64,000 bases of DNA from Acidithiobacillus thiooxidans ATCC 19377. GTDB taxonomy: Bacteria; Pseudomonadota; Gammaproteobacteria; Acidithiobacillales; Acidithiobacillaceae. Each line of letters opens with the position of its first letter. Positions within the stretch are counted from its first letter, which is position 1. Of the stretch, positions 1 through 64,000 are shown one piece after another. The position numbers were made by a program, and so were the translations under genes. The notes under the pieces are model-generated. The model saw nothing but the letters and a program-made list of their open reading frames with translations, was not told the origin of the DNA and did not search any database. The stretch lies in the NCBI RefSeq assembly GCF_009662475.1, contig NZ_CP045571.1, forward strand, positions 2,478,501 to 2,542,500. The letters are read 5' to 3'.

Positions 1-1347
1 TTCCTGACTCAGATACTCCGTTCCGGTAACTGGCCGACATTCACCCGAGTCCAGTCCCGTAATTTTGCTGGAACTGTCTACCGCTGTTCCGGAAATCTGT
101 TCACCTGCCAGGGTGTGCGTTTGCGAAACCTTGGGTGGTGCGCCGTTAATGGTCATCCGGGCCACTCCAGCATCAGAATACTGGGAACCCGTAATCCGCT
201 GCTGAACGCCCGTCTCGGAACCCGTCACAGCGACGGCTCTTGCCTCATCTGAGCCACTGATCGGCAGGCGTTGTTTCGCCGAAATACCCATCGCCACTTT
301 CTGAGGTCGGGCTGGCAGATCTGACTGGCAAAATGCACCAAAGTTTTCCATGCTCAGGTATTCGGTACCGGTGACTGCCGTACACGTACCGGCTTCATCG
401 CCTGTCACATCAGCAGACCGGCCCAGTTGCGTACCAGATACAGACTGCCGCGCAGTGGTACTGGACTGCCCTACCTTGGCAGGATTTGGCGCCGGACGAC
501 TGTTGCAAAAACTGGTGAACTGATCAGTGCCAACATATTCTGTACCGGTAATTCCCCGACAGGATCCGGCCTCATTACCGGTAACCGCAGCCTGACGAGT
601 CACTTGCGTTCCGGTCACTTCCGAACCTGCCAAAGTGGTATCCACTTCAACTTTCTGTGGGGCCCGATACTTTCTGGAACGTAACTGACCGGCAGCCCGG
701 GCAGGTTGCGTGCGACCCCGACCATGTTCGGCCTGTTCCTGACGATGCAAACGGGCGAATTCGCGGCCATTACCATTTTGCAGATAACGCAAGCGCGCGG
801 CGGCAGAACTCAGACCACGCATCACCGTAAGCGCCACCTTGCCCTTTTGGGAGAGCGTCTGCCGCCGTGCCTTGCAGAGCTGGCGCACTGAATTTTCGCG
901 CCAGGCAAAATCGGAAGGGCTTGATTCAACCATTTCACATACGGAATCCAGAAATGATTCTTCCACACCGGGAATCAGCGGCTGCTCAACCTTTTCAGCA
1001 ACCATTACTGCCTGGCTGCTTTCTGCCGGGGCAACCCGACGACGGCTGCGCAAACGCCGCTGCTCCGGATCAGACCAGCACTGCGCACCCGTACATCTTT
1101 GGGCGCGATGCGCTAATGCGGCTTCTCTTCCGGAGTTTTTCTGAGACATGTTATCAATGTGTACGGATGGCGACATAACCACTGCTGCTGTGGATTCTGT
1201 CTTCATCGAATTCGGTACAGACTTTGGCTCAGCAGCTGCTGGCACTGACCGTGTTCTTTCGGTTTGCTTGCGCACGGCCTGCTGGCGCCGCATCTTCTGC
1301 GCCAAAGCCCGACCACGCAAGTGACCGGAAGCGGATAATTCAGACAT
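1..1347 (-). CDS. csoS2: Carboxysome assembly protein CsoS2 (partial, C-terminus beyond window)
   Basis: CsoS2 is the disordered scaffold that links RuBisCO to the shell of alpha-carboxysomes. The reading frame is open without a stop for 449 codons from ATG at 1347 (good GGGAGG ribosome site at about 1352-1357) to the window edge. The N-terminal part (about residues 1-230) is rich in Arg, Gln and Ala with basic RR-type clusters, as in the RuBisCO-binding region of the family. From about residue 240 on, repeats of the pattern VTG-(N/D)EAG-C...TGTEY...F..FC appear, typical of the middle-region repeats with paired cysteines. It follows cbbL and cbbS on the same strand, the classic cso operon order. 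Only the first half or so of the protein is visible, so the known frameshift question of the family cannot be judged. Confidence 0.93.
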   Translation of the reverse strand, partial: MSELSASGHLRGRALAQKMRRQQAVRKQTERTRSVPAAAEPKSVPNSMKTESTAAVVMSPSVHIDNMSQKNSGREAALAHRAQRCTGAQCWSDPEQRRLRSRRRVAPAESSQAVMVAEKVEQPLIPGVEESFLDSVCEMVESSPSDFAWRENSVRQLCKARRQTLSQKGKVALTVMRGLSSAAARLRYLQNGNGREFARLHRQEQAEHGRGRTQPARAAGQLRSRKYRAPQKVEVDTTLAGSEVTGTQVTRQAAVTGNEAGSCRGITGTEYVGTDQFTSFCNSRPAPNPAKVGQSSTTARQSVSGTQLGRSADVTGDEAGTCTAVTGTEYLSMENFGAFCQSDLPARPQKVAMGISAKQRLPISGSDEARAVAVTGSETGVQQRITGSQYSDAGVARMTINGAPPKVSQTHTLAGEQISGTAVDSSSKITGLDSGECRPVTGTEYLSQE

Positions 1348-1364
1348 ATTGCCTCCCTTGATGT

Positions 1365-1389
1365 AGCCGCCGTAAAAAACACGGCGGCT
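1365..1389 (-). terminator. Perfect hairpin between cbbS and csoS2
   Basis: AGCCGCCGT and ACGGCGGCT form a nine-base-pair perfect stem around a seven-base A-rich loop. It sits 19 bases after the cbbS stop and just ahead of the csoS2 ribosome site. There is no long U-run after it on the minus strand, so it may be a partial terminator or an mRNA 3'-end stabiliser that lets cbbLS be made in excess over csoS2. The role is inferred. Confidence 0.5.
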
Positions 1390-1408
1390 TCGTCACTGCT
1401 GCCCCTGT

Positions 1409-1741
1409 TCAGGAGCCCCGGTAAACCACAAACGCCAGACCTTGACTCTGGGTGTAGTTGTCGTAACCGATCAACTTCACCAGATGACCCGGGTATTCGC
1501 GGTGGCAGGCTTCCAACTCGGCCAGAATGGCGTCAACACTTCTTTCGCCAAACATCGGAAGCTTCCACATGTACCAGTAATGCGTGAACGAGCGACTGGG
1601 CTCGACATGCTCTACTGCAGGGTTCCAACCCTGAGCGACAATGTACTGAATCTGAGCCCGAATCTGTTCAGCAGACATGGGTGGCAGGTATGAAAACGTC
1701 TCATACCGGCGGACTTGCTTATAATCTTGCACATCGGCCAT
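1409..1741 (-). CDS. cbbS: RuBisCO small subunit (form I)
   Basis: Small subunit of the L8S8 RuBisCO that fixes CO2 onto ribulose-1,5-bisphosphate. The 110-residue length and the motifs ETFSYLPP, a [11 protein letters not shown] stretch and a C-terminal [17 protein letters not shown] block are typical of form IA carboxysomal small subunits. The gene starts 40 bases after the cbbL stop, with a GGAGG site at 1747-1751, and is surely cotranscribed with cbbL. It caps the large-subunit octamer and, in the carboxysome, forms part of the groove that CsoS2 contacts (family knowledge). Confidence 0.97.
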
Positions 1742-1781
1742 GATGACCTCCTTCCTGAATAAGCTGATGAATTACCAGAAA

Positions 1782-3200
1782 TTAGCGGTTCTGTACGTCG
1801 AGCTTGTCGACCGTATCGAACTCAAACTTGATTTCTTTCCAGGTTTCCAGAGCGATCTTGAGTTCTGGCGAATGGCGAGCTGCATTCATCAACACTTCCT
1901 TGCCTTCCTTCTCGATCTCGACGCCACGGTTACGGGCTTCGACGCATGCTTCCAGAGCCACGCGGTTAGCCGCCGCACCTGCCGCATTACCCCATGGGTG
2001 ACCCAGAGTACCGCCACCAAACTGCAGCACGGAGTCATCACCGAAAATGCTCACCAGTGCCGGCATGTGCCACACGTGAATACCACCGGAAGCCACGGCA
2101 AAGGCGCCGGGCATGGAACCCCAATCCTGATCAAAGAAAATACCGCGACTGCGATCTTCAGGAATGTAGGATTCGCGAAGCAGGTCAATCCAACCCAGGG
2201 TAGAAGCGCGATCGCCTTCCAGCTTGCCGACCACGGTACCGGTATGGAGATGATCACCACCGGACAGACGCAGGGCCTTGGTCAACACCCGGAAGTGAAT
2301 ACCATGGTTGGGATTTCGGTCGATCACCGCATGCATGGCACGGTGAATATGGAGCAGAACGCCATTTTTGCGGCACCAGCGGGCCAGACCAGTATTGGCA
2401 CAGAAACCGCCCGTGAGGAAATCATGCATAATTATGGGCATACCCAGTTCTTTGGCAAACTCGGCGCGCTCGTACATTTCTTCTGGAGAAGGCGCGGTCA
2501 CGTTCAGATAGTGACCCTTGCGCTCACCCGTCTGGGCTTCGGCATTGTGGATGGCATCAGCCACGAAGAGGAAGCGGTCACGCCAGCGCATGAAAGGCTG
2601 GGAATTGACGTTTTCGTCATCCTTGGTGAAATCCAGACCACCACGCAGGGCTTCATATACGGCACGACCGTAGTTCTTGGCAGAAAGACCCAGCTTGGGC
2701 TTGATGGTACAACCCAGCATCGGCCGGCCATACTTGTCAAGCAAGTCACGCTCTACCTGAATACCATGGGACGGACCGTTACAGGTCATGACGTAATGCA
2801 GCGGGAAGCGCACGTCTTCCAGACGCAGGGCACGAACCGCCTTAAATCCGAATACGTTACCCACCAGCGAGGTGAATACATTAACCACCGAACCTTCTTC
2901 GAACAGGTCGATCGGATACGCGATGAACGCATAAAAAGCCGCGTCGTCACCGGGGACGTCTTCAATGCGGTACGCACGACCCTTGTAGTAGTCCATGTCG
3001 GTAAGCAGGTCAGTCCAGACCGTAGTCCAGGTGCCGGTAGATGATTCTGCGGCTACCGCCGCCGCTGCTTCTTCCCGATCCACACCAGGCTGCGGGATAA
3101 TCTTGAAACACGCCAAAAGATCCGACTCGAGCGGCACGTAGTCCGGAGCCCAATATGTGTGGCGGTACTCCTTGACGCCGGCTTCATATTTACCAGCCAT
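1782..3200 (-). CDS. cbbL: RuBisCO large subunit (form I, carboxysomal type)
   Basis: Catalytic large subunit of ribulose-1,5-bisphosphate carboxylase/oxygenase, 472 residues, full family length. The carbamylated lysine lies in [17 protein letters not shown], and loop 6 and the [13 protein letters not shown] block are present. Start ATG at 3200 has an AGGAGG site seven bases upstream. Being followed by cbbS and csoS2 places this copy in an alpha-carboxysome operon, not in a free cytosolic pair. It is divergent from cbbR with a 125-base intergenic region that carries a promoter and an inverted repeat, so CbbR-dependent activation is expected. Confidence 0.98.
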
Positions 3201-3256
3201 AAGATTCCTCCTAAAGTATCAGTCTAACTTGACCTGCAAAGCTGTAACCCTTGACG

Positions 3257-3309
3257 AATGTACAAAGTGCCTTCCATAAGGTAAAGTAAAAAGAAATTAA
3301 TATTACCTT
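3257..3309 (-). promoter_or_regulatory. cbbL promoter and candidate CbbR operator
   Basis: On the minus strand TTTACC (3285-3280) and TACATT (3262-3257) are 17 bases apart, each matching four of six bases of the sigma-70 boxes. The upstream half overlaps an inverted repeat AAGGTAA-N18-TTACCTT (3278-3309) in the cbbL/cbbR divergent region. LysR-type regulators bind such dyads next to their own gene; assignment to CbbR is inferred from position only. Confidence 0.4.
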
Positions 3310-3325
3310 TTGGAAAAGTAAAACC

Positions 3326-4222
3326 TTGATAATCCGCCATCCTACCCTGCACCAATTACGTATTTTTACGGTGCTTGCGAGACACCTTAACATGACCCGC
3401 GCTGCAACGGAATTACACCAGACGCCTTCAGCACTGTCCATACAGATCAAGCAACTTTCCGAGACCGCTGGCGAGCCCCTGTATGAACAAATGGGCAAAA
3501 AACTTTACCTCACGGCTGCCGGAGAAGCCGTTGCCAGGGCCGGAAACGACATTCTGCGTCGTCTGGATGCACTGAATCAGGAGCTCAACGCCCAGCGCAA
3601 CCTCGAATCAGGGACGCTTAACCTGTCCATCATTTCGACGGCAGAGTACTTCGCGCCGCGCCTCATTGGTACCTTCTGCAAGGAACACGCAGGTATTGAA
3701 GTCCATCTTGAAATTGCCAATCGCGACAGCATCCTTGAACGACTCAAGCAAAATCTCGACGACATTTACATCATGGGCCAGGTTCCTGATGATATTGACG
3801 GTGTTGCCCGCCCCTTTATGGATAATCCGCTGGTTGTGCTCGCCCCCGGCGATCACCCGTTAGCTGAACAATCCCGCATTGCTCCAGAGCGATTAAAAGA
3901 TGAAGCCTTTATTCTTCGGGAAGAAGGTTCCGGAACCCGGCTGACAGCCCAGAATTTTTTCCAGGAACAGGGAGTCCAGCTCAAAGTCAGAATGACCATG
4001 AGCAGTAATGAAGCGGTCAAGCAGCTGGTCGCCGGGGGACTGGGGCTGAGTGTCCTGTCCCGCAACACCATTGCTGCCGAAGCCAATGCCGGAAATATTG
4101 CCATTCTTGATGTCGTGGGTTTCCCCATTCTCAGACAATGGCACGCCGTGTATCGCAAGAACAAACGCTTAACCGCCGTAGCGCAAAAGTTCATGGACTT
4201 TTTGCTTGAAGGTAATTATTGA
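3326..4222 (+). CDS. cbbR: LysR-type transcriptional regulator CbbR
   Basis: LysR-family activator of the Calvin-cycle genes. The N-terminal winged helix-turn-helix (HQLRIFTVLARHLNMTRAATELHQTPSALSIQIKQL) is followed by an inducer-binding domain of the usual length (298 residues in all). The start is a TTG at 3326; it gives the standard N-terminus of the family, while the first ATG at 3391 would cut into the DNA-binding domain. No strong ribosome site is seen. Divergent placement next to cbbL, with shared regulatory DNA, is the classic arrangement and supports the name. Effectors such as NADPH or sugar phosphates are known for the family, not visible here. Confidence 0.9.
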   Translation: MIIRHPTLHQLRIFTVLARHLNMTRAATELHQTPSALSIQIKQLSETAGEPLYEQMGKKLYLTAAGEAVARAGNDILRRLDALNQELNAQRNLESGTLNLSIISTAEYFAPRLIGTFCKEHAGIEVHLEIANRDSILERLKQNLDDIYIMGQVPDDIDGVARPFMDNPLVVLAPGDHPLAEQSRIAPERLKDEAFILREEGSGTRLTAQNFFQEQGVQLKVRMTMSSNEAVKQLVAGGLGLSVLSRNTIAAEANAGNIAILDVVGFPILRQWHAVYRKNKRLTAVAQKFMDFLLEGNY

Positions 4223-4285
4223 TCTTGGCTGTTTCAAACGGCCGTGCCATTATTCTGGGATGCTTCCGTCCTCTTTTGTGCGTTT

Positions 4286-5836
4286 ATGAGTAAACACCCA
4301 CTGCGCAGTGTATTGAAAGTCGGAAGCAATACCATGCTTTCCCGACTGCTTGGTTTCGCCCGCGACATTATACTTGCGCATTTGTTCGGGGCCGGGGAAA
4401 TGGCTGATGCTTTTTTTGTGGCCTTCCGGATTCCCAACCTGTTTCGCCGACTGTTTGGGGAAGGCGCCTTCTCGCAATCATTCGTTCCGGTTCTGGGAGA
4501 ATACCGGACCCAGCGTACGACGGAGGAAGCTCAGGCGTTTGTCGCCGATATCAGTGGCTGGCTGGCCCTGACCCTGGCCGTGGTCACACTGATCGGCATT
4601 CTCGCTGCCAGCGCGGTAGTTTACGCCATAGCTCCGGGGTTTGCTGCTAACCCCGGCAAATTCCAGCTGACCGTGGAATTACTGCGGATTACTTTTCCCT
4701 ATCTATTTCTGATCTCACTGGTGGCGCTGGCTGGTGGTGTGCTCAATACCCATGGCCACTTTACGGTGCCTGCTTTTACGCCGGTTTTCCTGAATCTCAG
4801 CATTATTGCCACCGCATTATTCTGGGCACCGCATCTTGCCCAACCGGTTATCGCCGTAGCCTGGGGTGTGTTGATTGGTGGCGTGGTACAGCTTCTGTTT
4901 CAGTTTCCATCCCTGAAAAAACTGGGATATTTGCGCTGGCCGCGCCTGCGCCGCCGTGATCCGGGCGTCGCCAAGGTCTTGCGCCTGATGGGACCAGCAG
5001 CTTTCGGCGCATCGGTCGCTCAGATCAATTTATTCCTGAATACCATCCTGGCCTCTCTGGTCGGGGCGAATGTGGTTTCCTATCTTTATTACTCTGACCG
5101 GTTGGTGGAATTTCCTCTGGGCGTTTTCGGGGTCGCCTTGGGAACCGTGGTATTACCTCTGCTATCCCGGCAGGCGGCTGAGGGTTCTGCGCAATTTCCA
5201 GAAACCCTGGACTGGGCGCTGCGTCTGACCTGGCTGATCGGCCTTCCGGCGACGGTCGGTCTGCTGGTTCTGGCGCAGCCACTTCTGATCAGCCTGTTTC
5301 GCTACGGTGCCTATAGCGCTGAAGATGCCTGGCAGAGCAGTCTGAGTCTGATGGGTTATGGTATTGGCATATTACCCATCATTGCTGCACGCGTCCTTGC
5401 CCCGGCTTTTTATGCGCATCAAAATACTCGAACGCCCGTCCGTTTCGGCATGATCAGCGTGGCAGTCAACATGGTCATCAGCCTGATTCTCGCCTGGCCC
5501 CTGCAACAATTGGGTTTGGCCATTGCCACCAGCACAGCAGCACTGGTGAATGCCATTCTGCTCTGGCGCCGCCTGCATCGAGATGGTGTTTATCAAATGC
5601 AGGCGGGCTGGCCGCCCTTCTTGCTGAAATCCGCTGCCATGGCGATTATCATGGGCTTGGTGTTATTGAGCTTGCGCGGCGATACTGCACTGTGGCTGGC
5701 CCTACCCTTGTGGGAAAGACTCCTGCGGATCCTCGGTCTGGTGCTTTTAGCGGCCGTTCTGTATCTGGGTGGCACCTGGGCTTTGGGCATCCACGAGTTG
5801 CGCGATATTATCCGAAGGAGAACTGACCGTGCCTGA
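4286..5836 (+). CDS. murJ: Lipid II flippase MurJ (MviN)
   Basis: Inner-membrane flippase of the MOP superfamily that moves lipid II to the periplasm for peptidoglycan synthesis. The protein is almost wholly hydrophobic with about 14 membrane segments. Its N-terminal block SNTMLSRLLGFARDIILAHLFGAG and the following AFFVAFRIPNLFRRLFGEGAFSQSFVPV are signature MurJ sequences. The ATG at 4286 is chosen because it matches the family N-terminus; an in-frame GTG at 4244 would add 14 residues. It is the first gene of a co-directional run through lspA, and its end overlaps the next gene by eight bases. Confidence 0.95.
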   Translation: MSKHPLRSVLKVGSNTMLSRLLGFARDIILAHLFGAGEMADAFFVAFRIPNLFRRLFGEGAFSQSFVPVLGEYRTQRTTEEAQAFVADISGWLALTLAVVTLIGILAASAVVYAIAPGFAANPGKFQLTVELLRITFPYLFLISLVALAGGVLNTHGHFTVPAFTPVFLNLSIIATALFWAPHLAQPVIAVAWGVLIGGVVQLLFQFPSLKKLGYLRWPRLRRRDPGVAKVLRLMGPAAFGASVAQINLFLNTILASLVGANVVSYLYYSDRLVEFPLGVFGVALGTVVLPLLSRQAAEGSAQFPETLDWALRLTWLIGLPATVGLLVLAQPLLISLFRYGAYSAEDAWQSSLSLMGYGIGILPIIAARVLAPAFYAHQNTRTPVRFGMISVAVNMVISLILAWPLQQLGLAIATSTAALVNAILLWRRLHRDGVYQMQAGWPPFLLKSAAMAIIMGLVLLSLRGDTALWLALPLWERLLRILGLVLLAAVLYLGGTWALGIHELRDIIRRRTDRA

Positions 5837-6278
5837 AACGGACGGATTACATGGACATGGAGATTCGGTATTTGCCATTCAGCGACCGGGTCAGATTCGC
5901 GTGTTCACACTGCTGGAAGCCCGGCAAATTTTTCCTTTAGTCCGCAACATTACCGCCCAGGCTGTTGATGAACTCTCTCCGGTTTTGGAGTCGATGAGGG
6001 CCAATATGGAAAACCATCTTCTTTTGCAGCAACAGGAAATCCACTACGAAGAAATTGTGCAGCGCTGGATCAATAAAATGGAGCGTCTGGGGGTGGTCGT
6101 TTCGGGATTATGGCTGGTGGATTTTGATACAGGCGATGGTTATTTGTGCTGGCGCCATCCAGAACCCGTGCTGGATTACTACCATGGTCATGAGCAGGGC
6201 TTCGGTCAGCGCCGCCCTTTGCAGGAGGTCATCCGGGAACAGCAACCCGAGTGGGCAGACTGCACACCCATGATCTAG
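5829..6278 (+). CDS. DUF2203 family protein
   Basis: A 149-residue cytosolic protein of the DUF2203 type, function unknown. It shows the family pattern: an N-terminal LEARQIFPLVRNIT helix, a central helical hairpin, then LWLVDFDTGDGYLCWRHPEP and a GQRRP block near the end. The start is a GTG at 5829 with AAGGAG at 5814-5819; it overlaps the murJ stop by eight bases, so translation is probably coupled. A longer reading from 5769 would overlap murJ far more and lacks a ribosome site. No catalytic motif is obvious. Confidence 0.8.
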   Translation: MPETDGLHGHGDSVFAIQRPGQIRVFTLLEARQIFPLVRNITAQAVDELSPVLESMRANMENHLLLQQQEIHYEEIVQRWINKMERLGVVVSGLWLVDFDTGDGYLCWRHPEPVLDYYHGHEQGFGQRRPLQEVIREQQPEWADCTPMI

Positions 6279-6344
6279 GGTTCTCCATGAATTTAGGCTA
6301 ATATGTCGCCATTTTACCGTGAAACGGATCGCAAATAATCCCGC

Positions 6345-7271
6345 ATGAATTTCCCAGGCTTTTTCCATAGACGCAGCCATTGTCCTGCCAGCTCAGCGCT
6401 GGCGGTCAGTATCGGCAATTTTGACGGTGTTCATAGAGGACATCAGGCCTTGCTGCAGTCCCTGCGCCAAAGTAATTTAGCGACGGCGGTTTTGACCTTT
6501 GAACCCCTCCCCCGGGAGTTTTTTCAGACATCCCTGGCCGCACCCCGGCTGAGCAGTCTCCGTGAGAAAATCGACGCGCTGCGTCACTACGACGTAGATC
6601 AAATTTACTGCCTGCCTTTTGATCAAGCTCTGGCCCGGCTTTCCGCTGAAGATTTCATTACGCGCATTTTGGTGCAGCGATTACAATGTCGCTTTCTGGT
6701 GGTTGGCCATGACTTTCGTTTCGGGGCAGCGCGGCGGGGTGATCTGGAGATGCTGCAGCACTTCGGTCGCCAATATGGTTTTGCCGTCATGGAACAGCCA
6801 GCCTTCAGCCTCGACGGCCAACGCGTCAGCAGCACCGGAATTCGTGCGGCATTGCTGGCAGGTAACCTGGACCAGGCCAGGCACTGGTTGGGCAGACCCT
6901 ATACCCTCTGTGGTAAAATCGTTCACGGTGATCATCTGGGTCGGGAACTGGGCTTCCCCACCGCCAACATTCCCCTGAATCGACGCCCCGTTCCGGTCAA
7001 AGGCATTTTTGCCGGGCGTCTGCACAGCCCTCAAGGAAGCTGGATAGCCGCCATCAGTATCGGCTTGCGACCTACCGTCGGCGGTAAGCAAATGGTGCTG
7101 GAGGCACACTGCCTGGATGCCGACAGTCCTGATCTTTATGGACAGCGCGTTCAGGTAGAACTGCATCAGCAATTACGTCATGAAGAAAAGTACCCGGATC
7201 TCGATGCCCTCAAGGCAGCCATTGCCCGGGATATTATCAATACCCGCCGTTTTTTTGCCGAACACCCTTAG
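6345..7271 (+). CDS. ribF: Bifunctional riboflavin kinase / FAD synthetase
   Basis: Makes FMN from riboflavin and then FAD from FMN and ATP. The N-terminal nucleotidyltransferase domain has SIGNFDGVHRGHQALL (the HxGH-like motif, around residue 24) and GHDFRFGAARRGD. The C-terminal flavokinase domain has GRELGFPTANIPL and VKGIFAG, with LEAHCLDADSPDLYGQ further on. Length 308 is normal. It sits between the DUF2203 gene and ileS with the same direction, an order (murJ, ribF, ileS, lspA) common in proteobacteria. Confidence 0.96.
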   Translation: MNFPGFFHRRSHCPASSALAVSIGNFDGVHRGHQALLQSLRQSNLATAVLTFEPLPREFFQTSLAAPRLSSLREKIDALRHYDVDQIYCLPFDQALARLSAEDFITRILVQRLQCRFLVVGHDFRFGAARRGDLEMLQHFGRQYGFAVMEQPAFSLDGQRVSSTGIRAALLAGNLDQARHWLGRPYTLCGKIVHGDHLGRELGFPTANIPLNRRPVPVKGIFAGRLHSPQGSWIAAISIGLRPTVGGKQMVLEAHCLDADSPDLYGQRVQVELHQQLRHEEKYPDLDALKAAIARDIINTRRFFAEHP

Positions 7272-7285
7272 GATTTTCAAAACTC

Positions 7286-10108
7286 ATGGACTACAAGCTG
7301 ACACTGAATCTTCCCCAAACGGACTTTCCCATGCAGGGCAAACTCCCGGAACGCGAACCGGCGACACTGGCGCGCTGGCAGGAGCATGATTTATATGCCG
7401 CCATCCAGGCGGCGCGCAGTAACGCTCCGGTATTTATCCTGCATGACGGCCCGCCTTACGCCAATGGCAAAATTCACATAGGCCATGCGGTCAATAAAAT
7501 CCTCAAGGACATCATCAATAAAAGCAAATTGAGTGAAGGTTATCGGGTCCCCTATGTGCCGGGCTGGGATTGTCATGGCTTACCCATTGAAATCCAGGTG
7601 GAAAAGGAACTGGGACGCCCCGGAGAAAAAGTCAGTGCCCAGGAATTTCGCAACGCCTGCCGGACCTACGCAGAAGGCCAGATTGTAGGACAACGGCAGG
7701 ATTTTGAACGACTCGGCATCCTCGGCGACTGGCAGCATCCCTATCTGACCATGCATTTTGCGGCAGAAGCCAATATTCTCCGGGAACTTGGTCGCTTGAC
7801 CGTCAATAGTCAGGTAGTACGCGGTGCCAAACCCGTCCACTGGTGTGTGGATTGTGGTAGTGCACTGGCCGAAGCGGAAGTCGAATATCAGGATCGCACG
7901 GATCCCTCCATTGATGTGGCTTTTGCCGTTGCCAATCCGGCTGACCTGCAGCAGCGGCTGGGGCTGAAAGAGGCTGTCGCCGCCAGCGTGGTCATCTGGA
8001 CTACCACTCCATGGACTTTACCCGCCAATCAGGCGGTCGCCGTACATCCTGATTATGCTTATGTGCTCCTGCGCAGCGGGCATCGCCATATTCTGGTAGC
8101 TGCCGATCTGGCCGAAAGCACCCTCGCCCGTTATGGGGAAACCCCGGAAAATGGTCCTGCCATTCTGGCAGAATGCACCGGATCGCAGCTCGAAGGACTG
8201 ATTCTGCAGCATCCTTTTCTGGATCGTCAGGTTCCGGTCATTCTCGGCCAACACGTTACCCTGGAAGCCGGTACCGGATGTGTGCACACCGCGCCTGCGC
8301 ATGGCGTGGAGGACTATGAGGCCAGTCGTCATTATCATCTGCCGGTGGAAAGCCCCTTGCAGGATAACGGCCGCTTGCGTGATGACCTGCCCCGTGGTCT
8401 TGGCGGGCTGAATATTCGTCAAGCCAACGAAAAAATCATCGAACTGCTGCAGGAGGAAGATGCCCTACTGCATCTGGAAAAAATCCGCCATAGCTATCCC
8501 CATTGCTGGCGACACAAGACGCCCCTGCTGTTTCGGGCGACACCGCAATGGTTTATCAGCATGCCTGCCAACCAGCTCCGCGACAAGGCTCTCTCTGCCA
8601 TAGAAGCAACGCGCTGGATTCCCGACTGGGGTCAGGAGCGCATTGCCGGCATGATCCGTCAGCGTCCGGACTGGTGTATTTCCCGGCAAAGAGCCTGGGG
8701 CGTACCCATTGCCCTGTTTTTCTGCGGCCAGTGTGGTGAACCGCTGCGCGATGCGGCAACTTTCGAACGGATTGCTCAGGCGGTGGAAGCTAACGGTGTT
8801 GATGCCTGGTTCAACCAGCCTGCCGAAGATTTTCTGCCTGCAGAAGCGCATTGTGCAGCCTGTGGATATGATCATTTTCACAAGAGCACGGATATTCTTG
8901 ACGTCTGGTTTGATTCCGGCTCGACCCACGCCTTTGTCCTGGAGCAGCGTCCGGAACTGCAGAGTCCTGCCGACCTGTATCTGGAAGGTTCAGATCAACA
9001 TCGTGGCTGGTTTCAGTCTTCGCTGCTGGAGTCTGTGGCGAGCCGAGGGCGCGCACCATTCAAGGCGGTTTTGACCCATGGCTTCACGGTGGATGGTGAA
9101 GGCCGCAAGATGAGCAAGTCAGTGGGTAACGTCATCGCCCCACAAAGCATTATCGACCGTTATGGTGCAGACATACTTCGGCTCTGGGTGGCTTCGGCAG
9201 ATTACCGGGGCGAAATTCCCATTTCCGATGCCATCGTCAAGCAATTGGGGGATAGCTATCGGCGCATTCGTAACACGGCCCGCTACATTCTCGGCAACAC
9301 CCACGATTTTGACTTCGCAAAAGACGCACTGCCCACAGCAGAGTTGCTGGAAATGGATCGCTGGATGCTGGCGCGCACCGCACTGTTGCAGGAAGAAATT
9401 CGTGCGGCCTATGCTGAATATCAATTTCTCAAGGTCCAGCAAAAGCTCCATCATTTTTGCTCCATCGACCTGGGCGGCCTTTATCTGGACGTACTCAAGG
9501 ATCGTCTCTATACCTCACCGGCTGCTTCTCGCGCCCGCCGTTCCGCACAAACCGTCCTCTGGCTGATGCTGGAAGCCATGGTCCGCTGGATGGCACCCAT
9601 CCTCAGCTTTACCGCAGAAGAAATCTGGCAGGAAATGCGCGATCGGCCGGCACCCAGCGTGTTTTTTGGTGAATACCCAGACCTCCCTTTGCCCGCAGAT
9701 ACCGTTGCGCTGAACGCCCGCTGGGAGCGTCTCAGTCAATTACGGGATGCGGTCAATGCGGCGCTGGAACTGCTACGTCAGGACAAGCAAATCGGCTCGG
9801 GTCTGGATGCCGAACTGCAGATTTATGCCAACGATGACTGGCAGGCGTTTCTGCACCCTCTGGGAGAAGAACTGCGCTATTTTTTGATGACTTCCGCCTG
9901 CAGCATCCATGCCTACTCCGAGCGACCGGAAAACAGCGCCGAACTGGTTCCCGGAGTTGCCCTGCAGGTACAAACGAGCACAGCCAGCAAATGTGCACGG
10001 TGCTGGCATCGCCGTCATGATGTCGGCCAGCATGCCGGACATCCGGAAATTTGTGGTCGTTGTGTAAGCAATCTTGAATTACCAGGCGAACAACGGGAGT
10101 TCTGCTGA
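7286..10108 (+). CDS. ileS: Isoleucyl-tRNA synthetase
   Basis: Class I aminoacyl-tRNA synthetase that charges tRNA-Ile. The HIGH motif is intact (GKIHIGHAVNKILKD, about residue 62) and the KMSKS loop reads RKMSKSVGNVI (about residue 608). The editing domain includes WTTTPWTLPANQA. The C-terminus carries a zinc-type cluster, CARCWHRR followed by CGRC. The 940-residue length and this zinc site mark the bacterial type. Only 14 bases separate it from ribF, and its TGA overlaps the lspA ATG by one base, so the three are one operon. Confidence 0.98.
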   Translation: MDYKLTLNLPQTDFPMQGKLPEREPATLARWQEHDLYAAIQAARSNAPVFILHDGPPYANGKIHIGHAVNKILKDIINKSKLSEGYRVPYVPGWDCHGLPIEIQVEKELGRPGEKVSAQEFRNACRTYAEGQIVGQRQDFERLGILGDWQHPYLTMHFAAEANILRELGRLTVNSQVVRGAKPVHWCVDCGSALAEAEVEYQDRTDPSIDVAFAVANPADLQQRLGLKEAVAASVVIWTTTPWTLPANQAVAVHPDYAYVLLRSGHRHILVAADLAESTLARYGETPENGPAILAECTGSQLEGLILQHPFLDRQVPVILGQHVTLEAGTGCVHTAPAHGVEDYEASRHYHLPVESPLQDNGRLRDDLPRGLGGLNIRQANEKIIELLQEEDALLHLEKIRHSYPHCWRHKTPLLFRATPQWFISMPANQLRDKALSAIEATRWIPDWGQERIAGMIRQRPDWCISRQRAWGVPIALFFCGQCGEPLRDAATFERIAQAVEANGVDAWFNQPAEDFLPAEAHCAACGYDHFHKSTDILDVWFDSGSTHAFVLEQRPELQSPADLYLEGSDQHRGWFQSSLLESVASRGRAPFKAVLTHGFTVDGEGRKMSKSVGNVIAPQSIIDRYGADILRLWVASADYRGEIPISDAIVKQLGDSYRRIRNTARYILGNTHDFDFAKDALPTAELLEMDRWMLARTALLQEEIRAAYAEYQFLKVQQKLHHFCSIDLGGLYLDVLKDRLYTSPAASRARRSAQTVLWLMLEAMVRWMAPILSFTAEEIWQEMRDRPAPSVFFGEYPDLPLPADTVALNARWERLSQLRDAVNAALELLRQDKQIGSGLDAELQIYANDDWQAFLHPLGEELRYFLMTSACSIHAYSERPENSAELVPGVALQVQTSTASKCARCWHRRHDVGQHAGHPEICGRCVSNLELPGEQREFC

Positions 10109-10566
10109 TGTTACGTTACCTTTGGCTGTCTTTTGCCGTCATCCTTGCAGATCAGGGCGTTAAACTCTGGCTGAGCCATATCTGGCGGGTGGGACAGGGT
10201 ATTGTCGTCATCCCCGGCCTCCTGAATTTTCGCCTCGTTCATAATACGGGGGCTGCTTTCAGTTTTTTGGCAGGTGCAGGCGGTTGGCAGCGCTGGCTGC
10301 TCATTGGTATTGCCCTGCTGGTCGTTGTCGTCATTGTCGCCATCCTGCGTCGCCTCAAACCCGGCAGCACCTGGACCGCCATCGCTCTCGCACTCATTCT
10401 TGGCGGTGCTGTAGGCAATCTGATTGATCGCATTCGCCTCGGCTATGTAGTGGACTTCATTGGGGCGCACTGGGGTTCTTTATATTGGCCTTACTTCAAT
10501 ATTGCCGATAGCGCCATTTCCATCGGGGCGGTAATTCTGGTTCTGGACGCTTTCCGCCGGCATTAG
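10108..10566 (+). CDS. lspA: Lipoprotein signal peptidase (signal peptidase II)
   Basis: Inner-membrane aspartic protease that cleaves signal peptides of diacylglyceryl-modified prolipoproteins. Four membrane segments are visible. The two catalytic aspartates lie in the conserved blocks GAVGNLIDRI and PYFNIADSAI, and the third block RLVHNTGAAFSFL is present. 152 residues is the usual size. Start codon overlaps the ileS stop, showing translational coupling. A terminator hairpin follows 13 bases after its stop, closing the operon that begins at murJ. Confidence 0.97.
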   Translation: MLRYLWLSFAVILADQGVKLWLSHIWRVGQGIVVIPGLLNFRLVHNTGAAFSFLAGAGGWQRWLLIGIALLVVVVIVAILRRLKPGSTWTAIALALILGGAVGNLIDRIRLGYVVDFIGAHWGSLYWPYFNIADSAISIGAVILVLDAFRRH

Positions 10567-10578
10567 CCCTCCGGTTAC

Positions 10579-10610
10579 AAAAACGTCCCCTTGAGCAGTG
10601 GGGAGTTTTT
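10579..10610 (+). terminator. Rho-independent terminator after lspA
   Basis: AAAAACGTCCCC and GGGGAGTTTTT pair around a nine-base loop, with one mismatch, and end in a T-run. It would work in both directions, but the position right after lspA points to the end of the murJ-lspA operon. Confidence 0.75.
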
Positions 10611-10627
10611 GCGACACGGGCAGTTAT

Positions 10628-10825
10628 CCTAAAACCGGAGGTGGGCCGGGAAGCTTTGCAGCGACTTTGGCCCGCGCCGTTGTTGTTCTTGGTGAAATCC
10701 TGCGCCCGTCAGGAGAGCTGTCTGAGCCCAAAGGGCGAGTTCTCTCCTGACAGCAGGATGAGCCTTAGAACAACAGGCAAGGGACGTTGGAGCAAAAAGC
10801 TTCCCGGCCCACCGCCGGTTTTAGG
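10628..10825. repeat. 198-bp imperfect palindrome (MITE-like or structured RNA)
   Basis: The outer arms (10628-10659 and 10792-10825) are complementary at 31 or so of 34 positions, starting CCTAAAACCGG and ending CCGGTTTTAGG. Inside, GTTGTTCTTGG pairs with CCTTAGAACAAC, then ATCCTGC...GTCAGGAGAG pairs with CTCTCCTGAC.GCAGGAT, and the tip holds GCCCAAAGGGC. The whole sequence can thus fold as one long, bulged hairpin. There is no gene in it. It could be a miniature inverted-repeat element or a structured RNA; no clear target duplication is seen. Confidence 0.75.
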
Positions 10826-10850
10826 GGGCACCCTGTAAAAACGGGCACCT

Positions 10851-10868
10851 TGTCGTCAAAACGTGACA
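10851..10868 (+). promoter_or_regulatory. Candidate enhancer site TGTC-N10-GACA
   Basis: A short dyad TGTC/GACA is centred about 97 bases before the expected start of the sigma-54-type transcript. That distance fits a binding site for a sigma-54 activator. The match is short, so it is only a suggestion. Confidence 0.3.
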
Positions 10869-10930
10869 GAAATTAGCTGACTGACCGTTCGGATAATTTT
10901 TATGCATTGATTTATATGCGTTTATTATTT

Positions 10931-10945
10931 TGGCACGCTCCTTGC
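10931..10945 (+). promoter_or_regulatory. Sigma-54-type promoter
   Basis: TGGCACG at 10931-10937 and TTGC at 10942-10945 give the invariant GG and GC exactly ten bases apart, an almost perfect -24/-12 consensus. The expected start is near 10957, 25 bases before the ATG of the small gene at 10982. Confidence 0.8.
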
Positions 10946-10981
10946 TTTATCATTTTCATTAGAAGGCTAAGGAGACAGCAG

Positions 10982-11200
10982 ATGGATAACAGCACAAATT
11001 TATTGGCGGCTTTGCGTCGGGTTCGCAGCTTCCCCAGTTACTCTTCTTTCATGGCAGGACATGAAAGACAACGCATCAAACGGGAATTACAGAAACGCCT
11101 GCTCCGCCTGCGCCGGCAACGACAGGTTCAGCAACACCCCAACTTTGTGACCAAACAACAACAAATTGCCAGCGGTATTTTTCAGCACATTTTTCACTGA
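10982..11200 (+). CDS. Small basic protein of unknown function
   Basis: A 72-residue, very Arg/Gln-rich protein. I do not recognise it. The chosen ATG at 10982 has GGAGACAG just upstream and lies directly behind the sigma-54-type promoter; an open frame further upstream would run through that promoter and is unlikely. Residues 28-50 (HERQRIKRELQKRLLRLRR) form a strongly basic amphipathic helix, which suggests nucleic-acid or membrane binding, but this is inference. Its stop is only three bases from the stop of the convergent gene at 11204. Confidence 0.6.
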   Translation: MDNSTNLLAALRRVRSFPSYSSFMAGHERQRIKRELQKRLLRLRRQRQVQQHPNFVTKQQQIASGIFQHIFH

Positions 11201-11203
11201 AAC

Positions 11204-11812
11204 TTAGACGCAGGCGCGCTGAATATCCTTTCCGCATTCCTGCAAAAACTGCCAGCGTGCCACCCACTCATGCACTGGATGGAAAGAGGCTCCAGCAATC
11301 GCCTGACGAAAAGCTTCGAGATCTTTTTCGACCTGTTTCAAAACACTGAGTAAACGTCGCAAGCGCCCAGGATCTCCCTTGCGTTTGGCCGTTTCTATGG
11401 CCTCTCTGGCGACAGCCAGGGCACGAGGAAAGTCCATCGCTTGACGCAAAGCCGCATCCCGTTTTTTTCTTTCCCCCCCAGCTTCGCGATCCGGTATGCG
11501 GGGCACCCGTTGTTGCCATTCTTTCAATAAATCAAGGGACTGCTTTTCGAGATCCATACGCAGCTTTTCTGTAGAGCCTGCCAACATACGGGCACTTTTG
11601 AGTTTACGATCATCGTGACGAAGACGAGCCTGCCTGGTAAGACCCAGAGCAAGATCCTGCTCACTGACCAGTCCTTCAGCAATCAGCAACTTCCCCAGAC
11701 GTTCACTCCCTTGCCTTTGATGGCGGAGAGCGCGTTCAAGCTGTTCCGGAGAAATAAATCCGCGCTGCAACAGCACTTGCCCAATACGGCGCTTTTCTTG
11801 TTCGTTTATCAT
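11204..11812 (-). CDS. MshEN (GspE N-terminal)-domain protein with coiled-coil tail
   Basis: A 202-residue protein. Residues 1-65 (RIGQVLLQRGFISPEQLERALRHQR...LGKLLIAEGLVSEQDLALGL) match the N-terminal domain of type II secretion/type IV pilus ATPases of the GspE/PilB type, which in MshE binds cyclic di-GMP. The ATPase part is missing; instead a charged helical region (about 75-175) follows. It may be a stand-alone c-di-GMP or partner-binding adaptor. The function is not known. It is on the minus strand ahead of nothing co-directional downstream and 23 bases behind the SDR gene. Confidence 0.75.
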   Translation of the reverse strand: MINEQEKRRIGQVLLQRGFISPEQLERALRHQRQGSERLGKLLIAEGLVSEQDLALGLTRQARLRHDDRKLKSARMLAGSTEKLRMDLEKQSLDLLKEWQQRVPRIPDREAGGERKKRDAALRQAMDFPRALAVAREAIETAKRKGDPGRLRRLLSVLKQVEKDLEAFRQAIAGASFHPVHEWVARWQFLQECGKDIQRACV

Positions 11813-11835
11813 TATTTTCTGCGCCGGTAGACGCT

Positions 11836-12588
11836 TTAATCCCTGTGTACCAGCCCGGCCCGCGCCTGAGCGCGTGGTTTTATAATGATTTCATCAATAT
11901 TGACATGGGCAGGACGGCTGACAACCCAGCTAATGGCGTCGGCAATATCTGCTGCCACCAAAGGCTCCATACCTGCATATACACTCGCTGCACGTTCTGC
12001 ATCTCCGGCAAAGCGCACCAGACTGAATTCGGTTTCCACCAGTCCCGGATCTATTTCGGTAATGCGGATGGGCTTGCCCAGCCATTCCACACGCAGCGTC
12101 TCGGTAATCGCCTTGACCGCATGTTTGCAGGCCGTATAACCGCCACCACCGGCATAGGTTTCATGGGCGGCAATACTGCCGATATTGACCAGATGCCCAA
12201 CGCCCGAAGAAGCTTTCAACAGTCGTGGATAAAGTGCCTTACTCATCCGCGCCAGGCCCAGCACATTGCTGTCCCACATGCGTTGCCAGTGGGATTCCTC
12301 CATCTCGGCAATCGGCTCAAGGCCCAGCGCACCACCAGCATTATTGACCAGAATATCTACAGCCTCGGGCAACTGATCGACAAACTGACAGACACTTTCC
12401 GTGTCAGTGACATCCAGAGTCAGGGCCACCCCCTGAATTTCTTTTGCCAATGCCTGCAGTCTTTCCAGACGGCGGGCACCGACGTAGACCTTACATCCCT
12501 GATGTGCAAGCTGACGGGCTGTTTCTGCGCCAATACCCGATGATGCCCCCGTAACCACGGCACAGCGCTGAACGGGAATCATGCCCAA
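11836..12588 (-). CDS. Short-chain dehydrogenase/reductase (YdfG-like)
   Basis: NAD(P)-dependent oxidoreductase of the classical SDR family, 250 residues. The cofactor loop is TGASSGIG near the N-terminus, followed by VGARRLERL (basic residues suggest NADPH). NNAGG, the catalytic serine region NIGSIA and the YxxxK motif (YTACKHAVK) are all present. YdfG-type enzymes reduce 3-hydroxy acids or malonic semialdehyde; the substrate here is not shown. Its start overlaps the end of the thioredoxin-like gene by ten bases, so they are cotranscribed. Confidence 0.88.
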   Translation of the reverse strand: MGMIPVQRCAVVTGASSGIGAETARQLAHQGCKVYVGARRLERLQALAKEIQGVALTLDVTDTESVCQFVDQLPEAVDILVNNAGGALGLEPIAEMEESHWQRMWDSNVLGLARMSKALYPRLLKASSGVGHLVNIGSIAAHETYAGGGGYTACKHAVKAITETLRVEWLGKPIRITEIDPGLVETEFSLVRFAGDAERAASVYAGMEPLVAADIADAISWVVSRPAHVNIDEIIIKPRAQARAGLVHRD

Positions 12589-13154
12589 CCCTCCGGTTCA
12601 TTACCGGCTCGCCACTTGATGCTGCAACCCACACTGGGCAGGACTTTTGCCGGAGGCTCACGCTTTTCCAGCACGGCAGCTACCGCTTCCGATAAATCTT
12701 TTCCGGTAACCGGCAGCGTATTTTTGGGACGACTGTCATCAAACTGACCATGGTAAAAAAGCTTGCCTGCCTGATCAAAAAGGAAAATGTCCGGGGTACA
12801 AACGGCGTTGAAGGCCTTCGCTACGGCTTGATCTGCATCAAAAAGATAGGGAAAGTCATAACCGGCACGCTGCGCTTCGGCAGGCATTTTCTCGGGGGCA
12901 TCCTCAGGATAGGTGTCCGGATCATTACTGTTGATCGCCACCACCTGAACTCCCTGATTTTGCCACTGACGGGCCAACTCGCCCAGCTGCCTGCTGATAT
13001 GCAGTACATAAGGACAATGGTTGCAGATAAACAGCACCAGTAAGGGCTTGCCCCGGGCGGATGTACTGGACCAAAGCGTACTCTGCCCTCCCTCTGGCAA
13101 AGAAAAAGCGGGCATGGCGCCACCAACGGGTAAATCTTTTGCGGTCATTGCCAT
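12579..13154 (-). CDS. Thioredoxin-family (AhpC/TSA-like) protein
   Basis: A 191-residue cytosolic thioredoxin-fold protein. The active-site motif is FICNHCPYV, i.e. a CxxC with NH between the cysteines, inside a typical LLVLFICNHCPYVLHISRQL strand-helix. The later VAINSNDPDTYPEDAPEKM and VCTPDIFLFD blocks are typical of the family found in many bacteria and plants' chloroplasts. ATG at 13154 is used because AGGAG lies about ten bases upstream; the frame is open further but that part is antisense to the ABC transporter end. Probably a thiol reductase or peroxidase; the substrate is unknown. Confidence 0.85.
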   Translation of the reverse strand: MAMTAKDLPVGGAMPAFSLPEGGQSTLWSSTSARGKPLLVLFICNHCPYVLHISRQLGELARQWQNQGVQVVAINSNDPDTYPEDAPEKMPAEAQRAGYDFPYLFDADQAVAKAFNAVCTPDIFLFDQAGKLFYHGQFDDSRPKNTLPVTGKDLSEAVAAVLEKREPPAKVLPSVGCSIKWRAGNEPEGWA

Positions 13155-13218
13155 AATTGCATCTCCTAAATTTCCTGATGATGAGCCGAAGCTCGACTTT
13201 GTGTTGATCGTTTGCCGG

Positions 13219-14982
13219 TCATGCAGGTGCCGGGTGCAAACCATCTGCTGGGCCTTGCTGTTGGACGACTTCCAGCACCCAGGCACCATTACCCTGCAGG
13301 CGCAGGCAATGCTGGTGGTGCTGCAGCAAACTGGAGCGATGACCGACACTGATGATTGCGCTTTCCGGAAGGGCTTCGACCAGCAATTGATATAGTCGGT
13401 TTTCGGCGGGCTCATCCAGAGCCGAACTCGCCTCATCCAGAAATATCCACTGCGGTTTTTGCACCAGCACCCTCGCGAAAGCCAGACGCTGCTGTTCCCC
13501 CAAGGATAACACATGCGACCAGAGCCGGGAGTCATCCAGCTTGTCGGCAAGACTACTCATATCAACCCTGCGCAAAATCTGTTGCAGTTGCTGATCATCC
13601 ACACTGGCGCCAAAGGGATACACCAGAACATCCCGGAGGGTACCCAGAGGCAAGTAAGGTTTTTGGGGAAGAAACAAGGGGCGCTCTCCTTCGGGTAGCC
13701 CGATTTCTCCGTCACCAAAAGGCCAGATACCTGCCAGACTGCGGATCAGCGTACTTTTTCCGCCACCGGAAGGCCCCATGATCAACAGTCGCTCACGACG
13801 ACGGACGTCGAGATTCAGGTCATGCACCAGTTCCCGGCCATCGGGCAGGCGCACATTGAGATGCTTGACCTGCAGGTTGGGCGCGTTTTTCCGTTCAATC
13901 TGATAGTGGGTTTCACGGATGACCCGCACCTCGTCCATGGATTGTTCAAAAAAGCGCAAACGATCGACGACTGCATGCCAGTTGGCCAGACTGCTGTAAC
14001 TGCTGACAATAAAGGAAAGCGCACCCTGCACCTGGGAAAAAGCGGAGGCGATTTGCTGCAGTCCGCCGATGCCAATGGCTTTATTCACAAAATAGGCAGG
14101 CATGCTGACAATAATCGGGAAAATAATGGCCGCCTGACCATACCCTGACACCCACCAGTTCAGGCGCATGGATCGCCAGATGATCCGCCAGTAATTCGCA
14201 TACACTTCGGCAAAACGCCGGAGAAAATGGTGGCGTTCTTCGTTTTCACCTCCATATAAAGCTACGCTCTCGCTGTTTTCTCGCAGACGCATCATGCTGA
14301 AACGGAAATCCGCCTGATAGCGTTCCTGATTAAAATTGAGCTTGATCAGCGGGCGGCCAATAAGCGCTGTCAGAATGGTTCCAAATACGGCGTATATCAA
14401 TGCAGCCCAAACCAGATAACCGGGAATGGTGTATAAAGCCCCATTCCAGGGGATGGTAATCATGGCCGACAATTCCCAGAGCATGAACACAAAGGCCGCC
14501 AGAGTCGTTACTGAACTGAGCAGGCCAATGATGATGTTCAGGGTCTGGCTGGTAAAACTGGCCAGATCCTCGCTGATACGCTGGTCGGGGTTATCTGTGC
14601 CATCGCCGAGCACCTGCATATGGTAAAATGTGCTTTTGGACAACCAGTTGTCGAGATAATGGCGGGTCAGCCAACGTCGCCAGCGGATTTCCAGCATCTG
14701 GGTAAAAAAAGTCTGGGATACGGCGGCTATGATGTAGGCTGTCGCCAGCAACAGAAAAATCAGCATCTGATGCCAGGCCGCATTGACGGCAAAACGCTGC
14801 AAGGCATTCCAGAAAACGGCATACCATTGGGTAATGCGGTAGGAAATAAATACCATAAACAGGTTGAGAATAATGATCAACGCGAAAACACCCCGCGCAC
14901 TCCAGCGCTCTTCTGAATGCCACCAGTATGGCTTGCTGATACGCCACAAGTCGCGAAAAAACGCTCCGTTAAACTGCTTCAT
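13219..14982 (-). CDS. ABC transporter, fused permease/ATPase (SbmA/BacA-ABCD-like)
   Basis: A 587-residue half-transporter. The N-terminal part has about six membrane helices and the sequence pattern of the SbmA/BacA-like membrane domain (FMVFISYRITQWYAVFWNALQ; YLDNWLSKSTFYHMQ; NPDQRISEDL). The C-terminal ATPase domain has Walker A GPSGGGKST, signature LSLGEQQRLAFAR and Walker B WIFLDEASSALDE. ATG at 14982 follows GGGGAG with a good spacing; a GTG two codons earlier is too close to it. Relatives import peptides, B12 or very-long-chain acyl compounds; the cargo is unknown. Confidence 0.9.
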   Translation of the reverse strand: MKQFNGAFFRDLWRISKPYWWHSEERWSARGVFALIIILNLFMVFISYRITQWYAVFWNALQRFAVNAAWHQMLIFLLLATAYIIAAVSQTFFTQMLEIRWRRWLTRHYLDNWLSKSTFYHMQVLGDGTDNPDQRISEDLASFTSQTLNIIIGLLSSVTTLAAFVFMLWELSAMITIPWNGALYTIPGYLVWAALIYAVFGTILTALIGRPLIKLNFNQERYQADFRFSMMRLRENSESVALYGGENEERHHFLRRFAEVYANYWRIIWRSMRLNWWVSGYGQAAIIFPIIVSMPAYFVNKAIGIGGLQQIASAFSQVQGALSFIVSSYSSLANWHAVVDRLRFFEQSMDEVRVIRETHYQIERKNAPNLQVKHLNVRLPDGRELVHDLNLDVRRRERLLIMGPSGGGKSTLIRSLAGIWPFGDGEIGLPEGERPLFLPQKPYLPLGTLRDVLVYPFGASVDDQQLQQILRRVDMSSLADKLDDSRLWSHVLSLGEQQRLAFARVLVQKPQWIFLDEASSALDEPAENRLYQLLVEALPESAIISVGHRSSLLQHHQHCLRLQGNGAWVLEVVQQQGPADGLHPAPA

Positions 14983-15104
14983 GCACACTCCCCAACCATA
15001 AAAACCTGCAACATCTCAACGCTCCTCCGGTCTTCGCGCATTCCCCGGCTTAATTATTGCTATGCTTCAAGGGATGTCTTATCTGTAAAGCTCAGGAGAA
15101 TAGC

Positions 15105-15587
15105 ATGACCCAATCCAAAAACCATTCCCGTCGTCAGTTTATCGGAGGTATTGCTGCTGTTGCTGGAGTCGGTGCCCTGGCCATCAGCAATCAGGGCAAC
15201 GCCCAGGGCATGATGGGGCCAACCAAAAACAAGGTAGTGTTTCAACTCAACAAGTCCGATCCGGCTTATATTCTGGACATCCTGCATAGTGCTGCCGTCG
15301 TCCTCGGCCATTTCAACAGCGATGCCGACATTGTCATCGACTGCTTCGGACCCGGCCTCTGGTTGCTGGTCAAGGCCCCGAAAAATCATCAACATTACGA
15401 AAAATTCATTATGGAACAGGTAGAAAGCCTGCACATGTATGGCGTGGTTTTCAACGCCTGTGAACAGACCATGAAAACCATCCACATCGACAAGGCAGAT
15501 CTGATTCCACAGGCGGTGCCCGTGTTTAGCGGCGCGGTGGATCTCATTACCCTGCAGCAAAAAGGTTATGCCTATATCGCCTGGTAG
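15105..15587 (+). CDS. Tat-exported DsrE-like protein
   Basis: A 160-residue protein with a twin-arginine signal (SRRQFIGGIAAVAGVGALA) and a mature DsrE/DsrF-type domain. The mature part reads VVFQLNKSDPAYILDILHSAAVVL and ends in IPQAVPVFSGAVDLITLQQKGYAYIAW, as in periplasmic DsrE-like proteins of sulfur oxidisers. One cysteine in VVFNACEQTM sits where DsrE-family proteins carry the reactive sulfur-binding Cys. Start at 15105 has AGGAG seven bases upstream. It stands alone and convergent with the nitrilase gene. A role in sulfur handling in the periplasm is inferred. Confidence 0.8.
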   Translation: MTQSKNHSRRQFIGGIAAVAGVGALAISNQGNAQGMMGPTKNKVVFQLNKSDPAYILDILHSAAVVLGHFNSDADIVIDCFGPGLWLLVKAPKNHQHYEKFIMEQVESLHMYGVVFNACEQTMKTIHIDKADLIPQAVPVFSGAVDLITLQQKGYAYIAW

Positions 15588-15594
15588 GAAACCC

Positions 15595-16398
15595 TCAGTC
15601 CAGTTGCCGATGTTGCAGAGCGGGTAACTGCTTTCGGCAACTTTGCAGGTAATCCCTGTCCATTCCAGCCATCACCCATCCCGGCCCCTGTTCCATGCGG
15701 GCCAGGACCTGCCCCCAGGGGTCAATAATCATGCTGCAGCCAAACGTCTGGCGACCATTCTGATGCAGACCACCCTGATCGGCAGCCAGCACGTACGCCT
15801 GATTTTCGATGGCTCGGGCGCGCAGCAAACTTTCCCAGTGGGCGGCACCCGTTTGTCGGGTGAAAGCGCTTGGCACCACCAGCAGTTCGGCACCAGCGTA
15901 ATGACGATACAACTCCGGGAAACGCAAATCATAACAAATGGAGAGCCCCAGTTGACCCCAAGGGGTTTCTACCTGAACGGGCAGCTTGCCCGGCGCGATA
16001 CTGCGGGATTCACGATAGGTTTCCCCACCAGCCAGATTGACATCAAAAAGATGGATTTTGTCGTAACGCGCACGGCGCTGGCCTTCATTATCGTAAACCA
16101 GACAAGCTGCAAAGCAGCGTCCGTCAGGCGCCGCAATGGGGATGCTGCCGCCCACCAGCCAGCAGTCCTGTTGCCGCGCCTGATCCGCCAGCCAGGACTG
16201 AATAACACCTTCACCATCAGGTTCCATCAGCGCGAGTTTGTCTGTTTCATGACGTCCCATAAAGGCAAAATTCTCGGGCAGCAGGATCAGCTTCGCTCCC
16301 TCACGAGCGGCCTCCCGAATCAGCCCTGCGGCTTGCTCAAAATTTTCTGAAGGGATATCCGAAGAAACCATCTGAATCACGGCAAGCTGAGCGTCCAT
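15595..16398 (-). CDS. Carbon-nitrogen hydrolase (Nit1/omega-amidase type)
   Basis: A 267-residue nitrilase-superfamily amidase. The catalytic triad is complete: Glu in LILLPENFAF, Lys in RYDKIHLFD, and Cys in LSICYDLRFPELYR. The sequence is closest in style to the Nit1 branch, which removes deaminated glutathione. It starts three bases after the yhdP stop, so the two are cotranscribed, a pairing seen in many beta- and gammaproteobacteria. Substrate assignment is from family resemblance only. Confidence 0.88.
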   Translation of the reverse strand: MDAQLAVIQMVSSDIPSENFEQAAGLIREAAREGAKLILLPENFAFMGRHETDKLALMEPDGEGVIQSWLADQARQQDCWLVGGSIPIAAPDGRCFAACLVYDNEGQRRARYDKIHLFDVNLAGGETYRESRSIAPGKLPVQVETPWGQLGLSICYDLRFPELYRHYAGAELLVVPSAFTRQTGAAHWESLLRARAIENQAYVLAADQGGLHQNGRQTFGCSMIIDPWGQVLARMEQGPGWVMAGMDRDYLQSCRKQLPALQHRQLD

Positions 16399-16401
16399 GC
16401 G

Positions 16402-19400
16402 TTATTTATCCTTTGCTGACGACGACGATATGCGAGTAACCATGGGGTGCTCCCAAGAGCCTTGGGCTAGATAGTTTAATTCTAGCACCTTACCCGAATG
16501 CCCAAACAGTGCCGGGCCCAGCAGCGGGAAATCTCCTAGAAGCCAATCAAAACTCTGTAAAGGGTAAACCTGCAAATTCAGGTTCATTTGCTGATCAACC
16601 ATGTCCAGAGTTCCTGCTCCATGCATGGCCAGCGCACTGGAGTTCAGGCGAATATCCTGACTGCGTGCCAAACCCTTCCCGAGCACAAACTTTGCCGAAA
16701 GCGCATGAAAAAACAAACCCTCTCCAAATAGTGGGCGGTAATCCAGAGTGAGCAGGTCTTTCAGCAGGGTTGTTGGGTTCACATAAACCAGCCAGGACAC
16801 ATCCGTCCCCATTTTTTTGAGGCGGCCGTTTTTTATATGGGACTGGATTGTCCCCTGAAGATGCTGCACATTCCAATTCCAGGGTGCGCCCGGCCAGGAA
16901 ATTTTCCCCGTATAGCGGGCTTGCCCGTATTCCAGACTGTTCATCCCCAGCGCTTCCAGCGCCGGGCCGATATTATGGCTTTGCACGGTTCCCTGCACGG
17001 TAGTCATGCCGCCATCATGGGGCAGCCATGCCCCGCTGAGGTCCCAGTGACTGCCGAGCCACTCCCCTTTCAAAGCCGACAGTTGCCAGCCGCTTGGCGA
17101 GCGTTCCGCCTGTAAGCTCACATCATGGGCAAGATGCCCCCGCCAATCCAGATGGTCCATATGGGCATCCAGGTCCAGTGGACCACCTGAGGCCCAGGCC
17201 GGAGAAGAAGTCATTCCTGAAGCCCGCCGGGCAGACTGCAGAGGTTCGGTCTGCGCAGGGCTGAGTACCAGTTTCTGCACATTCAGGTGAATGGCGGCCG
17301 CTTGTGCCGGAATCCTTGCCGCCTGATAAGTGAGCTTGCCTGCAGACTGAGGACTGCGCCAGCGCAAATGCCAATTACGGCCACGGGCTTCTCCCTGCAT
17401 CCGGGTATGCTGCCAAACCTGTCCCAGCAGTTGCACTTGCTGCCAATGCAGGTCAAAACGAGTGGTTGGCAAGCTGCCTCCCGGGCCACCTGCCGGTAAG
17501 AGAGCGAACCATTCATCCACAGGCAGAACCTGACCCTGTCCATCTATCCTCACGCCGTAGCCGGGCATTTTGGGAAGAGGGCCAGCACCCAGACGCAGCG
17601 CTGCAGCCCGCCACTGCCAATGCCTGCCTTCGCTTTTCCAGCTCAGCCGGGCTTGGCCTTGAGCGGCGTGAACAGTCAGATCAAAAGCACGATCCCAAAG
17701 CCCCTGTCCGGAGATGCTGACGGGGGTCTCATCCGCATAACTCCAATTAAAGGGTGCCGGGAGGGAACTGCGACTACGCTGTAACCGGGCAGATCCCAAT
17801 AAGCGCAGTCTGCCATTTTCCAGAGTTCCGGATACCTGATAAGGAATCACTCCATGCAGTCTGGATTGCCAGGATTGCGGCAGCGGTAACTGCCCGGCCT
17901 GCAGCGACCCCTGCAATTGCATCTGCAGATGAGTCTGCTGGTCAAGCGCTTTGGCTTGTAAACTCACTTGTGCGGGGCCGCCCACAAACTGACCCTGCAG
18001 GTTTTTGGCATTGATGGCATCTCGCTGAAAATGAATGGGTCCCGAAATGGATTCAGCTCGCCAGTTTCCCATTTTCACACCGGCTTTTTGCAAAGCAAGC
18101 ACACCCTGTACCTGGGTTTTTTCATGATGAAATGGCACCTTCAGGGCCAGATGCAACTGTCCTTCCCCGGAAAGTTGCAGGGGCGGCGTTTGCGCATGGC
18201 GTAAAATCGGGGTCTGACGCAAACAGGGCAGCAGTTTTGCCATAGCCAGAGGCGTATTGATTTCTGCATACAGAGGCGATGCAAGTGCCGTATCCAGATT
18301 GCCAATAGAAACTTGCGCCTCCCGCACCGGAATACCGGAAATATCCCCGTGACTGCGAACGGTCAATGTATTTCCAGTCCACAGCAAACGGGCATCCAGA
18401 TGCTCCGCATCGGGCCAGCGTGCTGCGTAATGCAAATGCACATTGTGAAAATGCGCCTGCAGATTGAGATGGTCATGATTGTGGTTTTGGGGCAAATGCT
18501 GCCAGGGGCCTCGCCAACGCAAATCTGCCTTGTCCAGAGTGCCACTGAGAAAGGCCATGGAAAGCCAGCGCTGCAATGCCGGTGAAATTCCCTGATTCGG
18601 CAGAAAAGTGTTGATGTCGCGTGCCGGCAGGTGCTGCAGTCGGGCTTGCAAATGCAATTGTTGTGGACCGATGCTGGCAGTTAGCTGCAAATCTCCAGGA
18701 CCATGGACAAGCAAAGGGGCAGCCTGCAAAGACCAGTGCTGAGCATTCCAGCGACCGGAAATATGCCCCGATACTTTTTGTAAAAACCAGGAATGCGCAA
18801 AATAACGCGGCCAAAATACCTTCAGTTGTCGGCTTTGCAAATGCAGACTGAATTGTTGCGGTTGAAAATCAAGATGGCCGCTCAAACCGTCCAGACCTGG
18901 GGCCTGGCCCAGAGCGGGAATATCCAGATCGTCCAGCCGGGTTTGTAGTTGCCAGCCCAGCTTTTGGGAGTTCCGGATTCTTGCAAAATGTACCTGCATG
19001 TCCCGCAAGTTTCCGTGCCAGGATGATTGGCGCCAGTTTTGCCAGTGCGCTGGCAACAAAGGGCCGGCGATGTCCATAACCAGCTGAACAGGCAAGCGCT
19101 TGGCACTGAAATCACCCTGCAATCGCCCCTTCCAGTGGAGACGCAAGCGGGCGGACAAGGGCTGCGCACTGATCCCGCTGATTGGTGAAATCTCAAGCTG
19201 CCCCGAATGAGTAAACCCTTGCCAACGGAGCTGCCCTTGCACCCCGGTCGCTTTCCGCCCTGTAAAACCCGGATGTTGCCATTGAAAATGACCGTCCAAA
19301 GCGCTGAGCAAGCCATCCTGCCAGACCAGACTACCCTTTGCACTCAGCATTCCCTGCAGCGCAGGGAAACGGCCATCCAGCTCATGCAACCAGGCCACGG

Positions 19401-20073
19401 GCAGGCCATGTAGCGCCCATTGCCCATTTCCTGCTGCACCCGCGTACTCCAGACTGCCGCCTTTTGCCCAGTCAAGATGAATCTGCATGTCCGGTCGTAA
19501 GCCGCCGGTACTGAGCCACTGCAAATGCAGGTCTGATGAATGCTGATTATCCGGTAGTTCAATCAAAAAATGTTGGATTTGCAGGCGTGCTGGATCCAGT
19601 TTGAGATTGAAATGACCGTTGGAATGACCCGGTTTCAGTCCGGCCAACTGCCAATGCCCCCAGTCATTTTTGAGGATTTTTACAGAACCACTGGCCACGT
19701 CCAGCTCTCTGACCAGCAGATCGCCCGCGAACAACGGCAAGGCAAAAAACTGCAAGTCCACGTCGTTCAGGGACAAATCCGGATGGGCGGCAGACCCGAT
19801 CAGCAAGTGCTGAAATTGCACAGTGGGTCCGCCCTTCCATCCGGTCCGGATGACACTCAGTTGCACGGGTTCCGAGAAATGCTCTACCAGGGCGTTGCGC
19901 AGATAATCCCGGAGCAATTCCGGCCTATATATGAAAAGCAGATAGGCGGCGAGTATCAGCAGCATCGCACCCGCGACCAGCACTGCTGAAACCCGGGCGA
20001 ACCCAACAGCCAGGCTGCGCAGGGACTGTCGCAGTCCTGCCTGATGCGGGGCATCAGCATGGGCATCAGCCAT
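16402..20073 (-). CDS. yhdP: AsmA-like envelope protein YhdP
   Basis: A 1223-residue inner-membrane-anchored periplasmic protein of the YhdP/TIGR02099 type. One N-terminal membrane segment (about residues 27-50) is followed by a very long beta-rich repeat region and an AsmA-like C-terminus (LSAKFVLGKGLARSQDIRLNSSALAMHGAGTLD). Relatives bridge the periplasm and move phospholipids to the outer membrane. Length is close to the E. coli protein. It heads a two-gene unit with the nitrilase and is divergent from glnE. The exact match to YhdP rather than another AsmA member rests on length and C-terminal sequence. Confidence 0.85.
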   Translation of the reverse strand: MADAHADAPHQAGLRQSLRSLAVGFARVSAVLVAGAMLLILAAYLLFIYRPELLRDYLRNALVEHFSEPVQLSVIRTGWKGGPTVQFQHLLIGSAAHPDLSLNDVDLQFFALPLFAGDLLVRELDVASGSVKILKNDWGHWQLAGLKPGHSNGHFNLKLDPARLQIQHFLIELPDNQHSSDLHLQWLSTGGLRPDMQIHLDWAKGGSLEYAGAAGNGQWALHGLPVAWLHELDGRFPALQGMLSAKGSLVWQDGLLSALDGHFQWQHPGFTGRKATGVQGQLRWQGFTHSGQLEISPISGISAQPLSARLRLHWKGRLQGDFSAKRLPVQLVMDIAGPLLPAHWQNWRQSSWHGNLRDMQVHFARIRNSQKLGWQLQTRLDDLDIPALGQAPGLDGLSGHLDFQPQQFSLHLQSRQLKVFWPRYFAHSWFLQKVSGHISGRWNAQHWSLQAAPLLVHGPGDLQLTASIGPQQLHLQARLQHLPARDINTFLPNQGISPALQRWLSMAFLSGTLDKADLRWRGPWQHLPQNHNHDHLNLQAHFHNVHLHYAARWPDAEHLDARLLWTGNTLTVRSHGDISGIPVREAQVSIGNLDTALASPLYAEINTPLAMAKLLPCLRQTPILRHAQTPPLQLSGEGQLHLALKVPFHHEKTQVQGVLALQKAGVKMGNWRAESISGPIHFQRDAINAKNLQGQFVGGPAQVSLQAKALDQQTHLQMQLQGSLQAGQLPLPQSWQSRLHGVIPYQVSGTLENGRLRLLGSARLQRSRSSLPAPFNWSYADETPVSISGQGLWDRAFDLTVHAAQGQARLSWKSEGRHWQWRAAALRLGAGPLPKMPGYGVRIDGQGQVLPVDEWFALLPAGGPGGSLPTTRFDLHWQQVQLLGQVWQHTRMQGEARGRNWHLRWRSPQSAGKLTYQAARIPAQAAAIHLNVQKLVLSPAQTEPLQSARRASGMTSSPAWASGGPLDLDAHMDHLDWRGHLAHDVSLQAERSPSGWQLSALKGEWLGSHWDLSGAWLPHDGGMTTVQGTVQSHNIGPALEALGMNSLEYGQARYTGKISWPGAPWNWNVQHLQGTIQSHIKNGRLKKMGTDVSWLVYVNPTTLLKDLLTLDYRPLFGEGLFFHALSAKFVLGKGLARSQDIRLNSSALAMHGAGTLDMVDQQMNLNLQVYPLQSFDWLLGDFPLLGPALFGHSGKVLELNYLAQGSWEHPMVTRISSSSAKDK

Positions 20074-20186
20074 GATGCCCGGTCGATGTCGGTAAAAATG
20101 CCGAGGAAATACGCGAAGTTCCTGAGTAGCAAAAGAAAATATACGGGGATTACAGGGATCGTATCATAACCATCTTCAGGTACACT

Positions 20187-23141
20187 GTGAACATGCATGA
20201 CCTGCCAAGGAATAGCCCCATGTCCCGGAGACCTGTGCCTGAAAATCCGATGGGTGAAAGCCCAAAATCCATGCCCCCGAAAACCGGGACGCGCTTACCC
20301 ACCCTGATCACCGAAATTCTCCAGCAAATTCCTGTAGACAGGGAAGCCATAGAAGAAATGATCAAGCTCATCTGGGCAACATTTTCGGAAACCCAACGCA
20401 ACAATCTGCTGGATAAGGGTGCAGGTTTTTTCCGGCATTGCTTGCAGGTTGCCTGTGCCAGCCCCTTTCTGCGCCAACATCTGCAGTATCACCCCCAGCA
20501 CCTGCTCCGCCTGGCCAAGGGCGAAGTCACCCCGCCTCCCGACTTGAAGGACCACAGCCCTGAGGCCTTCAACACGGCATTACGGCGCTATCGCAATGCA
20601 CGGATGGTTGAAATCATCTGGCGCGATCGCATGGCGGGTGAGCACATGTCGGAAACCGTAGCGGCTGTCAGCGCTTTGGCCGAAACCTGTCTACAGCAGG
20701 CCTGCATATACGGCCAGGCCTTATTGCAACAAGCCTATGGATATCCCGAGAACGATGCCGGAGAGGCAGTTGCTTTCGCGGTCATCGGCATGGGCAAACT
20801 TGGTGGAAAAGAGCTGAATTTATCCTCGGATATCGACCTCATTTTCTGCTTCAGCGAAAATGGCAGCAGTAATGGTCCCCGTTCCCTAGAAAACAGTGAA
20901 TACTTCAGCCGTTTGGGGCGCTGGCTGATTCAGGCGCTGGATCAACCCGGCGCCGAAGGTTTCTGCTTTCGCATAGACATGCGTCTGCGTCCTTTCGGGG
21001 ATGCCGGCCCCCTCTGCATCAGTGCTGCCGCCATGGAGCACTATTATCAGGTCCATGGGCGGGGCTGGGAGCGTTACGCTTTCATCAAAGCCCGACCCGT
21101 AGCGGGTAACCTGGATTTTGGTGCAAAAGTGCTGGAAATGCTGAGGCCTTTTGTTTACCGCCGCTATCTGGACTTTACCGCCCTGCAGGGACTCCGTGAG
21201 GTCAAGGCCCTGATGGATGCCGAGCAGGGCGAAAGCAGTCAGGACATTAAAAAAGGACAAGGCGGGATTCGCGAAATCGAATTTATCTGTCAATCACTCC
21301 AGATCATCCATGGGGGGCGTACCCCCCAACTACGCAATACCAACACGCTCAGCACGCTGGATATTCTCTACGAATTGGATCTACTGCCAAAATCCGATTT
21401 TCTGTTATTGGGCAGGGCCTACGGTTTTTTTCGTAATACCGAGCACTGCCTGCAGATGGTCCAGGACCAGCAAACCCAGCAACTTCCCCGCAATGAGAAC
21501 GAATGGCAGCGACTGGCTTGCGCCATGCACTATGAGGATGTGGACAGTTTCCGGATGGATCTGGACTGTTTGCGTCAGCAAGTGCATCACATTTTTTTAC
21601 AAACCCTGGCTCCGCAAACTGCGCATTCCAGCAATACGCCGGAACAGGGACGGCAACTCTGGCTACATGCCCAAAACCATACTCTGGACATGCTCCCTGA
21701 GAAAATTTTCCAGAAACTGCATTTTCCAAATCCGACAGAAAGCTGGTCACGACTCTGGCGCTTTGCCCATAGTCGGGATGTCTCTTTGCGGCTATCCACG
21801 GAAGGACGCCAGCGTCTGGATAATTTGCTGCCGCAGATACTGGAAATTTGTGCACAGGAAGCCGATAGCGAAGCGCTTCTTCAACATTTTCTGAACCTGC
21901 TGGAAGCCATACTCAGCAAAGCCAATTACCTCGCGCTCCTCGCCGAAAACCCCCGCTATCTGCAGCATTGCAGCACGCTGCTACACAGTCCTTGGTTAGC
22001 GCAGCAACTCGCCCGCTTTCCCGTGCTGCTCGATGATGTACTCAGCAACAACCATCAGCCCGGGCAATGGCCGGAAATTCTCCACGCCCAACTACAGTAT
22101 GCGGAAGACCAGGAAGAACGCATGGATGCCCTGCGGCGCTTTAAAAATGCCGAACTGGTACGCCTTGCGGCCAGCTTCTGGACGCAGCAGTTATCCATTG
22201 AGTCGTTACTGCGGCAACTCAGCGAGCTGGCACAACTTACCCTGCAAACCGCGCTGGATTGGGCCCGGCTGGAAATGGAACGCCGCCATGGCCGGATCTG
22301 CACTCAGGATGGACAGACAGCGTCATTTGCGGTCATCGCTTTGGGCAAGCTGGGCGGTCAGGAAATGGGCTTCGCCTCGGACCTGGATCTGATTTATTTA
22401 TATGACGCCCCGCCTGAGGCGGAAAGTGACGGTCCAGCCCCCCTTCCCGCCTCCACCTGGTATGCCCGCCTGGGACAAAGGCTCATCCACCTGCTCAGCA
22501 CGCTGACCCGCGCAGGCATACTGTATGAAATTGACATGCGCCTGCGCCCCAGTGGCCAATCCGGTCCTCTGGTCAGCAGTATGGAGACGTTCAGCCGCTA
22601 CCAGCACCAATCCGCCTGGACCTGGGAGCATCAGGCCCTGACCCGCGCCCGCTGGGTAGCCGGCGATTCACAGTTAGGAGCACGATTCGAACAATTGCGT
22701 CATGCCATTTTGGGTTCCGAAAGAGACGCCGAGACCTTGAAAAGTGCCGTGCGGAGCATGAGAAAACGTATTTTCGACAATAAAAACATAGCCCCACAAG
22801 CTTTTCATCTGAAATTAAGCCCGGGTGGACTGACAGATATCGAGTTTCTTGTACAATTTGCTATGCTAGGCGCTTGCCCGGAGCAGCCGGATTTGTGTCA
22901 GAATACCGGCACCGCAGCAGCCATCAGGGCCTTGGTGCAATCCGGTGTTTGGAATGCCCAACAAGGCTCTGATTTGCTGCATGCCTGGAAACTGTACCGG
23001 CAAGTAGAAAACGAACGCTGGCTGAACTTGCAGGAAAACAATGTTCATGCCGATGATACCCCGCATTGGGAGGCTTTGCAGGACGCCTCAGAAAAGGTGC
23101 GAGTCATCTGGCAGGAATGGATTGGCAGTTATACGGATTAA
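20187..23141 (+). CDS. glnE: Glutamine synthetase adenylyltransferase/deadenylase
   Basis: Controls glutamine synthetase by adding or removing AMP. Two nucleotidyltransferase domains are clear: the N-terminal AMP-removing domain (FAVIGMGKLGGKELNLSSD, DxD near residue 210) and the C-terminal adenylylating domain (FAVIALGKLGGQEMGFASD, near residue 715). Total length 984 is normal. Start is uncertain: GTG at 20187, ATG at 20193 or ATG at 20220 are all in frame. ilvE follows after 12 bases with its own AAGGAG site, so the two are cotranscribed. Confidence 0.96.
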   Translation: MNMHDLPRNSPMSRRPVPENPMGESPKSMPPKTGTRLPTLITEILQQIPVDREAIEEMIKLIWATFSETQRNNLLDKGAGFFRHCLQVACASPFLRQHLQYHPQHLLRLAKGEVTPPPDLKDHSPEAFNTALRRYRNARMVEIIWRDRMAGEHMSETVAAVSALAETCLQQACIYGQALLQQAYGYPENDAGEAVAFAVIGMGKLGGKELNLSSDIDLIFCFSENGSSNGPRSLENSEYFSRLGRWLIQALDQPGAEGFCFRIDMRLRPFGDAGPLCISAAAMEHYYQVHGRGWERYAFIKARPVAGNLDFGAKVLEMLRPFVYRRYLDFTALQGLREVKALMDAEQGESSQDIKKGQGGIREIEFICQSLQIIHGGRTPQLRNTNTLSTLDILYELDLLPKSDFLLLGRAYGFFRNTEHCLQMVQDQQTQQLPRNENEWQRLACAMHYEDVDSFRMDLDCLRQQVHHIFLQTLAPQTAHSSNTPEQGRQLWLHAQNHTLDMLPEKIFQKLHFPNPTESWSRLWRFAHSRDVSLRLSTEGRQRLDNLLPQILEICAQEADSEALLQHFLNLLEAILSKANYLALLAENPRYLQHCSTLLHSPWLAQQLARFPVLLDDVLSNNHQPGQWPEILHAQLQYAEDQEERMDALRRFKNAELVRLAASFWTQQLSIESLLRQLSELAQLTLQTALDWARLEMERRHGRICTQDGQTASFAVIALGKLGGQEMGFASDLDLIYLYDAPPEAESDGPAPLPASTWYARLGQRLIHLLSTLTRAGILYEIDMRLRPSGQSGPLVSSMETFSRYQHQSAWTWEHQALTRARWVAGDSQLGARFEQLRHAILGSERDAETLKSAVRSMRKRIFDNKNIAPQAFHLKLSPGGLTDIEFLVQFAMLGACPEQPDLCQNTGTAAAIRALVQSGVWNAQQGSDLLHAWKLYRQVENERWLNLQENNVHADDTPHWEALQDASEKVRVIWQEWIGSYTD

Positions 23142-23153
23142 GGAGAAGTAAAA

Positions 23154-24077
23154 ATGTCCATGGCGGATCGTGACGGTTTTATCTGGTTTGATGGCAAAAT
23201 GGTGCCCTGGAGAGAAGCTACGGTGCATGGACTGACCCACAGCCTCCATTATGGCATGGGTTGTTTCGAGGGCGAGCGGGCTTATGCCACTCCCCAGGGA
23301 GCCGCCATTTTTCGTTTGCCGGAGCATACCAAACGGCTGTTCAACAGCGCCAAAATCCTGCAGATGGACGTACCATTCACGGAAGCAGAAATCAACGCGG
23401 CCACCAGGGAAGTGATTCGCGTGAACCAGCTGGAGTCTGCCTACATTCGCCCGCTGCTGTTCTATGGCGCCGAAGGCATGGGCCTGTCTGCCAAGGGCCT
23501 GAAAGTCCATGCCCTCATTGCTGCCTGGAGCTGGGGCAGTTATCTGGGGCAGGAGGCGCTTGAAAAAGGCATCCGCGTCAAGGTCAGTTCCTTCAATCGT
23601 CATCAGGTGAACATCCACCTGTGCAAAGCCAAGGCTACCGGCAATTATATGAACTCCATGCTGGCCCAGCGCGAAGCCTCGTCCTGCGGATATGATGAAG
23701 CCTTGCTGCTGGACCGTGAAGGCTATGTAGCCGAAGGTTCCGGAGAAAACGTCTTTATGGTGCGCGACGGCATTCTCTATACACCAACCCTGACCAGTGC
23801 CCTGGAAGGCATAACCCGCGACACGATTCTCCGTTTTGCCCGGGATGCCGGCATTCCCATTGTTGAAAAACAACTCACCCGCGATGAATTTTATATTGCC
23901 GATGAAGCTTTCTTTACGGGCACCGCCGCCGAAGTCACGCCGATTCGCGAAATTGACGGAAGAGTCATTGGTAGTGGCAGTCGGGGGCCCATCACCAGCC
24001 AGCTGCAAAGCCGTTATTTTGATACGGTCGCTGGGCGTCGGGATGATCATCCCGAATGGTTGCATCACGTCGCCTGA
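23154..24077 (+). CDS. ilvE: Branched-chain amino acid aminotransferase
   Basis: PLP-dependent class IV transaminase for the last step of valine, leucine and isoleucine synthesis. The PLP lysine is in CKAKATGNYMNSMLA; other family blocks are GMGCFEGERAY, YDEALLLDREGYVAEGSGENVF and TSALEGITRDTI. Length 307 is standard. It lies between glnE and a small zinc-finger gene in the same direction, a known proteobacterial order. ATG at 23154 has a strong ribosome site (AAGGAG about 12 bases before). Confidence 0.96.
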   Translation: MSMADRDGFIWFDGKMVPWREATVHGLTHSLHYGMGCFEGERAYATPQGAAIFRLPEHTKRLFNSAKILQMDVPFTEAEINAATREVIRVNQLESAYIRPLLFYGAEGMGLSAKGLKVHALIAAWSWGSYLGQEALEKGIRVKVSSFNRHQVNIHLCKAKATGNYMNSMLAQREASSCGYDEALLLDREGYVAEGSGENVFMVRDGILYTPTLTSALEGITRDTILRFARDAGIPIVEKQLTRDEFYIADEAFFTGTAAEVTPIREIDGRVIGSGSRGPITSQLQSRYFDTVAGRRDDHPEWLHHVA

Positions 24078-24080
24078 ACC

Positions 24081-24293
24081 ATGAAAAACGCCATTCACTG
24101 CTGCAACAAAGGGTTCACCGAGGTGGAACCCCAACATTTACCGCTCTATTGCCCACAGCCGGAGATGAGCCGCTGGAACGGTCACCCCCGGGTATTCCTC
24201 AAGATTGAAGAAACGGGCGAAGCCCGGTGTCCCTACTGCGGCACGCTCTATGTATTGAAGGGTGGGCCGCTGAAAAAGGCGGCAGGACACTAG
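24081..24293 (+). CDS. Zinc-finger domain protein (zf-CHCC type)
   Basis: A 70-residue protein of the small zinc-finger family related to the mitochondrial complex I subunit NDUFS6. The signature is LPLYCPQPEMSRWNGHPRVFL followed by GEARCPYCGTLYVL, giving the Cys-His-Cys-Cys metal ligands. It starts three bases after the ilvE stop, so it is part of the glnE-ilvE unit. Its cellular role is not established. Confidence 0.88.
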   Translation: MKNAIHCCNKGFTEVEPQHLPLYCPQPEMSRWNGHPRVFLKIEETGEARCPYCGTLYVLKGGPLKKAAGH

Positions 24294-24319
24294 GTCTGGA
24301 GGAATCGGCCGCCTGCCCG

Positions 24320-26140
24320 TCAGGATTTGGGCAGCCAGCGCATGAAGGCCCGGGGCCCCAAATAACCCTCCTGCTGGGCCTGCACCTGACCATTTGCGCC
24401 TATGGCCATAAATGCCGGCGGGCCAACCAGATTGTAGCGCTTCAACAAAGCCCGACTATTGGCGTCATCCCGGGTCACATCCACGCGGATTAATACCCGA
24501 TTGTGCAGGGCATTTTCCACCTCTGGCGTCGCGAAGGTCACCTTGTCCATGCGTGCGCATTCCACGCACCAGCTGGCCCAATAATCCACTAGGACGGGTT
24601 TACCATGAGCCTGCTTCAATGCAGCATCGAGGGCTTGGGGGCTTTTTACTATGCTAAAGTGCAAAGCAGCCTGCTGTGAGCGGTCTGCACCTTTTCCCGC
24701 CTCCAGGACTCTTGAGAACGGCTGTAGTGGATCACTGGCACCGCTCAACGCGCCCATCCCCATCACCAGACCATAGGCAAGCACGAGGATTCCCACGCCT
24801 TTCCGGAAGCGTCTCCAGCCTGTGGCTTCAGCCCCCAAAGCGTCCAGCGCCCCCAGGTAGATAGAGGAAATCACGGCCAGAGCTGCCCAAAGCGCCAGAC
24901 TGACTGCTCCTGGCAGCACCCGGGCCATCAGCCAGATGGCCACCCCCAACATCAGCACGCCAAATATGGCCTTGACTGCGTCCATCCAGGCACCGGCACG
25001 CGGCAACAACCGCCCCGCTGAAGTCCCGATAATCAAGAGGGGCAAGCCCATCCCCAGACTCAGGACAAACAGCGACAGTCCGCCCAAAAATACATTACCT
25101 GTCTGGGAAATGAACAATAAGGCCCCTGCCAATGGTGCCGCCACACAAGGACCGACAATGAGCGCCGACAAGGCTCCCATGACAAAACTACTGAACAGAT
25201 GTCCGCCCTTTCCCAAGCCGGAAAGTCGGGTTTGCAAACTACTGGGCATTTGCAACTCATAAAACCCGAACATGGAAAGCGCCAATAACACAAATATCGA
25301 TGCGAATGCACCCAGAATCCAGGGGTTCTGAAAAACAGCCTGCAGGTAGGCGCCCGTTATTGCTGCCAACACGCCCGCAATGGTGTAAGTCAACGCCATG
25401 CCCAAAACATAAGCCAGCGACAAAGTAAAAGCCCGGGATTTCTGTGCGCCCCGTTTGGCTTCCTGCCCGACAATCAGCGCAGACAAAATAGGAATCATCG
25501 GAAATATACAGGGTGTAAAAGCCAGCCCCAGACCGGCAACAAAAAACAGTCCCAAAGTCAGCCAGAAACTGTCCTGCAGAGCGCCCGCCAATACTCCGGC
25601 ATTACTGCTACTTTTTACCTGTGAAGACCGGGAATGGGGACTGGGTAGCGAAGCGGTCGGTATCGGTGCGGAAGCCGGGGCCAGCAAGGACAGCTGTACC
25701 GTCTTGCTTTGTTCGGGATAACAAACCCCCGCGTTGGCACAGCCCTGATAAGTGGCTTTGACGGTCAGCGTGCCCGGCGGGGTGCCTTTGACCGAGAAAG
25801 GAATGATGACGCTGTTCTCGCCCTCCAGAACCCGCATTTTTCCAAACGCCGGATCATTCAGCATCACCCCCTTGGGAAGCGTGTATTTTCCCAACAAAAT
25901 GCTGGTGGGCAGCACCGAGACCTGGATGCGATCTCTATATAGGTGATAACCGGGCGCCACATCCCAGCGCAACTGCAGATGGTCGGGACTGGACAACTTC
26001 GCGGAAAAGCTGAACGCCTGATCCGGACTGAGAAAATGATCAGCATGGGCATAACTGGCACTCAGCCCAAATAACAGAACTGCACTACATAAAATAATGA
26101 ACCTGGCCCAAAGGGTCCTATGTGCCTGCAGAACAACCAT
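24320..26140 (-). CDS. dsbD: Thiol:disulfide interchange protein DsbD
   Basis: Carries electrons from cytoplasmic thioredoxin to periplasmic thiol pathways. Domain order is complete in 606 residues: signal peptide (ends near SYAHA), N-terminal periplasmic domain with the cysteine pair in YQGCANAGVCYPEQ, an eight-helix membrane domain with one Cys in TPCIFPMIP and one in VGPCVAAPL, and a C-terminal thioredoxin domain with WCVEC. It is convergent with the ilvE unit. An 18-base perfect palindrome lies 30 bases upstream of its start. Confidence 0.95.
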   Translation of the reverse strand: MVVLQAHRTLWARFIILCSAVLLFGLSASYAHADHFLSPDQAFSFSAKLSSPDHLQLRWDVAPGYHLYRDRIQVSVLPTSILLGKYTLPKGVMLNDPAFGKMRVLEGENSVIIPFSVKGTPPGTLTVKATYQGCANAGVCYPEQSKTVQLSLLAPASAPIPTASLPSPHSRSSQVKSSSNAGVLAGALQDSFWLTLGLFFVAGLGLAFTPCIFPMIPILSALIVGQEAKRGAQKSRAFTLSLAYVLGMALTYTIAGVLAAITGAYLQAVFQNPWILGAFASIFVLLALSMFGFYELQMPSSLQTRLSGLGKGGHLFSSFVMGALSALIVGPCVAAPLAGALLFISQTGNVFLGGLSLFVLSLGMGLPLLIIGTSAGRLLPRAGAWMDAVKAIFGVLMLGVAIWLMARVLPGAVSLALWAALAVISSIYLGALDALGAEATGWRRFRKGVGILVLAYGLVMGMGALSGASDPLQPFSRVLEAGKGADRSQQAALHFSIVKSPQALDAALKQAHGKPVLVDYWASWCVECARMDKVTFATPEVENALHNRVLIRVDVTRDDANSRALLKRYNLVGPPAFMAIGANGQVQAQQEGYLGPRAFMRWLPKS

Positions 26141-26169
26141 GCCGATTTTGCTCCCGAACCTGTAGATGC

Positions 26170-26187
26170 AAGCCCCTGCAGGGGCTT
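26170..26187. repeat. Perfect 18-base palindrome upstream of dsbD
   Basis: AAGCCCCTGCAGGGGCTT reads the same on both strands. It lies 30 bases before the dsbD start, in its likely leader, and could be an operator or an RNA hairpin. Nothing else shows its function. Confidence 0.5.
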
Positions 26188-26347
26188 AAAAGAGGAAAGT
26201 ATTACAGCCTACCCTTCTCAGTTACTAGCAACAAGCAGGCCATAGCCCTGCTGAGCAGGCATTACAAGCGGCCTTGAAGAAAATTTTGCTGCTCAGGAAC
26301 TTTTTGAATGGGCCATGCTCCAATCTTATGCAAGCGGCTGTGATAGG

Positions 26348-26416
26348 TTGCGAGCGCATGTTTCTTCCTCCTTTGGTGGTTTTAGGGCGAGTCTTCGGAT
26401 TTCGCCCTTCTTTTTT
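26348..26416 (+). ncRNA. Candidate small RNA, copy A, with terminator
   Basis: Shares a core with copy B: TTGCGAGCGCATGTTTCTT, then CCTCCTTT, then GGTTTTAGGGCGA, and ends in the terminator AGGGCGA...TTCGCCCTT followed by TTTTTT. The CCTCC stretch is unpaired and looks like an anti-Shine-Dalgarno seed. A weak promoter (TTGAAT at 26304, TATGCA at 26327) precedes it. A short reading frame within it has no ribosome site. Confidence 0.5.
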
Positions 26417-26436
26417 CCGACCGGTCGGGATGTTAT

Positions 26437-26465
26437 TTGCAAGGAGCGTCACCATTTGCTAATAT
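26437..26465 (+). promoter_or_regulatory. Sigma-70 promoter for copy B
   Basis: TTGCAA (26437-26442) and TAATAT (26460-26465) are 17 bases apart. Transcription should start near 26472, giving an RNA of about 87 bases up to the terminator at 26558. Confidence 0.6.
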
Positions 26466-26471
26466 GTTTAG

Positions 26472-26558
26472 GCGATCTGCATCAGTAAGTTTGGATTGCG
26501 AGCGCATGTTTCTTTCCTCCTTTGTGGTTTTAGGGCGACTATAGTGTCGCCCTTTTTT
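26472..26558 (+). ncRNA. Candidate small RNA, copy B, with terminator
   Basis: Second tandem copy of the same core (from 26496), about 148 bases after copy A. It ends in AGGGCGACTATAGTGTCGCCCT plus a T-run, a strong rho-independent terminator with a compensated, different loop from copy A. The promoter-terminator spacing leaves no room for a protein other than a 12-codon frame without a ribosome site. The conserved CCTCC loop suggests base-pairing with ribosome sites of targets. It ends 16 bases before the hydrolase gene. Confidence 0.55.
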
Positions 26559-26574
26559 ATGTGGAGCCACAGCC

Positions 26575-27336
26575 ATGATGCCTTCTGCCGAACGCCCCTT
26601 TACGCTTGTTCATGCCAACGGTGAGCGCCTTGCCGGACTCATTCACGAAACCCATCAAGACCCGGTAGGCATTTTTCTGCCGGGCTTTGCTTCCAACATG
26701 AATGGCTCCAAATCCCGACTTCTGGCCGAATATGCACAAAATCAGGGGTGGTCGTGGGTGCGCTTTGATCCCCGGGGCGTCGGTCGCTCTGATGGACTTT
26801 TTGAACAGCTGACCCTCTCTCGTTATCTGGAAGACCTCCGCCTGATTCTGCAAATGCTGGAAAAGCGGCCTGTCATTCTGGTCGGCTCCAGCATGGGCGG
26901 ATGGCTGGCCACCCTTGCCGCGACACGCTGGCCGGAACACTTGCGCGCTCTTCTGCTGATTGCGCCAGCCTACAACTTCATTCAGACACTCTTTCAAACC
27001 CTTTCGCCAGAAGATCAACACCGCTGGCAAACCAGTAACCTGCGCTGTTGGCAGGATCATTACGGCCTGGGTGAATTGCGCATGCGCTTCGATCTGGTGG
27101 CTGACAGCTGGCGCTATGATTTACTGCGCTTCCCGGTGCATCTGCATTGTCCGGTGGAAATCCTGCATGGTACTGACGATGAGGCTGTTCCCCTGCAGCA
27201 AAGCTATCAATTCGCAGCCCACGCTCATTGTGAACAGCTCGCCGTGCGCGCCCTCCCCGGTATCAATCACCGCTTACAGGGTGCGGATCGGATATTGCTG
27301 CAGAGCCTTTCCGGACTCTGGGCGCCGCTTGCCTAA
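26575..27336 (+). CDS. Alpha/beta hydrolase
   Basis: A 253-residue cytosolic hydrolase. The nucleophile elbow is GSSMGGWLA (Gly-x-Ser-x-Gly), the oxyanion region is LPGFASNMNGSKS, and the acid and His are likely in HGTDDEAVP and GINHRL. The style is that of the YqiA-like or acyl-hydrolase group; DPRGVGRSDG is typical of the family. Substrate unknown. It lies between the two small-RNA-like elements and the groES promoter and has no close operon partner. Confidence 0.85.
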   Translation: MMPSAERPFTLVHANGERLAGLIHETHQDPVGIFLPGFASNMNGSKSRLLAEYAQNQGWSWVRFDPRGVGRSDGLFEQLTLSRYLEDLRLILQMLEKRPVILVGSSMGGWLATLAATRWPEHLRALLLIAPAYNFIQTLFQTLSPEDQHRWQTSNLRCWQDHYGLGELRMRFDLVADSWRYDLLRFPVHLHCPVEILHGTDDEAVPLQQSYQFAAHAHCEQLAVRALPGINHRLQGADRILLQSLSGLWAPLA

Positions 27337-27383
27337 AAAGCGCCGGATGATCGGACAGCGCACTAAAATCATGTAGTGCCCCC

Positions 27384-27437
27384 TTGACAGAGAAATCTCA
27401 GCGCCTATGATTAGCACTCGATGGGTGTGACTGCTAA
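27384..27437 (+). promoter_or_regulatory. groESL promoter with CIRCE operator
   Basis: TTGACA (27384-27389) and TATGAT (27406-27411) are 16 bases apart. Directly at the start point lies TTAGCACTC-N9-GACTGCTAA (27411-27437), the CIRCE dyad bound by the HrcA repressor, with one mismatch in the right arm. So heat-shock control by HrcA is expected. Confidence 0.88.
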
Positions 27438-27489
27438 CAACACCCAGGATGAAGACATCCATTCACTTGTAAAAACGAGGAAATGCTCA

Positions 27490-27780
27490 ATGAAACTGCG
27501 TCCTTTACATGATCGCGTCGTTATTCGTCGTCTGGAAGAAGAGCAGAAGACCGCCGGTGGGATCATCATTCCCGATACGGCCAAGGAAAAACCCGTGCGT
27601 GGCGAAATCGTCGCTGCTGGTCACGGCAAAATTCTGGAAGACGGCAAAGTCCGTGCCCTTGATGTCAAAAAAGGGGATCACGTCCTGTTTGCCAAATATG
27701 CCGGCACCGAAATTAAGGTGGAAGGCGAAGAGCTGCTGGTGATGCGTGAAGACGACATCATGGCGGTCATCGAAAAGTAA
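27490..27780 (+). CDS. groES: Co-chaperonin GroES
   Basis: The 96-residue lid of the GroEL chamber. The mobile loop [20 protein letters not shown] is present, as is the start [17 protein letters not shown] at 27490 is preceded by GAGGAAA; a longer open frame from 27421 would begin inside the CIRCE site and is wrong. groEL follows after 48 bases. Together they form the standard two-gene heat-shock operon. Confidence 0.98.
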
Positions 27781-27819
27781 GCGTTGCTGAATATATCAAC
27801 CCTTATTCATTTATTTTGA

Positions 27820-29484
<1,665 letters not shown>

Positions 29485-29513
29485 GCCTCGTCACCCGCAG
29501 TCTGTAGTATCGT

Positions 29514-29548
29514 AAAACCGGTCCTCCTGATGGGGGCCGGTTTTTTTT
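29514..29548 (+). terminator. Rho-independent terminator after groEL
   Basis: AAAACCGG and CCGGTTTT pair around a GC-containing loop and are followed by a run of eight T. It is 30 bases after the groEL stop. Confidence 0.85.
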
Positions 29549-29836
29549 GCGTAAAAAACCGTTCCACATTCAGTACGTTATTTTCAAGATATCAGTGAGA
29601 TATTTATTCTTAAAACCGTTTTAAATCAACATATAAACTAACAACAGAATCGGCCGTATCAAAAAAATTACAATCATACAAAGATCTCTTCATGATTGTT
29701 TTTATTATCAATTTACTACTATAGCTGAATTCTTTGTGTAAGCGTGGTCATCATCCTGTTACACACAAGTGATCCAGGCTCAAGAACCTTCCGCTCAAAA
29801 ATAATTAACATGCTGTTCTATATATAATTTAATAAG
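29549..29836 (+). promoter_or_regulatory. AT-rich regulatory stretch before the amyloid cluster
   Basis: No gene is seen. Two inverted repeats stand out: ACAATCAT-N14-ATGATTGT (29670-29699) and TGTGTAA-N17-TTACACA (29735-29765). They lie about 178 and 113 bases before the expected sigma-54-type start, the range where activators of this polymerase bind. Confidence 0.45.
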
Positions 29837-29851
29837 TGGCACGATAACTGC
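29837..29851 (+). promoter_or_regulatory. Sigma-54-type promoter of the amyloid cluster
   Basis: TGGCACG at 29837-29843 followed by CTGC (29848-29851) keeps GG-N10-GC spacing. The -24 box is perfect and the -12 box has one change. The predicted start, near 29863, is 28 bases before the first gene. Confidence 0.7.
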
Positions 29852-29890
29852 TAATGGTGAACGTACAGTCAACTTCATGGTGCTACGAAA

Positions 29891-30298
29891 ATGAACACAC
29901 TTCATAGGATCGCCGTAAATTATAAATGGTCAATATTAGCTTTCAGCTTGGTATCCTTCGTACCCTTTGTTGGATTGTCGCAAGCAGATACCTTGGTATC
30001 TGGCAAGCAAATTCAGAAGGAAGCAATCCTGTTTCATCAACAAACAAATTTACAAAAAATGCTCGCTGGAACACGCAACGCAACTCATCAATTTGGAATA
30101 TACAGCAAGGTATCTGATCAACAGTTGGCGAAAGTTTCGGGCAAAGGTATTCCAGTTAATCTGCCTACGATTGGTCGCAACAGTAATGACGTGGTTCTTT
30201 GGGATGAACTGCAGAACCGCTCGGGCGGCGGTAAAACCTCCATCGAATGGGGCGCGGGAAACAATCTCCAAACCATGAGCATGTCGACAAATCGCTAA
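29891..30298 (+). CDS. Secreted protein of the amyloid cluster with leader-like VSDQQLAKVSGKG motif
   Basis: A 135-residue protein. A signal peptide (residues about 1-32, ending near GLSQA) is followed by a helical stretch and, near residues 73-86, VSDQQLAKVSGKG. This motif resembles the double-glycine type leader end of peptides cut by C39 peptidases, and a similar one occurs in the gene at 33375. The rest is polar (Asn, Gly, Ser). I do not recognise the family. It is the first gene behind the sigma-54-type promoter and is followed after 31 bases by the minor repeat protein. Confidence 0.7.
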   Translation: MNTLHRIAVNYKWSILAFSLVSFVPFVGLSQADTLVSGKQIQKEAILFHQQTNLQKMLAGTRNATHQFGIYSKVSDQQLAKVSGKGIPVNLPTIGRNSNDVVLWDELQNRSGGGKTSIEWGAGNNLQTMSMSTNR

Positions 30299-30329
30299 CT
30301 GATTTTTCAGATTAAAGGGGCAGAACGCA

Positions 30330-30755
30330 ATGAAATCAGGAGTTATCTTAGGATTGGCCATGGTATTTGTCGGGTATTCAATGAGCGCTGCTGCTGCACC
30401 CCAGGAAACTTTTATAAATCAGACGAGCAGCGTCATTAAAGGCAATGCATTTGTTAATGGTTCAGGTGTCATGGCCATTAACGAAGTCGCCGGATCAGGT
30501 AACGCTCAAGCCAACAGCGTTCAGATGATTATTGGAGCAAGCAGACCCGTATCGAACAGCATTTTGTCGCAAAACGTTACTGCCTCATCAGAACATGTTG
30601 CGACATCAACACCCAACGGTTTGAATAATGTGGAAGTCAGTTCCACGGCTTTCAAAGGCGCTGAAGGCATTGCCCAGATCAACCAAGTTTCAGGATCTGG
30701 CAACACCTCAGCCAACAGTTTCGCACTCGGGATAGCCCCCGGGGTGATTCACTAG
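30330..30755 (+). CDS. Minor amyloid-like repeat protein (Fap-type)
   Basis: A 141-residue exported protein; signal peptide ends near SAAAA. The mature part has two related repeats: IKGNAFVNGSGVMAINEVAG plus SGNAQANSVQM, and STAFKGAEGIAQINQVSG plus SGNTSANSFAL. These echo the repeats of the large protein downstream but lack the NQQ core. It could be a nucleator or minor subunit (FapB/FapE-like role). It has AAAGGGG before its ATG and sits in the same run as its neighbours. The role is inferred. Confidence 0.7.
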   Translation: MKSGVILGLAMVFVGYSMSAAAAPQETFINQTSSVIKGNAFVNGSGVMAINEVAGSGNAQANSVQMIIGASRPVSNSILSQNVTASSEHVATSTPNGLNNVEVSSTAFKGAEGIAQINQVSGSGNTSANSFALGIAPGVIH

Positions 30756-30804
30756 GCAGTACCTACTTTGTTGTTTGTGTTCCAACCCACTCAAGGAGAA
30801 TAGC

Positions 30805-32559
30805 ATGAAAACCTCGATTAAGTTAAGCCCAGTTGCCATTGCCATCGCTGCCCTTGTGGCCGCTCCCATGGCGTTCGCACAGGTTACCCCAGCCACCGGC
30901 GCCAGCGTCGCCAACGCTCAGCAGAGCTACATCAACGGCCAGAATTCATATTATAATTCCTCTAACGATGCCAGCATGTTAGGTAATGCTGGTATGGGCA
31001 GCAAGGGCAACGTTGGCGTCAACATCGCCACCGGCAACCAGAACCAGCAGTCCAACGCCGGTTCCCTGGCCGCTAATGGCAAGACCCATGCCACATCAAC
31101 TGCTGCTGTCTCGGCAACCCAGGCCCAGAGCAGTAATTATGCTATCCAGATGTCCAACGGCAGCAACAATGTCACCATGAGTGACAACGCTCTCTCGAGT
31201 GCCTCCGGCAACATCGGTGCCAACATGACCTCTGGCATCTTCAACCAGCAGCAGAATAATCTGGCTGTATCCTCTGCCAAGAGGGCTGTGAGTTCTGCCG
31301 CAACCACCGGCACTAACCAGAATGTCGGCCAGAGTTCGAGCACCAGTGTCGACAATTACGGCAACGAGGGGAACGCCAATAACACCGCTATTGGTGGAAG
31401 TGCGCTGAGCAAAACTGCGGGCAACATTGGTGTCAACCAGGCTGCTGGTATCAGTAACCAACAGAGCAATTCCATGGCGTTGGCTTCTGTGAGCCACAAA
31501 ACGATGAAGTCCGACGCTTCCACCAACACTGCGCAGGGCCAAGAGCTAAACCAGGCGTACCAGTACAATGGCGGTGCTAACGCTGTCGACTTGACCGACC
31601 ACGCCTTGGCGGGAGCCGCTGGAAACATCGGGGTGAACATGGCTTCGGGCAGCTTCAATCAACAGCAGAATAGCACCTCTATCGCCAGTGCCAATAAAGC
31701 CGGTATGGTTGATTCTGCCACCCATACTCACCAGAACATGGCTTTAGAAAGCAACATCAGCTCCATGAACTATGGGTCAGTGGTCGGCGGAAGCAATGAA
31801 ACAGGGTTATACGGAAATGTACTGAGCGGCGCTACTGGCAACATCGGTCTTAACGAGGCTGCTGGACTCAACAATCAGCAGAGCAACTCCCTGGCCATTG
31901 CCACCGGAACCAAGAGCTATAGTGCCGTAGCCACTGCGGGAACCAGCCAGTCCATGGGTTTAATCTCAAGCTCACAGGATCCGGAGATGCTTGGTGACTG
32001 GGGATGGAGCTGGGGCTGGTATTACTCCGGCCAGAACAATGCCGCCGGAATCGGCAGCAACGCCCTGCAAGGTGCCGCTGGAAACATCGGGGTGAATCTG
32101 GCTTCTGGCGCCAGCAATCAACAGGGTAACTCTACAGCTCTGAGCTATGTCAGCAAAGGCAAGAGTGATTCTTTGGCCTCCGCTACTGCTGCTGCCAATC
32201 AGCTTTCAGTCGGCAACATGTCCTCTGATACCTACACCACCGATTCCAGCTTCATTAATGGCAATGCAGCACAAAATGCCAAAGGCAATATCGGCATCAA
32301 CGTGGCCACTGGCGTCCAGAATCAGCAGCAGAATGGGCTGGCACTGGTTTCCGTCGCCTCTAACCATGCCATGGCGACGGCTAGCGCACCTGTCAGCCAG
32401 ATGGCTTATGCCAACCTCGGTGGCACTGTGGCTTCTACCTATGCCAGCAGCGTCAGCGGCAATGCCCTGCAGAACGCTTCCGGTAACATCGGTCTGAACG
32501 TCGCGGCCGGCAATGGTAACCAGCAGTCCAATACCATGGCTATCGCCAGCGCACAGTAA
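30805..32559 (+). CDS. Major Fap-type functional amyloid protein with eight repeats
   Basis: A 584-residue exported protein (signal peptide to about AFA, residue 23). The mature part is Asn/Gln/Ser/Gly/Ala rich and has no cysteine. It contains eight copies of the unit GN(I/V)GxNxAxGxxNQQxN, spaced by about 55-80 residues, the same type of unit as in the Pseudomonas fibre protein FapC. Odd copies tend to read NQQSN and even ones NQQQN. Linkers are Ser/Ala/Thr rich. ATG at 30805 has AAGGAG. A stable hairpin follows the gene. FapC is about 250-350 residues with three repeats, so this one is larger. Confidence 0.82.
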   Translation: MKTSIKLSPVAIAIAALVAAPMAFAQVTPATGASVANAQQSYINGQNSYYNSSNDASMLGNAGMGSKGNVGVNIATGNQNQQSNAGSLAANGKTHATSTAAVSATQAQSSNYAIQMSNGSNNVTMSDNALSSASGNIGANMTSGIFNQQQNNLAVSSAKRAVSSAATTGTNQNVGQSSSTSVDNYGNEGNANNTAIGGSALSKTAGNIGVNQAAGISNQQSNSMALASVSHKTMKSDASTNTAQGQELNQAYQYNGGANAVDLTDHALAGAAGNIGVNMASGSFNQQQNSTSIASANKAGMVDSATHTHQNMALESNISSMNYGSVVGGSNETGLYGNVLSGATGNIGLNEAAGLNNQQSNSLAIATGTKSYSAVATAGTSQSMGLISSSQDPEMLGDWGWSWGWYYSGQNNAAGIGSNALQGAAGNIGVNLASGASNQQGNSTALSYVSKGKSDSLASATAAANQLSVGNMSSDTYTTDSSFINGNAAQNAKGNIGINVATGVQNQQQNGLALVSVASNHAMATASAPVSQMAYANLGGTVASTYASSVSGNALQNASGNIGLNVAAGNGNQQSNTMAIASAQ

Positions 32560-32575
32560 GCACCAGATGAAACTT

Positions 32576-32602
32576 TGCCACCCCTTATGGGGTGGCAGTT
32601 TT
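32576..32602 (+). terminator. Hairpin after the major amyloid gene
   Basis: TGCCACCCC and GGGGTGGCA make a nine-base-pair perfect stem with a TTAT loop, followed by GTTTTAC. It lies 16 bases after the stop and 32 bases before the peptidase gene. A leaky terminator or 3'-end stabiliser would favour the fibre protein over downstream genes. Confidence 0.55.
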
Positions 32603-32628
32603 ACAAAATTCATCAGGAGGCTGTTATC

Positions 32629-33345
32629 ATGTTTGAATCTAAAATTTTACGTCCTTTCCTCTTAACCAGCCTGATCACTGCAGCAGTGTTTTCTCTCTCA
32701 CAAAGCAATGATGTCAGGGCAGCAGCCTTTGGCGGCATAATTCCCGGGGCCGGCGTGATTCATGTGCCCGTCGTAAACATGATAGGCATGCACTTCATCC
32801 ATGTAGTGCGGCAACGCACGGATTTTTCCTGTGGTGCAGCGTCATTGGCAACCATCCTCAAATATGCATTCGGCCAGAATGTTGACGAAGAAGAGGTCAT
32901 AAAAGGCCTGTTCACCGTGAGCAATCCAGCAGAAGTCAAAAAAGTCGGCTTTTCAATGCTCGATCTTAAAAAGTATGTAGATAAAATCGGATTAAAGGGC
33001 GAGGGATATGTGCTTTCCCCCGAAGACCTTAATAAAATTCATATTCCGGTCATTGTATTATTGGATCTAGGTGGCTACAAACATTTTGTCGTGCTTGAAA
33101 AAACAGGCAAAAAACACGTTTATCTGGCGGATCCTGCGCTGGGGAATCGCATCATGCCCAAAGAACAGTTTCTCAAGGACTGGAACAGGATTGTTTTTGC
33201 TGTATTTGGAAAAGGATTTGAACCTCATTCGGTGCTTCTGACGCCACCAGAACCACCCAGTGCCCTTAAACTGCTGCATGGCATTTTACCCAATACAAAA
33301 GTGACCCCGGCGCACTTTGGTTTTGATCAGGCAAATTACTTTTAG
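32629..33345 (+). CDS. C39-like cysteine peptidase (FapD-like)
   Basis: A 238-residue exported protein with a signal peptide (about residues 1-31) and a C39-type papain-like domain. The catalytic Cys is in TDFSCGAASLATIL, the His in GGYKHFVVLE and the Asp in LADPALGNR. In Pseudomonas the same type of enzyme (FapD) is in the fap operon and is needed for secretion of the fibre. ATG at 32629 has AGGAGG upstream. Substrates could be the proteins that carry the VSDQxL..G.G motif. Confidence 0.85.
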   Translation: MFESKILRPFLLTSLITAAVFSLSQSNDVRAAAFGGIIPGAGVIHVPVVNMIGMHFIHVVRQRTDFSCGAASLATILKYAFGQNVDEEEVIKGLFTVSNPAEVKKVGFSMLDLKKYVDKIGLKGEGYVLSPEDLNKIHIPVIVLLDLGGYKHFVVLEKTGKKHVYLADPALGNRIMPKEQFLKDWNRIVFAVFGKGFEPHSVLLTPPEPPSALKLLHGILPNTKVTPAHFGFDQANYF

Positions 33346-33374
33346 TCATAAATACACTTTGAGAGAGGCTCATC

Positions 33375-34145
33375 ATGAATGGATACCAACTGCGCAAAAC
33401 CGCTGCCATGGCGGGTTGTTGTATGGCTGCCTCGGCGCTGCTTCTCAGTCCCGCTGCTTTGGCAATAACACTAAAACAGGAACTACCAACCAGTTTCACT
33501 CCGGTTTCCGATCAGGCACTGTCCAAAATAGTAGGGCGCGGTGTCATTGGCGGATCTATAGTTTATTTTGGCGTCGAAATGCAAACCAACTGGACGTCCG
33601 GAAGTAATCAAACACCCATGCGCAGCACCATGAATGTTGCACTAAACAGTTCCGGAAATATTTTTCTGCCTACTATCACCTACTCTGTAAATGGATCTTT
33701 ACCTCAAGCTACACAAAATACGAATAATCGGGTTGAGGGTAGCGGAATAAAAAATATTCAGGGGGTAACTCAAGCCATTCAAATTGCAGGAAACGGCAAT
33801 TCCATTCAGAACGGCATGTCCTTGAATGTGGTCAAAGGCTCACCGACTTCCGCAGGTTCTGGCTTACCCTTATCGGAAGGAGCACATCGGGTAAACAATA
33901 CGACGACCATGACCGTACAAAATGGACAGTTATCCATGGCTATAAATAATGGTGGAAACTCAATTCGCCAGGGGATAGGGTCAAATGGACTGTTCCAAGT
34001 AGCTCAGGTAGGTACCAATATGAATATCATACAGAATCAAATGAAGCTTACCCTGGGTATCAACCAAAACAAAGAGAACACCCAAAATCTCGCCCAGGTC
34101 CAGTCCATATTAAGCAGCATGCGTGGATTAACTGGCACTCCGTAA
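33375..34145 (+). CDS. Secreted accessory protein of the amyloid cluster (FapE-like role)
   Basis: A 256-residue exported protein (signal peptide to about ALA, residue 30). Close after it, VSDQALSKIVGRGVIGG again shows the leader-like motif. The C-terminal half has weak repeats with the pattern QxAQxxGNxNxIQNxM (VTQAIQIAGNGNSIQNGM; VAQVGTNMNIIQNQM), rich in Asn and Gln. It has no clear family for me. It follows the peptidase gene after 29 bases and is closed by a strong terminator. It may be a minor fibre or secretion component. Confidence 0.7.
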   Translation: MNGYQLRKTAAMAGCCMAASALLLSPAALAITLKQELPTSFTPVSDQALSKIVGRGVIGGSIVYFGVEMQTNWTSGSNQTPMRSTMNVALNSSGNIFLPTITYSVNGSLPQATQNTNNRVEGSGIKNIQGVTQAIQIAGNGNSIQNGMSLNVVKGSPTSAGSGLPLSEGAHRVNNTTTMTVQNGQLSMAINNGGNSIRQGIGSNGLFQVAQVGTNMNIIQNQMKLTLGINQNKENTQNLAQVQSILSSMRGLTGTP

Positions 34146-34172
34146 AAAGACCAACATTAATCAAATATAATG

Positions 34173-34208
34173 AAGAGATAACCTGATATAAGTTATCTCT
34201 TCTTTTTT
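34173..34208 (+). terminator. Terminator closing the amyloid cluster
   Basis: AAGAGATAAC and GTTATCTCTT form a ten-base-pair perfect stem followed by CTTTTTTT. It separates the plus-strand cluster from the convergent barrel gene and may act both ways. Confidence 0.8.
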
Positions 34209-34222
34209 TACCACATTAAAAA

Positions 34223-35281
34223 TCAGAAATTATAAGGGATGGTAGCAGTTAGCTGAAAACTCGGAGCGCTGCTGGTTATTCCTGCGCCCAGATTCATGAT
34301 TAAGGAAGTTTTTGAGTTGAAAGCATAGGTCATACCGACATTGGCTATGGCAACATTGGCGCCACTGCCAACCAGTGTCGTCCACGGACCACCCGGTGTC
34401 CGGATTTGTGTGTCAGATTGAATACGATCAGCAAATGAAGTACTCAGACTAAGCCGATCATTCAGCGCAAAAGCTACCCCCAAACTGTATTGAAAGGCAT
34501 TTCCCAAGGCAACCTCGCCAGGCTGAATCTCGCCCATAGTAGTGCTGATATCTGGAAAGTTTTTATTTAAATTATAATAATAACTGACACTTCCGAAAAA
34601 TATTGCCGGATCAGAAGTGGCGACAAAAGACAGCCCGGGGGTCAATGTCCATACACCGTTACCAGTAGGCAAACTAGTAGGCACAGTCAGATTGGAGTTA
34701 TTAGCATCAGGCTGATAAACTTTTATTCCATAAGGGTTAATACCAGTAGGCGCGGTGATCAGAAGACTGCCCGTCAAGCTGGGCCAGTTTTTACTCTCCT
34801 TGAAAATCTGATAGTACCCACCAAAACTGATGTCACCAAGACGGGGACCACCGGAGCTAACAGTCGCCTGACTGTAGCTGTTTGATGCATCCCCTGCGCC
34901 GCCAATCTGGTAAACACTCTGGCGATAGACAATTGGCACGTTGAACACCAACTGCAAACGATTGGATATAGGATAGTAGGCTGATTCAGTAAATGTATAA
35001 ATACTTGAATTGACCTTCGAAATATTTATATTTCCCAGAAATATGGCGCCCAGGGCAAGAAACCCGTTGAGATTCAGCGTGTTTTGATCTGAGTAGGCAT
35101 AGGAAACACTGGATTGCAGCGTTAGTTGCGGATAAAAGAAATCTGAATTTTGTTGCAGAATCGCTTTTTTGCTGGCGGACTCTGGCGGGGCTTTGAGAGT
35201 TTGATCTGCCGCATTAGCTTCTATAGAGGTCAATCCAGTCAAGGCTGTGAGGGCAAGGCCAAGAACAAAACGATTTCGCAT
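34223..35281 (-). CDS. Outer-membrane beta-barrel protein (FapF-like / Phenol_MetA_deg-like)
   Basis: A 352-residue exported protein; signal peptide ends near SIEANA. After a short helical start (PPESASKKAILQQNSDFFYPQ) come alternating beta-strands such as TLQSSVSYAYSDQN and LGDISFGGYYQIF, with the final FQLTATIPYNF ending in Phe, as for outer-membrane barrels. Position beside the amyloid genes makes it the candidate exporter. FapF of Pseudomonas is longer with an N-terminal coiled coil, so homology is only likely. ATG at 35281 has AGGAGT; the open frame extends 31 codons further without support. Confidence 0.7.
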   Translation of the reverse strand: MRNRFVLGLALTALTGLTSIEANAADQTLKAPPESASKKAILQQNSDFFYPQLTLQSSVSYAYSDQNTLNLNGFLALGAIFLGNINISKVNSSIYTFTESAYYPISNRLQLVFNVPIVYRQSVYQIGGAGDASNSYSQATVSSGGPRLGDISFGGYYQIFKESKNWPSLTGSLLITAPTGINPYGIKVYQPDANNSNLTVPTSLPTGNGVWTLTPGLSFVATSDPAIFFGSVSYYYNLNKNFPDISTTMGEIQPGEVALGNAFQYSLGVAFALNDRLSLSTSFADRIQSDTQIRTPGGPWTTLVGSGANVAIANVGMTYAFNSKTSLIMNLGAGITSSAPSFQLTATIPYNF

Positions 35282-35499
35282 ATTTAAGATACTCCTAAAT
35301 GTTTCTATTTCTCGGGCCACACATCGGCTGTAGCACACCTTAGTTAAAATTTTGCATTTTATCGGGAAAAGCATAACCCAAGTAGCATTGTTTGGATACC
35401 CAGAGAAAGGTATTCAGACCACCTGTTTCCTCTACCTAATCTCTAACGCATCATTGGCCACCAATAAGCACGAAAAAATGTTGTAACGCGGATGAAACA

Positions 35500-35517
35500 G
35501 TCAAATAAATTTGTAAC
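35500..35517 (+). promoter_or_regulatory. AT-rich dyad upstream of the polysaccharide genes
   Basis: CAAAT-AA-ATTTG (35502-35513) is a perfect twelve-base palindrome inside GTCAAATAAATTTGTAAC. It resembles FleQ-type sites in form and lies about 155 bases before the expected sigma-54-type start. The link to FleQ is only a guess. Confidence 0.3.
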
Positions 35518-35637
35518 AAATTGAAAAACAAGAATTAATAGCCACAATTCAATCATTTTTGTATTATTTTAGGTATTTTTTTCTGGGCCGATGACACAGA
35601 AAAATCATATCTTATTGAAAAAAATATAATTTTATAT

Positions 35638-35652
35638 TGGCATACTACTTGC
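35638..35652 (+). promoter_or_regulatory. Sigma-54-type promoter of the polysaccharide genes
   Basis: TGGCAT (35638-35643) and TTGC (35649-35652) have the exact GG-N10-GC spacing. The -24 box differs from the consensus by one base. The predicted start is about 21 bases before the ATG at 35685. The rest of 35282-35637 is AT-rich with no gene seen. Confidence 0.7.
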
Positions 35653-35684
35653 TTATAGTTTATAAACAAAACAAAACGGCTGGA

Positions 35685-37124
35685 ATGAACATGCTAGAAA
35701 CAAGAACTGAGAAAGAATCAAATCAAAATATGGCTGCCACATTGCATCCACAAAAGGGCATAACCTTTGTGAAGTCAGAAGCAGCAACCAAAGAAAAAAT
35801 AAACGAAAGAAACCAAACAGATAAGAAAATTTATATTCCTGTTTACAGCAAATTTCTCATTGCACAGCTTGGTGCCCTTCTGTGGGTTCTATTCAGCATC
35901 TGGATCGCCCTACCCTGGATAGATAGTCTCGCTGATATATTTGGATGGGTGCTGACCATATTCGCGATTGGTGGCATGGCTATCGTGCCTGGCTATATTT
36001 CTGGCATAATTATATTTAGCATTATACTGGATCGACGGCCTCCTGTAAAAATACCGGGAGAGCTACCCGCATTGAGCATATTAATTGCCGCCTACAACGA
36101 GGAGAATGCTATTGAGGACACTCTCAAATCCATCCTCACTCAAGATTATTCTGGAAGCATAGAAATCGTTGTTATTGACGATGGATCCACTGATCAAACA
36201 ACCAATATTATCGAAACAATTACCGACCCGAGAATACAGCTTATTAAGCAGAAAAAGAATCAGGGTAAAGCAAGCGCACTGAATGCAGGTTTGGCTGTGG
36301 CTTCGTATGACCTCATCATTACCGTGGATGCTGATACTTTCCTGTACAAAAATGCCTTGAAATACATCGTCGGCCGCTATCTTGGAGATCCTGAGGGTAC
36401 CGCTGCAGTTGCTGGCGCCATTGCGGTACGTAACTCAAGAAAATCATGGGTTACCAGGGTGCAGGAATGGGATTATTTTCACGGCATTGCGGTAGTCAAA
36501 AGAGTTCAAAGTCTGTATCAGGGCACTCTGGTCGCTCAGGGGGCTTTTTCCTTATATCAGCGCGACTTGGTCAAGGAAATGGGTGGATGGGCTCCTTGCG
36601 TCGGGGAAGATATTGTCCTTTCCTGGGGATTGCTCAAGCAGGGTTACCGGATTGGTTATGCAGAGAATGCCGTTGTTTTTACCAATGTACCAGAAACCTA
36701 CAAGCAGCTTTTTAATCAGCGTCGTCGTTGGGCACGCGGCATGTTTGAAGCAATACGGGCACATCCTGGCATTTTTTTAAAAAGAAGAATAACTCTGCAG
36801 TTCGTTTTTATGAATATGTTATTTCCATGGCTGGACATTAGTTACCTTTTGTTTTTTATCCCGGGGCTTATTGCTGCGCGCTTTGGATTTTTCCTGATTG
36901 CAGGGCCAATAACCCTTTTGCTTTTACCTTTGGCAGCACTGAATAACGTCGTGATTTTCTCAGTACAAAGCACCATGTTTAAAGAACGCGGAATACACAT
37001 TCGCAAAAATCTTCGTGGTATGTTTCTTTATGTATTTCTTTCGCAATTACTTATGTCTCCAGCCTCTCTTGCCGGATATGGTTCAGAATTGTTAAGCCTG
37101 AGAAAAAAATGGGGTACCAAGTGA
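35685..37124 (+). CDS. Processive family 2 glycosyltransferase (PgaC-like)
   Basis: A 479-residue inner-membrane glycosyltransferase. N-terminal membrane helices (about residues 55-110) lead into a GT2 domain with all key motifs: VIDDGSTD, TVDADT, the GED of WAPCVGEDIVLSW and QRRRWARG (QxxRW), followed by more membrane helices. This is the type that polymerises N-acetylglucosamine (PgaC/IcaA) or other beta-linked sugars. ATGs at 35685 and 35691 are both possible. The exporter gene overlaps its stop. No PgaD or deacetylase gene is near. Confidence 0.85.
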   Translation: MNMLETRTEKESNQNMAATLHPQKGITFVKSEAATKEKINERNQTDKKIYIPVYSKFLIAQLGALLWVLFSIWIALPWIDSLADIFGWVLTIFAIGGMAIVPGYISGIIIFSIILDRRPPVKIPGELPALSILIAAYNEENAIEDTLKSILTQDYSGSIEIVVIDDGSTDQTTNIIETITDPRIQLIKQKKNQGKASALNAGLAVASYDLIITVDADTFLYKNALKYIVGRYLGDPEGTAAVAGAIAVRNSRKSWVTRVQEWDYFHGIAVVKRVQSLYQGTLVAQGAFSLYQRDLVKEMGGWAPCVGEDIVLSWGLLKQGYRIGYAENAVVFTNVPETYKQLFNQRRRWARGMFEAIRAHPGIFLKRRITLQFVFMNMLFPWLDISYLLFFIPGLIAARFGFFLIAGPITLLLLPLAALNNVVIFSVQSTMFKERGIHIRKNLRGMFLYVFLSQLLMSPASLAGYGSELLSLRKKWGTK

Positions 37125-38662
37125 AAAAAAACCCTATTCAAATCGTGGTGGTCATTAGTGGGCTGATGTTTTTTTATGGTACCACCGTTGCGGTCGCCGA
37201 CCCGGGACAAGATATCCGACTCGGGCGTCAGGCTTTGACCCAGGAACATCCTGATTTGGCTTTGTCTTATTTTCGTAAAGCCAGAAATGAAATCAATCTC
37301 CATCCCGACAAATACCATGATGATCAGCTTGCCGCCCTGTCTGGTCTTGGTTATGCCGCACTCTGGGTCGGTAATTCTCACGAAGCAGAAAGCGCTTATT
37401 CCAAGGGCATCTCCATCGCCCATAGCCCTGAAGACCAAAAAACCATGCGCGTAGGTCTCGCCAGAGCACTGATCAATTTGGGGCGCCCCAGAGAAGCTTA
37501 TGATATTTTAAAACCGGTTCGCAGCATGGGTGCCGACCCGCAATTACAATCTGCCATTGCCAGCGCTTTACTGAGTTGGGATACGGTAGCCCAGAAACAT
37601 CTGAACCTGGCCGCACCCCATGGGGTTTACCCTGGACCCCAATGGCAGGCGCAACTTTTCCGGCAAACTTCAGATTTTGTATACTATCCTTTGCATGATC
37701 GTATTAACGTGGGCTATCAGTACAGCAGCGATAGCGACCACAACATCAATCAAATATACCAAGCCGGGGTTACCATTCCCGGCGACGGCCCCGGTGACAA
37801 CAGCCTCAGCCCCACCATGTGGTATGGAGGCTTTCGCCAAACGCAAATAACCGACAACAATGGTTCGAGCGGTGCTAGCAATGGTCAGATTGGCATTTCG
37901 ACCGTGGAAGGTGGCTGGTCTGCGCCAATCAATACCAACTGGAATTACAGCATACTTGGCGGAGTCAGCACCGCCAGAAACTGGACATTTGGAAGACTGG
38001 ACGGGCAAGTGAATTATCAACCCAGTGATACTTGGGGCCTCAACCTCAGCTTTGATCAACAACCGATTCGTACGGTTGCCGCCGTGGAACACAAAATTCT
38101 CGTCAATACATTCAGTTTGGGTGGCTTCGGGCGTCTTAGAAACATTGGCACTGTGGGTGCCGCTTATTTTCATCAGGCTTTTAGTGATGGCAACCAGCGT
38201 GACGGAGTAGTCGTTCGTGTCACTCCGGAGTTTTACAGTTTTAGCAGCCTGCCCATCAGTATTGGTGTTCAGGGATATTTCAGGGCTTATACCAGCGGAA
38301 CGCCATTGCAACTCCCACTTTATCAGGCTGACGGAAAGCCAGTCGTTAATAAATCTGGAAAGCCAGTAGATGGATCCGTATATTTCAGCCCCCATCACTA
38401 CAGGGAAGCGTTAGGTTATATTATTTATGTGCAGAAATTCTCTCCATACTCGGTGATGCGCCTGTACGCCGGATATGGAGACCAGACCATAGACGGTGTC
38501 ACCACGCCCATCACTGACTTTTACGGCACCATTACCGGCATAGTTTCAAAATATTTACAGTTCAGCCTCACCGGTGGTTATTCTCAGATAGCCAGCGCTT
38601 ACGGAGGAGGTTCCGGTTATCATCGGAGTTACGTGGGCGCCAACCTGACCATACCGTTTTAA
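37121..38662 (+). CDS. Exopolysaccharide export protein: TPR domain plus outer-membrane barrel (PgaA-like)
   Basis: A 513-residue exported protein. After a signal peptide (to TTVAVA) come TPR-like helical repeats (about residues 25-165: LGRQALTQEHPDLALSYFRKA, LGYAALWVGNSHEAESAYSKG, LARALINLGRPREAYDILKP), then a long beta-barrel region ending in YVGANLTIPF. This is the layout of PgaA and BcsC exporters, though shorter than PgaA (about 800). GTG at 37121 overlaps the glycosyltransferase stop and gives a clean signal peptide; an ATG at 37109 would also fit. Confidence 0.8.
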   Translation: MKKNPIQIVVVISGLMFFYGTTVAVADPGQDIRLGRQALTQEHPDLALSYFRKARNEINLHPDKYHDDQLAALSGLGYAALWVGNSHEAESAYSKGISIAHSPEDQKTMRVGLARALINLGRPREAYDILKPVRSMGADPQLQSAIASALLSWDTVAQKHLNLAAPHGVYPGPQWQAQLFRQTSDFVYYPLHDRINVGYQYSSDSDHNINQIYQAGVTIPGDGPGDNSLSPTMWYGGFRQTQITDNNGSSGASNGQIGISTVEGGWSAPINTNWNYSILGGVSTARNWTFGRLDGQVNYQPSDTWGLNLSFDQQPIRTVAAVEHKILVNTFSLGGFGRLRNIGTVGAAYFHQAFSDGNQRDGVVVRVTPEFYSFSSLPISIGVQGYFRAYTSGTPLQLPLYQADGKPVVNKSGKPVDGSVYFSPHHYREALGYIIYVQKFSPYSVMRLYAGYGDQTIDGVTTPITDFYGTITGIVSKYLQFSLTGGYSQIASAYGGGSGYHRSYVGANLTIPF

Positions 38663-38841
38663 GCGCAATCCTGAGTAGTGAACCAGATGTCTGTGGGATC
38701 CAATTTGCCTACCCATTTTTTCCACCAGCTCCCTGGTATTCTGGAAATATTCCGAATTCCTTCGATGCGTTCCAGCAGGGTCCGGGAAGGGTTCTGAATC
38801 AGCGCCGTTATTTCACTTTGTTCTGAGGTCCTGCGCTTCAT
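38659..38841 (-). CDS. Possible small protein downstream of the diguanylate cyclase
   Basis: A 60-residue basic frame starting at ATG 38841 (or TTG 38850, which overlaps the cyclase stop). I do not recognise it. It ends within the stop region of the convergent exporter. The link to the cyclase is only positional, and it may not be a gene. Confidence 0.35.
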   Translation of the reverse strand: MKRRTSEQSEITALIQNPSRTLLERIEGIRNISRIPGSWWKKWVGKLDPTDIWFTTQDCA

Positions 38842-38846
38842 ACCGA

Positions 38847-40460
38847 TCAATTTTCATCTGCATCGCTCCTGTTTACCGATACGGGGTCCGCACTGGACGA
38901 TTTACGGGTGGTTTCATTGGCATTCTCTTCCATCACGCACAGCTCCCAGTAACGGGTGCGCTGGCGTTTGTTGGCCTTGGCGCGATACAGGGCCTGGTCG
39001 GCATAGCGCAGCAGGGTCTCGAAATCGTCGGCGTAAACACTGTTGGACAGGCACACGCCCATACTCAGACGCACTCCCACCACCGCGCCGGATTTGAGGT
39101 GAATCGGTTCATTGATGACGACTTCGATTTTGACCAGAATCATTTCCAGTTCCTCGAAGTTGTTGAAACCTTCAATCAGCAGCACAAATTCATCTCCACC
39201 CAGACGCGCCACATAGTCGCTGCGGCGCAGGGCGGCATGCAGGCGGCGGCCCACTACGCGCAACACATGGTCCCCCGCCTCGTGGCCGTAAAGATCATTG
39301 ATGGGTTTGAAATGATCCAGGTCGATCATGCAGATGGCCAGGGCGTCGTGGCCGCGCTGGACGCGAGGTAAGGTAACGGCCACCTGGTCCATGAGGGCGC
39401 GCCGGTTACCCAAACCCGTCAGGCGGTCATGGCAGGCTTCGTATTCCAGCTGTTCGCGAGCCAGCCATTCGGCGGTCACATCGCGCTGAATGCCCACATA
39501 ATGGCTGATGGCGCCGGTACGCTGGTAAATAGGGATGATGCTTAAATGGTTCCAGAAGGTCTGGCCATCGCGGCGGTAATTGAGCAGGCGGCCGTTAAAA
39601 AATCCCTGACCACAGAGGGCCTCGTCAATTTCGGTCAGGGTCCGGGGGTCGGTACGCGGGCCTTGCAGATGATGCAGCCCGAAGCGGCTGATTTCCGCCA
39701 GGGTATAACCCGTCATACGGGAAAAGCTGGCATTCACATACAGAATGCGTCGATCGGCATCGGTCAGCACCACCCCCTCTTCTGTGGCTTGCAGGGCCGT
39801 GCCCAGCAACAGCTGATGTTCGCGCGCGACCCGTTCGCGGAGTATGTCTATCCAGTCTTCCAGGGCTTCACTCACCCGGCGGGCGATGCCCTCCAGCACC
39901 ACCTGACAGTCTTGCGGGAAACCCCGTTGATCCCGGTCATACAGCACCAGCAGCGCCCAGGGCTGGTGGTCACGGTGAATGGGCAGCACCGCCATGGAGC
40001 GCAACTGATAGGGACGGGTATTTTGCTGCCAGGCCTTGCGCAGGGGGCCTTCTGAGAAAGGTTCATTAAACAGCGGCTGTTGTTCCTGCCAAACCCGGAA
40101 CAGCGGGCCATGGTCGGCGGGCAGGCCGCTGCGTCTTTCGGCAAAGCTGTCCAAATAGGCGGTATCTCCGGCATCCGCCAGGCTTTGCAGGGAATTGTCC
40201 GGCTCTACCCGGCAGACCCAGGCCAGGGTGACGGGGGTACATTCCACCGCCAGGGTACACAGGGACTCCAGCAGGATGGATTCCTGATCGGTGTGTTCCA
40301 TGACCTGGCCGACCGCCTTGCTGAAAGCCAGATATTGTTCGAGGCGAGTATGGGCCGCAGCCGAAGCACCTGTAGGCAACCCCCCACCCCAGCCCAGACG
40401 CGCCCAGACCCGGCGCCAGGGGCCGTTTTTGGGGCGCGGATCAGAAGCATCACGGGACAT
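38847..40460 (-). CDS. Diguanylate cyclase with GAF and PAS sensor domains
   Basis: A 537-residue cytosolic enzyme that makes cyclic di-GMP from two GTP. A GAF-like domain (about residues 40-205) is followed by a PAS domain (about 215-330; ATEEGVVLTDADRRILYVNASFSRMTGY) with a PAC tail, and a GGDEF domain. The active site GGDEF is intact, and an RxxD inhibitory site (RRSD) lies five residues before it. No EAL domain is present. It is convergent with the polysaccharide operon and codirectional with the pilin genes, so control of biofilm or pili is likely. No membrane helices. Confidence 0.92.
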   Translation of the reverse strand: MSRDASDPRPKNGPWRRVWARLGWGGGLPTGASAAAHTRLEQYLAFSKAVGQVMEHTDQESILLESLCTLAVECTPVTLAWVCRVEPDNSLQSLADAGDTAYLDSFAERRSGLPADHGPLFRVWQEQQPLFNEPFSEGPLRKAWQQNTRPYQLRSMAVLPIHRDHQPWALLVLYDRDQRGFPQDCQVVLEGIARRVSEALEDWIDILRERVAREHQLLLGTALQATEEGVVLTDADRRILYVNASFSRMTGYTLAEISRFGLHHLQGPRTDPRTLTEIDEALCGQGFFNGRLLNYRRDGQTFWNHLSIIPIYQRTGAISHYVGIQRDVTAEWLAREQLEYEACHDRLTGLGNRRALMDQVAVTLPRVQRGHDALAICMIDLDHFKPINDLYGHEAGDHVLRVVGRRLHAALRRSDYVARLGGDEFVLLIEGFNNFEELEMILVKIEVVINEPIHLKSGAVVGVRLSMGVCLSNSVYADDFETLLRYADQALYRAKANKRQRTRYWELCVMEENANETTRKSSSADPVSVNRSDADEN

Positions 40461-40551
40461 GCGCGGAGGGCCTTAGATCGGGGGATGGGCAGTCAGCGAC
40501 CCTCCGCCCTGCCAGGCAGGACGGTGCGCCAAGCGCCGCAGCCCGCGACGA

Positions 40552-40767
40552 TCAGGCCATTTTCAGGCCGTGGGTGACGGGTATCCGCTGGTTGGCGGGT
40601 TTTTGATCGCGCTGCAAGGCATAGAGGGCCTGCAATTCGCTGCGCACCACATTGAGCTCCATGTCGATGCTGGCTATAGCCGCACCGCGTTGTTCGCGGC
40701 GACTGAGCAGGCGATGGCGCAATTGCTGGAGCTCATTGATACGCTGTTGCGGATGATGGGCGTTCAT
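40552..40767 (-). CDS. Small coiled-coil protein
   Basis: A 71-residue protein between the pilin and cyclase genes. Residues 6-60 form a charged, Gln/Arg/Leu-rich helix that could be a coiled coil (RINELQQLRHRLLSRREQRG). Not recognised. ATG at 40767 has an AGGAGAAC site, so it is likely translated, and it is codirectional with the pilin genes. Confidence 0.6.
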   Translation of the reverse strand: MNAHHPQQRINELQQLRHRLLSRREQRGAAIASIDMELNVVRSELQALYALQRDQKPANQRIPVTHGLKMA

Positions 40768-40785
40768 GGTCGTTCTCCTGTGAGT

Positions 40786-41307
40786 TTACGGGGTGACTTT
40801 CCCGTTTTGGGTGATGATGACGCCGGTGGGTGTTGCGGCGTGAATGAATCCTTCGGCACTGCAGGCGTTGGCAATGGCGGTAGCGAGATTGCCAGTGCAG
40901 CCCGTGATGCTGACCATGACGGTCACTTGTTGGGGGCCTGCCTGACTGATGGTGGCTGCATCCACCAGCACCTGACCGCATTGCCCCGTTTGGACACCAG
41001 TTTTCGCGACAAAAGCCGGTGTGCCTGAGCCATACACCGGGTCGGCCACATCATGGGCAGATGCTCCGTTCAGGGTGTTGTAAATGTCCGTGGTCACATT
41101 ATTGTTACTAGCGGCAAAAGCATTGGTGACCGCATCTAACGCCATTTTCAGATTACCCGATACGGTCTGCGCCTTGGCCGTTTCGATGTACGCAAAATAT
41201 TGCGGTATCGCAATGGCCGCCAGAATCCCGATGATGGCAATGACAATCATCAGTTCGATGAGGGTGAAGCCGTTGCTATCCTGGAGTTTTATTATTGGGC
41301 TGGGCAT
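40786..41307 (-). CDS. Type IV pilin-like protein (second copy)
   Basis: A 173-residue prepilin. The leader ends in Gly (SNG) followed by [24 protein letters not shown], the class of N-methylated pilin helix with Glu at +5. The globular part has two pairs of cysteines, including CGQVLVDAATIS and ITGCTGNL...ACSAEG, typical of the disulfide loop. It lies 105 bases after the other pilin gene and shares its N-terminal DNA sequence. Major or minor pilin status is not known. Confidence 0.9.
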   Translation of the reverse strand: MPSPIIKLQDSNGFTLIELMIVIAIIGILAAIAIPQYFAYIETAKAQTVSGNLKMALDAVTNAFAASNNNVTTDIYNTLNGASAHDVADPVYGSGTPAFVAKTGVQTGQCGQVLVDAATISQAGPQQVTVMVSITGCTGNLATAIANACSAEGFIHAATPTGVIITQNGKVTP

Positions 41308-41374
41308 GGGTGACCTTTCCGAGAGGGTTCTGAAATTGTTCTTGAGATGAGAGTCAGAACACTGTCCGAAAGGT

Positions 41375-41392
41375 GCAGCCCCGAAGGGCTGC
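41375..41392 (-). terminator. Hairpin between the two pilin genes
   Basis: GCAGCCC-CGAA-GGGCTGC forms a perfect seven-base-pair stem 20 bases after the first pilin stop. There is no T-run, so it is more likely an mRNA end or processing site than a full terminator. Confidence 0.45.
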
Positions 41393-41412
41393 TATAGTCG
41401 TCAACCAATAGG

Positions 41413-41943
41413 TTAAGTGAAACTAATGCCACCATTAGAACTAATGGTTGCTGTGCATCCTGTGCCTGTGGCGCATGACCCGGATTGCGTGCTTGATGTA
41501 ACCCCTCCCTGAGTACCCTGAAGATCCATACTTGAGAATGCCGCAGCCACTGCATTGGCAAGACTGCTGCCAGATGTGCCACCACTTAATACAATTGTCA
41601 CAGTACTATTGGTTGGGCTAACGGCCGCACCAGGAGTTCCAGCCGATGTTGAGAGACTTGGGCTACCATTGACCGTAAGACTATATCCCCCGGGCATCGA
41701 GTTATAAATTGGCATTGAAGTGGTTTGCCCCGCTGCAGCCGCTGCCACGGCTGCAGTTCCCTGAGTTACTGCTTGATGAAAGTCCTGCGTAATAGTTGTC
41801 GCTTTCGAAGTCACTATGTACTGCTCATACTGCGGAACGGCGATGGCCGCCAGAATGCCGATGATGGCAATGACGATCATCAGTTCGATGAGGGTGAAAC
41901 CTTTTTCGGCGCTGGCCTGCGCCTTCTTGACTAACATGCTCAT
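41413..41943 (-). CDS. Type IV pilin-like protein (first copy)
   Basis: A 176-residue prepilin with a basic leader ending KG, then [27 protein letters not shown]. The mature part is rich in Ser, Thr and Gly, with one C-terminal cysteine pair ([12 protein letters not shown]). Leader cleavage and methylation at Phe need PilD, which is not in this window. AAGGAG precedes the ATG. It heads a minus-strand run of pilin, pilin, small protein and cyclase. Confidence 0.9.
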
Positions 41944-42151
41944 GAGAATGCTCCTTGTGTGGTAAGAAGTTCGGCAACACCAAGAGGCGCTGCACTGCGT
42001 TTACCAAAGCACCAATCATGCCAGCATCAGAAATTCTCTGTTTTCACAGCAACACAAGACAATCAACCCGTTGTTTTAAAAAATATTATGGCCTGTATAA
42101 TAGGGCAATGACGAAGCACAATAAAAGCCCTCTGCCAAAATTTGCCCCACG

Positions 42152-42235
42152 TTTCATCCAAATCCGATGAAATCCCGCCATGTCTTCATCGAAAAGCGAT
42201 GAAAGCTTATCGCTTTTCCATTAAAATCGATGAAA
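42152..42235. promoter_or_regulatory. Array of GATGAAA/TTTCATC operator-like repeats
   Basis: TTTCATC-N7-GATGAAA (42152-42172) is followed by TTCATCG-N5-CGATGAA (42185-42203), then an overlapping AAAAGCGAT-N8-ATCGCTTTT, and a last CGATGAAA ending at 42235. It lies 25-108 bases before the HTH/Sel1 gene. Such clustered dyads suggest cooperative binding, perhaps by that gene's product. The rest of 41944-42259 holds no gene I can see. Confidence 0.6.
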
Positions 42236-42259
42236 TAAAACCTGCAGAAAGGGAGTCTT

Positions 42260-42754
42260 ATGGCTGCATCCGGTTCGTCCAGTGCTTTCATCAGCCCGCA
42301 AATGGCCGCCCTGCTCACCGGCAAAACGGTGCGGACCATTCATAACTGGCTGGATTCAGGCGCCATCGCCGGGCGGCAGCTAGCGAGTGCGCAGGTGCCC
42401 AGCGGGGTGCTGCGGCAGGTGGACCTGAGCAGCCTCGCCGCCAAGGAGGCGCACTGTCTGCTGCAGGCCTTTGTGGATTGTGTGCTGCAGGCCGACAGCG
42501 GCGATGCGCAGGCCCTGAATGAGGTCGGCATTTATTTTTTATGGTCCGGCGAGTACAGCATTGCCGCCAACTGCTTTGAGGCCGCCGCCAAAAAAGGCCA
42601 CGCGGATGCCATGGACTTTTTATCGACCTGCTATTTCAACGGCCAGGGCGTAGACAAAAACCAGGGTCTCGGCCTGCGCTGGCTGGGCAGCGCCGCCGCC
42701 CTGGGGCATAGTCTGGCCCAGGGCAAATTGCGCGCGCTGGGGTTTGAGGTGTAG
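42260..42754 (+). CDS. HTH (MerR/excisionase-like) plus Sel1-repeat protein
   Basis: A 164-residue protein. Residues 8-55 (SPQMAALLTGKTVRTIHNWLDSGAIAGRQ) look like a MerR/excisionase-type helix-turn-helix, and the C-terminal half has two Sel1-like repeats (AANCFEAAAKKGHADAMDFLSTCYFNGQGV; LGLRWLGSAAALGHSLAQGKL). This is an unusual pair of domains: DNA binding and protein-protein contacts. GGGAG precedes its ATG. The operator array just upstream suggests it regulates itself. Confidence 0.7.
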   Translation: MAASGSSSAFISPQMAALLTGKTVRTIHNWLDSGAIAGRQLASAQVPSGVLRQVDLSSLAAKEAHCLLQAFVDCVLQADSGDAQALNEVGIYFLWSGEYSIAANCFEAAAKKGHADAMDFLSTCYFNGQGVDKNQGLGLRWLGSAAALGHSLAQGKLRALGFEV

Positions 42755-42881
42755 GAATAGACCTTGGTTCCTTGTTCGCCACGTCGATAAGCAGCTAGCC
42801 GCTTACTTGCTTCCTCAGCCCATAAGTGGTCAAGAGGCTATCAACGATTTTCAAGCGGTCCCTGGCTGAAAAGCCCACAGC

Positions 42882-42965
42882 TTATTCAATGCGGGCGGCT
42901 TCCAGATCTGCTTGCGCCAGTTCAAACCACTGAATAGACCGCTGTATTCTTTCCTGGTCGCTCAT
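42882..42965 (-). pseudogene. Remnant of a HEPN-domain toxin gene
   Basis: Beginning at ATG 42965 and overlapping the end of the nucleotidyltransferase gene, 27 codons read SDQERIQRSIQWFELAQADLEAARIE before a stop. This matches the first helix of HEPN proteins that pair with MNT-type nucleotidyltransferases. The remaining ~100 residues are gone. Confidence 0.55.
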
Positions 42966-43377
42966 ATATTAACACCCCTTCCTTTTTTATGGTTTCTATC
43001 ATGGGTTCAGATATTTTGGTTCCCAGGCGTACTTCTTCTGTTGACCAAACAATAATATCGCAGCCCCATGTAAAGCCTTGCTTCCTTACCATCTTGAGCA
43101 GATCAGAAATTGCATCCTGGCGTTTGGACCAAGGTAATTGCGCCACGGTTCCATCGCATTCCACAAAAATATCAATATCAGAATTCTCTGTGGCTTCTCT
43201 GCGGGCAACAGAACCAAATACCCATATGCGCGTTGACCCTATGCGCTTGATGAGTGCCGGGACTAAAAGCGTCTTTGCGGCAGACATACGACAATCGGAT
43301 GCCGCATTGACAGTTTCACGAATGCGGGCCTGCCCCTGATTGAGCCATTGCCGAACTTCGCTTGAAATCATAAACAT
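42922..43377 (-). CDS. MNT-type nucleotidyltransferase domain protein
   Basis: A 151-residue protein with the minimal nucleotidyltransferase signature VFGSVARREATENSDIDIFVE (GS...DxD). In MNT/HEPN modules it AMP-modifies and silences the HEPN ribonuclease. Here the HEPN partner is cut to a 27-residue remnant, so the pair is probably inactive. The last 15 or so residues overlap the HEPN start. ATG at 43371 is an alternative start. Confidence 0.75.
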   Translation of the reverse strand: MFMISSEVRQWLNQGQARIRETVNAASDCRMSAAKTLLVPALIKRIGSTRIWVFGSVARREATENSDIDIFVECDGTVAQLPWSKRQDAISDLLKMVRKQGFTWGCDIIVWSTEEVRLGTKISEPMIETIKKEGVLIYERPGKNTAVYSVV

Positions 43378-43475
43378 CCCGCAGCTTGTGAGTGTGCAAA
43401 ACGCACTAAATCAAGAATAATAGATGCCATTCAGTATTCAGGCAATAGTTCAAAAAATGCTTGTGAAATAATCAG

Positions 43476-43829
43476 TTACCCCGGATCTATGATACTGGTT
43501 ACCCGGTTGATGATTTCGCGCGTCGTTTGCTGGTCCAGAGTTTCAATGTATTTTACCTCACCGGCTCTGGCGCTGAGATCGAAGGTGCGCACCTGATTGC
43601 AGACGGCAACACCGGTCGTGTCGTGTTCCGCAATGACCACGGTCAAACCGTTTTGTCTGGCATGATTGCCGCCACTGGTGATAGGCACGCAGGTAACCAG
43701 ACCGAGTTTGTTAATTTCGGTCGGTGTAATAACCACAACCCGATGCCGATCCCTTATCTCGTTTCCAGATGTCGGGTTGGTGTTGATCCAGTAAACGTCG
43801 CCTGGTGATGGTATCTTCCGGCCGATCAA
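43476..43829 (-). CDS. MazF/PemK-family mRNA endoribonuclease toxin
   Basis: A 117-residue toxin. PSPGDVYWINTNPTSGNEIRDRHRVVVITP is the family N-terminus, and the catalytic Arg (R in the RHR segment) and the C-terminal CNQVRTFDLSAR region with its conserved QVRT are present. Such toxins cut mRNA at specific short sites. It overlaps the end of the antitoxin gene by a few bases and is preceded by it, the standard order. Confidence 0.88.
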   Translation of the reverse strand: MIGRKIPSPGDVYWINTNPTSGNEIRDRHRVVVITPTEINKLGLVTCVPITSGGNHARQNGLTVVIAEHDTTGVAVCNQVRTFDLSARAGEVKYIETLDQQTTREIINRVTSIIDPG

Positions 43830-44095
43830 AGCAACTCTCTTCCGACAGGCTCGCCCTCTCTGGCCCAGGCGCTGTTCTCAGTAAGGGCCTGCATGTCCTG
43901 GATAGTAACACCTGCGAGCAATTCCCCCAGGCTGTAGCGCCGCCGCTCACCGCGCGCTGGTCGCATAATGAGCGCGTGCTGGGAAACCTCAATACTCAAC
44001 TCCTCACCAATAGTGGCATCCATCTGTCGCAGCACTTCTGCGGGAAGTGTCACAACCGCCGCGCCGCCTTGCTTGCGAATTTTTGTGATCAACAT
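43826..44095 (-). CDS. MazE/PemI-type AbrB-fold antitoxin
   Basis: An 89-residue antitoxin with a SpoVT/AbrB beta-hairpin DNA-binding domain (MLITKIRKQGGAAVVTLPAEVL) and a C-terminal acidic tail that would wrap the toxin. ATG at 44095 has AAGGAG about nine bases before; the open frame continues upstream but has no site. Its stop overlaps the toxin start, so they are coupled. Likely autorepressed. Confidence 0.85.
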   Translation of the reverse strand: MLITKIRKQGGAAVVTLPAEVLRQMDATIGEELSIEVSQHALIMRPARGERRRYSLGELLAGVTIQDMQALTENSAWAREGEPVGRELL

Positions 44096-44123
44096 GGCGT
44101 AAGGCTCCTTTTTAACATTATCA

Positions 44124-44372
44124 CTACGAATTGACAGGATAGCGTGAGTGTGACCTTTGTGCAACCAAGTTGTTGAGATCAGGCGAACGTTTCCGGGCTT
44201 CGCCGAATGCCTTCGTTATTTGCCGAGGCGCGATCAGTAGTTTGCCTGCCAGAAACGGTATGCCCGTAAGATCGAAACGATCCTTCTGCCACGCGCGATA
44301 GATGGCGTCCGGCCAACCGTGCGGCGACAGCAATGCGCTGAGCAGCACGTTGGTATCCAGGACGACCCGCAT
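44124..44372 (-). pseudogene. Shortened PIN-domain toxin gene
   Basis: The first ~35 residues (MRVVLDTNVLLSALLSPHG) are a clear PIN start with the first catalytic Asp. The usual 130-140 residues are cut to 82, and residues after ~35 no longer follow the family, so the remaining acidic residues are lost. It overlaps the RHH antitoxin stop. A deletion or frameshift is likely, though I cannot find the missing part. Confidence 0.6.
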
Positions 44373-44611
44373 CAGTGCTCACGCGCCCATTGCACAGCTT
44401 TGTTCACGATAGCGGTCAAGTCGGCCTCGCTCACGTTTGCGTTTGCCGCCTTGGCCTCTTCAACAGTACGCTCGAAGATGTAGCTACGTACCGCCTGCTC
44501 GATGAAACGCGACAGGTCGCCCTTGCGCCCGCCGCCTTGCGATGCAGGGAACATGCGGACGGACTGATCCGTGTCTGCCGACACGGCAAGATTCCAGCGC
44601 ACGGTGCTCAT
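44372..44611 (-). CDS. Ribbon-helix-helix antitoxin
   Basis: A 79-residue protein of the type paired with PIN toxins. STVRWNLAVSADTDQSVRMF starts the RHH strand, followed by RKGDLSRFIEQAVRSYIFERTVEEAK and an acidic tail. ATG at 44611 is the family start. The PIN gene overlaps its stop (TGATG). With the toxin shortened, it may be an orphan. Confidence 0.75.
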   Translation of the reverse strand: MSTVRWNLAVSADTDQSVRMFPASQGGGRKGDLSRFIEQAVRSYIFERTVEEAKAANANVSEADLTAIVNKAVQWAREH

Positions 44612-44835
44612 GATGCCCCCATTTGAATGTTTACACACATATGACGCATGATTCCGGAAAAAGGGCACCTCCGTGACCTTGGCGGCTAGCAGTCAGCAGG
44701 ACCATCTTGAAATCCCATCAGTTCCATCTATATAAGTGGTTCATGACGTGTTGTTCTCGTTGATAAACCGTCATAGCGTAAACGCAACCATCATGGCATA
44801 TCTATCTTGCTGACTAGATTTAAAAAGGAAAATTT

Positions 44836-45516
44836 ATGTTTATAAAGCAGCAACGTGTTGTTCTGTCCATCACCCTTGGAGCTCTGTTTTCCACTATTCT
44901 ACTTTCTGGGTGTGCCACCACGACGCCAACCACTACCACAAAAATGGCTTACGTCGTCTATGACGTGAAAACCCCAACTAATGTTTCATATCAGGATGTT
45001 GTCAATGCTTTTGTGTCTGGTACAAAGGAATATTTGTCAGGAGCTGCCGTTCAGGAGAATCCACCCCCCTATCCGTTGCCCGATCAACCCGGTCGTTTTC
45101 AAAATAGCCCGATGTCTCAAATGTCAGGCATGAGCGGATTGTCTGCCATTGCAGCGATGTCTGGGGCTGTCCTGCCCAGTATTGTAAGTTGTCCTGGAGC
45201 ATCAGTGATCGCGCGGGGTGCAGATAACAGCTATTCCAAGTATGGCAAAAACGCGACTTACACATTTTGCCTTTACCCATACAAAGGCGGATATCAGGCT
45301 GATGCCGTCGGCTCATACACCAGCCAATCTGGTTTCTCCTCAAATCCTAATGTACTGGGTGCAGAATTAGGAGGATTATTTACCAAGGCGGTAGGGCTTG
45401 GTTCTCCATCCCAGTTTATTGAAGACACCTTCGGCAACGTCAGAAAGTCCTTGGCGAGTACTGGCTCTAAGGTGACCGTAGTCGACTCTTTTGATCCATT
45501 TTCCACAAATCAGTAA
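44836..45516 (+). CDS. Lipoprotein of unknown function
   Basis: A 226-residue protein with a lipobox (ILLSGC, Cys about residue 26). The mature part has a low-complexity Thr stretch, a central hydrophobic Met-rich region (MSQMSGMSGLSAIAAMSGAV) and no family I can name. It would be acylated and anchored to the outer membrane. An AAAAAGGAAAA site precedes the ATG. It stands alone, next to an insertion sequence. Confidence 0.7.
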   Translation: MFIKQQRVVLSITLGALFSTILLSGCATTTPTTTTKMAYVVYDVKTPTNVSYQDVVNAFVSGTKEYLSGAAVQENPPPYPLPDQPGRFQNSPMSQMSGMSGLSAIAAMSGAVLPSIVSCPGASVIARGADNSYSKYGKNATYTFCLYPYKGGYQADAVGSYTSQSGFSSNPNVLGAELGGLFTKAVGLGSPSQFIEDTFGNVRKSLASTGSKVTVVDSFDPFSTNQ

Positions 45517-45585
45517 ACCCAGCAACTCAGGTCAAAGGGCATCACTATCCTAACCTTCCATATAGTTACAATGGCATTTTTCAGG

Positions 45586-46671
45586 CTAGTGTAGTGTTGC
45601 ATTCTGTTTGCTGCTTAAATGGCTGTTGGCGCGAATGACTTTTTGCAGGATGTCGCGGGCGGTTTTGGTCCAGATGAAAGGTTTGGGATGGGTGTTGTGG
45701 TGGTCGATGTACCCCTCAATGGCCTGGATGAGTTCAGGCACACTGGTGAACACCCCACGACGTAACCGCTGGGTCGTGATATCCCGAAAGAAACGCTCGA
45801 CCATGTTGAGCCAGGATGCCGAAGTGGGCGTGAAGTGCATGTGAATACGCGGGTGCTTGTCGAGCCACGCCTGTACTACCGGGTGTTTATGGGTCGCATA
45901 GTTGTCGGCAATCAGATGCAGAGCCTTGTCCCTGGGCGTCTGCCGATCAATTTTCTTCAGGAACTTCAGCCATTCCACATGGGTATGGCGCTGTTGACAC
46001 TGTCCGATGACCTGACCATCCAGCACGTTGAGGGCGGCAAACAAGGTCGTAGTGCCATTACGTTTGTAGTCGTGGGTCATCGTTTCTGCGCGGCCCTTTT
46101 TGAGGGGGAGTCCCGGTTGGGTCCGGTCCAGGGCCTGTACCTGACTTTTTTCATCCACGCAGAGCACCAAGGCATGCTCCGGGGGAGACATATACAACCC
46201 CACAATATCTTCCAGCTTTTCCACAAAATGCGGGTCACGTGACACCTTGAAACCACGCAGCAGATGAGGCTTGAGGCCATGCTTGCGCCAATGCCGTGAC
46301 ACACTGGCGGCACTGACACCCAGTTCTGCCGCCATCCTACGCGTACTCCAATGCGTCATCGCTTCCGGCTTACTCTGCGTGGTCAATTCTACCAGACGGG
46401 CCACATCCACTTTCACCGGAGGGGCGCCGCGCGGTAAATCGCGTTCAATGCCCGACAAGCGGTGTTCCAGATAACGCTTGCGCCAACGTGCGACTTGCAG
46501 GCGATCCACCCCCAGGCGCTCCGCAATTTCTTTGTTCTGCAAGCCCTCTGCCGCCAGCAATATCATCCGTGCCCGTAATGACAAGCGGACACTGCTTAAT
46601 CGGGAGGCGACTATACGGGACAACTCGGACCGCTCTTCGCTGGTTAAAGTGACTGTGGGCGCAACTCGCAA
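45586..46671 (-). CDS. IS630-family transposase
   Basis: A 361-residue transposase with an N-terminal helix-turn-helix region (SRIVASRLSSVRLSLRARMILLAAEGLQNKEIAERLGVD) and a DDE catalytic domain. The likely Asp-Asp-Glu residues lie in LVLCVDEKSQVQ, LHLIADNYATHKHP and SWLNMVERFF, the order of the family. It seems intact. Its last codon and stop (CAC TAG) fall on the left inverted repeat, and the stop includes the TA target duplication. Confidence 0.93.
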   Translation of the reverse strand: MRVAPTVTLTSEERSELSRIVASRLSSVRLSLRARMILLAAEGLQNKEIAERLGVDRLQVARWRKRYLEHRLSGIERDLPRGAPPVKVDVARLVELTTQSKPEAMTHWSTRRMAAELGVSAASVSRHWRKHGLKPHLLRGFKVSRDPHFVEKLEDIVGLYMSPPEHALVLCVDEKSQVQALDRTQPGLPLKKGRAETMTHDYKRNGTTTLFAALNVLDGQVIGQCQQRHTHVEWLKFLKKIDRQTPRDKALHLIADNYATHKHPVVQAWLDKHPRIHMHFTPTSASWLNMVERFFRDITTQRLRRGVFTSVPELIQAIEGYIDHHNTHPKPFIWTKTARDILQKVIRANSHLSSKQNATLH

Positions 46672-46755
46672 GGCTCGACTCCATTCATACCCTCAACATG
46701 GAGCTATTTTATCATCATTAACCTTAAGGTTCACCAAGAATGCAACACTACACTA
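45587..46755. mobile_element. Complete IS630-family insertion sequence
   Basis: Terminal inverted repeats are GTGTAGTGTTGCATTCT at 45589-45605 and its complement at 46737-46753, both flanked by TA (45587-45588, 46754-46755), the expected target duplication. The single transposase gene fills the element. There are no signs of decay. Confidence 0.9.
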
Positions 46756-47018
46756 GTTTTCTAGCGGCCTGCAGGGCACCCGCTGGGGGTGCCCTGCACT
46801 GCGGCTGCCGGATTCCCGGCGGTTGCGGGTCAACGATCCTTTTGCACAGCTGAAATTGATTGGCCGAAATCCAGTGGGGCGCAATACCTTTGGTGTTGTT
46901 CGATGTTCCGGAGATGTGAAAAGTCGCCCGTTGGATATGGCACAAAAAAGTGAGAACGCGGACTGGTTTCAACAGGTCATAAGCAAAGCGCGGTTTTTTT
47001 GTAATTCGTTGTTTTTAT
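46756..47018. other. Gene-free stretch with a hairpin
   Basis: GCAGGGCACC-N7-GGTGCCCTGC (46771-46797) is a perfect ten-base-pair stem. I see no supported gene here; open frames of 72-74 codons on both strands have no ribosome site or family. It lies between the insertion sequence and the integrated element. Confidence 0.4.
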
Positions 47019-47032
47019 TGGCGGAGATGGTG
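47019..47032 (+). repeat. Candidate attL
   Basis: TGGCGGAGATGGTG matches the tRNA-Ser 3' end, TGGCGGAGAGGGTG at 60228-60241, with one mismatch. It lies about 150 bases before the integrase start, as expected. Confidence 0.55.
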
Positions 47033-47049
47033 CCCGCCTGACATATGTT

Positions 47050-47123
47050 CTATACTGTCCGTATCCGTCCACAAATCCCTTTATATACCATTGTTTTACA
47101 CTGTAACCCGTCCTATACTGTCC
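47050..47123 (+). promoter_or_regulatory. Repeats before the integrase gene
   Basis: CTATACTGTCC occurs at 47050-47060 and 47113-47123, 63 bases apart, with the palindrome TTACACTGTAA (47096-47106) between. Related ACTGTAT/ATACAGT dyads lie after the integrase gene. A repressor or excisionase binding array is likely. Confidence 0.5.
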
Positions 47124-47151
47124 ATAGGAAACCGCACAAATCCGCGTTTTT

Positions 47152-47173
47152 AAGTAAGACGAAAAGTAAGACG
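47152..47173 (+). repeat. Candidate integrase arm-type site, left
   Basis: Two direct copies of AAGTAAGACG lie side by side. The same 22-base block recurs at 60151-60172 with one change. After excision the two blocks would flank attP, as arm-type sites do. Confidence 0.55.
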
Positions 47174-47182
47174 AGGTGCAGG

Positions 47183-48385
47183 ATGGGAAAGCTGACAGCA
47201 AGAAAAGTGGAAACCGCCAAGCCCGGCAGTTATGGCGACGGTGACAACCTGTTCCTACGGGTGCGGGCCTCTGGATCGCGTGCCTGGGTATTCCGCTACG
47301 TTCAGGACGGCAAACCCCGCGAAATCGGCATGGGTGCGCTCTCATTGGCAGAAGCGCGGGACAAGGCCGACGCCATGCGGAAAGCTGTCAGGAATGGCAC
47401 CGACCCAGCGCACGTTATCCGACCACCAGAGGGAAGGATCAGGCGCACCTTTGAGGCCGTAGCGCTGGAAACCATCGAGGCACTACGCCCAGGCTGGAAG
47501 AACGCCAAGCATTGCCAGCAATGGGAAAATACGCTGAGGGATTACGCCTATCCTGTCCTTGGCGAGATGCCAGTGGATAGCGTTACAGTAACGGACGTGC
47601 TCAAGGTGCTGTCACCAATCTGGAGAGACAAAACCGAAACCGCTACCCGGCTACGTCAGCGCATCGAGGCGGTGCTGGATCGTGCCGCAGCTCTTGGCGA
47701 ACGTGACCGCGACCGCATCAACCCGGCAGTCTGGAAAGGCAATCTGGAACACCTACTGCCCAAAGCCCAAAAGGTACAGAAGCGGGAACATTTTGCCGCC
47801 GTCCCATATCGTGAGCTGCCTGTAGTCATGGCAAAAATCAGAGAGCAGAACAGCATGAGCGCCCTATGTTTGCGCACCATCGCCCTGACCGCCTGCCGCA
47901 GCGGTGAAATACGCGGCCTGCAATGGGATGAGGTGGACCTGGAGCGCAAGGTGCTAACGATTCCAGCCAGCCGCACAAAAACCCAAAAAGAACACACCGT
48001 CCCTATGAGCGACGAGGTTATAGAGATCCTCACCGCGCTTTCCGAATTGGGCACCAGTGGGACGGTCTTCACAGCACGAGCCGGAAAGCCTCTGTCCGAT
48101 GTGGCAGTATCCAAGGCGCTTCACCATGCGGCGCCAGGCACCACGGTCCACGGTATGCGCTCAGCTTTCCGCGACTGGGCAGGCGATAAAACGCACCATC
48201 AGCGCGAGGTCATCGAGCAGTGTCTAGCTCATGCCGTTGGTGGCGTTGAAGGGGCCTACAGGCGCGGCGATGCTCTGGAGAAGCGGCGCAAGGTTATGGA
48301 TGACTGGGGGCGATTTTTGGGCGTGCAAACGGGCAATGTGGTCAGCTTGGGGGTGCGTCATGAGGGGACGCTTGCAAACAACTAG
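47183..48385 (+). CDS. int: P4-type tyrosine integrase
   Basis: A 400-residue site-specific recombinase. The N-terminal arm-binding domain (LTARKVETAKPGSYGDGDNLFLRVRASGSRAWVFRY) belongs to the DUF4102 type of P4-like integrases that use tRNA genes. The catalytic domain has Arg in LTACRSGEIRGLQWDEV, HGMRSAFRDWAG (HxxR) and, near the end, Tyr in EGAYRRGDALEKRR. ATG at 47183 has an AGG site; the frame extends to 47045 but that part holds the repeats. It lies at the left end, by attL. Confidence 0.93.
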   Translation: MGKLTARKVETAKPGSYGDGDNLFLRVRASGSRAWVFRYVQDGKPREIGMGALSLAEARDKADAMRKAVRNGTDPAHVIRPPEGRIRRTFEAVALETIEALRPGWKNAKHCQQWENTLRDYAYPVLGEMPVDSVTVTDVLKVLSPIWRDKTETATRLRQRIEAVLDRAAALGERDRDRINPAVWKGNLEHLLPKAQKVQKREHFAAVPYRELPVVMAKIREQNSMSALCLRTIALTACRSGEIRGLQWDEVDLERKVLTIPASRTKTQKEHTVPMSDEVIEILTALSELGTSGTVFTARAGKPLSDVAVSKALHHAAPGTTVHGMRSAFRDWAGDKTHHQREVIEQCLAHAVGGVEGAYRRGDALEKRRKVMDDWGRFLGVQTGNVVSLGVRHEGTLANN

Positions 48386-48387
48386 GG

Positions 48388-48428
48388 ACTGTTATACAGT
48401 GAATACATACAGTATTTTAGCACTGTAT
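48388..48428 (+). promoter_or_regulatory. Operator-like dyads after the integrase gene
   Basis: ACTGT-TAT-ACAGT (48388-48400) and ATACAGT-N8-ACTGTAT (48407-48428) share half-sites with the repeats before the integrase gene. They precede the AlpA-like gene and may be its targets. Confidence 0.45.
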
Positions 48429-48515
48429 CGGATGACGAGGACGGCACAAAGCCGACGCTATCAGGGGTAGATCCCCAGAGCGGATTGCCAGATTGTCCGA
48501 CACTATCGGGTCTAG

Positions 48516-48560
48516 ACGGCCATGGGTGTGCAGCTAACAGCTTGCGCCTCATGGCCGTTT
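48516..48560 (+). terminator. Hairpin ahead of the AlpA-like gene
   Basis: ACGGCCATG and CATGGCCGT form a nine-base-pair stem with a 25-base structured loop and a short T-run. It may be a terminator for the integrase transcript or a leader structure. Confidence 0.45.
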
Positions 48561-48602
48561 CCTGTTTTACAGGCCGGGGCGCTTCGTTAAGAGGCACTCG
48601 AT

Positions 48603-48800
48603 ATGCAAATTCAAGTTAAGCAGTATCCTCCAGCTGTCGCTATGGTCAACGTCCGCGAAATCACGTCACTTGGACGAACCACTATTTACAAGCTTGTCAA
48701 ATCTGGGCAGTTCCCGGCACCAAAAAAGATTTTTTCTAATCGCGTAGTTTGGTCCACCTCTGAGGTTCTGGCTTGGATGGAAAGCCGAGGTGTGAAATGA
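48603..48800 (+). CDS. AlpA-like excisionase/regulator
   Basis: A 65-residue helix-turn-helix protein of the AlpA/MerR-like type: VNVREITSLGRTTIYKLVKSGQFPAPKKI followed by VVWSTSEVLAWMESR. AlpA relatives activate or direct excision in satellites and prophages. It starts the replication gene run, and the next gene begins in its stop codon (ATGA). Confidence 0.85.
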   Translation: MQIQVKQYPPAVAMVNVREITSLGRTTIYKLVKSGQFPAPKKIFSNRVVWSTSEVLAWMESRGVK

Positions 48801-49027
48801 ACGCCGCCCATGAAAAAGCCCCGGCTGGCACCGAGGCAGTTTCCGACGACAACATCAAGTCAGATTCTCGCATACCCGCAGCAGGTTTCACAGTCATTCA
48901 TCATTTGCTGTACGCGGCTAAGAATCTGCACAGCCTGCCCGCGTTACCCGATGACGCCATTCAAGGTGCACGCATATTGCTGGCCCGCATCGATGCTGAT
49001 ATTGCCCGACTGGATGGCGCGCAATGA
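48797..49027 (+). CDS. Small protein in the replication run
   Basis: A 76-residue protein, not recognised. The N-terminal third is polar and the C-terminal helix (FTVIHHLLYAAKNLHSLPALPDD) is amphipathic. The start overlaps the AlpA-like stop (ATGA), and the stop overlaps the primase start (ATGA), so translation is coupled. Confidence 0.65.
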   Translation: MNAAHEKAPAGTEAVSDDNIKSDSRIPAAGFTVIHHLLYAAKNLHSLPALPDDAIQGARILLARIDADIARLDGAQ

Positions 49028-49866
49028 ACAGCCCCATAACCGAAGTTCTGACCGACATGGCCGCATGTGGCCTGGCACCCAGCAAACCCAGCGCCATCAT
49101 CTTTGATACACCCAGCATGGTGCGCTTTCACGTCCAGGGCGACAAACCCGGAAGCCGAAACGGCTATTGGCGTGGCTTTTCTGATGGCCGGCCTGCTGGG
49201 ATATTCGGCTCTTGGAAAACAGGTGTGCAGCACCATTGGATCAGCGGCGACGCCGTTACGGTAACAGACGAAGATCGGGCGCGTATCCAGTCGCTACAGC
49301 GCCAACGGGAGCAGGAACAGACCGCAGAGCATGAGCGAGTGTCTGAGATCGCCACAGCGCAGTTTAACGGGCTTCCTGATGCCACTGGGACACCGTACAC
49401 CGCACGGAAGCAGATCACCCCGTTTAATGCCCGGCAGCGGGGCCAGTCTTTGGTGCTGGCTCTGCAAGATTGGTACGGAAAAATCTGTAGCACTCAGACA
49501 ATTTATCCCGATGGCGTTAAACAGATGTTGAAGGGTGGCCGCAAGCGTGGGCTGCATATCTACATTGGCGGAAATCCAGACGGTAGGCTGCTGGTTTGTG
49601 AAGGTTACGCTACAGGGTGCTCACTACGCCAAATGGACCCCGACGCGGAGGTTATCGCTTCGGTTGATGCAGGAAATATGCGATCAGTAGCGGAATCGGC
49701 CAGAGCGCGTTTTCCTGAGCGCGAAATCGTTTTATGTGGAGATCATGATCCAGTCGGTATCCGGTGCGCTGAAGGGGCAGCTAGGGTGATTGACGGGCTT
49801 CTGCTGATACCACCGGAAGCCGGGCAAGATTGGAATGATTACGCCAATGCTCAAGGGGGTGTGTGA
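49024..49866 (+). CDS. Phage Toprim-domain primase-like protein
   Basis: A 280-residue protein with a C-terminal Toprim domain: the Glu is in LLVCEGYATGCSL and the DxD in IVLCGDHDPVGI. The N-terminal half (WRGFSDGRPAGIFGSWKTG) fits the DNA-binding/primase part of P4-alpha-like and related proteins. A zinc finger is not seen. It probably primes replication together with the helicase encoded next, whose start overlaps its stop. Confidence 0.85.
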   Translation: MNSPITEVLTDMAACGLAPSKPSAIIFDTPSMVRFHVQGDKPGSRNGYWRGFSDGRPAGIFGSWKTGVQHHWISGDAVTVTDEDRARIQSLQRQREQEQTAEHERVSEIATAQFNGLPDATGTPYTARKQITPFNARQRGQSLVLALQDWYGKICSTQTIYPDGVKQMLKGGRKRGLHIYIGGNPDGRLLVCEGYATGCSLRQMDPDAEVIASVDAGNMRSVAESARARFPEREIVLCGDHDPVGIRCAEGAARVIDGLLLIPPEAGQDWNDYANAQGGV

Positions 49867-51179
49867 TGGCCGTTTTACCTGGCGCAAAACCCGCAGGCGA
49901 AAAGCTGGAACTCGATCACGGACACCTTGCCGCACTGCTCACTGCTGGACCTGACATTCTGTATAACGGCGGCTGCTTTTTTGAGTTTCAAGACGGTATC
50001 TGGAAAGAAATCCCTGAGGAAATCATGCTCCAAAAAGCCGAACGGATTACCCGCGAAGTCGGAATGGCCGTTACTGCGTCACGAATTGCCGGGATGCTTA
50101 AACTGGCTACCGGACAGGCATACCGTCCTGTTCAATGGAACCAGAGCGGCAGGCGGGACGTGTGTGTCAGTAATGGCATCTTGCAGCACCACGGCGGCGA
50201 ATGGCATCTACGGGACTACCAGCGCGAAGATTATCGGCGGATCCGGCTACCCATTACCTACAAGCCCGATGCTACAGCGCCAAGGTTTGAACAGTTCCTA
50301 TCTGAAGTGTTTGCTGGTGCTTCCGACGCTTCAGATCGCGCCCTGGCACTGTTGGAGTACATGGGGTTATCACTTACCACCACAACCGAATACGAACGCG
50401 CCTTGATGCTGATTGGCAGTGGCGGGAATGGCAAGTCCAAAGTCCTGAACCTGCTGCAGTCGATGGTGGGCGAAGATTACCGGGTGGCCGTTGAGTTATC
50501 TCAGTTGAACAACCGCTTCCAGCAATCGCATCTCGACGGGAAGCTAATCAATGTTATCTCCGAAACGTCCACAGATGGCGAAATGCCCGACAGCACCGTC
50601 AAGAAAATCATCTCTGGAGAAACCCTGACTGCTGAGCGAAAGTTCAAGGATGCTTTCGACTTTCGCCCCGTCTGCAAGCTCTGGATCACCACGAACCATC
50701 TACCCAGCACAAGAGACTTTTCAGACGGGCTATTCCGAAGATTCACCATCTTGCAATTCCAGAACAGGTTTGCACCCGAAGTGGCAGATACCCGGCTGGA
50801 CGCCAAATTACGGGCAGAAACGTCTGGTGTGCTCAATCTGCTGCTTGAATCTCTCGCAGGGGTTTATGAACGTGGCCGCGTAACCATTCCGCCATCGAGT
50901 ACAGAGGCCGCTAAAAGCTGGCGTGTCAGTTCAGATCAAGTGCTGCAATTTCTTGATGAAGCCGTAACCCACGATCCGCAGGCCATAACGCCAAGTAATG
51001 ATATGTACCTGACATACCAGACATGGGCTGATTCCGCTGGGATATATCGGAAGCTGAACCGCAAAAACTTCACCTTGCGGCTAGGGGCGCACGGTATCGA
51101 AAACGGGAAGCACATGGGCACCCGTAGTTTCTACGGAATCCGGCCCCGCCTGGCTTCAGATTTGGGGGGCTGGCTATGA
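49866..51179 (+). CDS. D5/DUF5906-type phage helicase
   Basis: A 437-residue SF3-like helicase. Walker A is GSGGNGKSKVLNLLQ and the Walker B-like strand is LINVISETSTDGEM; SGETLTAERKFKDAFDFRP and KLWITTNHLPSTRDFSDGLFRRF follow as in D5/P4-family replication proteins. The N-terminal part would be the D5N region. It is typical of satellites and plasmids that initiate their own replication. ATG at 49866 follows a GTG at 49863. Confidence 0.9.
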   Translation: MAVLPGAKPAGEKLELDHGHLAALLTAGPDILYNGGCFFEFQDGIWKEIPEEIMLQKAERITREVGMAVTASRIAGMLKLATGQAYRPVQWNQSGRRDVCVSNGILQHHGGEWHLRDYQREDYRRIRLPITYKPDATAPRFEQFLSEVFAGASDASDRALALLEYMGLSLTTTTEYERALMLIGSGGNGKSKVLNLLQSMVGEDYRVAVELSQLNNRFQQSHLDGKLINVISETSTDGEMPDSTVKKIISGETLTAERKFKDAFDFRPVCKLWITTNHLPSTRDFSDGLFRRFTILQFQNRFAPEVADTRLDAKLRAETSGVLNLLLESLAGVYERGRVTIPPSSTEAAKSWRVSSDQVLQFLDEAVTHDPQAITPSNDMYLTYQTWADSAGIYRKLNRKNFTLRLGAHGIENGKHMGTRSFYGIRPRLASDLGGWL

Positions 51180-51538
51180 GCAGGCTTAAATCTCTACTCG
51201 CCAAAATGGACGCGGTGGACGCGATGGACGCGACACCCCACTTAATATCCAACGCGGGAGGAAATGTAAGACACACACAGGGGGGAGAATACAGTATTAG
51301 ATGCAATCTCGCGTCCATCGCGTCCATAACGTCATTTTCTCGCTTGGCGTCATCCGGCTGCCCCGATGATTACAGCCGTTTGGAGCGTGAAGCAATCCAG
51401 GCTGAATCACCTCTTGGCGGATCAGGATCAGATGACATTCCCGGCTTTGATGATGTGGTTCCCGTCACTATGGCGCAGCGCAGAGCTATCAACACCCGCA
51501 TTTATGGATGGGTTTATCCACAGGAGCAACAACTATGA
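51176..51538 (+). CDS. Hypothetical protein
   Basis: A 120-residue protein without a family I can name. The start overlaps the helicase stop (ATGA). The N-terminus has an SRLKSLLAKMDAVDAMDAT stretch with a short repeat, and the C-terminal end (VTMAQRRAINTRIYGWVYPQ) is helical. It may be a replication accessory. Confidence 0.55.
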   Translation: MSRLKSLLAKMDAVDAMDATPHLISNAGGNVRHTQGGEYSIRCNLASIASITSFSRLASSGCPDDYSRLEREAIQAESPLGGSGSDDIPGFDDVVPVTMAQRRAINTRIYGWVYPQEQQL

Positions 51539-51720
51539 AAACGACAGACCAGACATCCACCCTGGCGGAAATCCATCAGGCTCTTGTAAAGGCACAGGCG
51601 GCTTTCGATCAAAACAACCGCGATGACCTGGAGGAATGTTTGATGACCGCAGGCTTTGCGCTTTGCCGTCTGCTACCCGACGAGCTTGTGGAAAGCTCGC
51701 CTGATATATGGTTCGCCTGA
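51535..51720 (+). CDS. Small acidic hypothetical protein
   Basis: A 61-residue acidic helical protein (TLAEIHQALVKAQAAFDQNN; DDLEECLMTAGFALCRLL). Its ATG overlaps the preceding stop and its stop overlaps the next ATG, so it is clearly part of the coupled run. No function can be given. Confidence 0.6.
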   Translation: MKTTDQTSTLAEIHQALVKAQAAFDQNNRDDLEECLMTAGFALCRLLPDELVESSPDIWFA

Positions 51721-51881
51721 TGAGACCGCGCAAACACACCCCGAAAGTGCCAACTGGTTATATGGATAAACTTGCTCAGCTCTACGGCAAACCAGTCCAG
51801 CAAGGCCCCATATCTGCCACGGAACGCACGCAGCCCACTGAGGTGCTACCACCGTACCAACAACCACAGAAGGAGGGCTAA
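51720..51881 (+). CDS. Very small basic protein
   Basis: A 53-residue frame from ATG 51720 to TAA 51879-51881, rich in Pro, Gln and Lys at its ends. Its start overlaps the preceding stop (TGATG), and an AGGAGGG site inside its end serves the terminase gene. Not recognised. Confidence 0.5.
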   Translation: MRPRKHTPKVPTGYMDKLAQLYGKPVQQGPISATERTQPTEVLPPYQQPQKEG

Positions 51882-51883
51882 AA

Positions 51884-52339
51884 ATGAACGAACGGCAGGA
51901 GCGTTTTTGTTTTGAATATGCCGCGAGTTTGAACGCGACGACTGCCGCAATTGAAGCAGGATATTCGGAAGCGTCTGCCTATTCTCAAGGTCATGACCTC
52001 CTGAAAAAGCCTGAAATTCAAGCAAAGGTCGCGCAATACCTTGATGAGCGGCGACTACAGCAGGCCCGGCAATTCACACTTGCCAACGATCAGGCGATTA
52101 GTGCGCTGCTGGAAATCATCAGCAACCCGCGTGCTGCTGCCCAGGCACGAGTCAGCGCAGCCGTTGCTATTTTGGATCGTGGCGGCCATTCGGTAATCAA
52201 CAAGTCATTGATTAAAGCGGAGGTGAATGTAAATGAACTCAGTCACGAACAACGAGCTGCACGACTTGCTTACTTACTTGAACTCGCAAGAAGCCGACGA
52301 ATTGCAAGCGATACTCCAGGCGACGCCGGACCCGATTAA
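51884..52339 (+). CDS. Phage terminase small subunit
   Basis: A 151-residue DNA-recognition subunit of the packaging motor, Terminase_2 type: MNERQERFCFEYAASLNATTAAIEAGYSEASAYSQGHDLLKKPEIQAKVAQYL. Residues 100-140 would form the oligomer part. It binds pac/cos DNA and passes it to the large subunit, which is not encoded here. In satellites, a private small subunit redirects a helper's packaging to satellite DNA. It has a strong AGGAGG site. Confidence 0.85.
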   Translation: MNERQERFCFEYAASLNATTAAIEAGYSEASAYSQGHDLLKKPEIQAKVAQYLDERRLQQARQFTLANDQAISALLEIISNPRAAAQARVSAAVAILDRGGHSVINKSLIKAEVNVNELSHEQRAARLAYLLELARSRRIASDTPGDAGPD

Positions 52340-52454
52340 GATTCTTCTGGTTTTCGTTCGGCCGGACCGAACCATTCAGAGCTATGCAACGCCCTTGCCG
52401 GGTGGTGGCCTTCGGTATCTGGAACCAGGCGATCCGTTTCTGGAAGGCGAGTAA
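52233..52454 (+). CDS. Small protein overlapping the terminase small subunit end
   Basis: A 73-residue frame in another register that overlaps the terminase gene by 107 bases, with GGAGGTG before its ATG. The N-terminal ELHDLLTYLNSQEADELQAIL resembles the first helix of large terminase subunits, but no ATPase domain follows. It could be a relic of a large subunit or a separate protein. The sequence then ends in a polar region. Confidence 0.5.
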   Translation: MNSVTNNELHDLLTYLNSQEADELQAILQATPDPIKILLVFVRPDRTIQSYATPLPGGGLRYLEPGDPFLEGE

Positions 52455-52615
52455 AAAAGTGATGGCGGATCAACAGTCCGCCTTATTATGAAATCATCAT
52501 ATTGTTTTATTTGCTGTAAAGATAAATTAACTGCATTAGGTCTTACTTTTAGTCTTTCTTTCTGGTGTGGTTACTGTATAATTATTCACTGTAGATATTG
52601 AATAAGGATATAAGT

Positions 52616-52810
52616 ATGAAAACGCGGGCCGAACACCAGCGCGAACGACGCAAGCGCTTAAAAGCTGAAGGAGCCATCTGCCGCTTGCAGGCGGAAATAT
52701 CCACCCCGGCAGCTTTGGCGCTGATTCACCTGACTACCGTTCGCGGTCAAACAACCCGCGCCGTTCTCGAATCCTTGATTATGGAGGCCGTTACCCATGC
52801 AGCAGCCTGA
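52616..52810 (+). CDS. Small possible RHH-type DNA-binding protein
   Basis: A 64-residue protein with a basic start (KTRAEHQRERRKRLKAEG) and a helix pair (STPAALALIHLTTVRGQTTRAVLESLIMEAV) that could be ribbon-helix-helix. The ATG at 52616 has AAGGAT upstream. The upstream 160 bases hold a likely promoter region but no gene. Confidence 0.5.
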   Translation: MKTRAEHQRERRKRLKAEGAICRLQAEISTPAALALIHLTTVRGQTTRAVLESLIMEAVTHAAA

Positions 52811-52967
52811 ACCTAAGGTCACCGCTGAGCTGACAAAATCCGAGCTTGACGCCGTCTTGCGCGAACGCATCAAACAGCAGCAAACCCAAACAGCGCGGGA
52901 AGCCTTTCGTGCTTTATCCGCAACCGAACAGCGCAACGTCCTTCGCAAAATTGGAGTCAGACTATGA
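52797..52967 (+). CDS. Small helical protein
   Basis: A 56-residue frame from ATG 52797 to TGA 52965-52967, starting within the end of the gene before and overlapping the next ATG. It is charged and helical (SELDAVLRERIKQQQTQTAREAF). Not recognised; coupled start and stop positions support it. Confidence 0.5.
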   Translation: MQQPEPKVTAELTKSELDAVLRERIKQQQTQTAREAFRALSATEQRNVLRKIGVRL

Positions 52968-53542
52968 ACCAAGCTATTGAAGCACTCACCAAAGCCAACA
53001 CTGCCCATTTCCACGCCCTCAACGCTCTGGAAGCGGCAAAAGCTGAACGGGACAGCCTGATTCAGCAGGTCGCTGCTGATGGCGGCAAACCTTCGGACCC
53101 ACGTCTTGCCAAGGCTACCGACGCCATCGCCCAGGCATCCACCGCTGCGGAGCTTGCAGACGCTTCCCGGCTGACTGCCCAGCGTGACTACTATGTTGCC
53201 CAGGTCGCTGACCTTGCCCGCCAGCGCGACGTCATCCTTGATCGGCATAAAGCGGCCATCGATACAGCAGCAGCCGCGTTGCAGCATGTGCATGACTTGG
53301 TTGCCCAGGCTCAGGAAGGTATCAAGGCCCTGCACGCAGCCGAAAGCGCACGGAATGACGTCATCACGGAAGGCCAGCAGTTTGACGCCAGCATCGAGCG
53401 CACCGCTGTTGAGAATCCTGTTATGGCGGCCATGCACCGCTCCGAGCTGCCGCGTGCAAAGTTGGGCATGCCGCTTGGGTACAGTCAATTCACTGTCGAG
53501 TTGATGACCGGACAACGCGGATTGTTTGGATCGCGTAAATAG
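52964..53542 (+). CDS. Coiled-coil protein before the tape-measure gene
   Basis: A 192-residue protein. Residues 10-150 are Ala/Glu/Gln/Arg-rich helix with coiled-coil character (LEAAKAERDSLIQQVAADGG; LADASRLTAQRDYYVAQVADL). Its position just before the tape measure suggests a tail-assembly chaperone or structural role, but no family is seen. A UUCG hairpin terminator follows 22 bases after its stop. Confidence 0.6.
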   Translation: MNQAIEALTKANTAHFHALNALEAAKAERDSLIQQVAADGGKPSDPRLAKATDAIAQASTAAELADASRLTAQRDYYVAQVADLARQRDVILDRHKAAIDTAAAALQHVHDLVAQAQEGIKALHAAESARNDVITEGQQFDASIERTAVENPVMAAMHRSELPRAKLGMPLGYSQFTVELMTGQRGLFGSRK

Positions 53543-53564
53543 TTTCATGGCGTGGTCAGGCTTT

Positions 53565-53585
53565 GGGACTTCGGTCCCCTTTTTA
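53565..53585 (+). terminator. UUCG-loop terminator
   Basis: GGGAC-TTCG-GTCCC followed by CTTTTT is a compact rho-independent terminator. It separates the upstream run from the tape-measure gene, which may have its own promoter or rely on antitermination. Confidence 0.7.
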
Positions 53586-53600
53586 TAAGAGGTGTAACCC

Positions 53601-56600
53601 ATGGCTGATATGAAGATTGCAATGACGCTCACGATGGCGGATTTGGCGTCACCGGAGATCCAGAAGTTCAAGTCCAATCTGGCACAGTTGGAGAAGTATC
53701 TCGCCGGCCTGAATGACTCGTTCAAGCTGAATGTGGCAGGCGCTTCCGATCTGGGGAAGGCCCTTGCCGGTGCTGTTGCTGGCATCACTCGGGCAAGCAA
53801 AGCCACTGCAGACATGGGTAGCTCGGCGTCTAGGTCATCCGGTAGCCTTGCGGGGCTGACAAAGACGTTGGCCCAGGCGGAAGCGGAAACTGCCGCGCTT
53901 TTTCAGTCCTCCATGGTGATGAACAAGGAAGCGCTCAAGTCTGCCTTTACCTACGAGAAAGCGGCTGCTGCTGCCACTGAATACGATGCCAGCATGACGC
54001 CATTGGCAGCTACTTTGGCGCGGGTGCAGGAAGAGACGCAGGCTGCCATCGCGTCCACCCTGGAAATGAACAAAGCGCAGCTCAAGTCCATTTTTACCTA
54101 CGAAAAAGCTACCGAAGCGGCAACCGAATACAATGCGTCTGTCACACCTTTGGGCGCAACCTTGGCGCGCGTTCAAGAGGAAACCCAAGCCGCCATTGTT
54201 TCCACGCTGGAAATGAACCGTGCCCAGTTAAAATCCATCTTCACCTACGAAAAGGCGGAAGTGGCCGCGACTGAATACGACGCTTCGGTTACCCGTATAG
54301 GTGACACACTGCGGGCCGTCGCCGCCCAGACGCAGGAAATGATTGCCGCTACCATGACCATGGATAAAACCATGCTCAGTGCAGCCTTTGCTGCTACAGG
54401 GCTTGGGGACAAGTCTCTTGCGGCTGCAGGCAAGCTCGGTGCTGTAGGAGACGCCGCCAAGGCCAGCTCTGCCGATATTGGAACCCTTACAGGACAGATG
54501 CACGGCTTAAAGGGGATCATGGAAGCGGTGGCGGCAGTAGGCGGTTATGAGGCCATCAAGGACGCAGTCGTCAAAGCGGCATCCTTTCAGCAGACGAAAC
54601 TGCAGATCAGCGCCAGAAACCTCCCAACAGGTGAATATGGCAATCTAGTCAGCCAGGCGAAAACGCTCAGCGGAAAATATCCCTACAGCATGGGTCAGAT
54701 TCTAAAAGCTGAACTTTCCGCGCTGCCCATGATGCCGGGCCAGTCTGCACACTCTCAGATGATCCGTGCAGCGATCATGCCCAAGGTACTCTCCACGGCT
54801 TTTGAGATGCAGCGCTTTGGCTCCAAGATGTCCCTTCCGGAACTCTCCAAGGAGTTGTTCGGCCTGGTGGATATGTCGGGCGGCTCCAAGAATCTGGGCC
54901 GCGCTGATATGGTGCTGGACGTGGCGGGTCGGGCGGCTGGTGCTTCTGGTGGAAAAATCACCCCCCAGACACTGCACACGTCTTTCCGCTACCTGAACGC
55001 GGGTATCTCTGGCAGCATGAACAAGTCCTCGATGATGCAATTCATGGCGCTGGTGGATCAATTCAAGGGAACCGGCGAAGGCGGCGCAAGTCGCGCAGCA
55101 ACGGTTTATAACAACATCTTTGCAGCGGCCACTAAAGGGATCATAGGTAAAGGTCTCGCCGTCCTACTGGAAAAGGTCGGCCTGCTTAACCCGAAAGACG
55201 TGCATGCGTATGGTCACAGCAGTACCCGCGTCATGCTCACACCTGGGGCCTTACTTGGGTCATCCATGGCAGCCACCAACCCGGGCGAATGGCTTGCTAC
55301 ATACGGAACGGAACGGTTACTCGCTTATACTCAGGCGCACTGGAAGGAGTTTGGATACAAGGGTAATACCAAAGCTGACTTTACCAATCCGCAGCAGATC
55401 GCGCATGCCATGGCGCAAATCCAAAGTTACGCGGCCAGTTTTGGGATGGGCGCCCAAGCCTATGCAAATGCAGCGGCTATCTACGGCAACCCGTCCAGAG
55501 TCAGAGGCATGAAAGAACAGGTGGTTCAAATGCAGCAGTTTGAATCATCCACCGAATACATGCAGCAGGCATTGAAGACCTTAAACGGCTCATGGAAAAG
55601 CCTAACAGCACAACTTTCCACGACTGCTACTCTTTTGGGTGGTCCGATGATTACCAACCTGACCAACTTCAACAACGGGCTGGCTGGACTATTGGCGCAG
55701 TTTAACAAAATGCTGATCAAGTTCCCGGCGCTTACGGATGTGATCGACGCGCTTCTCGTGGCTATAACCGGACTGACGGCAGTAAAGGCCGTCGAGTGGC
55801 TTCTGGGCGTGCGGGCATCTTTCAAGGCGCTCCTGGGGATTGGTGGGGTGGTAAAGACCGTGGACGGGGTGGCCGCAGGTTCTGAGAAGATGGGCGGGGC
55901 ACTTTCCAAAGTATCTTCTTCCGTCAGTGGGATGTTGCCCCTTCTGCTCAGGTTTGCTGGGGCGATTAGCCTGCTCAAGTTGGCGACCAATATCAGTCCT
56001 ACCGCCAAAATTCCCGGTCAGGTTCTCGGCGCAAAGAACCAGTCGCTGGATAACACGGCCACGAGCATTGCCTCTGGTATCATGAGCCACGTCACCGGTC
56101 AGCCGATTGAACAGCTTCTGAACAACCCGGGCGGGATCCGCAAATGGGGAAACCTGCCTTTGGTGAAAGCCGGTAATAATGGCTACTTCGTCAAATTTGC
56201 CTCAGCCTTGGCCGGGCTACATGCGATGTCTGAAAACCTGCAGGCCTATGGACGGCAAGGGATGGATACGCTGAATACCATCATCCCGACCTGGAACGGG
56301 CACGGAGCCAACAGCGGCGCCTATATTGCTGACGTGCATAAGTGGACGGGGTTTAAGCCCGGTCAGGCGTTGAATTTATCGAGCGCCAAAATAAGAGCCT
56401 CCCTGATGGCAGCTATCGTGCGCCAAGAGCTGGGCAAGACGCCCTACAGTGCGGCCCTGATTGCACAGGCGGCCGGCGTAGGAGATCGGCCTGATAGCGA
56501 ACAACGCACGGCGAATGCGATGTATAACGCAGCACAGAAAATCCACATTCAGCCCGGTTCCTTGCTGGCTGGGATGCAGACGCCAACAGATGTGAAAGTG

Positions 56601-57797
56601 GTCAATGCTGGCAAAGCGGAGTTGGACGCCCAGAACAAACTCAGCGAAGCCTTCCGCAAGCGCATCGAGGACGCGCTCCGTTTCCAGGCGCATCTGCAGA
56701 ACATCGCTAACGGGATTCACGCAGCCTATCAGGGCATCTTTGACCCGCTTTCCAGCAAGATTCCGGCTATCCAGGCCAAGTATCGCTCCCTCTCCGGCTA
56801 CTTGCTCACTAACGGGCACACGAAGGCCGCACAGGAAGCTTTGGCGGTCGGTCATCATCAGGTGCTCGGGCTGCAGTACAAGGGCGCTATGGGGCACTTG
56901 GCTGGCCTGCAGCGCAACTTGCACCTGGGCACGACCGATAACGCGGCTCTGCTCAAGACTGGCGTCATCACCAATGCTCAGGCGACTGATCGGAATATCA
57001 AGCTGCAGCAGCAGATGGCCCCACAGATGCAGAAAGCGGCAGAGGCCGCGCTCAAGTATGCCGAAGCGTTGAAGGACCCTGCACTGGTGGCCGCACTGAA
57101 AGAACAACTTGCCAATATCGGCACCATGGGCAAACAACTGGGCTATTACGGGACAAAGTTCAAACAGTCTCTGCAGTCCTCGTTTAACGGGCTGTTTAAC
57201 AACCTGATGAATGGACAGAAGACGCTCGGGGAAAGTTTTGCAGCCTTCTTCGCCAGCATCGGCAAGAGCCTGGAGAATCAGCTATCCAAGAGCCTGTCAC
57301 AGAGCATCACGGACGCTATCACCGGTAAGCATGGCAGTTCTGGGCTCGGTTCACTGTTCAGCGGTATAACCGGCATGTTTAGCAACGTGTTCGGAAGCGG
57401 TAGCAGTTCATCGTCCAGCAACCCGTTTGCAGGCGCGGCCATCATGGGCTCCGGTTCTTCCTCTGGCGGATCGTCCACGATGTCCAGCATCGGCGGCATC
57501 ATCAAAGGCATCACCAGTATTGCGGGCCTGTTCGGTTTTGCATCGGGCGCTGACAACATCCCTAACGATATGGTGGCGAACATCCACAAGGGCGAGATGA
57601 TTATTCCGGCTGCAGGGGCTTCCCTGATCCGCTCAGGACAGGCTGGCATTGGTGGCGGTGGTGGCCCTACTCTCCACATGCACATAAACACCATCGACAG
57701 TCAGGACTTTCTGGGCCACCTGCACGAGATACGGGCCCAGGCTACACAAATGTTTTTAGATACCGCGCAGCACTTGAATGTACAGGGGGTGGGATGA
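53601..57797 (+). CDS. Tail tape-measure protein with embedded muralytic-like domain
   Basis: A 1398-residue protein. About residues 86-275 consist of four 49-residue repeats (units like TLARVQEETQAAIASTLEMN plus KAQLKSIFTYEKA plus ATEYNASVTPLGA). Around 640-810 are hydrophobic helices. Residues 838-960 (NNPGGIRKWGN; VKFASALAGLHAMSENLQAY; GRQGMDTLNTIIPTW) resemble the peptidoglycan-degrading domains found in phage virion proteins. The C-terminus has NQLSKSLSQSITDAIT, Gly/Ser-rich stretches and GADNIPNDMVANIHKGEMIIPA, the typical end of tape-measure proteins. The protein sets tail length and may make a hole in the cell wall. No other tail gene is present. Confidence 0.85.
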   Translation: MADMKIAMTLTMADLASPEIQKFKSNLAQLEKYLAGLNDSFKLNVAGASDLGKALAGAVAGITRASKATADMGSSASRSSGSLAGLTKTLAQAEAETAALFQSSMVMNKEALKSAFTYEKAAAAATEYDASMTPLAATLARVQEETQAAIASTLEMNKAQLKSIFTYEKATEAATEYNASVTPLGATLARVQEETQAAIVSTLEMNRAQLKSIFTYEKAEVAATEYDASVTRIGDTLRAVAAQTQEMIAATMTMDKTMLSAAFAATGLGDKSLAAAGKLGAVGDAAKASSADIGTLTGQMHGLKGIMEAVAAVGGYEAIKDAVVKAASFQQTKLQISARNLPTGEYGNLVSQAKTLSGKYPYSMGQILKAELSALPMMPGQSAHSQMIRAAIMPKVLSTAFEMQRFGSKMSLPELSKELFGLVDMSGGSKNLGRADMVLDVAGRAAGASGGKITPQTLHTSFRYLNAGISGSMNKSSMMQFMALVDQFKGTGEGGASRAATVYNNIFAAATKGIIGKGLAVLLEKVGLLNPKDVHAYGHSSTRVMLTPGALLGSSMAATNPGEWLATYGTERLLAYTQAHWKEFGYKGNTKADFTNPQQIAHAMAQIQSYAASFGMGAQAYANAAAIYGNPSRVRGMKEQVVQMQQFESSTEYMQQALKTLNGSWKSLTAQLSTTATLLGGPMITNLTNFNNGLAGLLAQFNKMLIKFPALTDVIDALLVAITGLTAVKAVEWLLGVRASFKALLGIGGVVKTVDGVAAGSEKMGGALSKVSSSVSGMLPLLLRFAGAISLLKLATNISPTAKIPGQVLGAKNQSLDNTATSIASGIMSHVTGQPIEQLLNNPGGIRKWGNLPLVKAGNNGYFVKFASALAGLHAMSENLQAYGRQGMDTLNTIIPTWNGHGANSGAYIADVHKWTGFKPGQALNLSSAKIRASLMAAIVRQELGKTPYSAALIAQAAGVGDRPDSEQRTANAMYNAAQKIHIQPGSLLAGMQTPTDVKVVNAGKAELDAQNKLSEAFRKRIEDALRFQAHLQNIANGIHAAYQGIFDPLSSKIPAIQAKYRSLSGYLLTNGHTKAAQEALAVGHHQVLGLQYKGAMGHLAGLQRNLHLGTTDNAALLKTGVITNAQATDRNIKLQQQMAPQMQKAAEAALKYAEALKDPALVAALKEQLANIGTMGKQLGYYGTKFKQSLQSSFNGLFNNLMNGQKTLGESFAAFFASIGKSLENQLSKSLSQSITDAITGKHGSSGLGSLFSGITGMFSNVFGSGSSSSSSNPFAGAAIMGSGSSSGGSSTMSSIGGIIKGITSIAGLFGFASGADNIPNDMVANIHKGEMIIPAAGASLIRSGQAGIGGGGGPTLHMHINTIDSQDFLGHLHEIRAQATQMFLDTAQHLNVQGVG

Positions 57798-58099
57798 TGA
57801 AGGACAACAACAGTATTGACCGCGATCTAGTAAAAGCGGTTTTGGCAATAAATTCACTTGAGCACACCATCGGCGATGTCGCAGAGTACATGTCCACTTT
57901 CTCTAAATCTGTGTTATCGGCCGATCTTCCGGAGCCTGCTGGCTCATACAAGAAGGCCTTACAGGAAGCGGGGGAGACGATGGCAGCAGCGATGAATCAG
58001 TACCGCGCAATTGTGGGCGCACTGGGTCAGGCGCTCCTGGAAGAACCGGAGGAAAAAGAGATTGATGAACCGGGAATAGCGTTGCCGGTAAGACACTGA
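57794..58099 (+). CDS. Hypothetical protein after the tape-measure gene
   Basis: A 101-residue acidic helical protein (DNNSIDRDLVKAVLAINSLEH) without a known family. The ATG overlaps the tape-measure stop. In phages such a gene often encodes a small tail protein, but nothing in the sequence proves it. A GC-rich hairpin (58127-58145) follows the gene. Confidence 0.55.
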   Translation: MMKDNNSIDRDLVKAVLAINSLEHTIGDVAEYMSTFSKSVLSADLPEPAGSYKKALQEAGETMAAAMNQYRAIVGALGQALLEEPEEKEIDEPGIALPVRH

Positions 58100-58255
58100 G
58101 CCTGAATTGTCCTCTGACACTTACCTTGCCCCGTTATGCGGGGCATTGCCAAAGGCGTTTGTGTGGTCTAATTGAACATACCACACGCCACTGGGTTTCA
58201 TTTCAACTGGGATGCAATATCTTGGCGCTGTCTTATACCCATTAAAGAGGCTCGT

Positions 58256-58861
58256 ATGAAAACTATTCCGGCATTACTGGCGGCGCTTTTGCTGTTGACT
58301 CCAGAATTAGTTTTTGCAGCAGGGATAACTGCTCCAAAATCAGGAGGTTTTCAGTTTACAGGTCAGCAGATAGTTGATCGGTTACAAGATGATATGGCTC
58401 ACCCCGCGAGATACACCGGGTTATTTGATGGCCCAACTAAGTCTGGACGCGTTGGTTCCATTACAAATTGCAAAGGGATTGGTCACCGTGCCAGTTCTGG
58501 AATGTACACATGTGATATTACGGGTGTGACTGTTGGTACAACCGTCAACGTCCAGGTGGATGTCTTGCATACGAAGGTCATGTCGGTGATTCTTTCCGTC
58601 CAGAACGACATTCCTGCCAACTCTGGACTTACAGCAATTACTGCGATGATGCTCGAAGGGGCTGTTGTACAAGCGGTGGACCCCCTGGCGCAACAGCACG
58701 GTATCTCAAATAAAACGCATGAAGAGTTGATTATGGCTGGATTGTCACCAGGGCCAAAATTAAACCTTAGGAGAGACGTTCGAGCCGATGGCTTAACCTT
58801 TGAGCAAAGAATGTACTCAGGCGACCTAGTCCTTGATGTGCACCCAACCGGAGGAAGTTGA
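58256..58861 (+). CDS. Exported hypothetical protein
   Basis: A 201-residue protein with a clear signal peptide (KTIPALLAALLLLTPELVFA). The mature part has two cysteines (ITNCKGIGH, MYTCDITG) that may form a disulfide. No family is recognised. ATG at 58256 has AAAGAGG upstream; an earlier start would add 28 residues without a site. Its presence in a phage element suggests a cargo gene acting on the envelope. Confidence 0.65.
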   Translation: MKTIPALLAALLLLTPELVFAAGITAPKSGGFQFTGQQIVDRLQDDMAHPARYTGLFDGPTKSGRVGSITNCKGIGHRASSGMYTCDITGVTVGTTVNVQVDVLHTKVMSVILSVQNDIPANSGLTAITAMMLEGAVVQAVDPLAQQHGISNKTHEELIMAGLSPGPKLNLRRDVRADGLTFEQRMYSGDLVLDVHPTGGS

Positions 58862-59101
58862 CAGTATCCATAACAGCGACTAATCTCATGTCCATGGTGC
58901 TGAAAACACCTATAGGCGGAACTCCGCCCCGTCAGACTTGCGGGCTTTTTTATGCCTGTTGCTCAGCAATAGGCTCGTCCTCGATGGCCGGGGGTGGCCG
59001 GAATAAAATACCCGCGAGGGAAATACGTCCGGTGCACCTATAGCACTTTTCAGCCCCTGGCCGCCTGAGTCTTTCAGGCACTTTGCACAGAGGGCTTAAT
59101 C

Positions 59102-59437
59102 ATGGAAAAAACACAGAATCGTACATACGGCGAGTTCGGCACCCGGTTATTCGATGCCTATCACGTCTCCAAAAACCCGGAAGGACTGACAGCCGGGCAA
59201 CTGAACGGCCATCTACAGGTTGCCAGAGAAACTAATTATGGCCTGTTCGCGAACATAAACACTTTGGGGCAGATACTCATGCATACCCCAGACAATAGAA
59301 ACGCCTGGGATGAAAGCACGCTGTCTGATTTTGGGTCTCTGCTGGCTTCTCTTGGCAACGTCGGGTGTCTCATTGATGGAATCAGCGAAGATTTGCAGCA
59401 CCATATCAATACACTGAACGCGAACAAGGAGGCTTAA
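59102..59437 (+). CDS. Hypothetical protein, paralogue of the next gene
   Basis: A 111-residue acidic protein, not recognised. It shares with the following gene a plan of a polar N-terminus, a helix, then N..AWDESTLSDFGSLLASLGN versus N..IWNEGTLYGIGEGLAVFSD. So the two are duplicates. The ATG at 59102 has AGAGGG upstream. About 240 bases upstream hold no gene. Confidence 0.55.
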   Translation: MEKTQNRTYGEFGTRLFDAYHVSKNPEGLTAGQLNGHLQVARETNYGLFANINTLGQILMHTPDNRNAWDESTLSDFGSLLASLGNVGCLIDGISEDLQHHINTLNANKEA

Positions 59438-59439
59438 TC

Positions 59440-59754
59440 ATGCATTACACACCATGTCATGAAACGATCTACAAAGCGCGGGAAGCGGCCAACCATCCCG
59501 ATGGACACACCACGGAGGATCTGGCTCGCTTTGCAGATGCTATGCGCTCAGCCAATTTGAGTCTGTGGAACTCGGTCAGTGCCATCAGCCTGGTAATGAT
59601 AGAATCCAAGGACAACATAGATATCTGGAACGAGGGCACCCTTTACGGCATTGGCGAAGGCCTGGCCGTGTTCTCCGATTTGGCAATGGGTATCAGCTTT
59701 ACGCTGGACTCGCTCACCAATGAAATGACCCGGCGCAGAGGGGGTGCAAAATGA
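59440..59754 (+). CDS. Hypothetical protein, paralogue of the previous gene
   Basis: A 104-residue protein, two bases after the previous stop, with GGAGG before its ATG. It shares the W(N/D)E(G/S)TL segment and the length with its neighbour. The end of the gene overlaps the next start (ATGA). Function unknown. Confidence 0.55.
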   Translation: MHYTPCHETIYKAREAANHPDGHTTEDLARFADAMRSANLSLWNSVSAISLVMIESKDNIDIWNEGTLYGIGEGLAVFSDLAMGISFTLDSLTNEMTRRRGGAK

Positions 59755-59963
59755 TTATCACCGCAGCCGACCATGCCGAAGGCCTACAGAACCGAATTAA
59801 CCGTATCCGCGTTATGGTGCGATTACTGACCACAGACAGCGCATATAACGAGCTTGGCAAGAATGACCTTGCCTATGCCCTGGATGCTGTTGAGAACGCG
59901 CTGGAAGATGCCTGTAATTGCTCTGGGATACTTACTGAGATGGTAACTCACGCGAAATCGTGA
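59751..59963 (+). CDS. Small acidic hypothetical protein
   Basis: A 70-residue helical protein (AADHAEGLQNRINRIRVMVRLLTTD; LDAVENALEDACNCSGIL), coupled to the gene before by an ATGA overlap. It is the last gene of the element and is followed by a terminator. Not recognised. Confidence 0.5.
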   Translation: MIITAADHAEGLQNRINRIRVMVRLLTTDSAYNELGKNDLAYALDAVENALEDACNCSGILTEMVTHAKS

Positions 59964-59985
59964 TCAGATACGACCAGGCGACAGC

Positions 59986-60016
59986 AACCCCTGCACCAGT
60001 TTGGTCGGGGGTTTTT
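59986..60016 (+). terminator. Terminator at the element's right end
   Basis: AACCCC pairs with GGGGTT around a 15-base loop that also contains a CGACCA/TGGTCG pairing with the sequence before; a T-run follows. Confidence 0.5.
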
Positions 60017-60150
60017 CTTTGTCTAGCTCTGTTACAGTAACGATACCCAAACCAAAAATGTTGAGAAATGTTAACATTTGCTCTCGCGTAGATGTTTGTG
60101 GATCTCTGATCGTCTGGTTGCTGCTACGGTATTGCCCGAACCAGAACCAA

Positions 60151-60172
60151 AAGTAAGACGAAAAGAAAGACG
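60151..60172 (+). repeat. Candidate integrase arm-type site, right
   Basis: A 22-base block, AAGTAAGACG then AAAAG(T/A)AAGACG, identical to 47152-47173 except for one base. It lies 56 bases before the tRNA 3' end, matching arm sites on the right of the element. Confidence 0.55.
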
Positions 60173-60227
60173 CGGCCAAGCTGGAAAAATTAAAGCCCCT
60201 CAAAATCAGGGGCTTATTAGCAATGCG

Positions 60228-60319
60228 TGGCGGAGAGGGTGGGATTCGAACCCACGTGGGGCTATTAACCCCCATCCGATTTCGAGTCGGCGCCGTTATG
60301 GCCACTTCGGTACCTCTCC
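60228..60319 (-). tRNA. tRNA-Ser (anticodon CGA)
   Basis: On the minus strand the acceptor stem is GGAGAGG/CCTCTCC, the T arm is GTGGGTTCGAATCCCAC, and the long variable arm (GGGGGTTAATAGCCCC) marks a class II tRNA. The anticodon loop CTCGAAA gives CGA (codon UCG). CCA is encoded. The 3' end is the integration site of the element on its left. Confidence 0.95.
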
Positions 60320-60410
60320 GTGGAGGCATACATTAAGCTTTCGTGCAGTCTTCGGCAAGTCTTTGTATATCCTGTTTCAGCCGCTGCTTGCCAAGAGGTC
60401 CGGCCTGAAC

Positions 60411-61361
60411 TTACAAACGTGCTCCATCATTACGGTCTTTGGAGCTGATGAACTGGCGTTTGAGAACATGCTCGCGCTTCAGTCCCAGCCATAAGGCAAT
60501 AGGACTGGCAACAAAAATGGAGGAATAGGTACCGACCACAACGCCAATTACCAGGGCGGTAGCAAAACCATGAATCACCGGTCCCCCGAACAGAAACAGG
60601 GAGAGGGCCACCATGAAGGTAATAAAACTGGTGATGACTGTTCTCGACAGGGTTTCATTTATGGCCACGTTAAAAACCTGCGCGACGTCGCCACTTCGGG
60701 AGGCGCGCAGATCTTCACGCATCCGGTCAAACACCACCACGGTATCATTGAGCGAGTAACCCATGATCACCAACAAGGCCGCAATAACTGTCAGCGAGAA
60801 CTCTTCCTGGGTGATGGCAAAAAATCCTACTACCAGAATGGGGTCATGGAGCATGGCCAATACACCACCCACAGCAAAACGCCATTCAAAACGAAATCCG
60901 ACATAGATCAAAATACCCAGGGTGACAATAATCAGGGCCATGATGCCCTTATTGCGCAGTTCCTTGCCGACTTCCGGGCCCACGTATTCGGTGCGACGTA
61001 ATTGCACGTTGGGATAAGCCGCCTGATTTTTCTGGAATACCTGAAGAATTTTGGTACCGACGGCGCTGCTTTCGCCCGGCTGTGTACGCAGACGAATCAA
61101 CAGATCACGATCGCCACCAAAGGTTTGCACCACCACATTATGAAAACCGGCAGTGGTCAGGGTACCGCGCACTGCGCCTAAATCCGGGGTTTTACTGAAG
61201 GCCAACTCCACCAAAGTACCACCCGTAAAATCAATGCTGTAGTTTAGCCCACGCACAAAAAATACGACTACTGAGGCGACAATCAACAAGGCGGATATTC
61301 CGAGGAATATCCGGCGCCTCGACATGAAATCCACATGGGTACGGGCTTTGAATAATTCCAT
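60411..61361 (-). CDS. secF: Protein translocase subunit SecF
   Basis: A 316-residue inner-membrane protein that works with SecD to pull exported proteins through SecYEG. One N-terminal helix is followed by a periplasmic loop (SIDFTGGTLVELAFS) and five helices with VIAALLVIMGYSLNDTVVVFDRMRE. It follows secD after nine bases. Confidence 0.96.
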   Translation of the reverse strand: MELFKARTHVDFMSRRRIFLGISALLIVASVVVFFVRGLNYSIDFTGGTLVELAFSKTPDLGAVRGTLTTAGFHNVVVQTFGGDRDLLIRLRTQPGESSAVGTKILQVFQKNQAAYPNVQLRRTEYVGPEVGKELRNKGIMALIIVTLGILIYVGFRFEWRFAVGGVLAMLHDPILVVGFFAITQEEFSLTVIAALLVIMGYSLNDTVVVFDRMREDLRASRSGDVAQVFNVAINETLSRTVITSFITFMVALSLFLFGGPVIHGFATALVIGVVVGTYSSIFVASPIALWLGLKREHVLKRQFISSKDRNDGARL

Positions 61362-61370
61362 GATGCGGCC

Positions 61371-63155
61371 TCAGATATACAGTTTTTGAATGCGCCGCTT
61401 ACCGAGGACGCGTTCGATAATACCGCGACTCATCATGGTCGCAGTAAACATGGAGGTAATGACCCCGATAGTCAGCACCAGGGCAAATCCCTTGATGGCA
61501 CCGGTACCAAACTGGAAGAGCACCAGCGCGGCGATCAACACCGTAATATTGGAGTCCACAATGGTGGCAAAGGCTTTTTTGAACCCGGCATCAATGGCGG
61601 CACGGACACTCATGCCATGGCGCAGTTCTTCGCGGATCCGTTCAAATACCAGCACGTTCGCATCGACGGCAAGACCGATTTTCAGAACAATACCCGCAAT
61701 ACCCGGCAGGGTCAGGGTGCCGCCCATCAGGGAGAGCACGGCCAGAATGGCGAGAATATTGACCAGAATGGCCAGATCGGCAATCAGACCAAAAGCCCGA
61801 TAGTAAATGGTCATGAAGGCCACCACGAAAATCATGCCGAATACCACCGCCATGACGCCATCATGAATGGAATCCTGCCCCAGAGTAGGACCGACCGTGC
61901 GTTCCTCGGAAATGTGAACCGGCGCAGGTAAGGCACCTGCGCGCAGTTCAATGGCGGCATTACTGGCCGCTTTGAGATTGGCAAATCCGGTGATCTGGGC
62001 TCTGCCGCCCGTGATGGCTTCACGAATCACCGGTGCCGTAACCACCTTGTTATCGAGCAGAATGGCCATGCGCTTGCCCACATTTTTGCTGGTCAGATCG
62101 CCAAAAATCCGGGTACCGGCATTATTGAAACTGACGTTGATAATGGATTCGCCGTTATTGTTATCCACGCCGGCACTGGCATTACTGAGATAACGACCCG
62201 TCAGCACCGTATCGGTATACAACACATAGGGTGAATTATGCAGACCATAATACAGGGCGGTTCCCGGCGGAAGTTGGCCCTTGAGGGCATCTGCCATGTT
62301 GGCCTGATCATCCACCATCTTGAATTCCAGCTGGGCCGTAGAACCAATGATCGATTTGGCACGCTGGGTATCCTGAACACCGGGAAGCTGCACGGCAATA
62401 TGCTCAACGCCCTGGCGCTGAATCACCGGCTCAGATACGCCCAGTTCGTCAATACGGTTACGAATCACCACAATGGCCTGTTGTAAGGCGTCGTCTTTCA
62501 TTTTCTTGGCGGCATCGGGCGTGATGGTGACGTCGATTATGCCCTTGGGTTGTACGGTGACGGCATAATCGGGGTATTGCTGGGCAATCACTTTTTGCGC
62601 TTCCACAGCCAAAGCCGGACTGGCCATTTCGATGGCCAGAGCATCAGGCCCCGTAGTATTCACAGCCAGATATTGCAGATCCTTGTGACGCAGAAAAGTG
62701 CGCAGGCTGCCACTATCCTGCTCCAAAGCGTGTTTGATGACCGCATCGGTATCCACGCGCAGGAGCAAATATACACCGCCGCGCAAATCCAGTCCGAGGT
62801 TTACGGGCTTGCCCCCTACGGATTTCAGCCAGTCGGGCTCGGCGGACATTTGCGACAGAATCACCTGGGCGTTGGCCGGAAGCTTATTCTGCAACAAAGT
62901 TTCGGCCAGCCCCTGGGCATTGTCGTTGGGAAAAAAGAATGTGCTGCCCTGGGCATCACTACGGACGCTGCTCACCGGAATTTTGGCGTCCTGGAGCCAG
63001 CCTTGCAGGGTCGTTACGGGCGGAATGATCGTTCCGATCGGGGCGCGGACTTCCACGGCAGCATGCCAACCGTAAAAATTGGGCAGTGCATAAAGCAGCG
63101 CAGGTATGACAACCAGGAGAATGATCAGGTACTTCCACCACGGATAACGGGTCAT
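61371..63155 (-). CDS. secD: Protein translocase subunit SecD
   Basis: A 594-residue partner of SecF. The first membrane helix precedes the signature VNLGLDLRGGVYLLLRVD; a large periplasmic domain and the C-terminal helices with VDANVLVFERIREELR follow. It uses the proton motive force to drive late export steps. It lies between yajC and secF in the common operon order tgt-yajC-secD-secF. Confidence 0.97.
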   Translation of the reverse strand: MTRYPWWKYLIILLVVIPALLYALPNFYGWHAAVEVRAPIGTIIPPVTTLQGWLQDAKIPVSSVRSDAQGSTFFFPNDNAQGLAETLLQNKLPANAQVILSQMSAEPDWLKSVGGKPVNLGLDLRGGVYLLLRVDTDAVIKHALEQDSGSLRTFLRHKDLQYLAVNTTGPDALAIEMASPALAVEAQKVIAQQYPDYAVTVQPKGIIDVTITPDAAKKMKDDALQQAIVVIRNRIDELGVSEPVIQRQGVEHIAVQLPGVQDTQRAKSIIGSTAQLEFKMVDDQANMADALKGQLPPGTALYYGLHNSPYVLYTDTVLTGRYLSNASAGVDNNNGESIINVSFNNAGTRIFGDLTSKNVGKRMAILLDNKVVTAPVIREAITGGRAQITGFANLKAASNAAIELRAGALPAPVHISEERTVGPTLGQDSIHDGVMAVVFGMIFVVAFMTIYYRAFGLIADLAILVNILAILAVLSLMGGTLTLPGIAGIVLKIGLAVDANVLVFERIREELRHGMSVRAAIDAGFKKAFATIVDSNITVLIAALVLFQFGTGAIKGFALVLTIGVITSMFTATMMSRGIIERVLGKRRIQKLYI

Positions 63156-63164
63156 GAACAGGCC

Positions 63165-63500
63165 TTAAAGTTTTTTCAGAGTCCCTTTGGGAAGCAACAA
63201 GGTGACCGCCGCCTTCTGGACTTTTACGGTAACCCCTTCAGCGACTTCAATGTGCAAGTATTCGTCGCCCAGTTGCATGACGCGCCCGGCGAGGCCGCCG
63301 ACAGTAACTACTTCATCCCCCTTGGAGATGGAAGCCATGAGCTGGCGTTGTTCCTTGGATTTTCTCATCTGCGGACGAATCATCATAAAATAGATAATTG
63401 CCCCGAAGACCAGAATATAGACAATCATGATCAGTCCAGAGTCTGAACCACCACCGGCTGCAGTTCCGGCATAGGCATTGGCAATCGGTGAAAAACTCAT
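63165..63500 (-). CDS. yajC: Sec translocon accessory subunit YajC
   Basis: A 111-residue single-pass membrane protein. IMIVYILVFGAIIYFMMIRPQMRKSKEQ is the family helix and basic segment, followed by SISKGDEVVTVGGLAGRVMQLGDEYLHIEVAEGV. The gene is nine bases before secD. Confidence 0.95.
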   Translation of the reverse strand: MSFSPIANAYAGTAAGGGSDSGLIMIVYILVFGAIIYFMMIRPQMRKSKEQRQLMASISKGDEVVTVGGLAGRVMQLGDEYLHIEVAEGVTVKVQKAAVTLLLPKGTLKKL

Positions 63501-63541
63501 TATTCACTCCTGATCAGGTTTGCGGGCGCCCATTGTAGCCT

Positions 63542-64000
<459 letters not shown>

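Follow-up and report, generated by a model that had tools for sequence, protein, structure and literature searches.

Positions 47019-60241 of the window, the 64,000-nucleotide stretch of the Acidithiobacillus thiooxidans ATCC 19377 genome that was analysed, are an att-bounded element integrated at a tRNA-Ser(CGA) gene. This 13-kb element encodes an integrase, an AlpA-like regulator, a Toprim primase, a D5-type helicase, the small terminase subunit (TerS) and an intact tape-measure protein (TMP) of 1398 aa. It has the features by which a satellite is recognised, namely att boundaries, integrase and replication genes, no full head-tail set and a backbone shared with kin elements. Judging from its genes, the element is probably an integrated phage satellite, the TMP of which would replace that of a helper phage in chimeric tails, and this is the best explanation that we have. 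An earlier note had proposed a satellite with its own tape measure. The empty integration site, kin elements, the intact and selected TMP and a second satellite-like family (S2) all favour this proposal, but its novelty does not stand, since a publication of March 2026 had already described both satellite TMPs and chimeric tails in the PLEs (PMC12987554).

Boundaries, integration site and backbone genes

A natural empty site was found in the related MAG G014, where precisely the element segment is absent. Here, the sequence corresponding to window positions 46753-47032 (279/280 identical) is directly joined to the tRNA, with a 14-bp overlap, TGGCGGAGA(T/G)GGTG. This alignment identifies 47019 and 60241, which had been proposed as ends, as att cores. 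Similarity to the window ends at the tRNA end in 15 of the 16 other genomes of the genus; G013 retains ~72 bp of the right end. The comparison reached ~1.5 kb past the tRNA per genus genome and 12 kb for G014, and within these distances no full prophage was seen at this tRNA in relatives; the presence of one was what the earlier note had named as refuting a satellite. The previously listed genes and coordinates were confirmed by the ORFs and by Pfam and PHROG matches. The boundaries and the genes from integrase to small terminase are as follows:

47019..47032, no strand: attL core TGGCGGAGATGGTG, 13/14 identical to attR with the first 9 bp all identical (empty-site alignment)
47152..47176, no strand: 25-bp repeat located 5′ of int, putative arm site for the integrase
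47183..48385, + strand: tyrosine integrase (Pfam Phage_int_M 1e-28, Arm-DNA-bind_3 1.1e-18); the ORF opens at 47045, likely start at 47183 by eye
48603..48800, + strand: AlpA-like regulator/excisionase (Pfam AlpA 7.2e-11; phrog_2790 9.4e-14)
49024..49866, + strand: Toprim primase (Toprim_3 8.4e-15; 76% identical in the G001 element)
49863..51179, + strand: D5-type helicase (DUF5906 4.4e-22, D5_N 1.3e-8; PHROG DNA primase)
51176..51538, + strand: 120-aa protein conserved in kin elements (over parts, 64% L053, 48% L056, 49% L054)
51508..51720, + strand: 70-aa ORF, no assigned family
51708..51881, + strand: 57-aa ORF, no assigned family
51884..52339, + strand: TerS (Terminase_2 7.6e-17; PHROG terminase small subunit 3e-18)
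52233..52454, + strand: 73-aa protein conserved in kin (43-51% in L056, L057, L058)
60151..60175, no strand: second copy (92%) of the 25-bp repeat, close to attR
60228..60241, no strand: attR core, 3′ end of tRNA-Ser(CGA) (empty-site alignment)
60228..60319, - strand: tRNA-Ser(CGA), integration target

The TerS is 61% identical in G015, 45% in L053 and 39% (2e-18) to the TerS of the IMG/VR phage G034. When the gene ORFs were scanned against Pfam, PHROGs or both, no further gene for head, tail or packaging functions was recognised, in agreement with the claim that capsid, portal, large terminase, tube and baseplate genes are missing. Two ORFs in antisense orientation, 385 and 253 aa long, had no PHROG match.

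The tape-measure module

The right-hand part of the element harbours the TMP and its neighbours:

52598..52810, + strand: 70-aa ORF, left edge of the TMP module
52797..52967, + strand: 56-aa ORF
52964..53542, + strand: 192-aa protein immediately 5′ of the TMP, candidate TMP partner by position
53601..57797, + strand: TMP, 1398 aa (phrog_2276; alignment to phage TMPs)
53997..54293, + strand: two 49-aa repeat copies of the TMP, silent sites saturated, protein conserved
56121..56660, + strand: TMP insert (residues 841-1020) resembling phage transglycosylases
56715..57788, + strand: C-terminal part of the TMP (residues 1039-1396), 46% to G012; residues 1031-1394 are 43% to the G034 phage TMP
57794..58099, + strand: 101-aa protein, its frame overlapping the stop of the TMP, predicted as a two-helix hairpin
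58172..58861, + strand: 229-aa ORF, signal-peptide-like by eye, no family
59102..59437, + strand: 111-aa ORF, by eye looks paralogous to the 104-aa ORF
59440..59754, + strand: 104-aa ORF, weak match (29%, E 0.003) to a 109-aa ORF of phage G034
59751..59963, + strand: 70-aa ORF

We identify the 1398-aa protein as a TMP on the basis of its match to the PHROG tail tape measure phrog_2276 (1.7e-20, covering residues 829-1009 only), together with its alignment to TMPs of phage tail modules. Identity to the latter is 43-46% at the C-terminus, ~25% in the middle and 31% over residues 1-93; against Pfam, nothing scored above cut-off. As described before, no frameshift is visible, the frame being open across all 1398 codons. 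Of 37 silent sites, 33 differ between the two repeat copies, against 10 of 113 replacement sites. Purifying selection on the TMP is therefore visible between the copies; it is past selection and may predate capture. Silent identity equals the random expectation (16/44 identical codons, 17.1 expected), and we rejected codon scrambling against recombination between the repeats for this reason. Two hairpins resembling terminators (52464-52482 and 53565-53578) would part the TMP from the backbone transcript, in a region where the number of hairpins is near chance (18 vs 13.4, sd 3.9).

The 192-aa protein has no family in Pfam or PHROGs and no relative in phages or IMG/VR. When 10 proteins were screened for defence genes with PADLOC, the only matches, on this 192-aa protein, were weak and are not believed. 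For the 101-aa protein a two-helix hairpin was predicted (pLDDT 79), and for the 103-aa protein located 3′ of the L088 TMP three helices (pLDDT 74); neither protein had a phage match. A PDB fold search with the 101-aa model gave nothing at E<=0.001, after which the idea that both form one chaperone family was dropped. No tail assembly chaperone or baseplate hub was matched in the element, with the 192-aa and 101-aa neighbours left unplaced. As these two proteins are without recognisable relatives, a chaperone role is treated as a possibility.

The TMP might instead be a weapon, a decoy that poisons tail assembly of the helper, shields the host and is absent from satellite particles. TMPs are known as targets, as Rta of PLE11 blocks ICP1 tails via its TMP (PMC12987554), and the helper relation in our system is unproven. 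However, a decoy would not obviously require 1398 residues, a transglycosylase-like domain, or the conserved ends with exchanged middles described below, and the TMP of PLE satellites sits in the virion (PMC12987554). We consider the weapon unlikely.

Kin elements, candidate helpers and the S2 family

Kin elements having backbone genes in common were found in G001 (7.45 kb, 54-bp att repeat, tRNA-Asn) and G003 (8.15 kb, 74-bp att repeat, tRNA-Leu), and a G014 fragment is further backbone kin. Both elements are without a TMP, and beyond integrase and TerS-like genes their scanned ORFs had no head or tail PHROG match. In G003, the place of the helicase is taken by a 752-aa ORF that had no PHROG match and may be in the wrong frame, so that D5 is unconfirmed there. 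A D5 search at E<=1e-30 found 3 of the 31 genomes of the order, including the source genome, and no relatives emerged when IMG/VR was scanned with D5. TMP matches at E<=1e-5 among the 31 genomes were confined to the element and a G012 prophage, with a weak match in G017, which means that the TMP-carrying form of the lineage was seen once. The TMP scan of the genome-contig collection gave no match. The backbone thus shows the conserved order in several genomes that is expected for a satellite, but the TMP does not: within the genus it occurs in this single element and in one ordinary prophage. The module containing the TMP has the appearance of cargo added to a satellite chassis.

A search for the helper in the same genome had been suggested. 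By TMP, no matching helper prophage was found: the TMP profile and the G012-type tail-tip protein detected only the element's own TMP and no tail-tip protein in the host genome. Another resident prophage of a different head/tail type is possible there. In IMG/VR, the siphophage record G034 carries relatives of both the TMP and the TerS.

S2 is a distinct satellite-like family in IMG/VR, for which the HMM scan covered part of the ORFs. From 39 loci with its 312-aa marker, we examined the 12 with a marker identity of at least 56% (L108-L119); of the other 27, four (L120, L123, L136 and L144) were ORF-listed only. S2 proper comprises the seven closest records, L108-L114 (marker at least 87%), and its Toprim is ~37% identical to that of the element. 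Just 3′ of a conserved gene, six of these seven carry an HMM-confirmed TMP, and L110 carries a baseplate hub. In the more distant L115-L118, tblastn detected neither the Toprim nor the helicase of S2. L116 and L117 carry a TMP, located upstream of the marker in L116 and 4.5 kb downstream in L117; the partial scan of L115 and L118 gave no full-length TMP, and a 235-aa ORF of L115 weakly matched the TMP profile (1.2e-4). L119 is a fragment of a prophage that encodes large terminase, portal and protease, so the marker is not satellite-specific. Since L114 and L116 are fragments of <6 kb, missing head genes are uninformative there. The marker gene was absent from a class-wide draw of 369 genomes.

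The sister records L112 and L113 have backbones that are ~90-92% identical in DNA. Their TMPs are 60% identical over the first 40 aa and 71% over 442 aa near the C-terminus, whereas the middles, of 787 and 482 residues, gave no BLASTP match to each other. This pair is a natural experiment on how TMPs set length and fit a helper.

The main alternative in the earlier note was a prophage with a lost middle, in which a deletion removed the genes for head, portal, large terminase and tube and spared terS and the TMP. That the G034 siphophage record has relatives of both proteins, and that the genus holds a single TMP-bearing copy besides the G012 prophage, would fit such a deletion; moreover, tail modules more than 1.5 kb from the tRNA lie outside the comparison for most relatives. 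Nevertheless, this reading is disfavoured and of low probability, because the att-bounded kin of 7-8 kb have no recognised TMP, head or tail genes. In addition, the G014 site is empty, the ORFs from terS to the TMP are tightly packed, and S2 repeats a similar layout. A passenger TMP, captured by recombination with a siphoprophage and with no present role, would agree with the kin elements without TMP and with the one satellite copy in the genus, but appears improbable too, given that the 4.2-kb frame is intact and overlaps the next gene, that replacement changes between the repeats are strongly suppressed (though selection may predate capture), and that TMPs recur in S2.

Proposed tail remodelling and comparison with known systems

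Under the preferred satellite reading, a ~8-kb chassis (integrase, AlpA, Toprim-D5 replication and TerS) would have acquired a ~5-kb tail module (192-aa protein, TMP and 101-aa protein). From these genes we infer excision, replication, packaging, TMP incorporation, effects on length and entry, and the identity of the helper. During growth of a siphophage helper, AlpA and the integrase would excise the element at tRNA-Ser, Toprim/D5 would copy it, and TerS would steer the helper large terminase onto satellite DNA. The satellite TMP would then compete with that of the helper, with a C-terminal part that fits the helper tail tip and an N-terminus that fits the neck side. This is the orientation in 80alpha, where the N-terminus of the TMP is positioned at the neck and Tal, at the tip, is bound by the C-termini (PMC11661146). 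The TMP's own middle would set tail length and supply a murein-degrading domain for entry, and the resulting particles would have a helper head and a chimeric tail. One intact TMP copy is insufficient as proof of present function.

It is conceivable, if somewhat short of probable, that satellites remodel tails as a general strategy, in which swappable tail genes (TMP, tail assembly protein, hub) occupy a cassette slot and TMPs keep their docking ends and swap the middle, so that satellites retune tails and change helpers. In addition, the element gives a starting point for work on phages and gene transfer in acidophiles that oxidise iron and sulphur, and no report on satellites of Acidithiobacillus was found in the literature searched.

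The TMPs of the Acidithiobacillus siphoprophage G012 and phage G034 resemble that of the element in the C-terminal part (46% and 43%) and have the segment N-P-DMVA-IHKGEMI in common with it. The element TMP differs in its extra N-terminal repeats and transglycosylase-like insert, and in length (1398 aa vs 1090 in G034; G012 is cut at a contig end). Like P4-like satellites and Gram-negative PICIs, the element combines tRNA integration, a tyrosine integrase, AlpA, a primase-helicase and TerS on a ~8-kb chassis. The PICI gene set consists of int, alpA, primase and terS, an own TerS being a PICI feature, and all of these are present. In contrast to these satellites, no capsid-resizing, Psu or Delta-type gene was recognised and a TMP module is carried: the ORFs scanned had no PHROG match to P4-type Psu, Delta or Sid, and no PICI capsid-remodelling or packaging-interference genes were recognised, with several small ORFs unplaced. 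cf-PICIs carry capsid genes, whereas none was recognised in the element by Pfam/PHROG scans. Some cf-PICIs have putative tmp genes (PMC12987554, Extended Data Fig. 10 legend).

Among the closest known systems are the Vibrio cholerae PLE satellites (PLE11, PLE1, PLE4), which likewise have their own TMP and no full head-tail set. According to the 2026 report (PMC12987554), the tails assembled by PLEs are chimeric and contain the satellite's TMP, which is found in virions; tails are 10 nm shorter, and tmp deletions reduce transduction by 96-99.9%. The same report states that no TMP module had previously been reported for other satellites. PLE1 uses a large serine recombinase (PMC6002521), whereas our element, located at a tRNA, encodes a tyrosine integrase together with AlpA, Toprim/D5 and TerS. 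Its TMP is set apart from descriptions of PLEs by the transglycosylase-like insert and siphophage-type relatives. Moreover, PLEs supply a chaperone for tail assembly as well as a hub, neither of which was recognised here, and their chimeric tails have been demonstrated, whereas those of the element are predicted from genes. Identity between the different tail types of PLEs is <25% (PMC12987554), a diversity that resembles the S2 slot. Well-characterised satellites were held to use helper tails unaltered, a rule that PLEs broke in 2026 (PMC12987554). The present element, together with the S2 records, points to further lineages that depart from this rule and treat tail genes as swappable cargo.

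Insertion site and gene content

The element lies at window 47019-60241 on the single 3.42-Mb contig of the host genome. A 14-bp att core (9 bp identical) was found at both ends, the right copy being the 3′ end of tRNA-Ser(CGA). In sequence comparisons with 16 other genomes of the genus, similarity at this tRNA gene begins at 60227/60228 in 15, and in the remaining one (G013) the rightmost ~72 bp of the element are still present. A natural empty site is present in MAG G014, in which window 46753-47032 (279/280) joins the tRNA directly, followed by secF/secD. The insertion is precise, and the ends given by the earlier note were right. The G014 contig also contains window 42448-45590, followed by 46753-47032. 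Since the left flank (window 42448-47032) is 99.6% identical to G014, whereas secF/secD on the right are only 78-80% identical, this flank is probably a recently transferred stretch adjoining the same tRNA. The insertion sequence that the window carries at 45586-46752, with CTAGT at each end, is missing from the G014 copy; the 259 bp that were compared (46501-46759) have an identical copy at L007 16137-16395.

The genes of the element run along the + strand in the order integrase, AlpA, Toprim, D5/DUF5906 helicase, 120-aa protein, small ORFs and small terminase subunit (TerS), then 73-aa protein, small ORFs, 192-aa protein, 1398-aa tape-measure protein (TMP), 101-aa protein, 229-aa protein and several small ORFs. 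Beyond TerS and TMP, Pfam and PHROG scans recognised no further head, tail or packaging genes.

Related elements in the genus

Three genomes of the genus carry related elements (identities are to the window element):

G001 element, 7.45 kb, flanked by a 54-bp repeat of tRNA-Asn: Toprim 76%, D5 46-47%, 120-aa protein 64% (partial), TerS 45%; different integrase
G003 element, 8.15 kb, at tRNA-Leu with a flanking 74-bp repeat: AlpA 37%, Toprim 50%, 73-aa protein 43%, 120-aa protein in parts; a TerS-like protein belonging to a different family (phrog_1889, 6.9e-9); no helicase identified
G014 element fragment, on a contig: integrase 73%, AlpA 61%, Toprim 59%, D5 46-47%

The earlier note had stated that a gene order conserved in several genomes would support a satellite; such conservation holds for the backbone, genes of which recur in all three, but not for the TMP, which was not found in these genomes. 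Apart from TerS genes, the scanned ORFs of the two complete elements contained no head or tail genes. The window element exceeds these two by 5.1-5.8 kb, a difference close to the 5.1 kb of its 192-aa/TMP/101-aa module. Judged by sequence, it looks like a satellite rather than a wrecked prophage.

The right-end sequence (~80 bp beyond the tRNA) recurs beside tRNA-Ser(GCT) of the host genome (89%) and of G011 (86%), and beside tRNA-Ser(CGA) in G013; the loci concerned are L006 13662-13818 (G000:C1:1929688-1929817), L060 near 12117 and L059 near 2286. These copies are likely scars of related elements. Regions downstream of tmRNA (L061 7840-19833; L003; L043) are 73-79% similar to the tRNA-proximal end; in G003, ORFs resembling, by eye, a restriction-modification system come after the tmRNA.

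Tape measures of the window element and of a second family

Residues 1039-1396 of the window TMP are 46% identical to the TMP of a siphoprophage of the genus (G012), and residues 1031-1394 are 43% identical to that of the IMG/VR phage G034; against these TMPs the middle reaches ~25% and residues 1-93 reach 31%. G034 also encodes a relative of the window TerS (39%). Compared with both, the window TMP has extra N-terminal repeats and an insert (residues ~841-1020) resembling phage internal-virion transglycosylases and PDB 9vvp Gp29 (3.7e-10). Because silent sites of the repeat copies have reached saturation (33/37 differ) yet the protein is conserved (10/113 replacement sites differ), we infer long selection on the TMP, some of it perhaps during residence in a phage.

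Scanning IMG/VR with a Toprim alignment gave 31 loci, among them L088, L090 and L092 of a second family, S2, in which a strongly matching TMP (phrog_24, 1e-204 to 2e-229) comes after integrase, Toprim and helicase (DUF927 in L088). A tail assembly family gene (phrog_32) lies directly 5′ of the TMP in L088 and L090 (9e-61 and 8e-61), and inspection of long ORFs throughout the L088 record revealed no head gene. Using as search marker the 312-aa gene that precedes the TMP on its left, we obtained seven close records (L108-L114, 87-100%), of which the six long ones share Toprim, helicase, 244-aa and 312-aa genes; an AlpA-like gene is common to L088, L112 and L113. Since the Toprim is only ~37% identical to that of the window element and BLASTP gave no match between the TMPs, S2 is a lineage distinct from that of the window element.

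In six of seven records (L088, L090, L092, L112, L113, L114) the 312-aa gene is followed within 1.3 kb by a TMP. The best family of the TMP is phrog_339 in L112 (1.6e-115) and phrog_24 in the others. The seventh has another gene in this slot:

L110 11047-12748: baseplate hub gene (phrog_196, 4.7e-72) and 233-aa gene downstream of the 312-aa gene, in place of a TMP

DNA similarity of L110, L112 and L113 to L088 stops no more than 4 bases from the stop codon of the 312-aa gene; that of L092 likewise stops there, then resumes near the TMP start. L112 and L113 have backbones ~90-92% identical. Identity between their TMPs is 60% across the N-terminal 40 aa and 71% across a 442-aa stretch close to the C-terminus; the middles, of 787 and 482 aa, gave no BLASTP match to each other. 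In phage 80alpha, a model places the first 37 TMP residues at the neck, and the C-termini bind Tal at the tip (PMC11661146). Such a pattern, ends conserved and middle free, is the one expected of a TMP that substitutes for another.

Among other records, L100 (348-423 to record end) holds a ~20-kb S2 element with tRNA-Thr at its edge, listed as a virus by IMG/VR, around which no flanking att repeat of at least 13 bp was found. In the more distant L115 (8233-12503), a TerS gene (phrog_309, 4e-40) is accompanied by one for PmgG-like head morphogenesis (phrog_1114, 3e-56). For G033, whose TMP has no preceding tail assembly gene, a seeming piece of such a gene lies elsewhere (L105 7646-8050; C-terminal end alike, by eye).

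Possible helper and comparison with known satellites

By analogy with the PLEs of Vibrio cholerae, the window element would be expected to form chimeric tails with a siphophage like G012 or G034. Because searches with a TMP profile and the G012 tail-tip protein found no such phage in the host genome, the helper would come by infection; another resident prophage is also possible. PLE particles contain the satellite TMP, with the helper TMP undetected, their tails are 10 nm shorter, and tmp deletion lowers transduction by 96-99.9% (PMC12987554). The earlier note knew of no satellite with its own tape measure; PLEs have one (PMC12987554). From their gene content, the window element and S2 represent further TMP-carrying lineages beyond PLEs, with a Toprim/helicase chassis, and the sections of PMC12987554 consulted do not describe the cassette slot or the pattern of kept ends and swapped middle.
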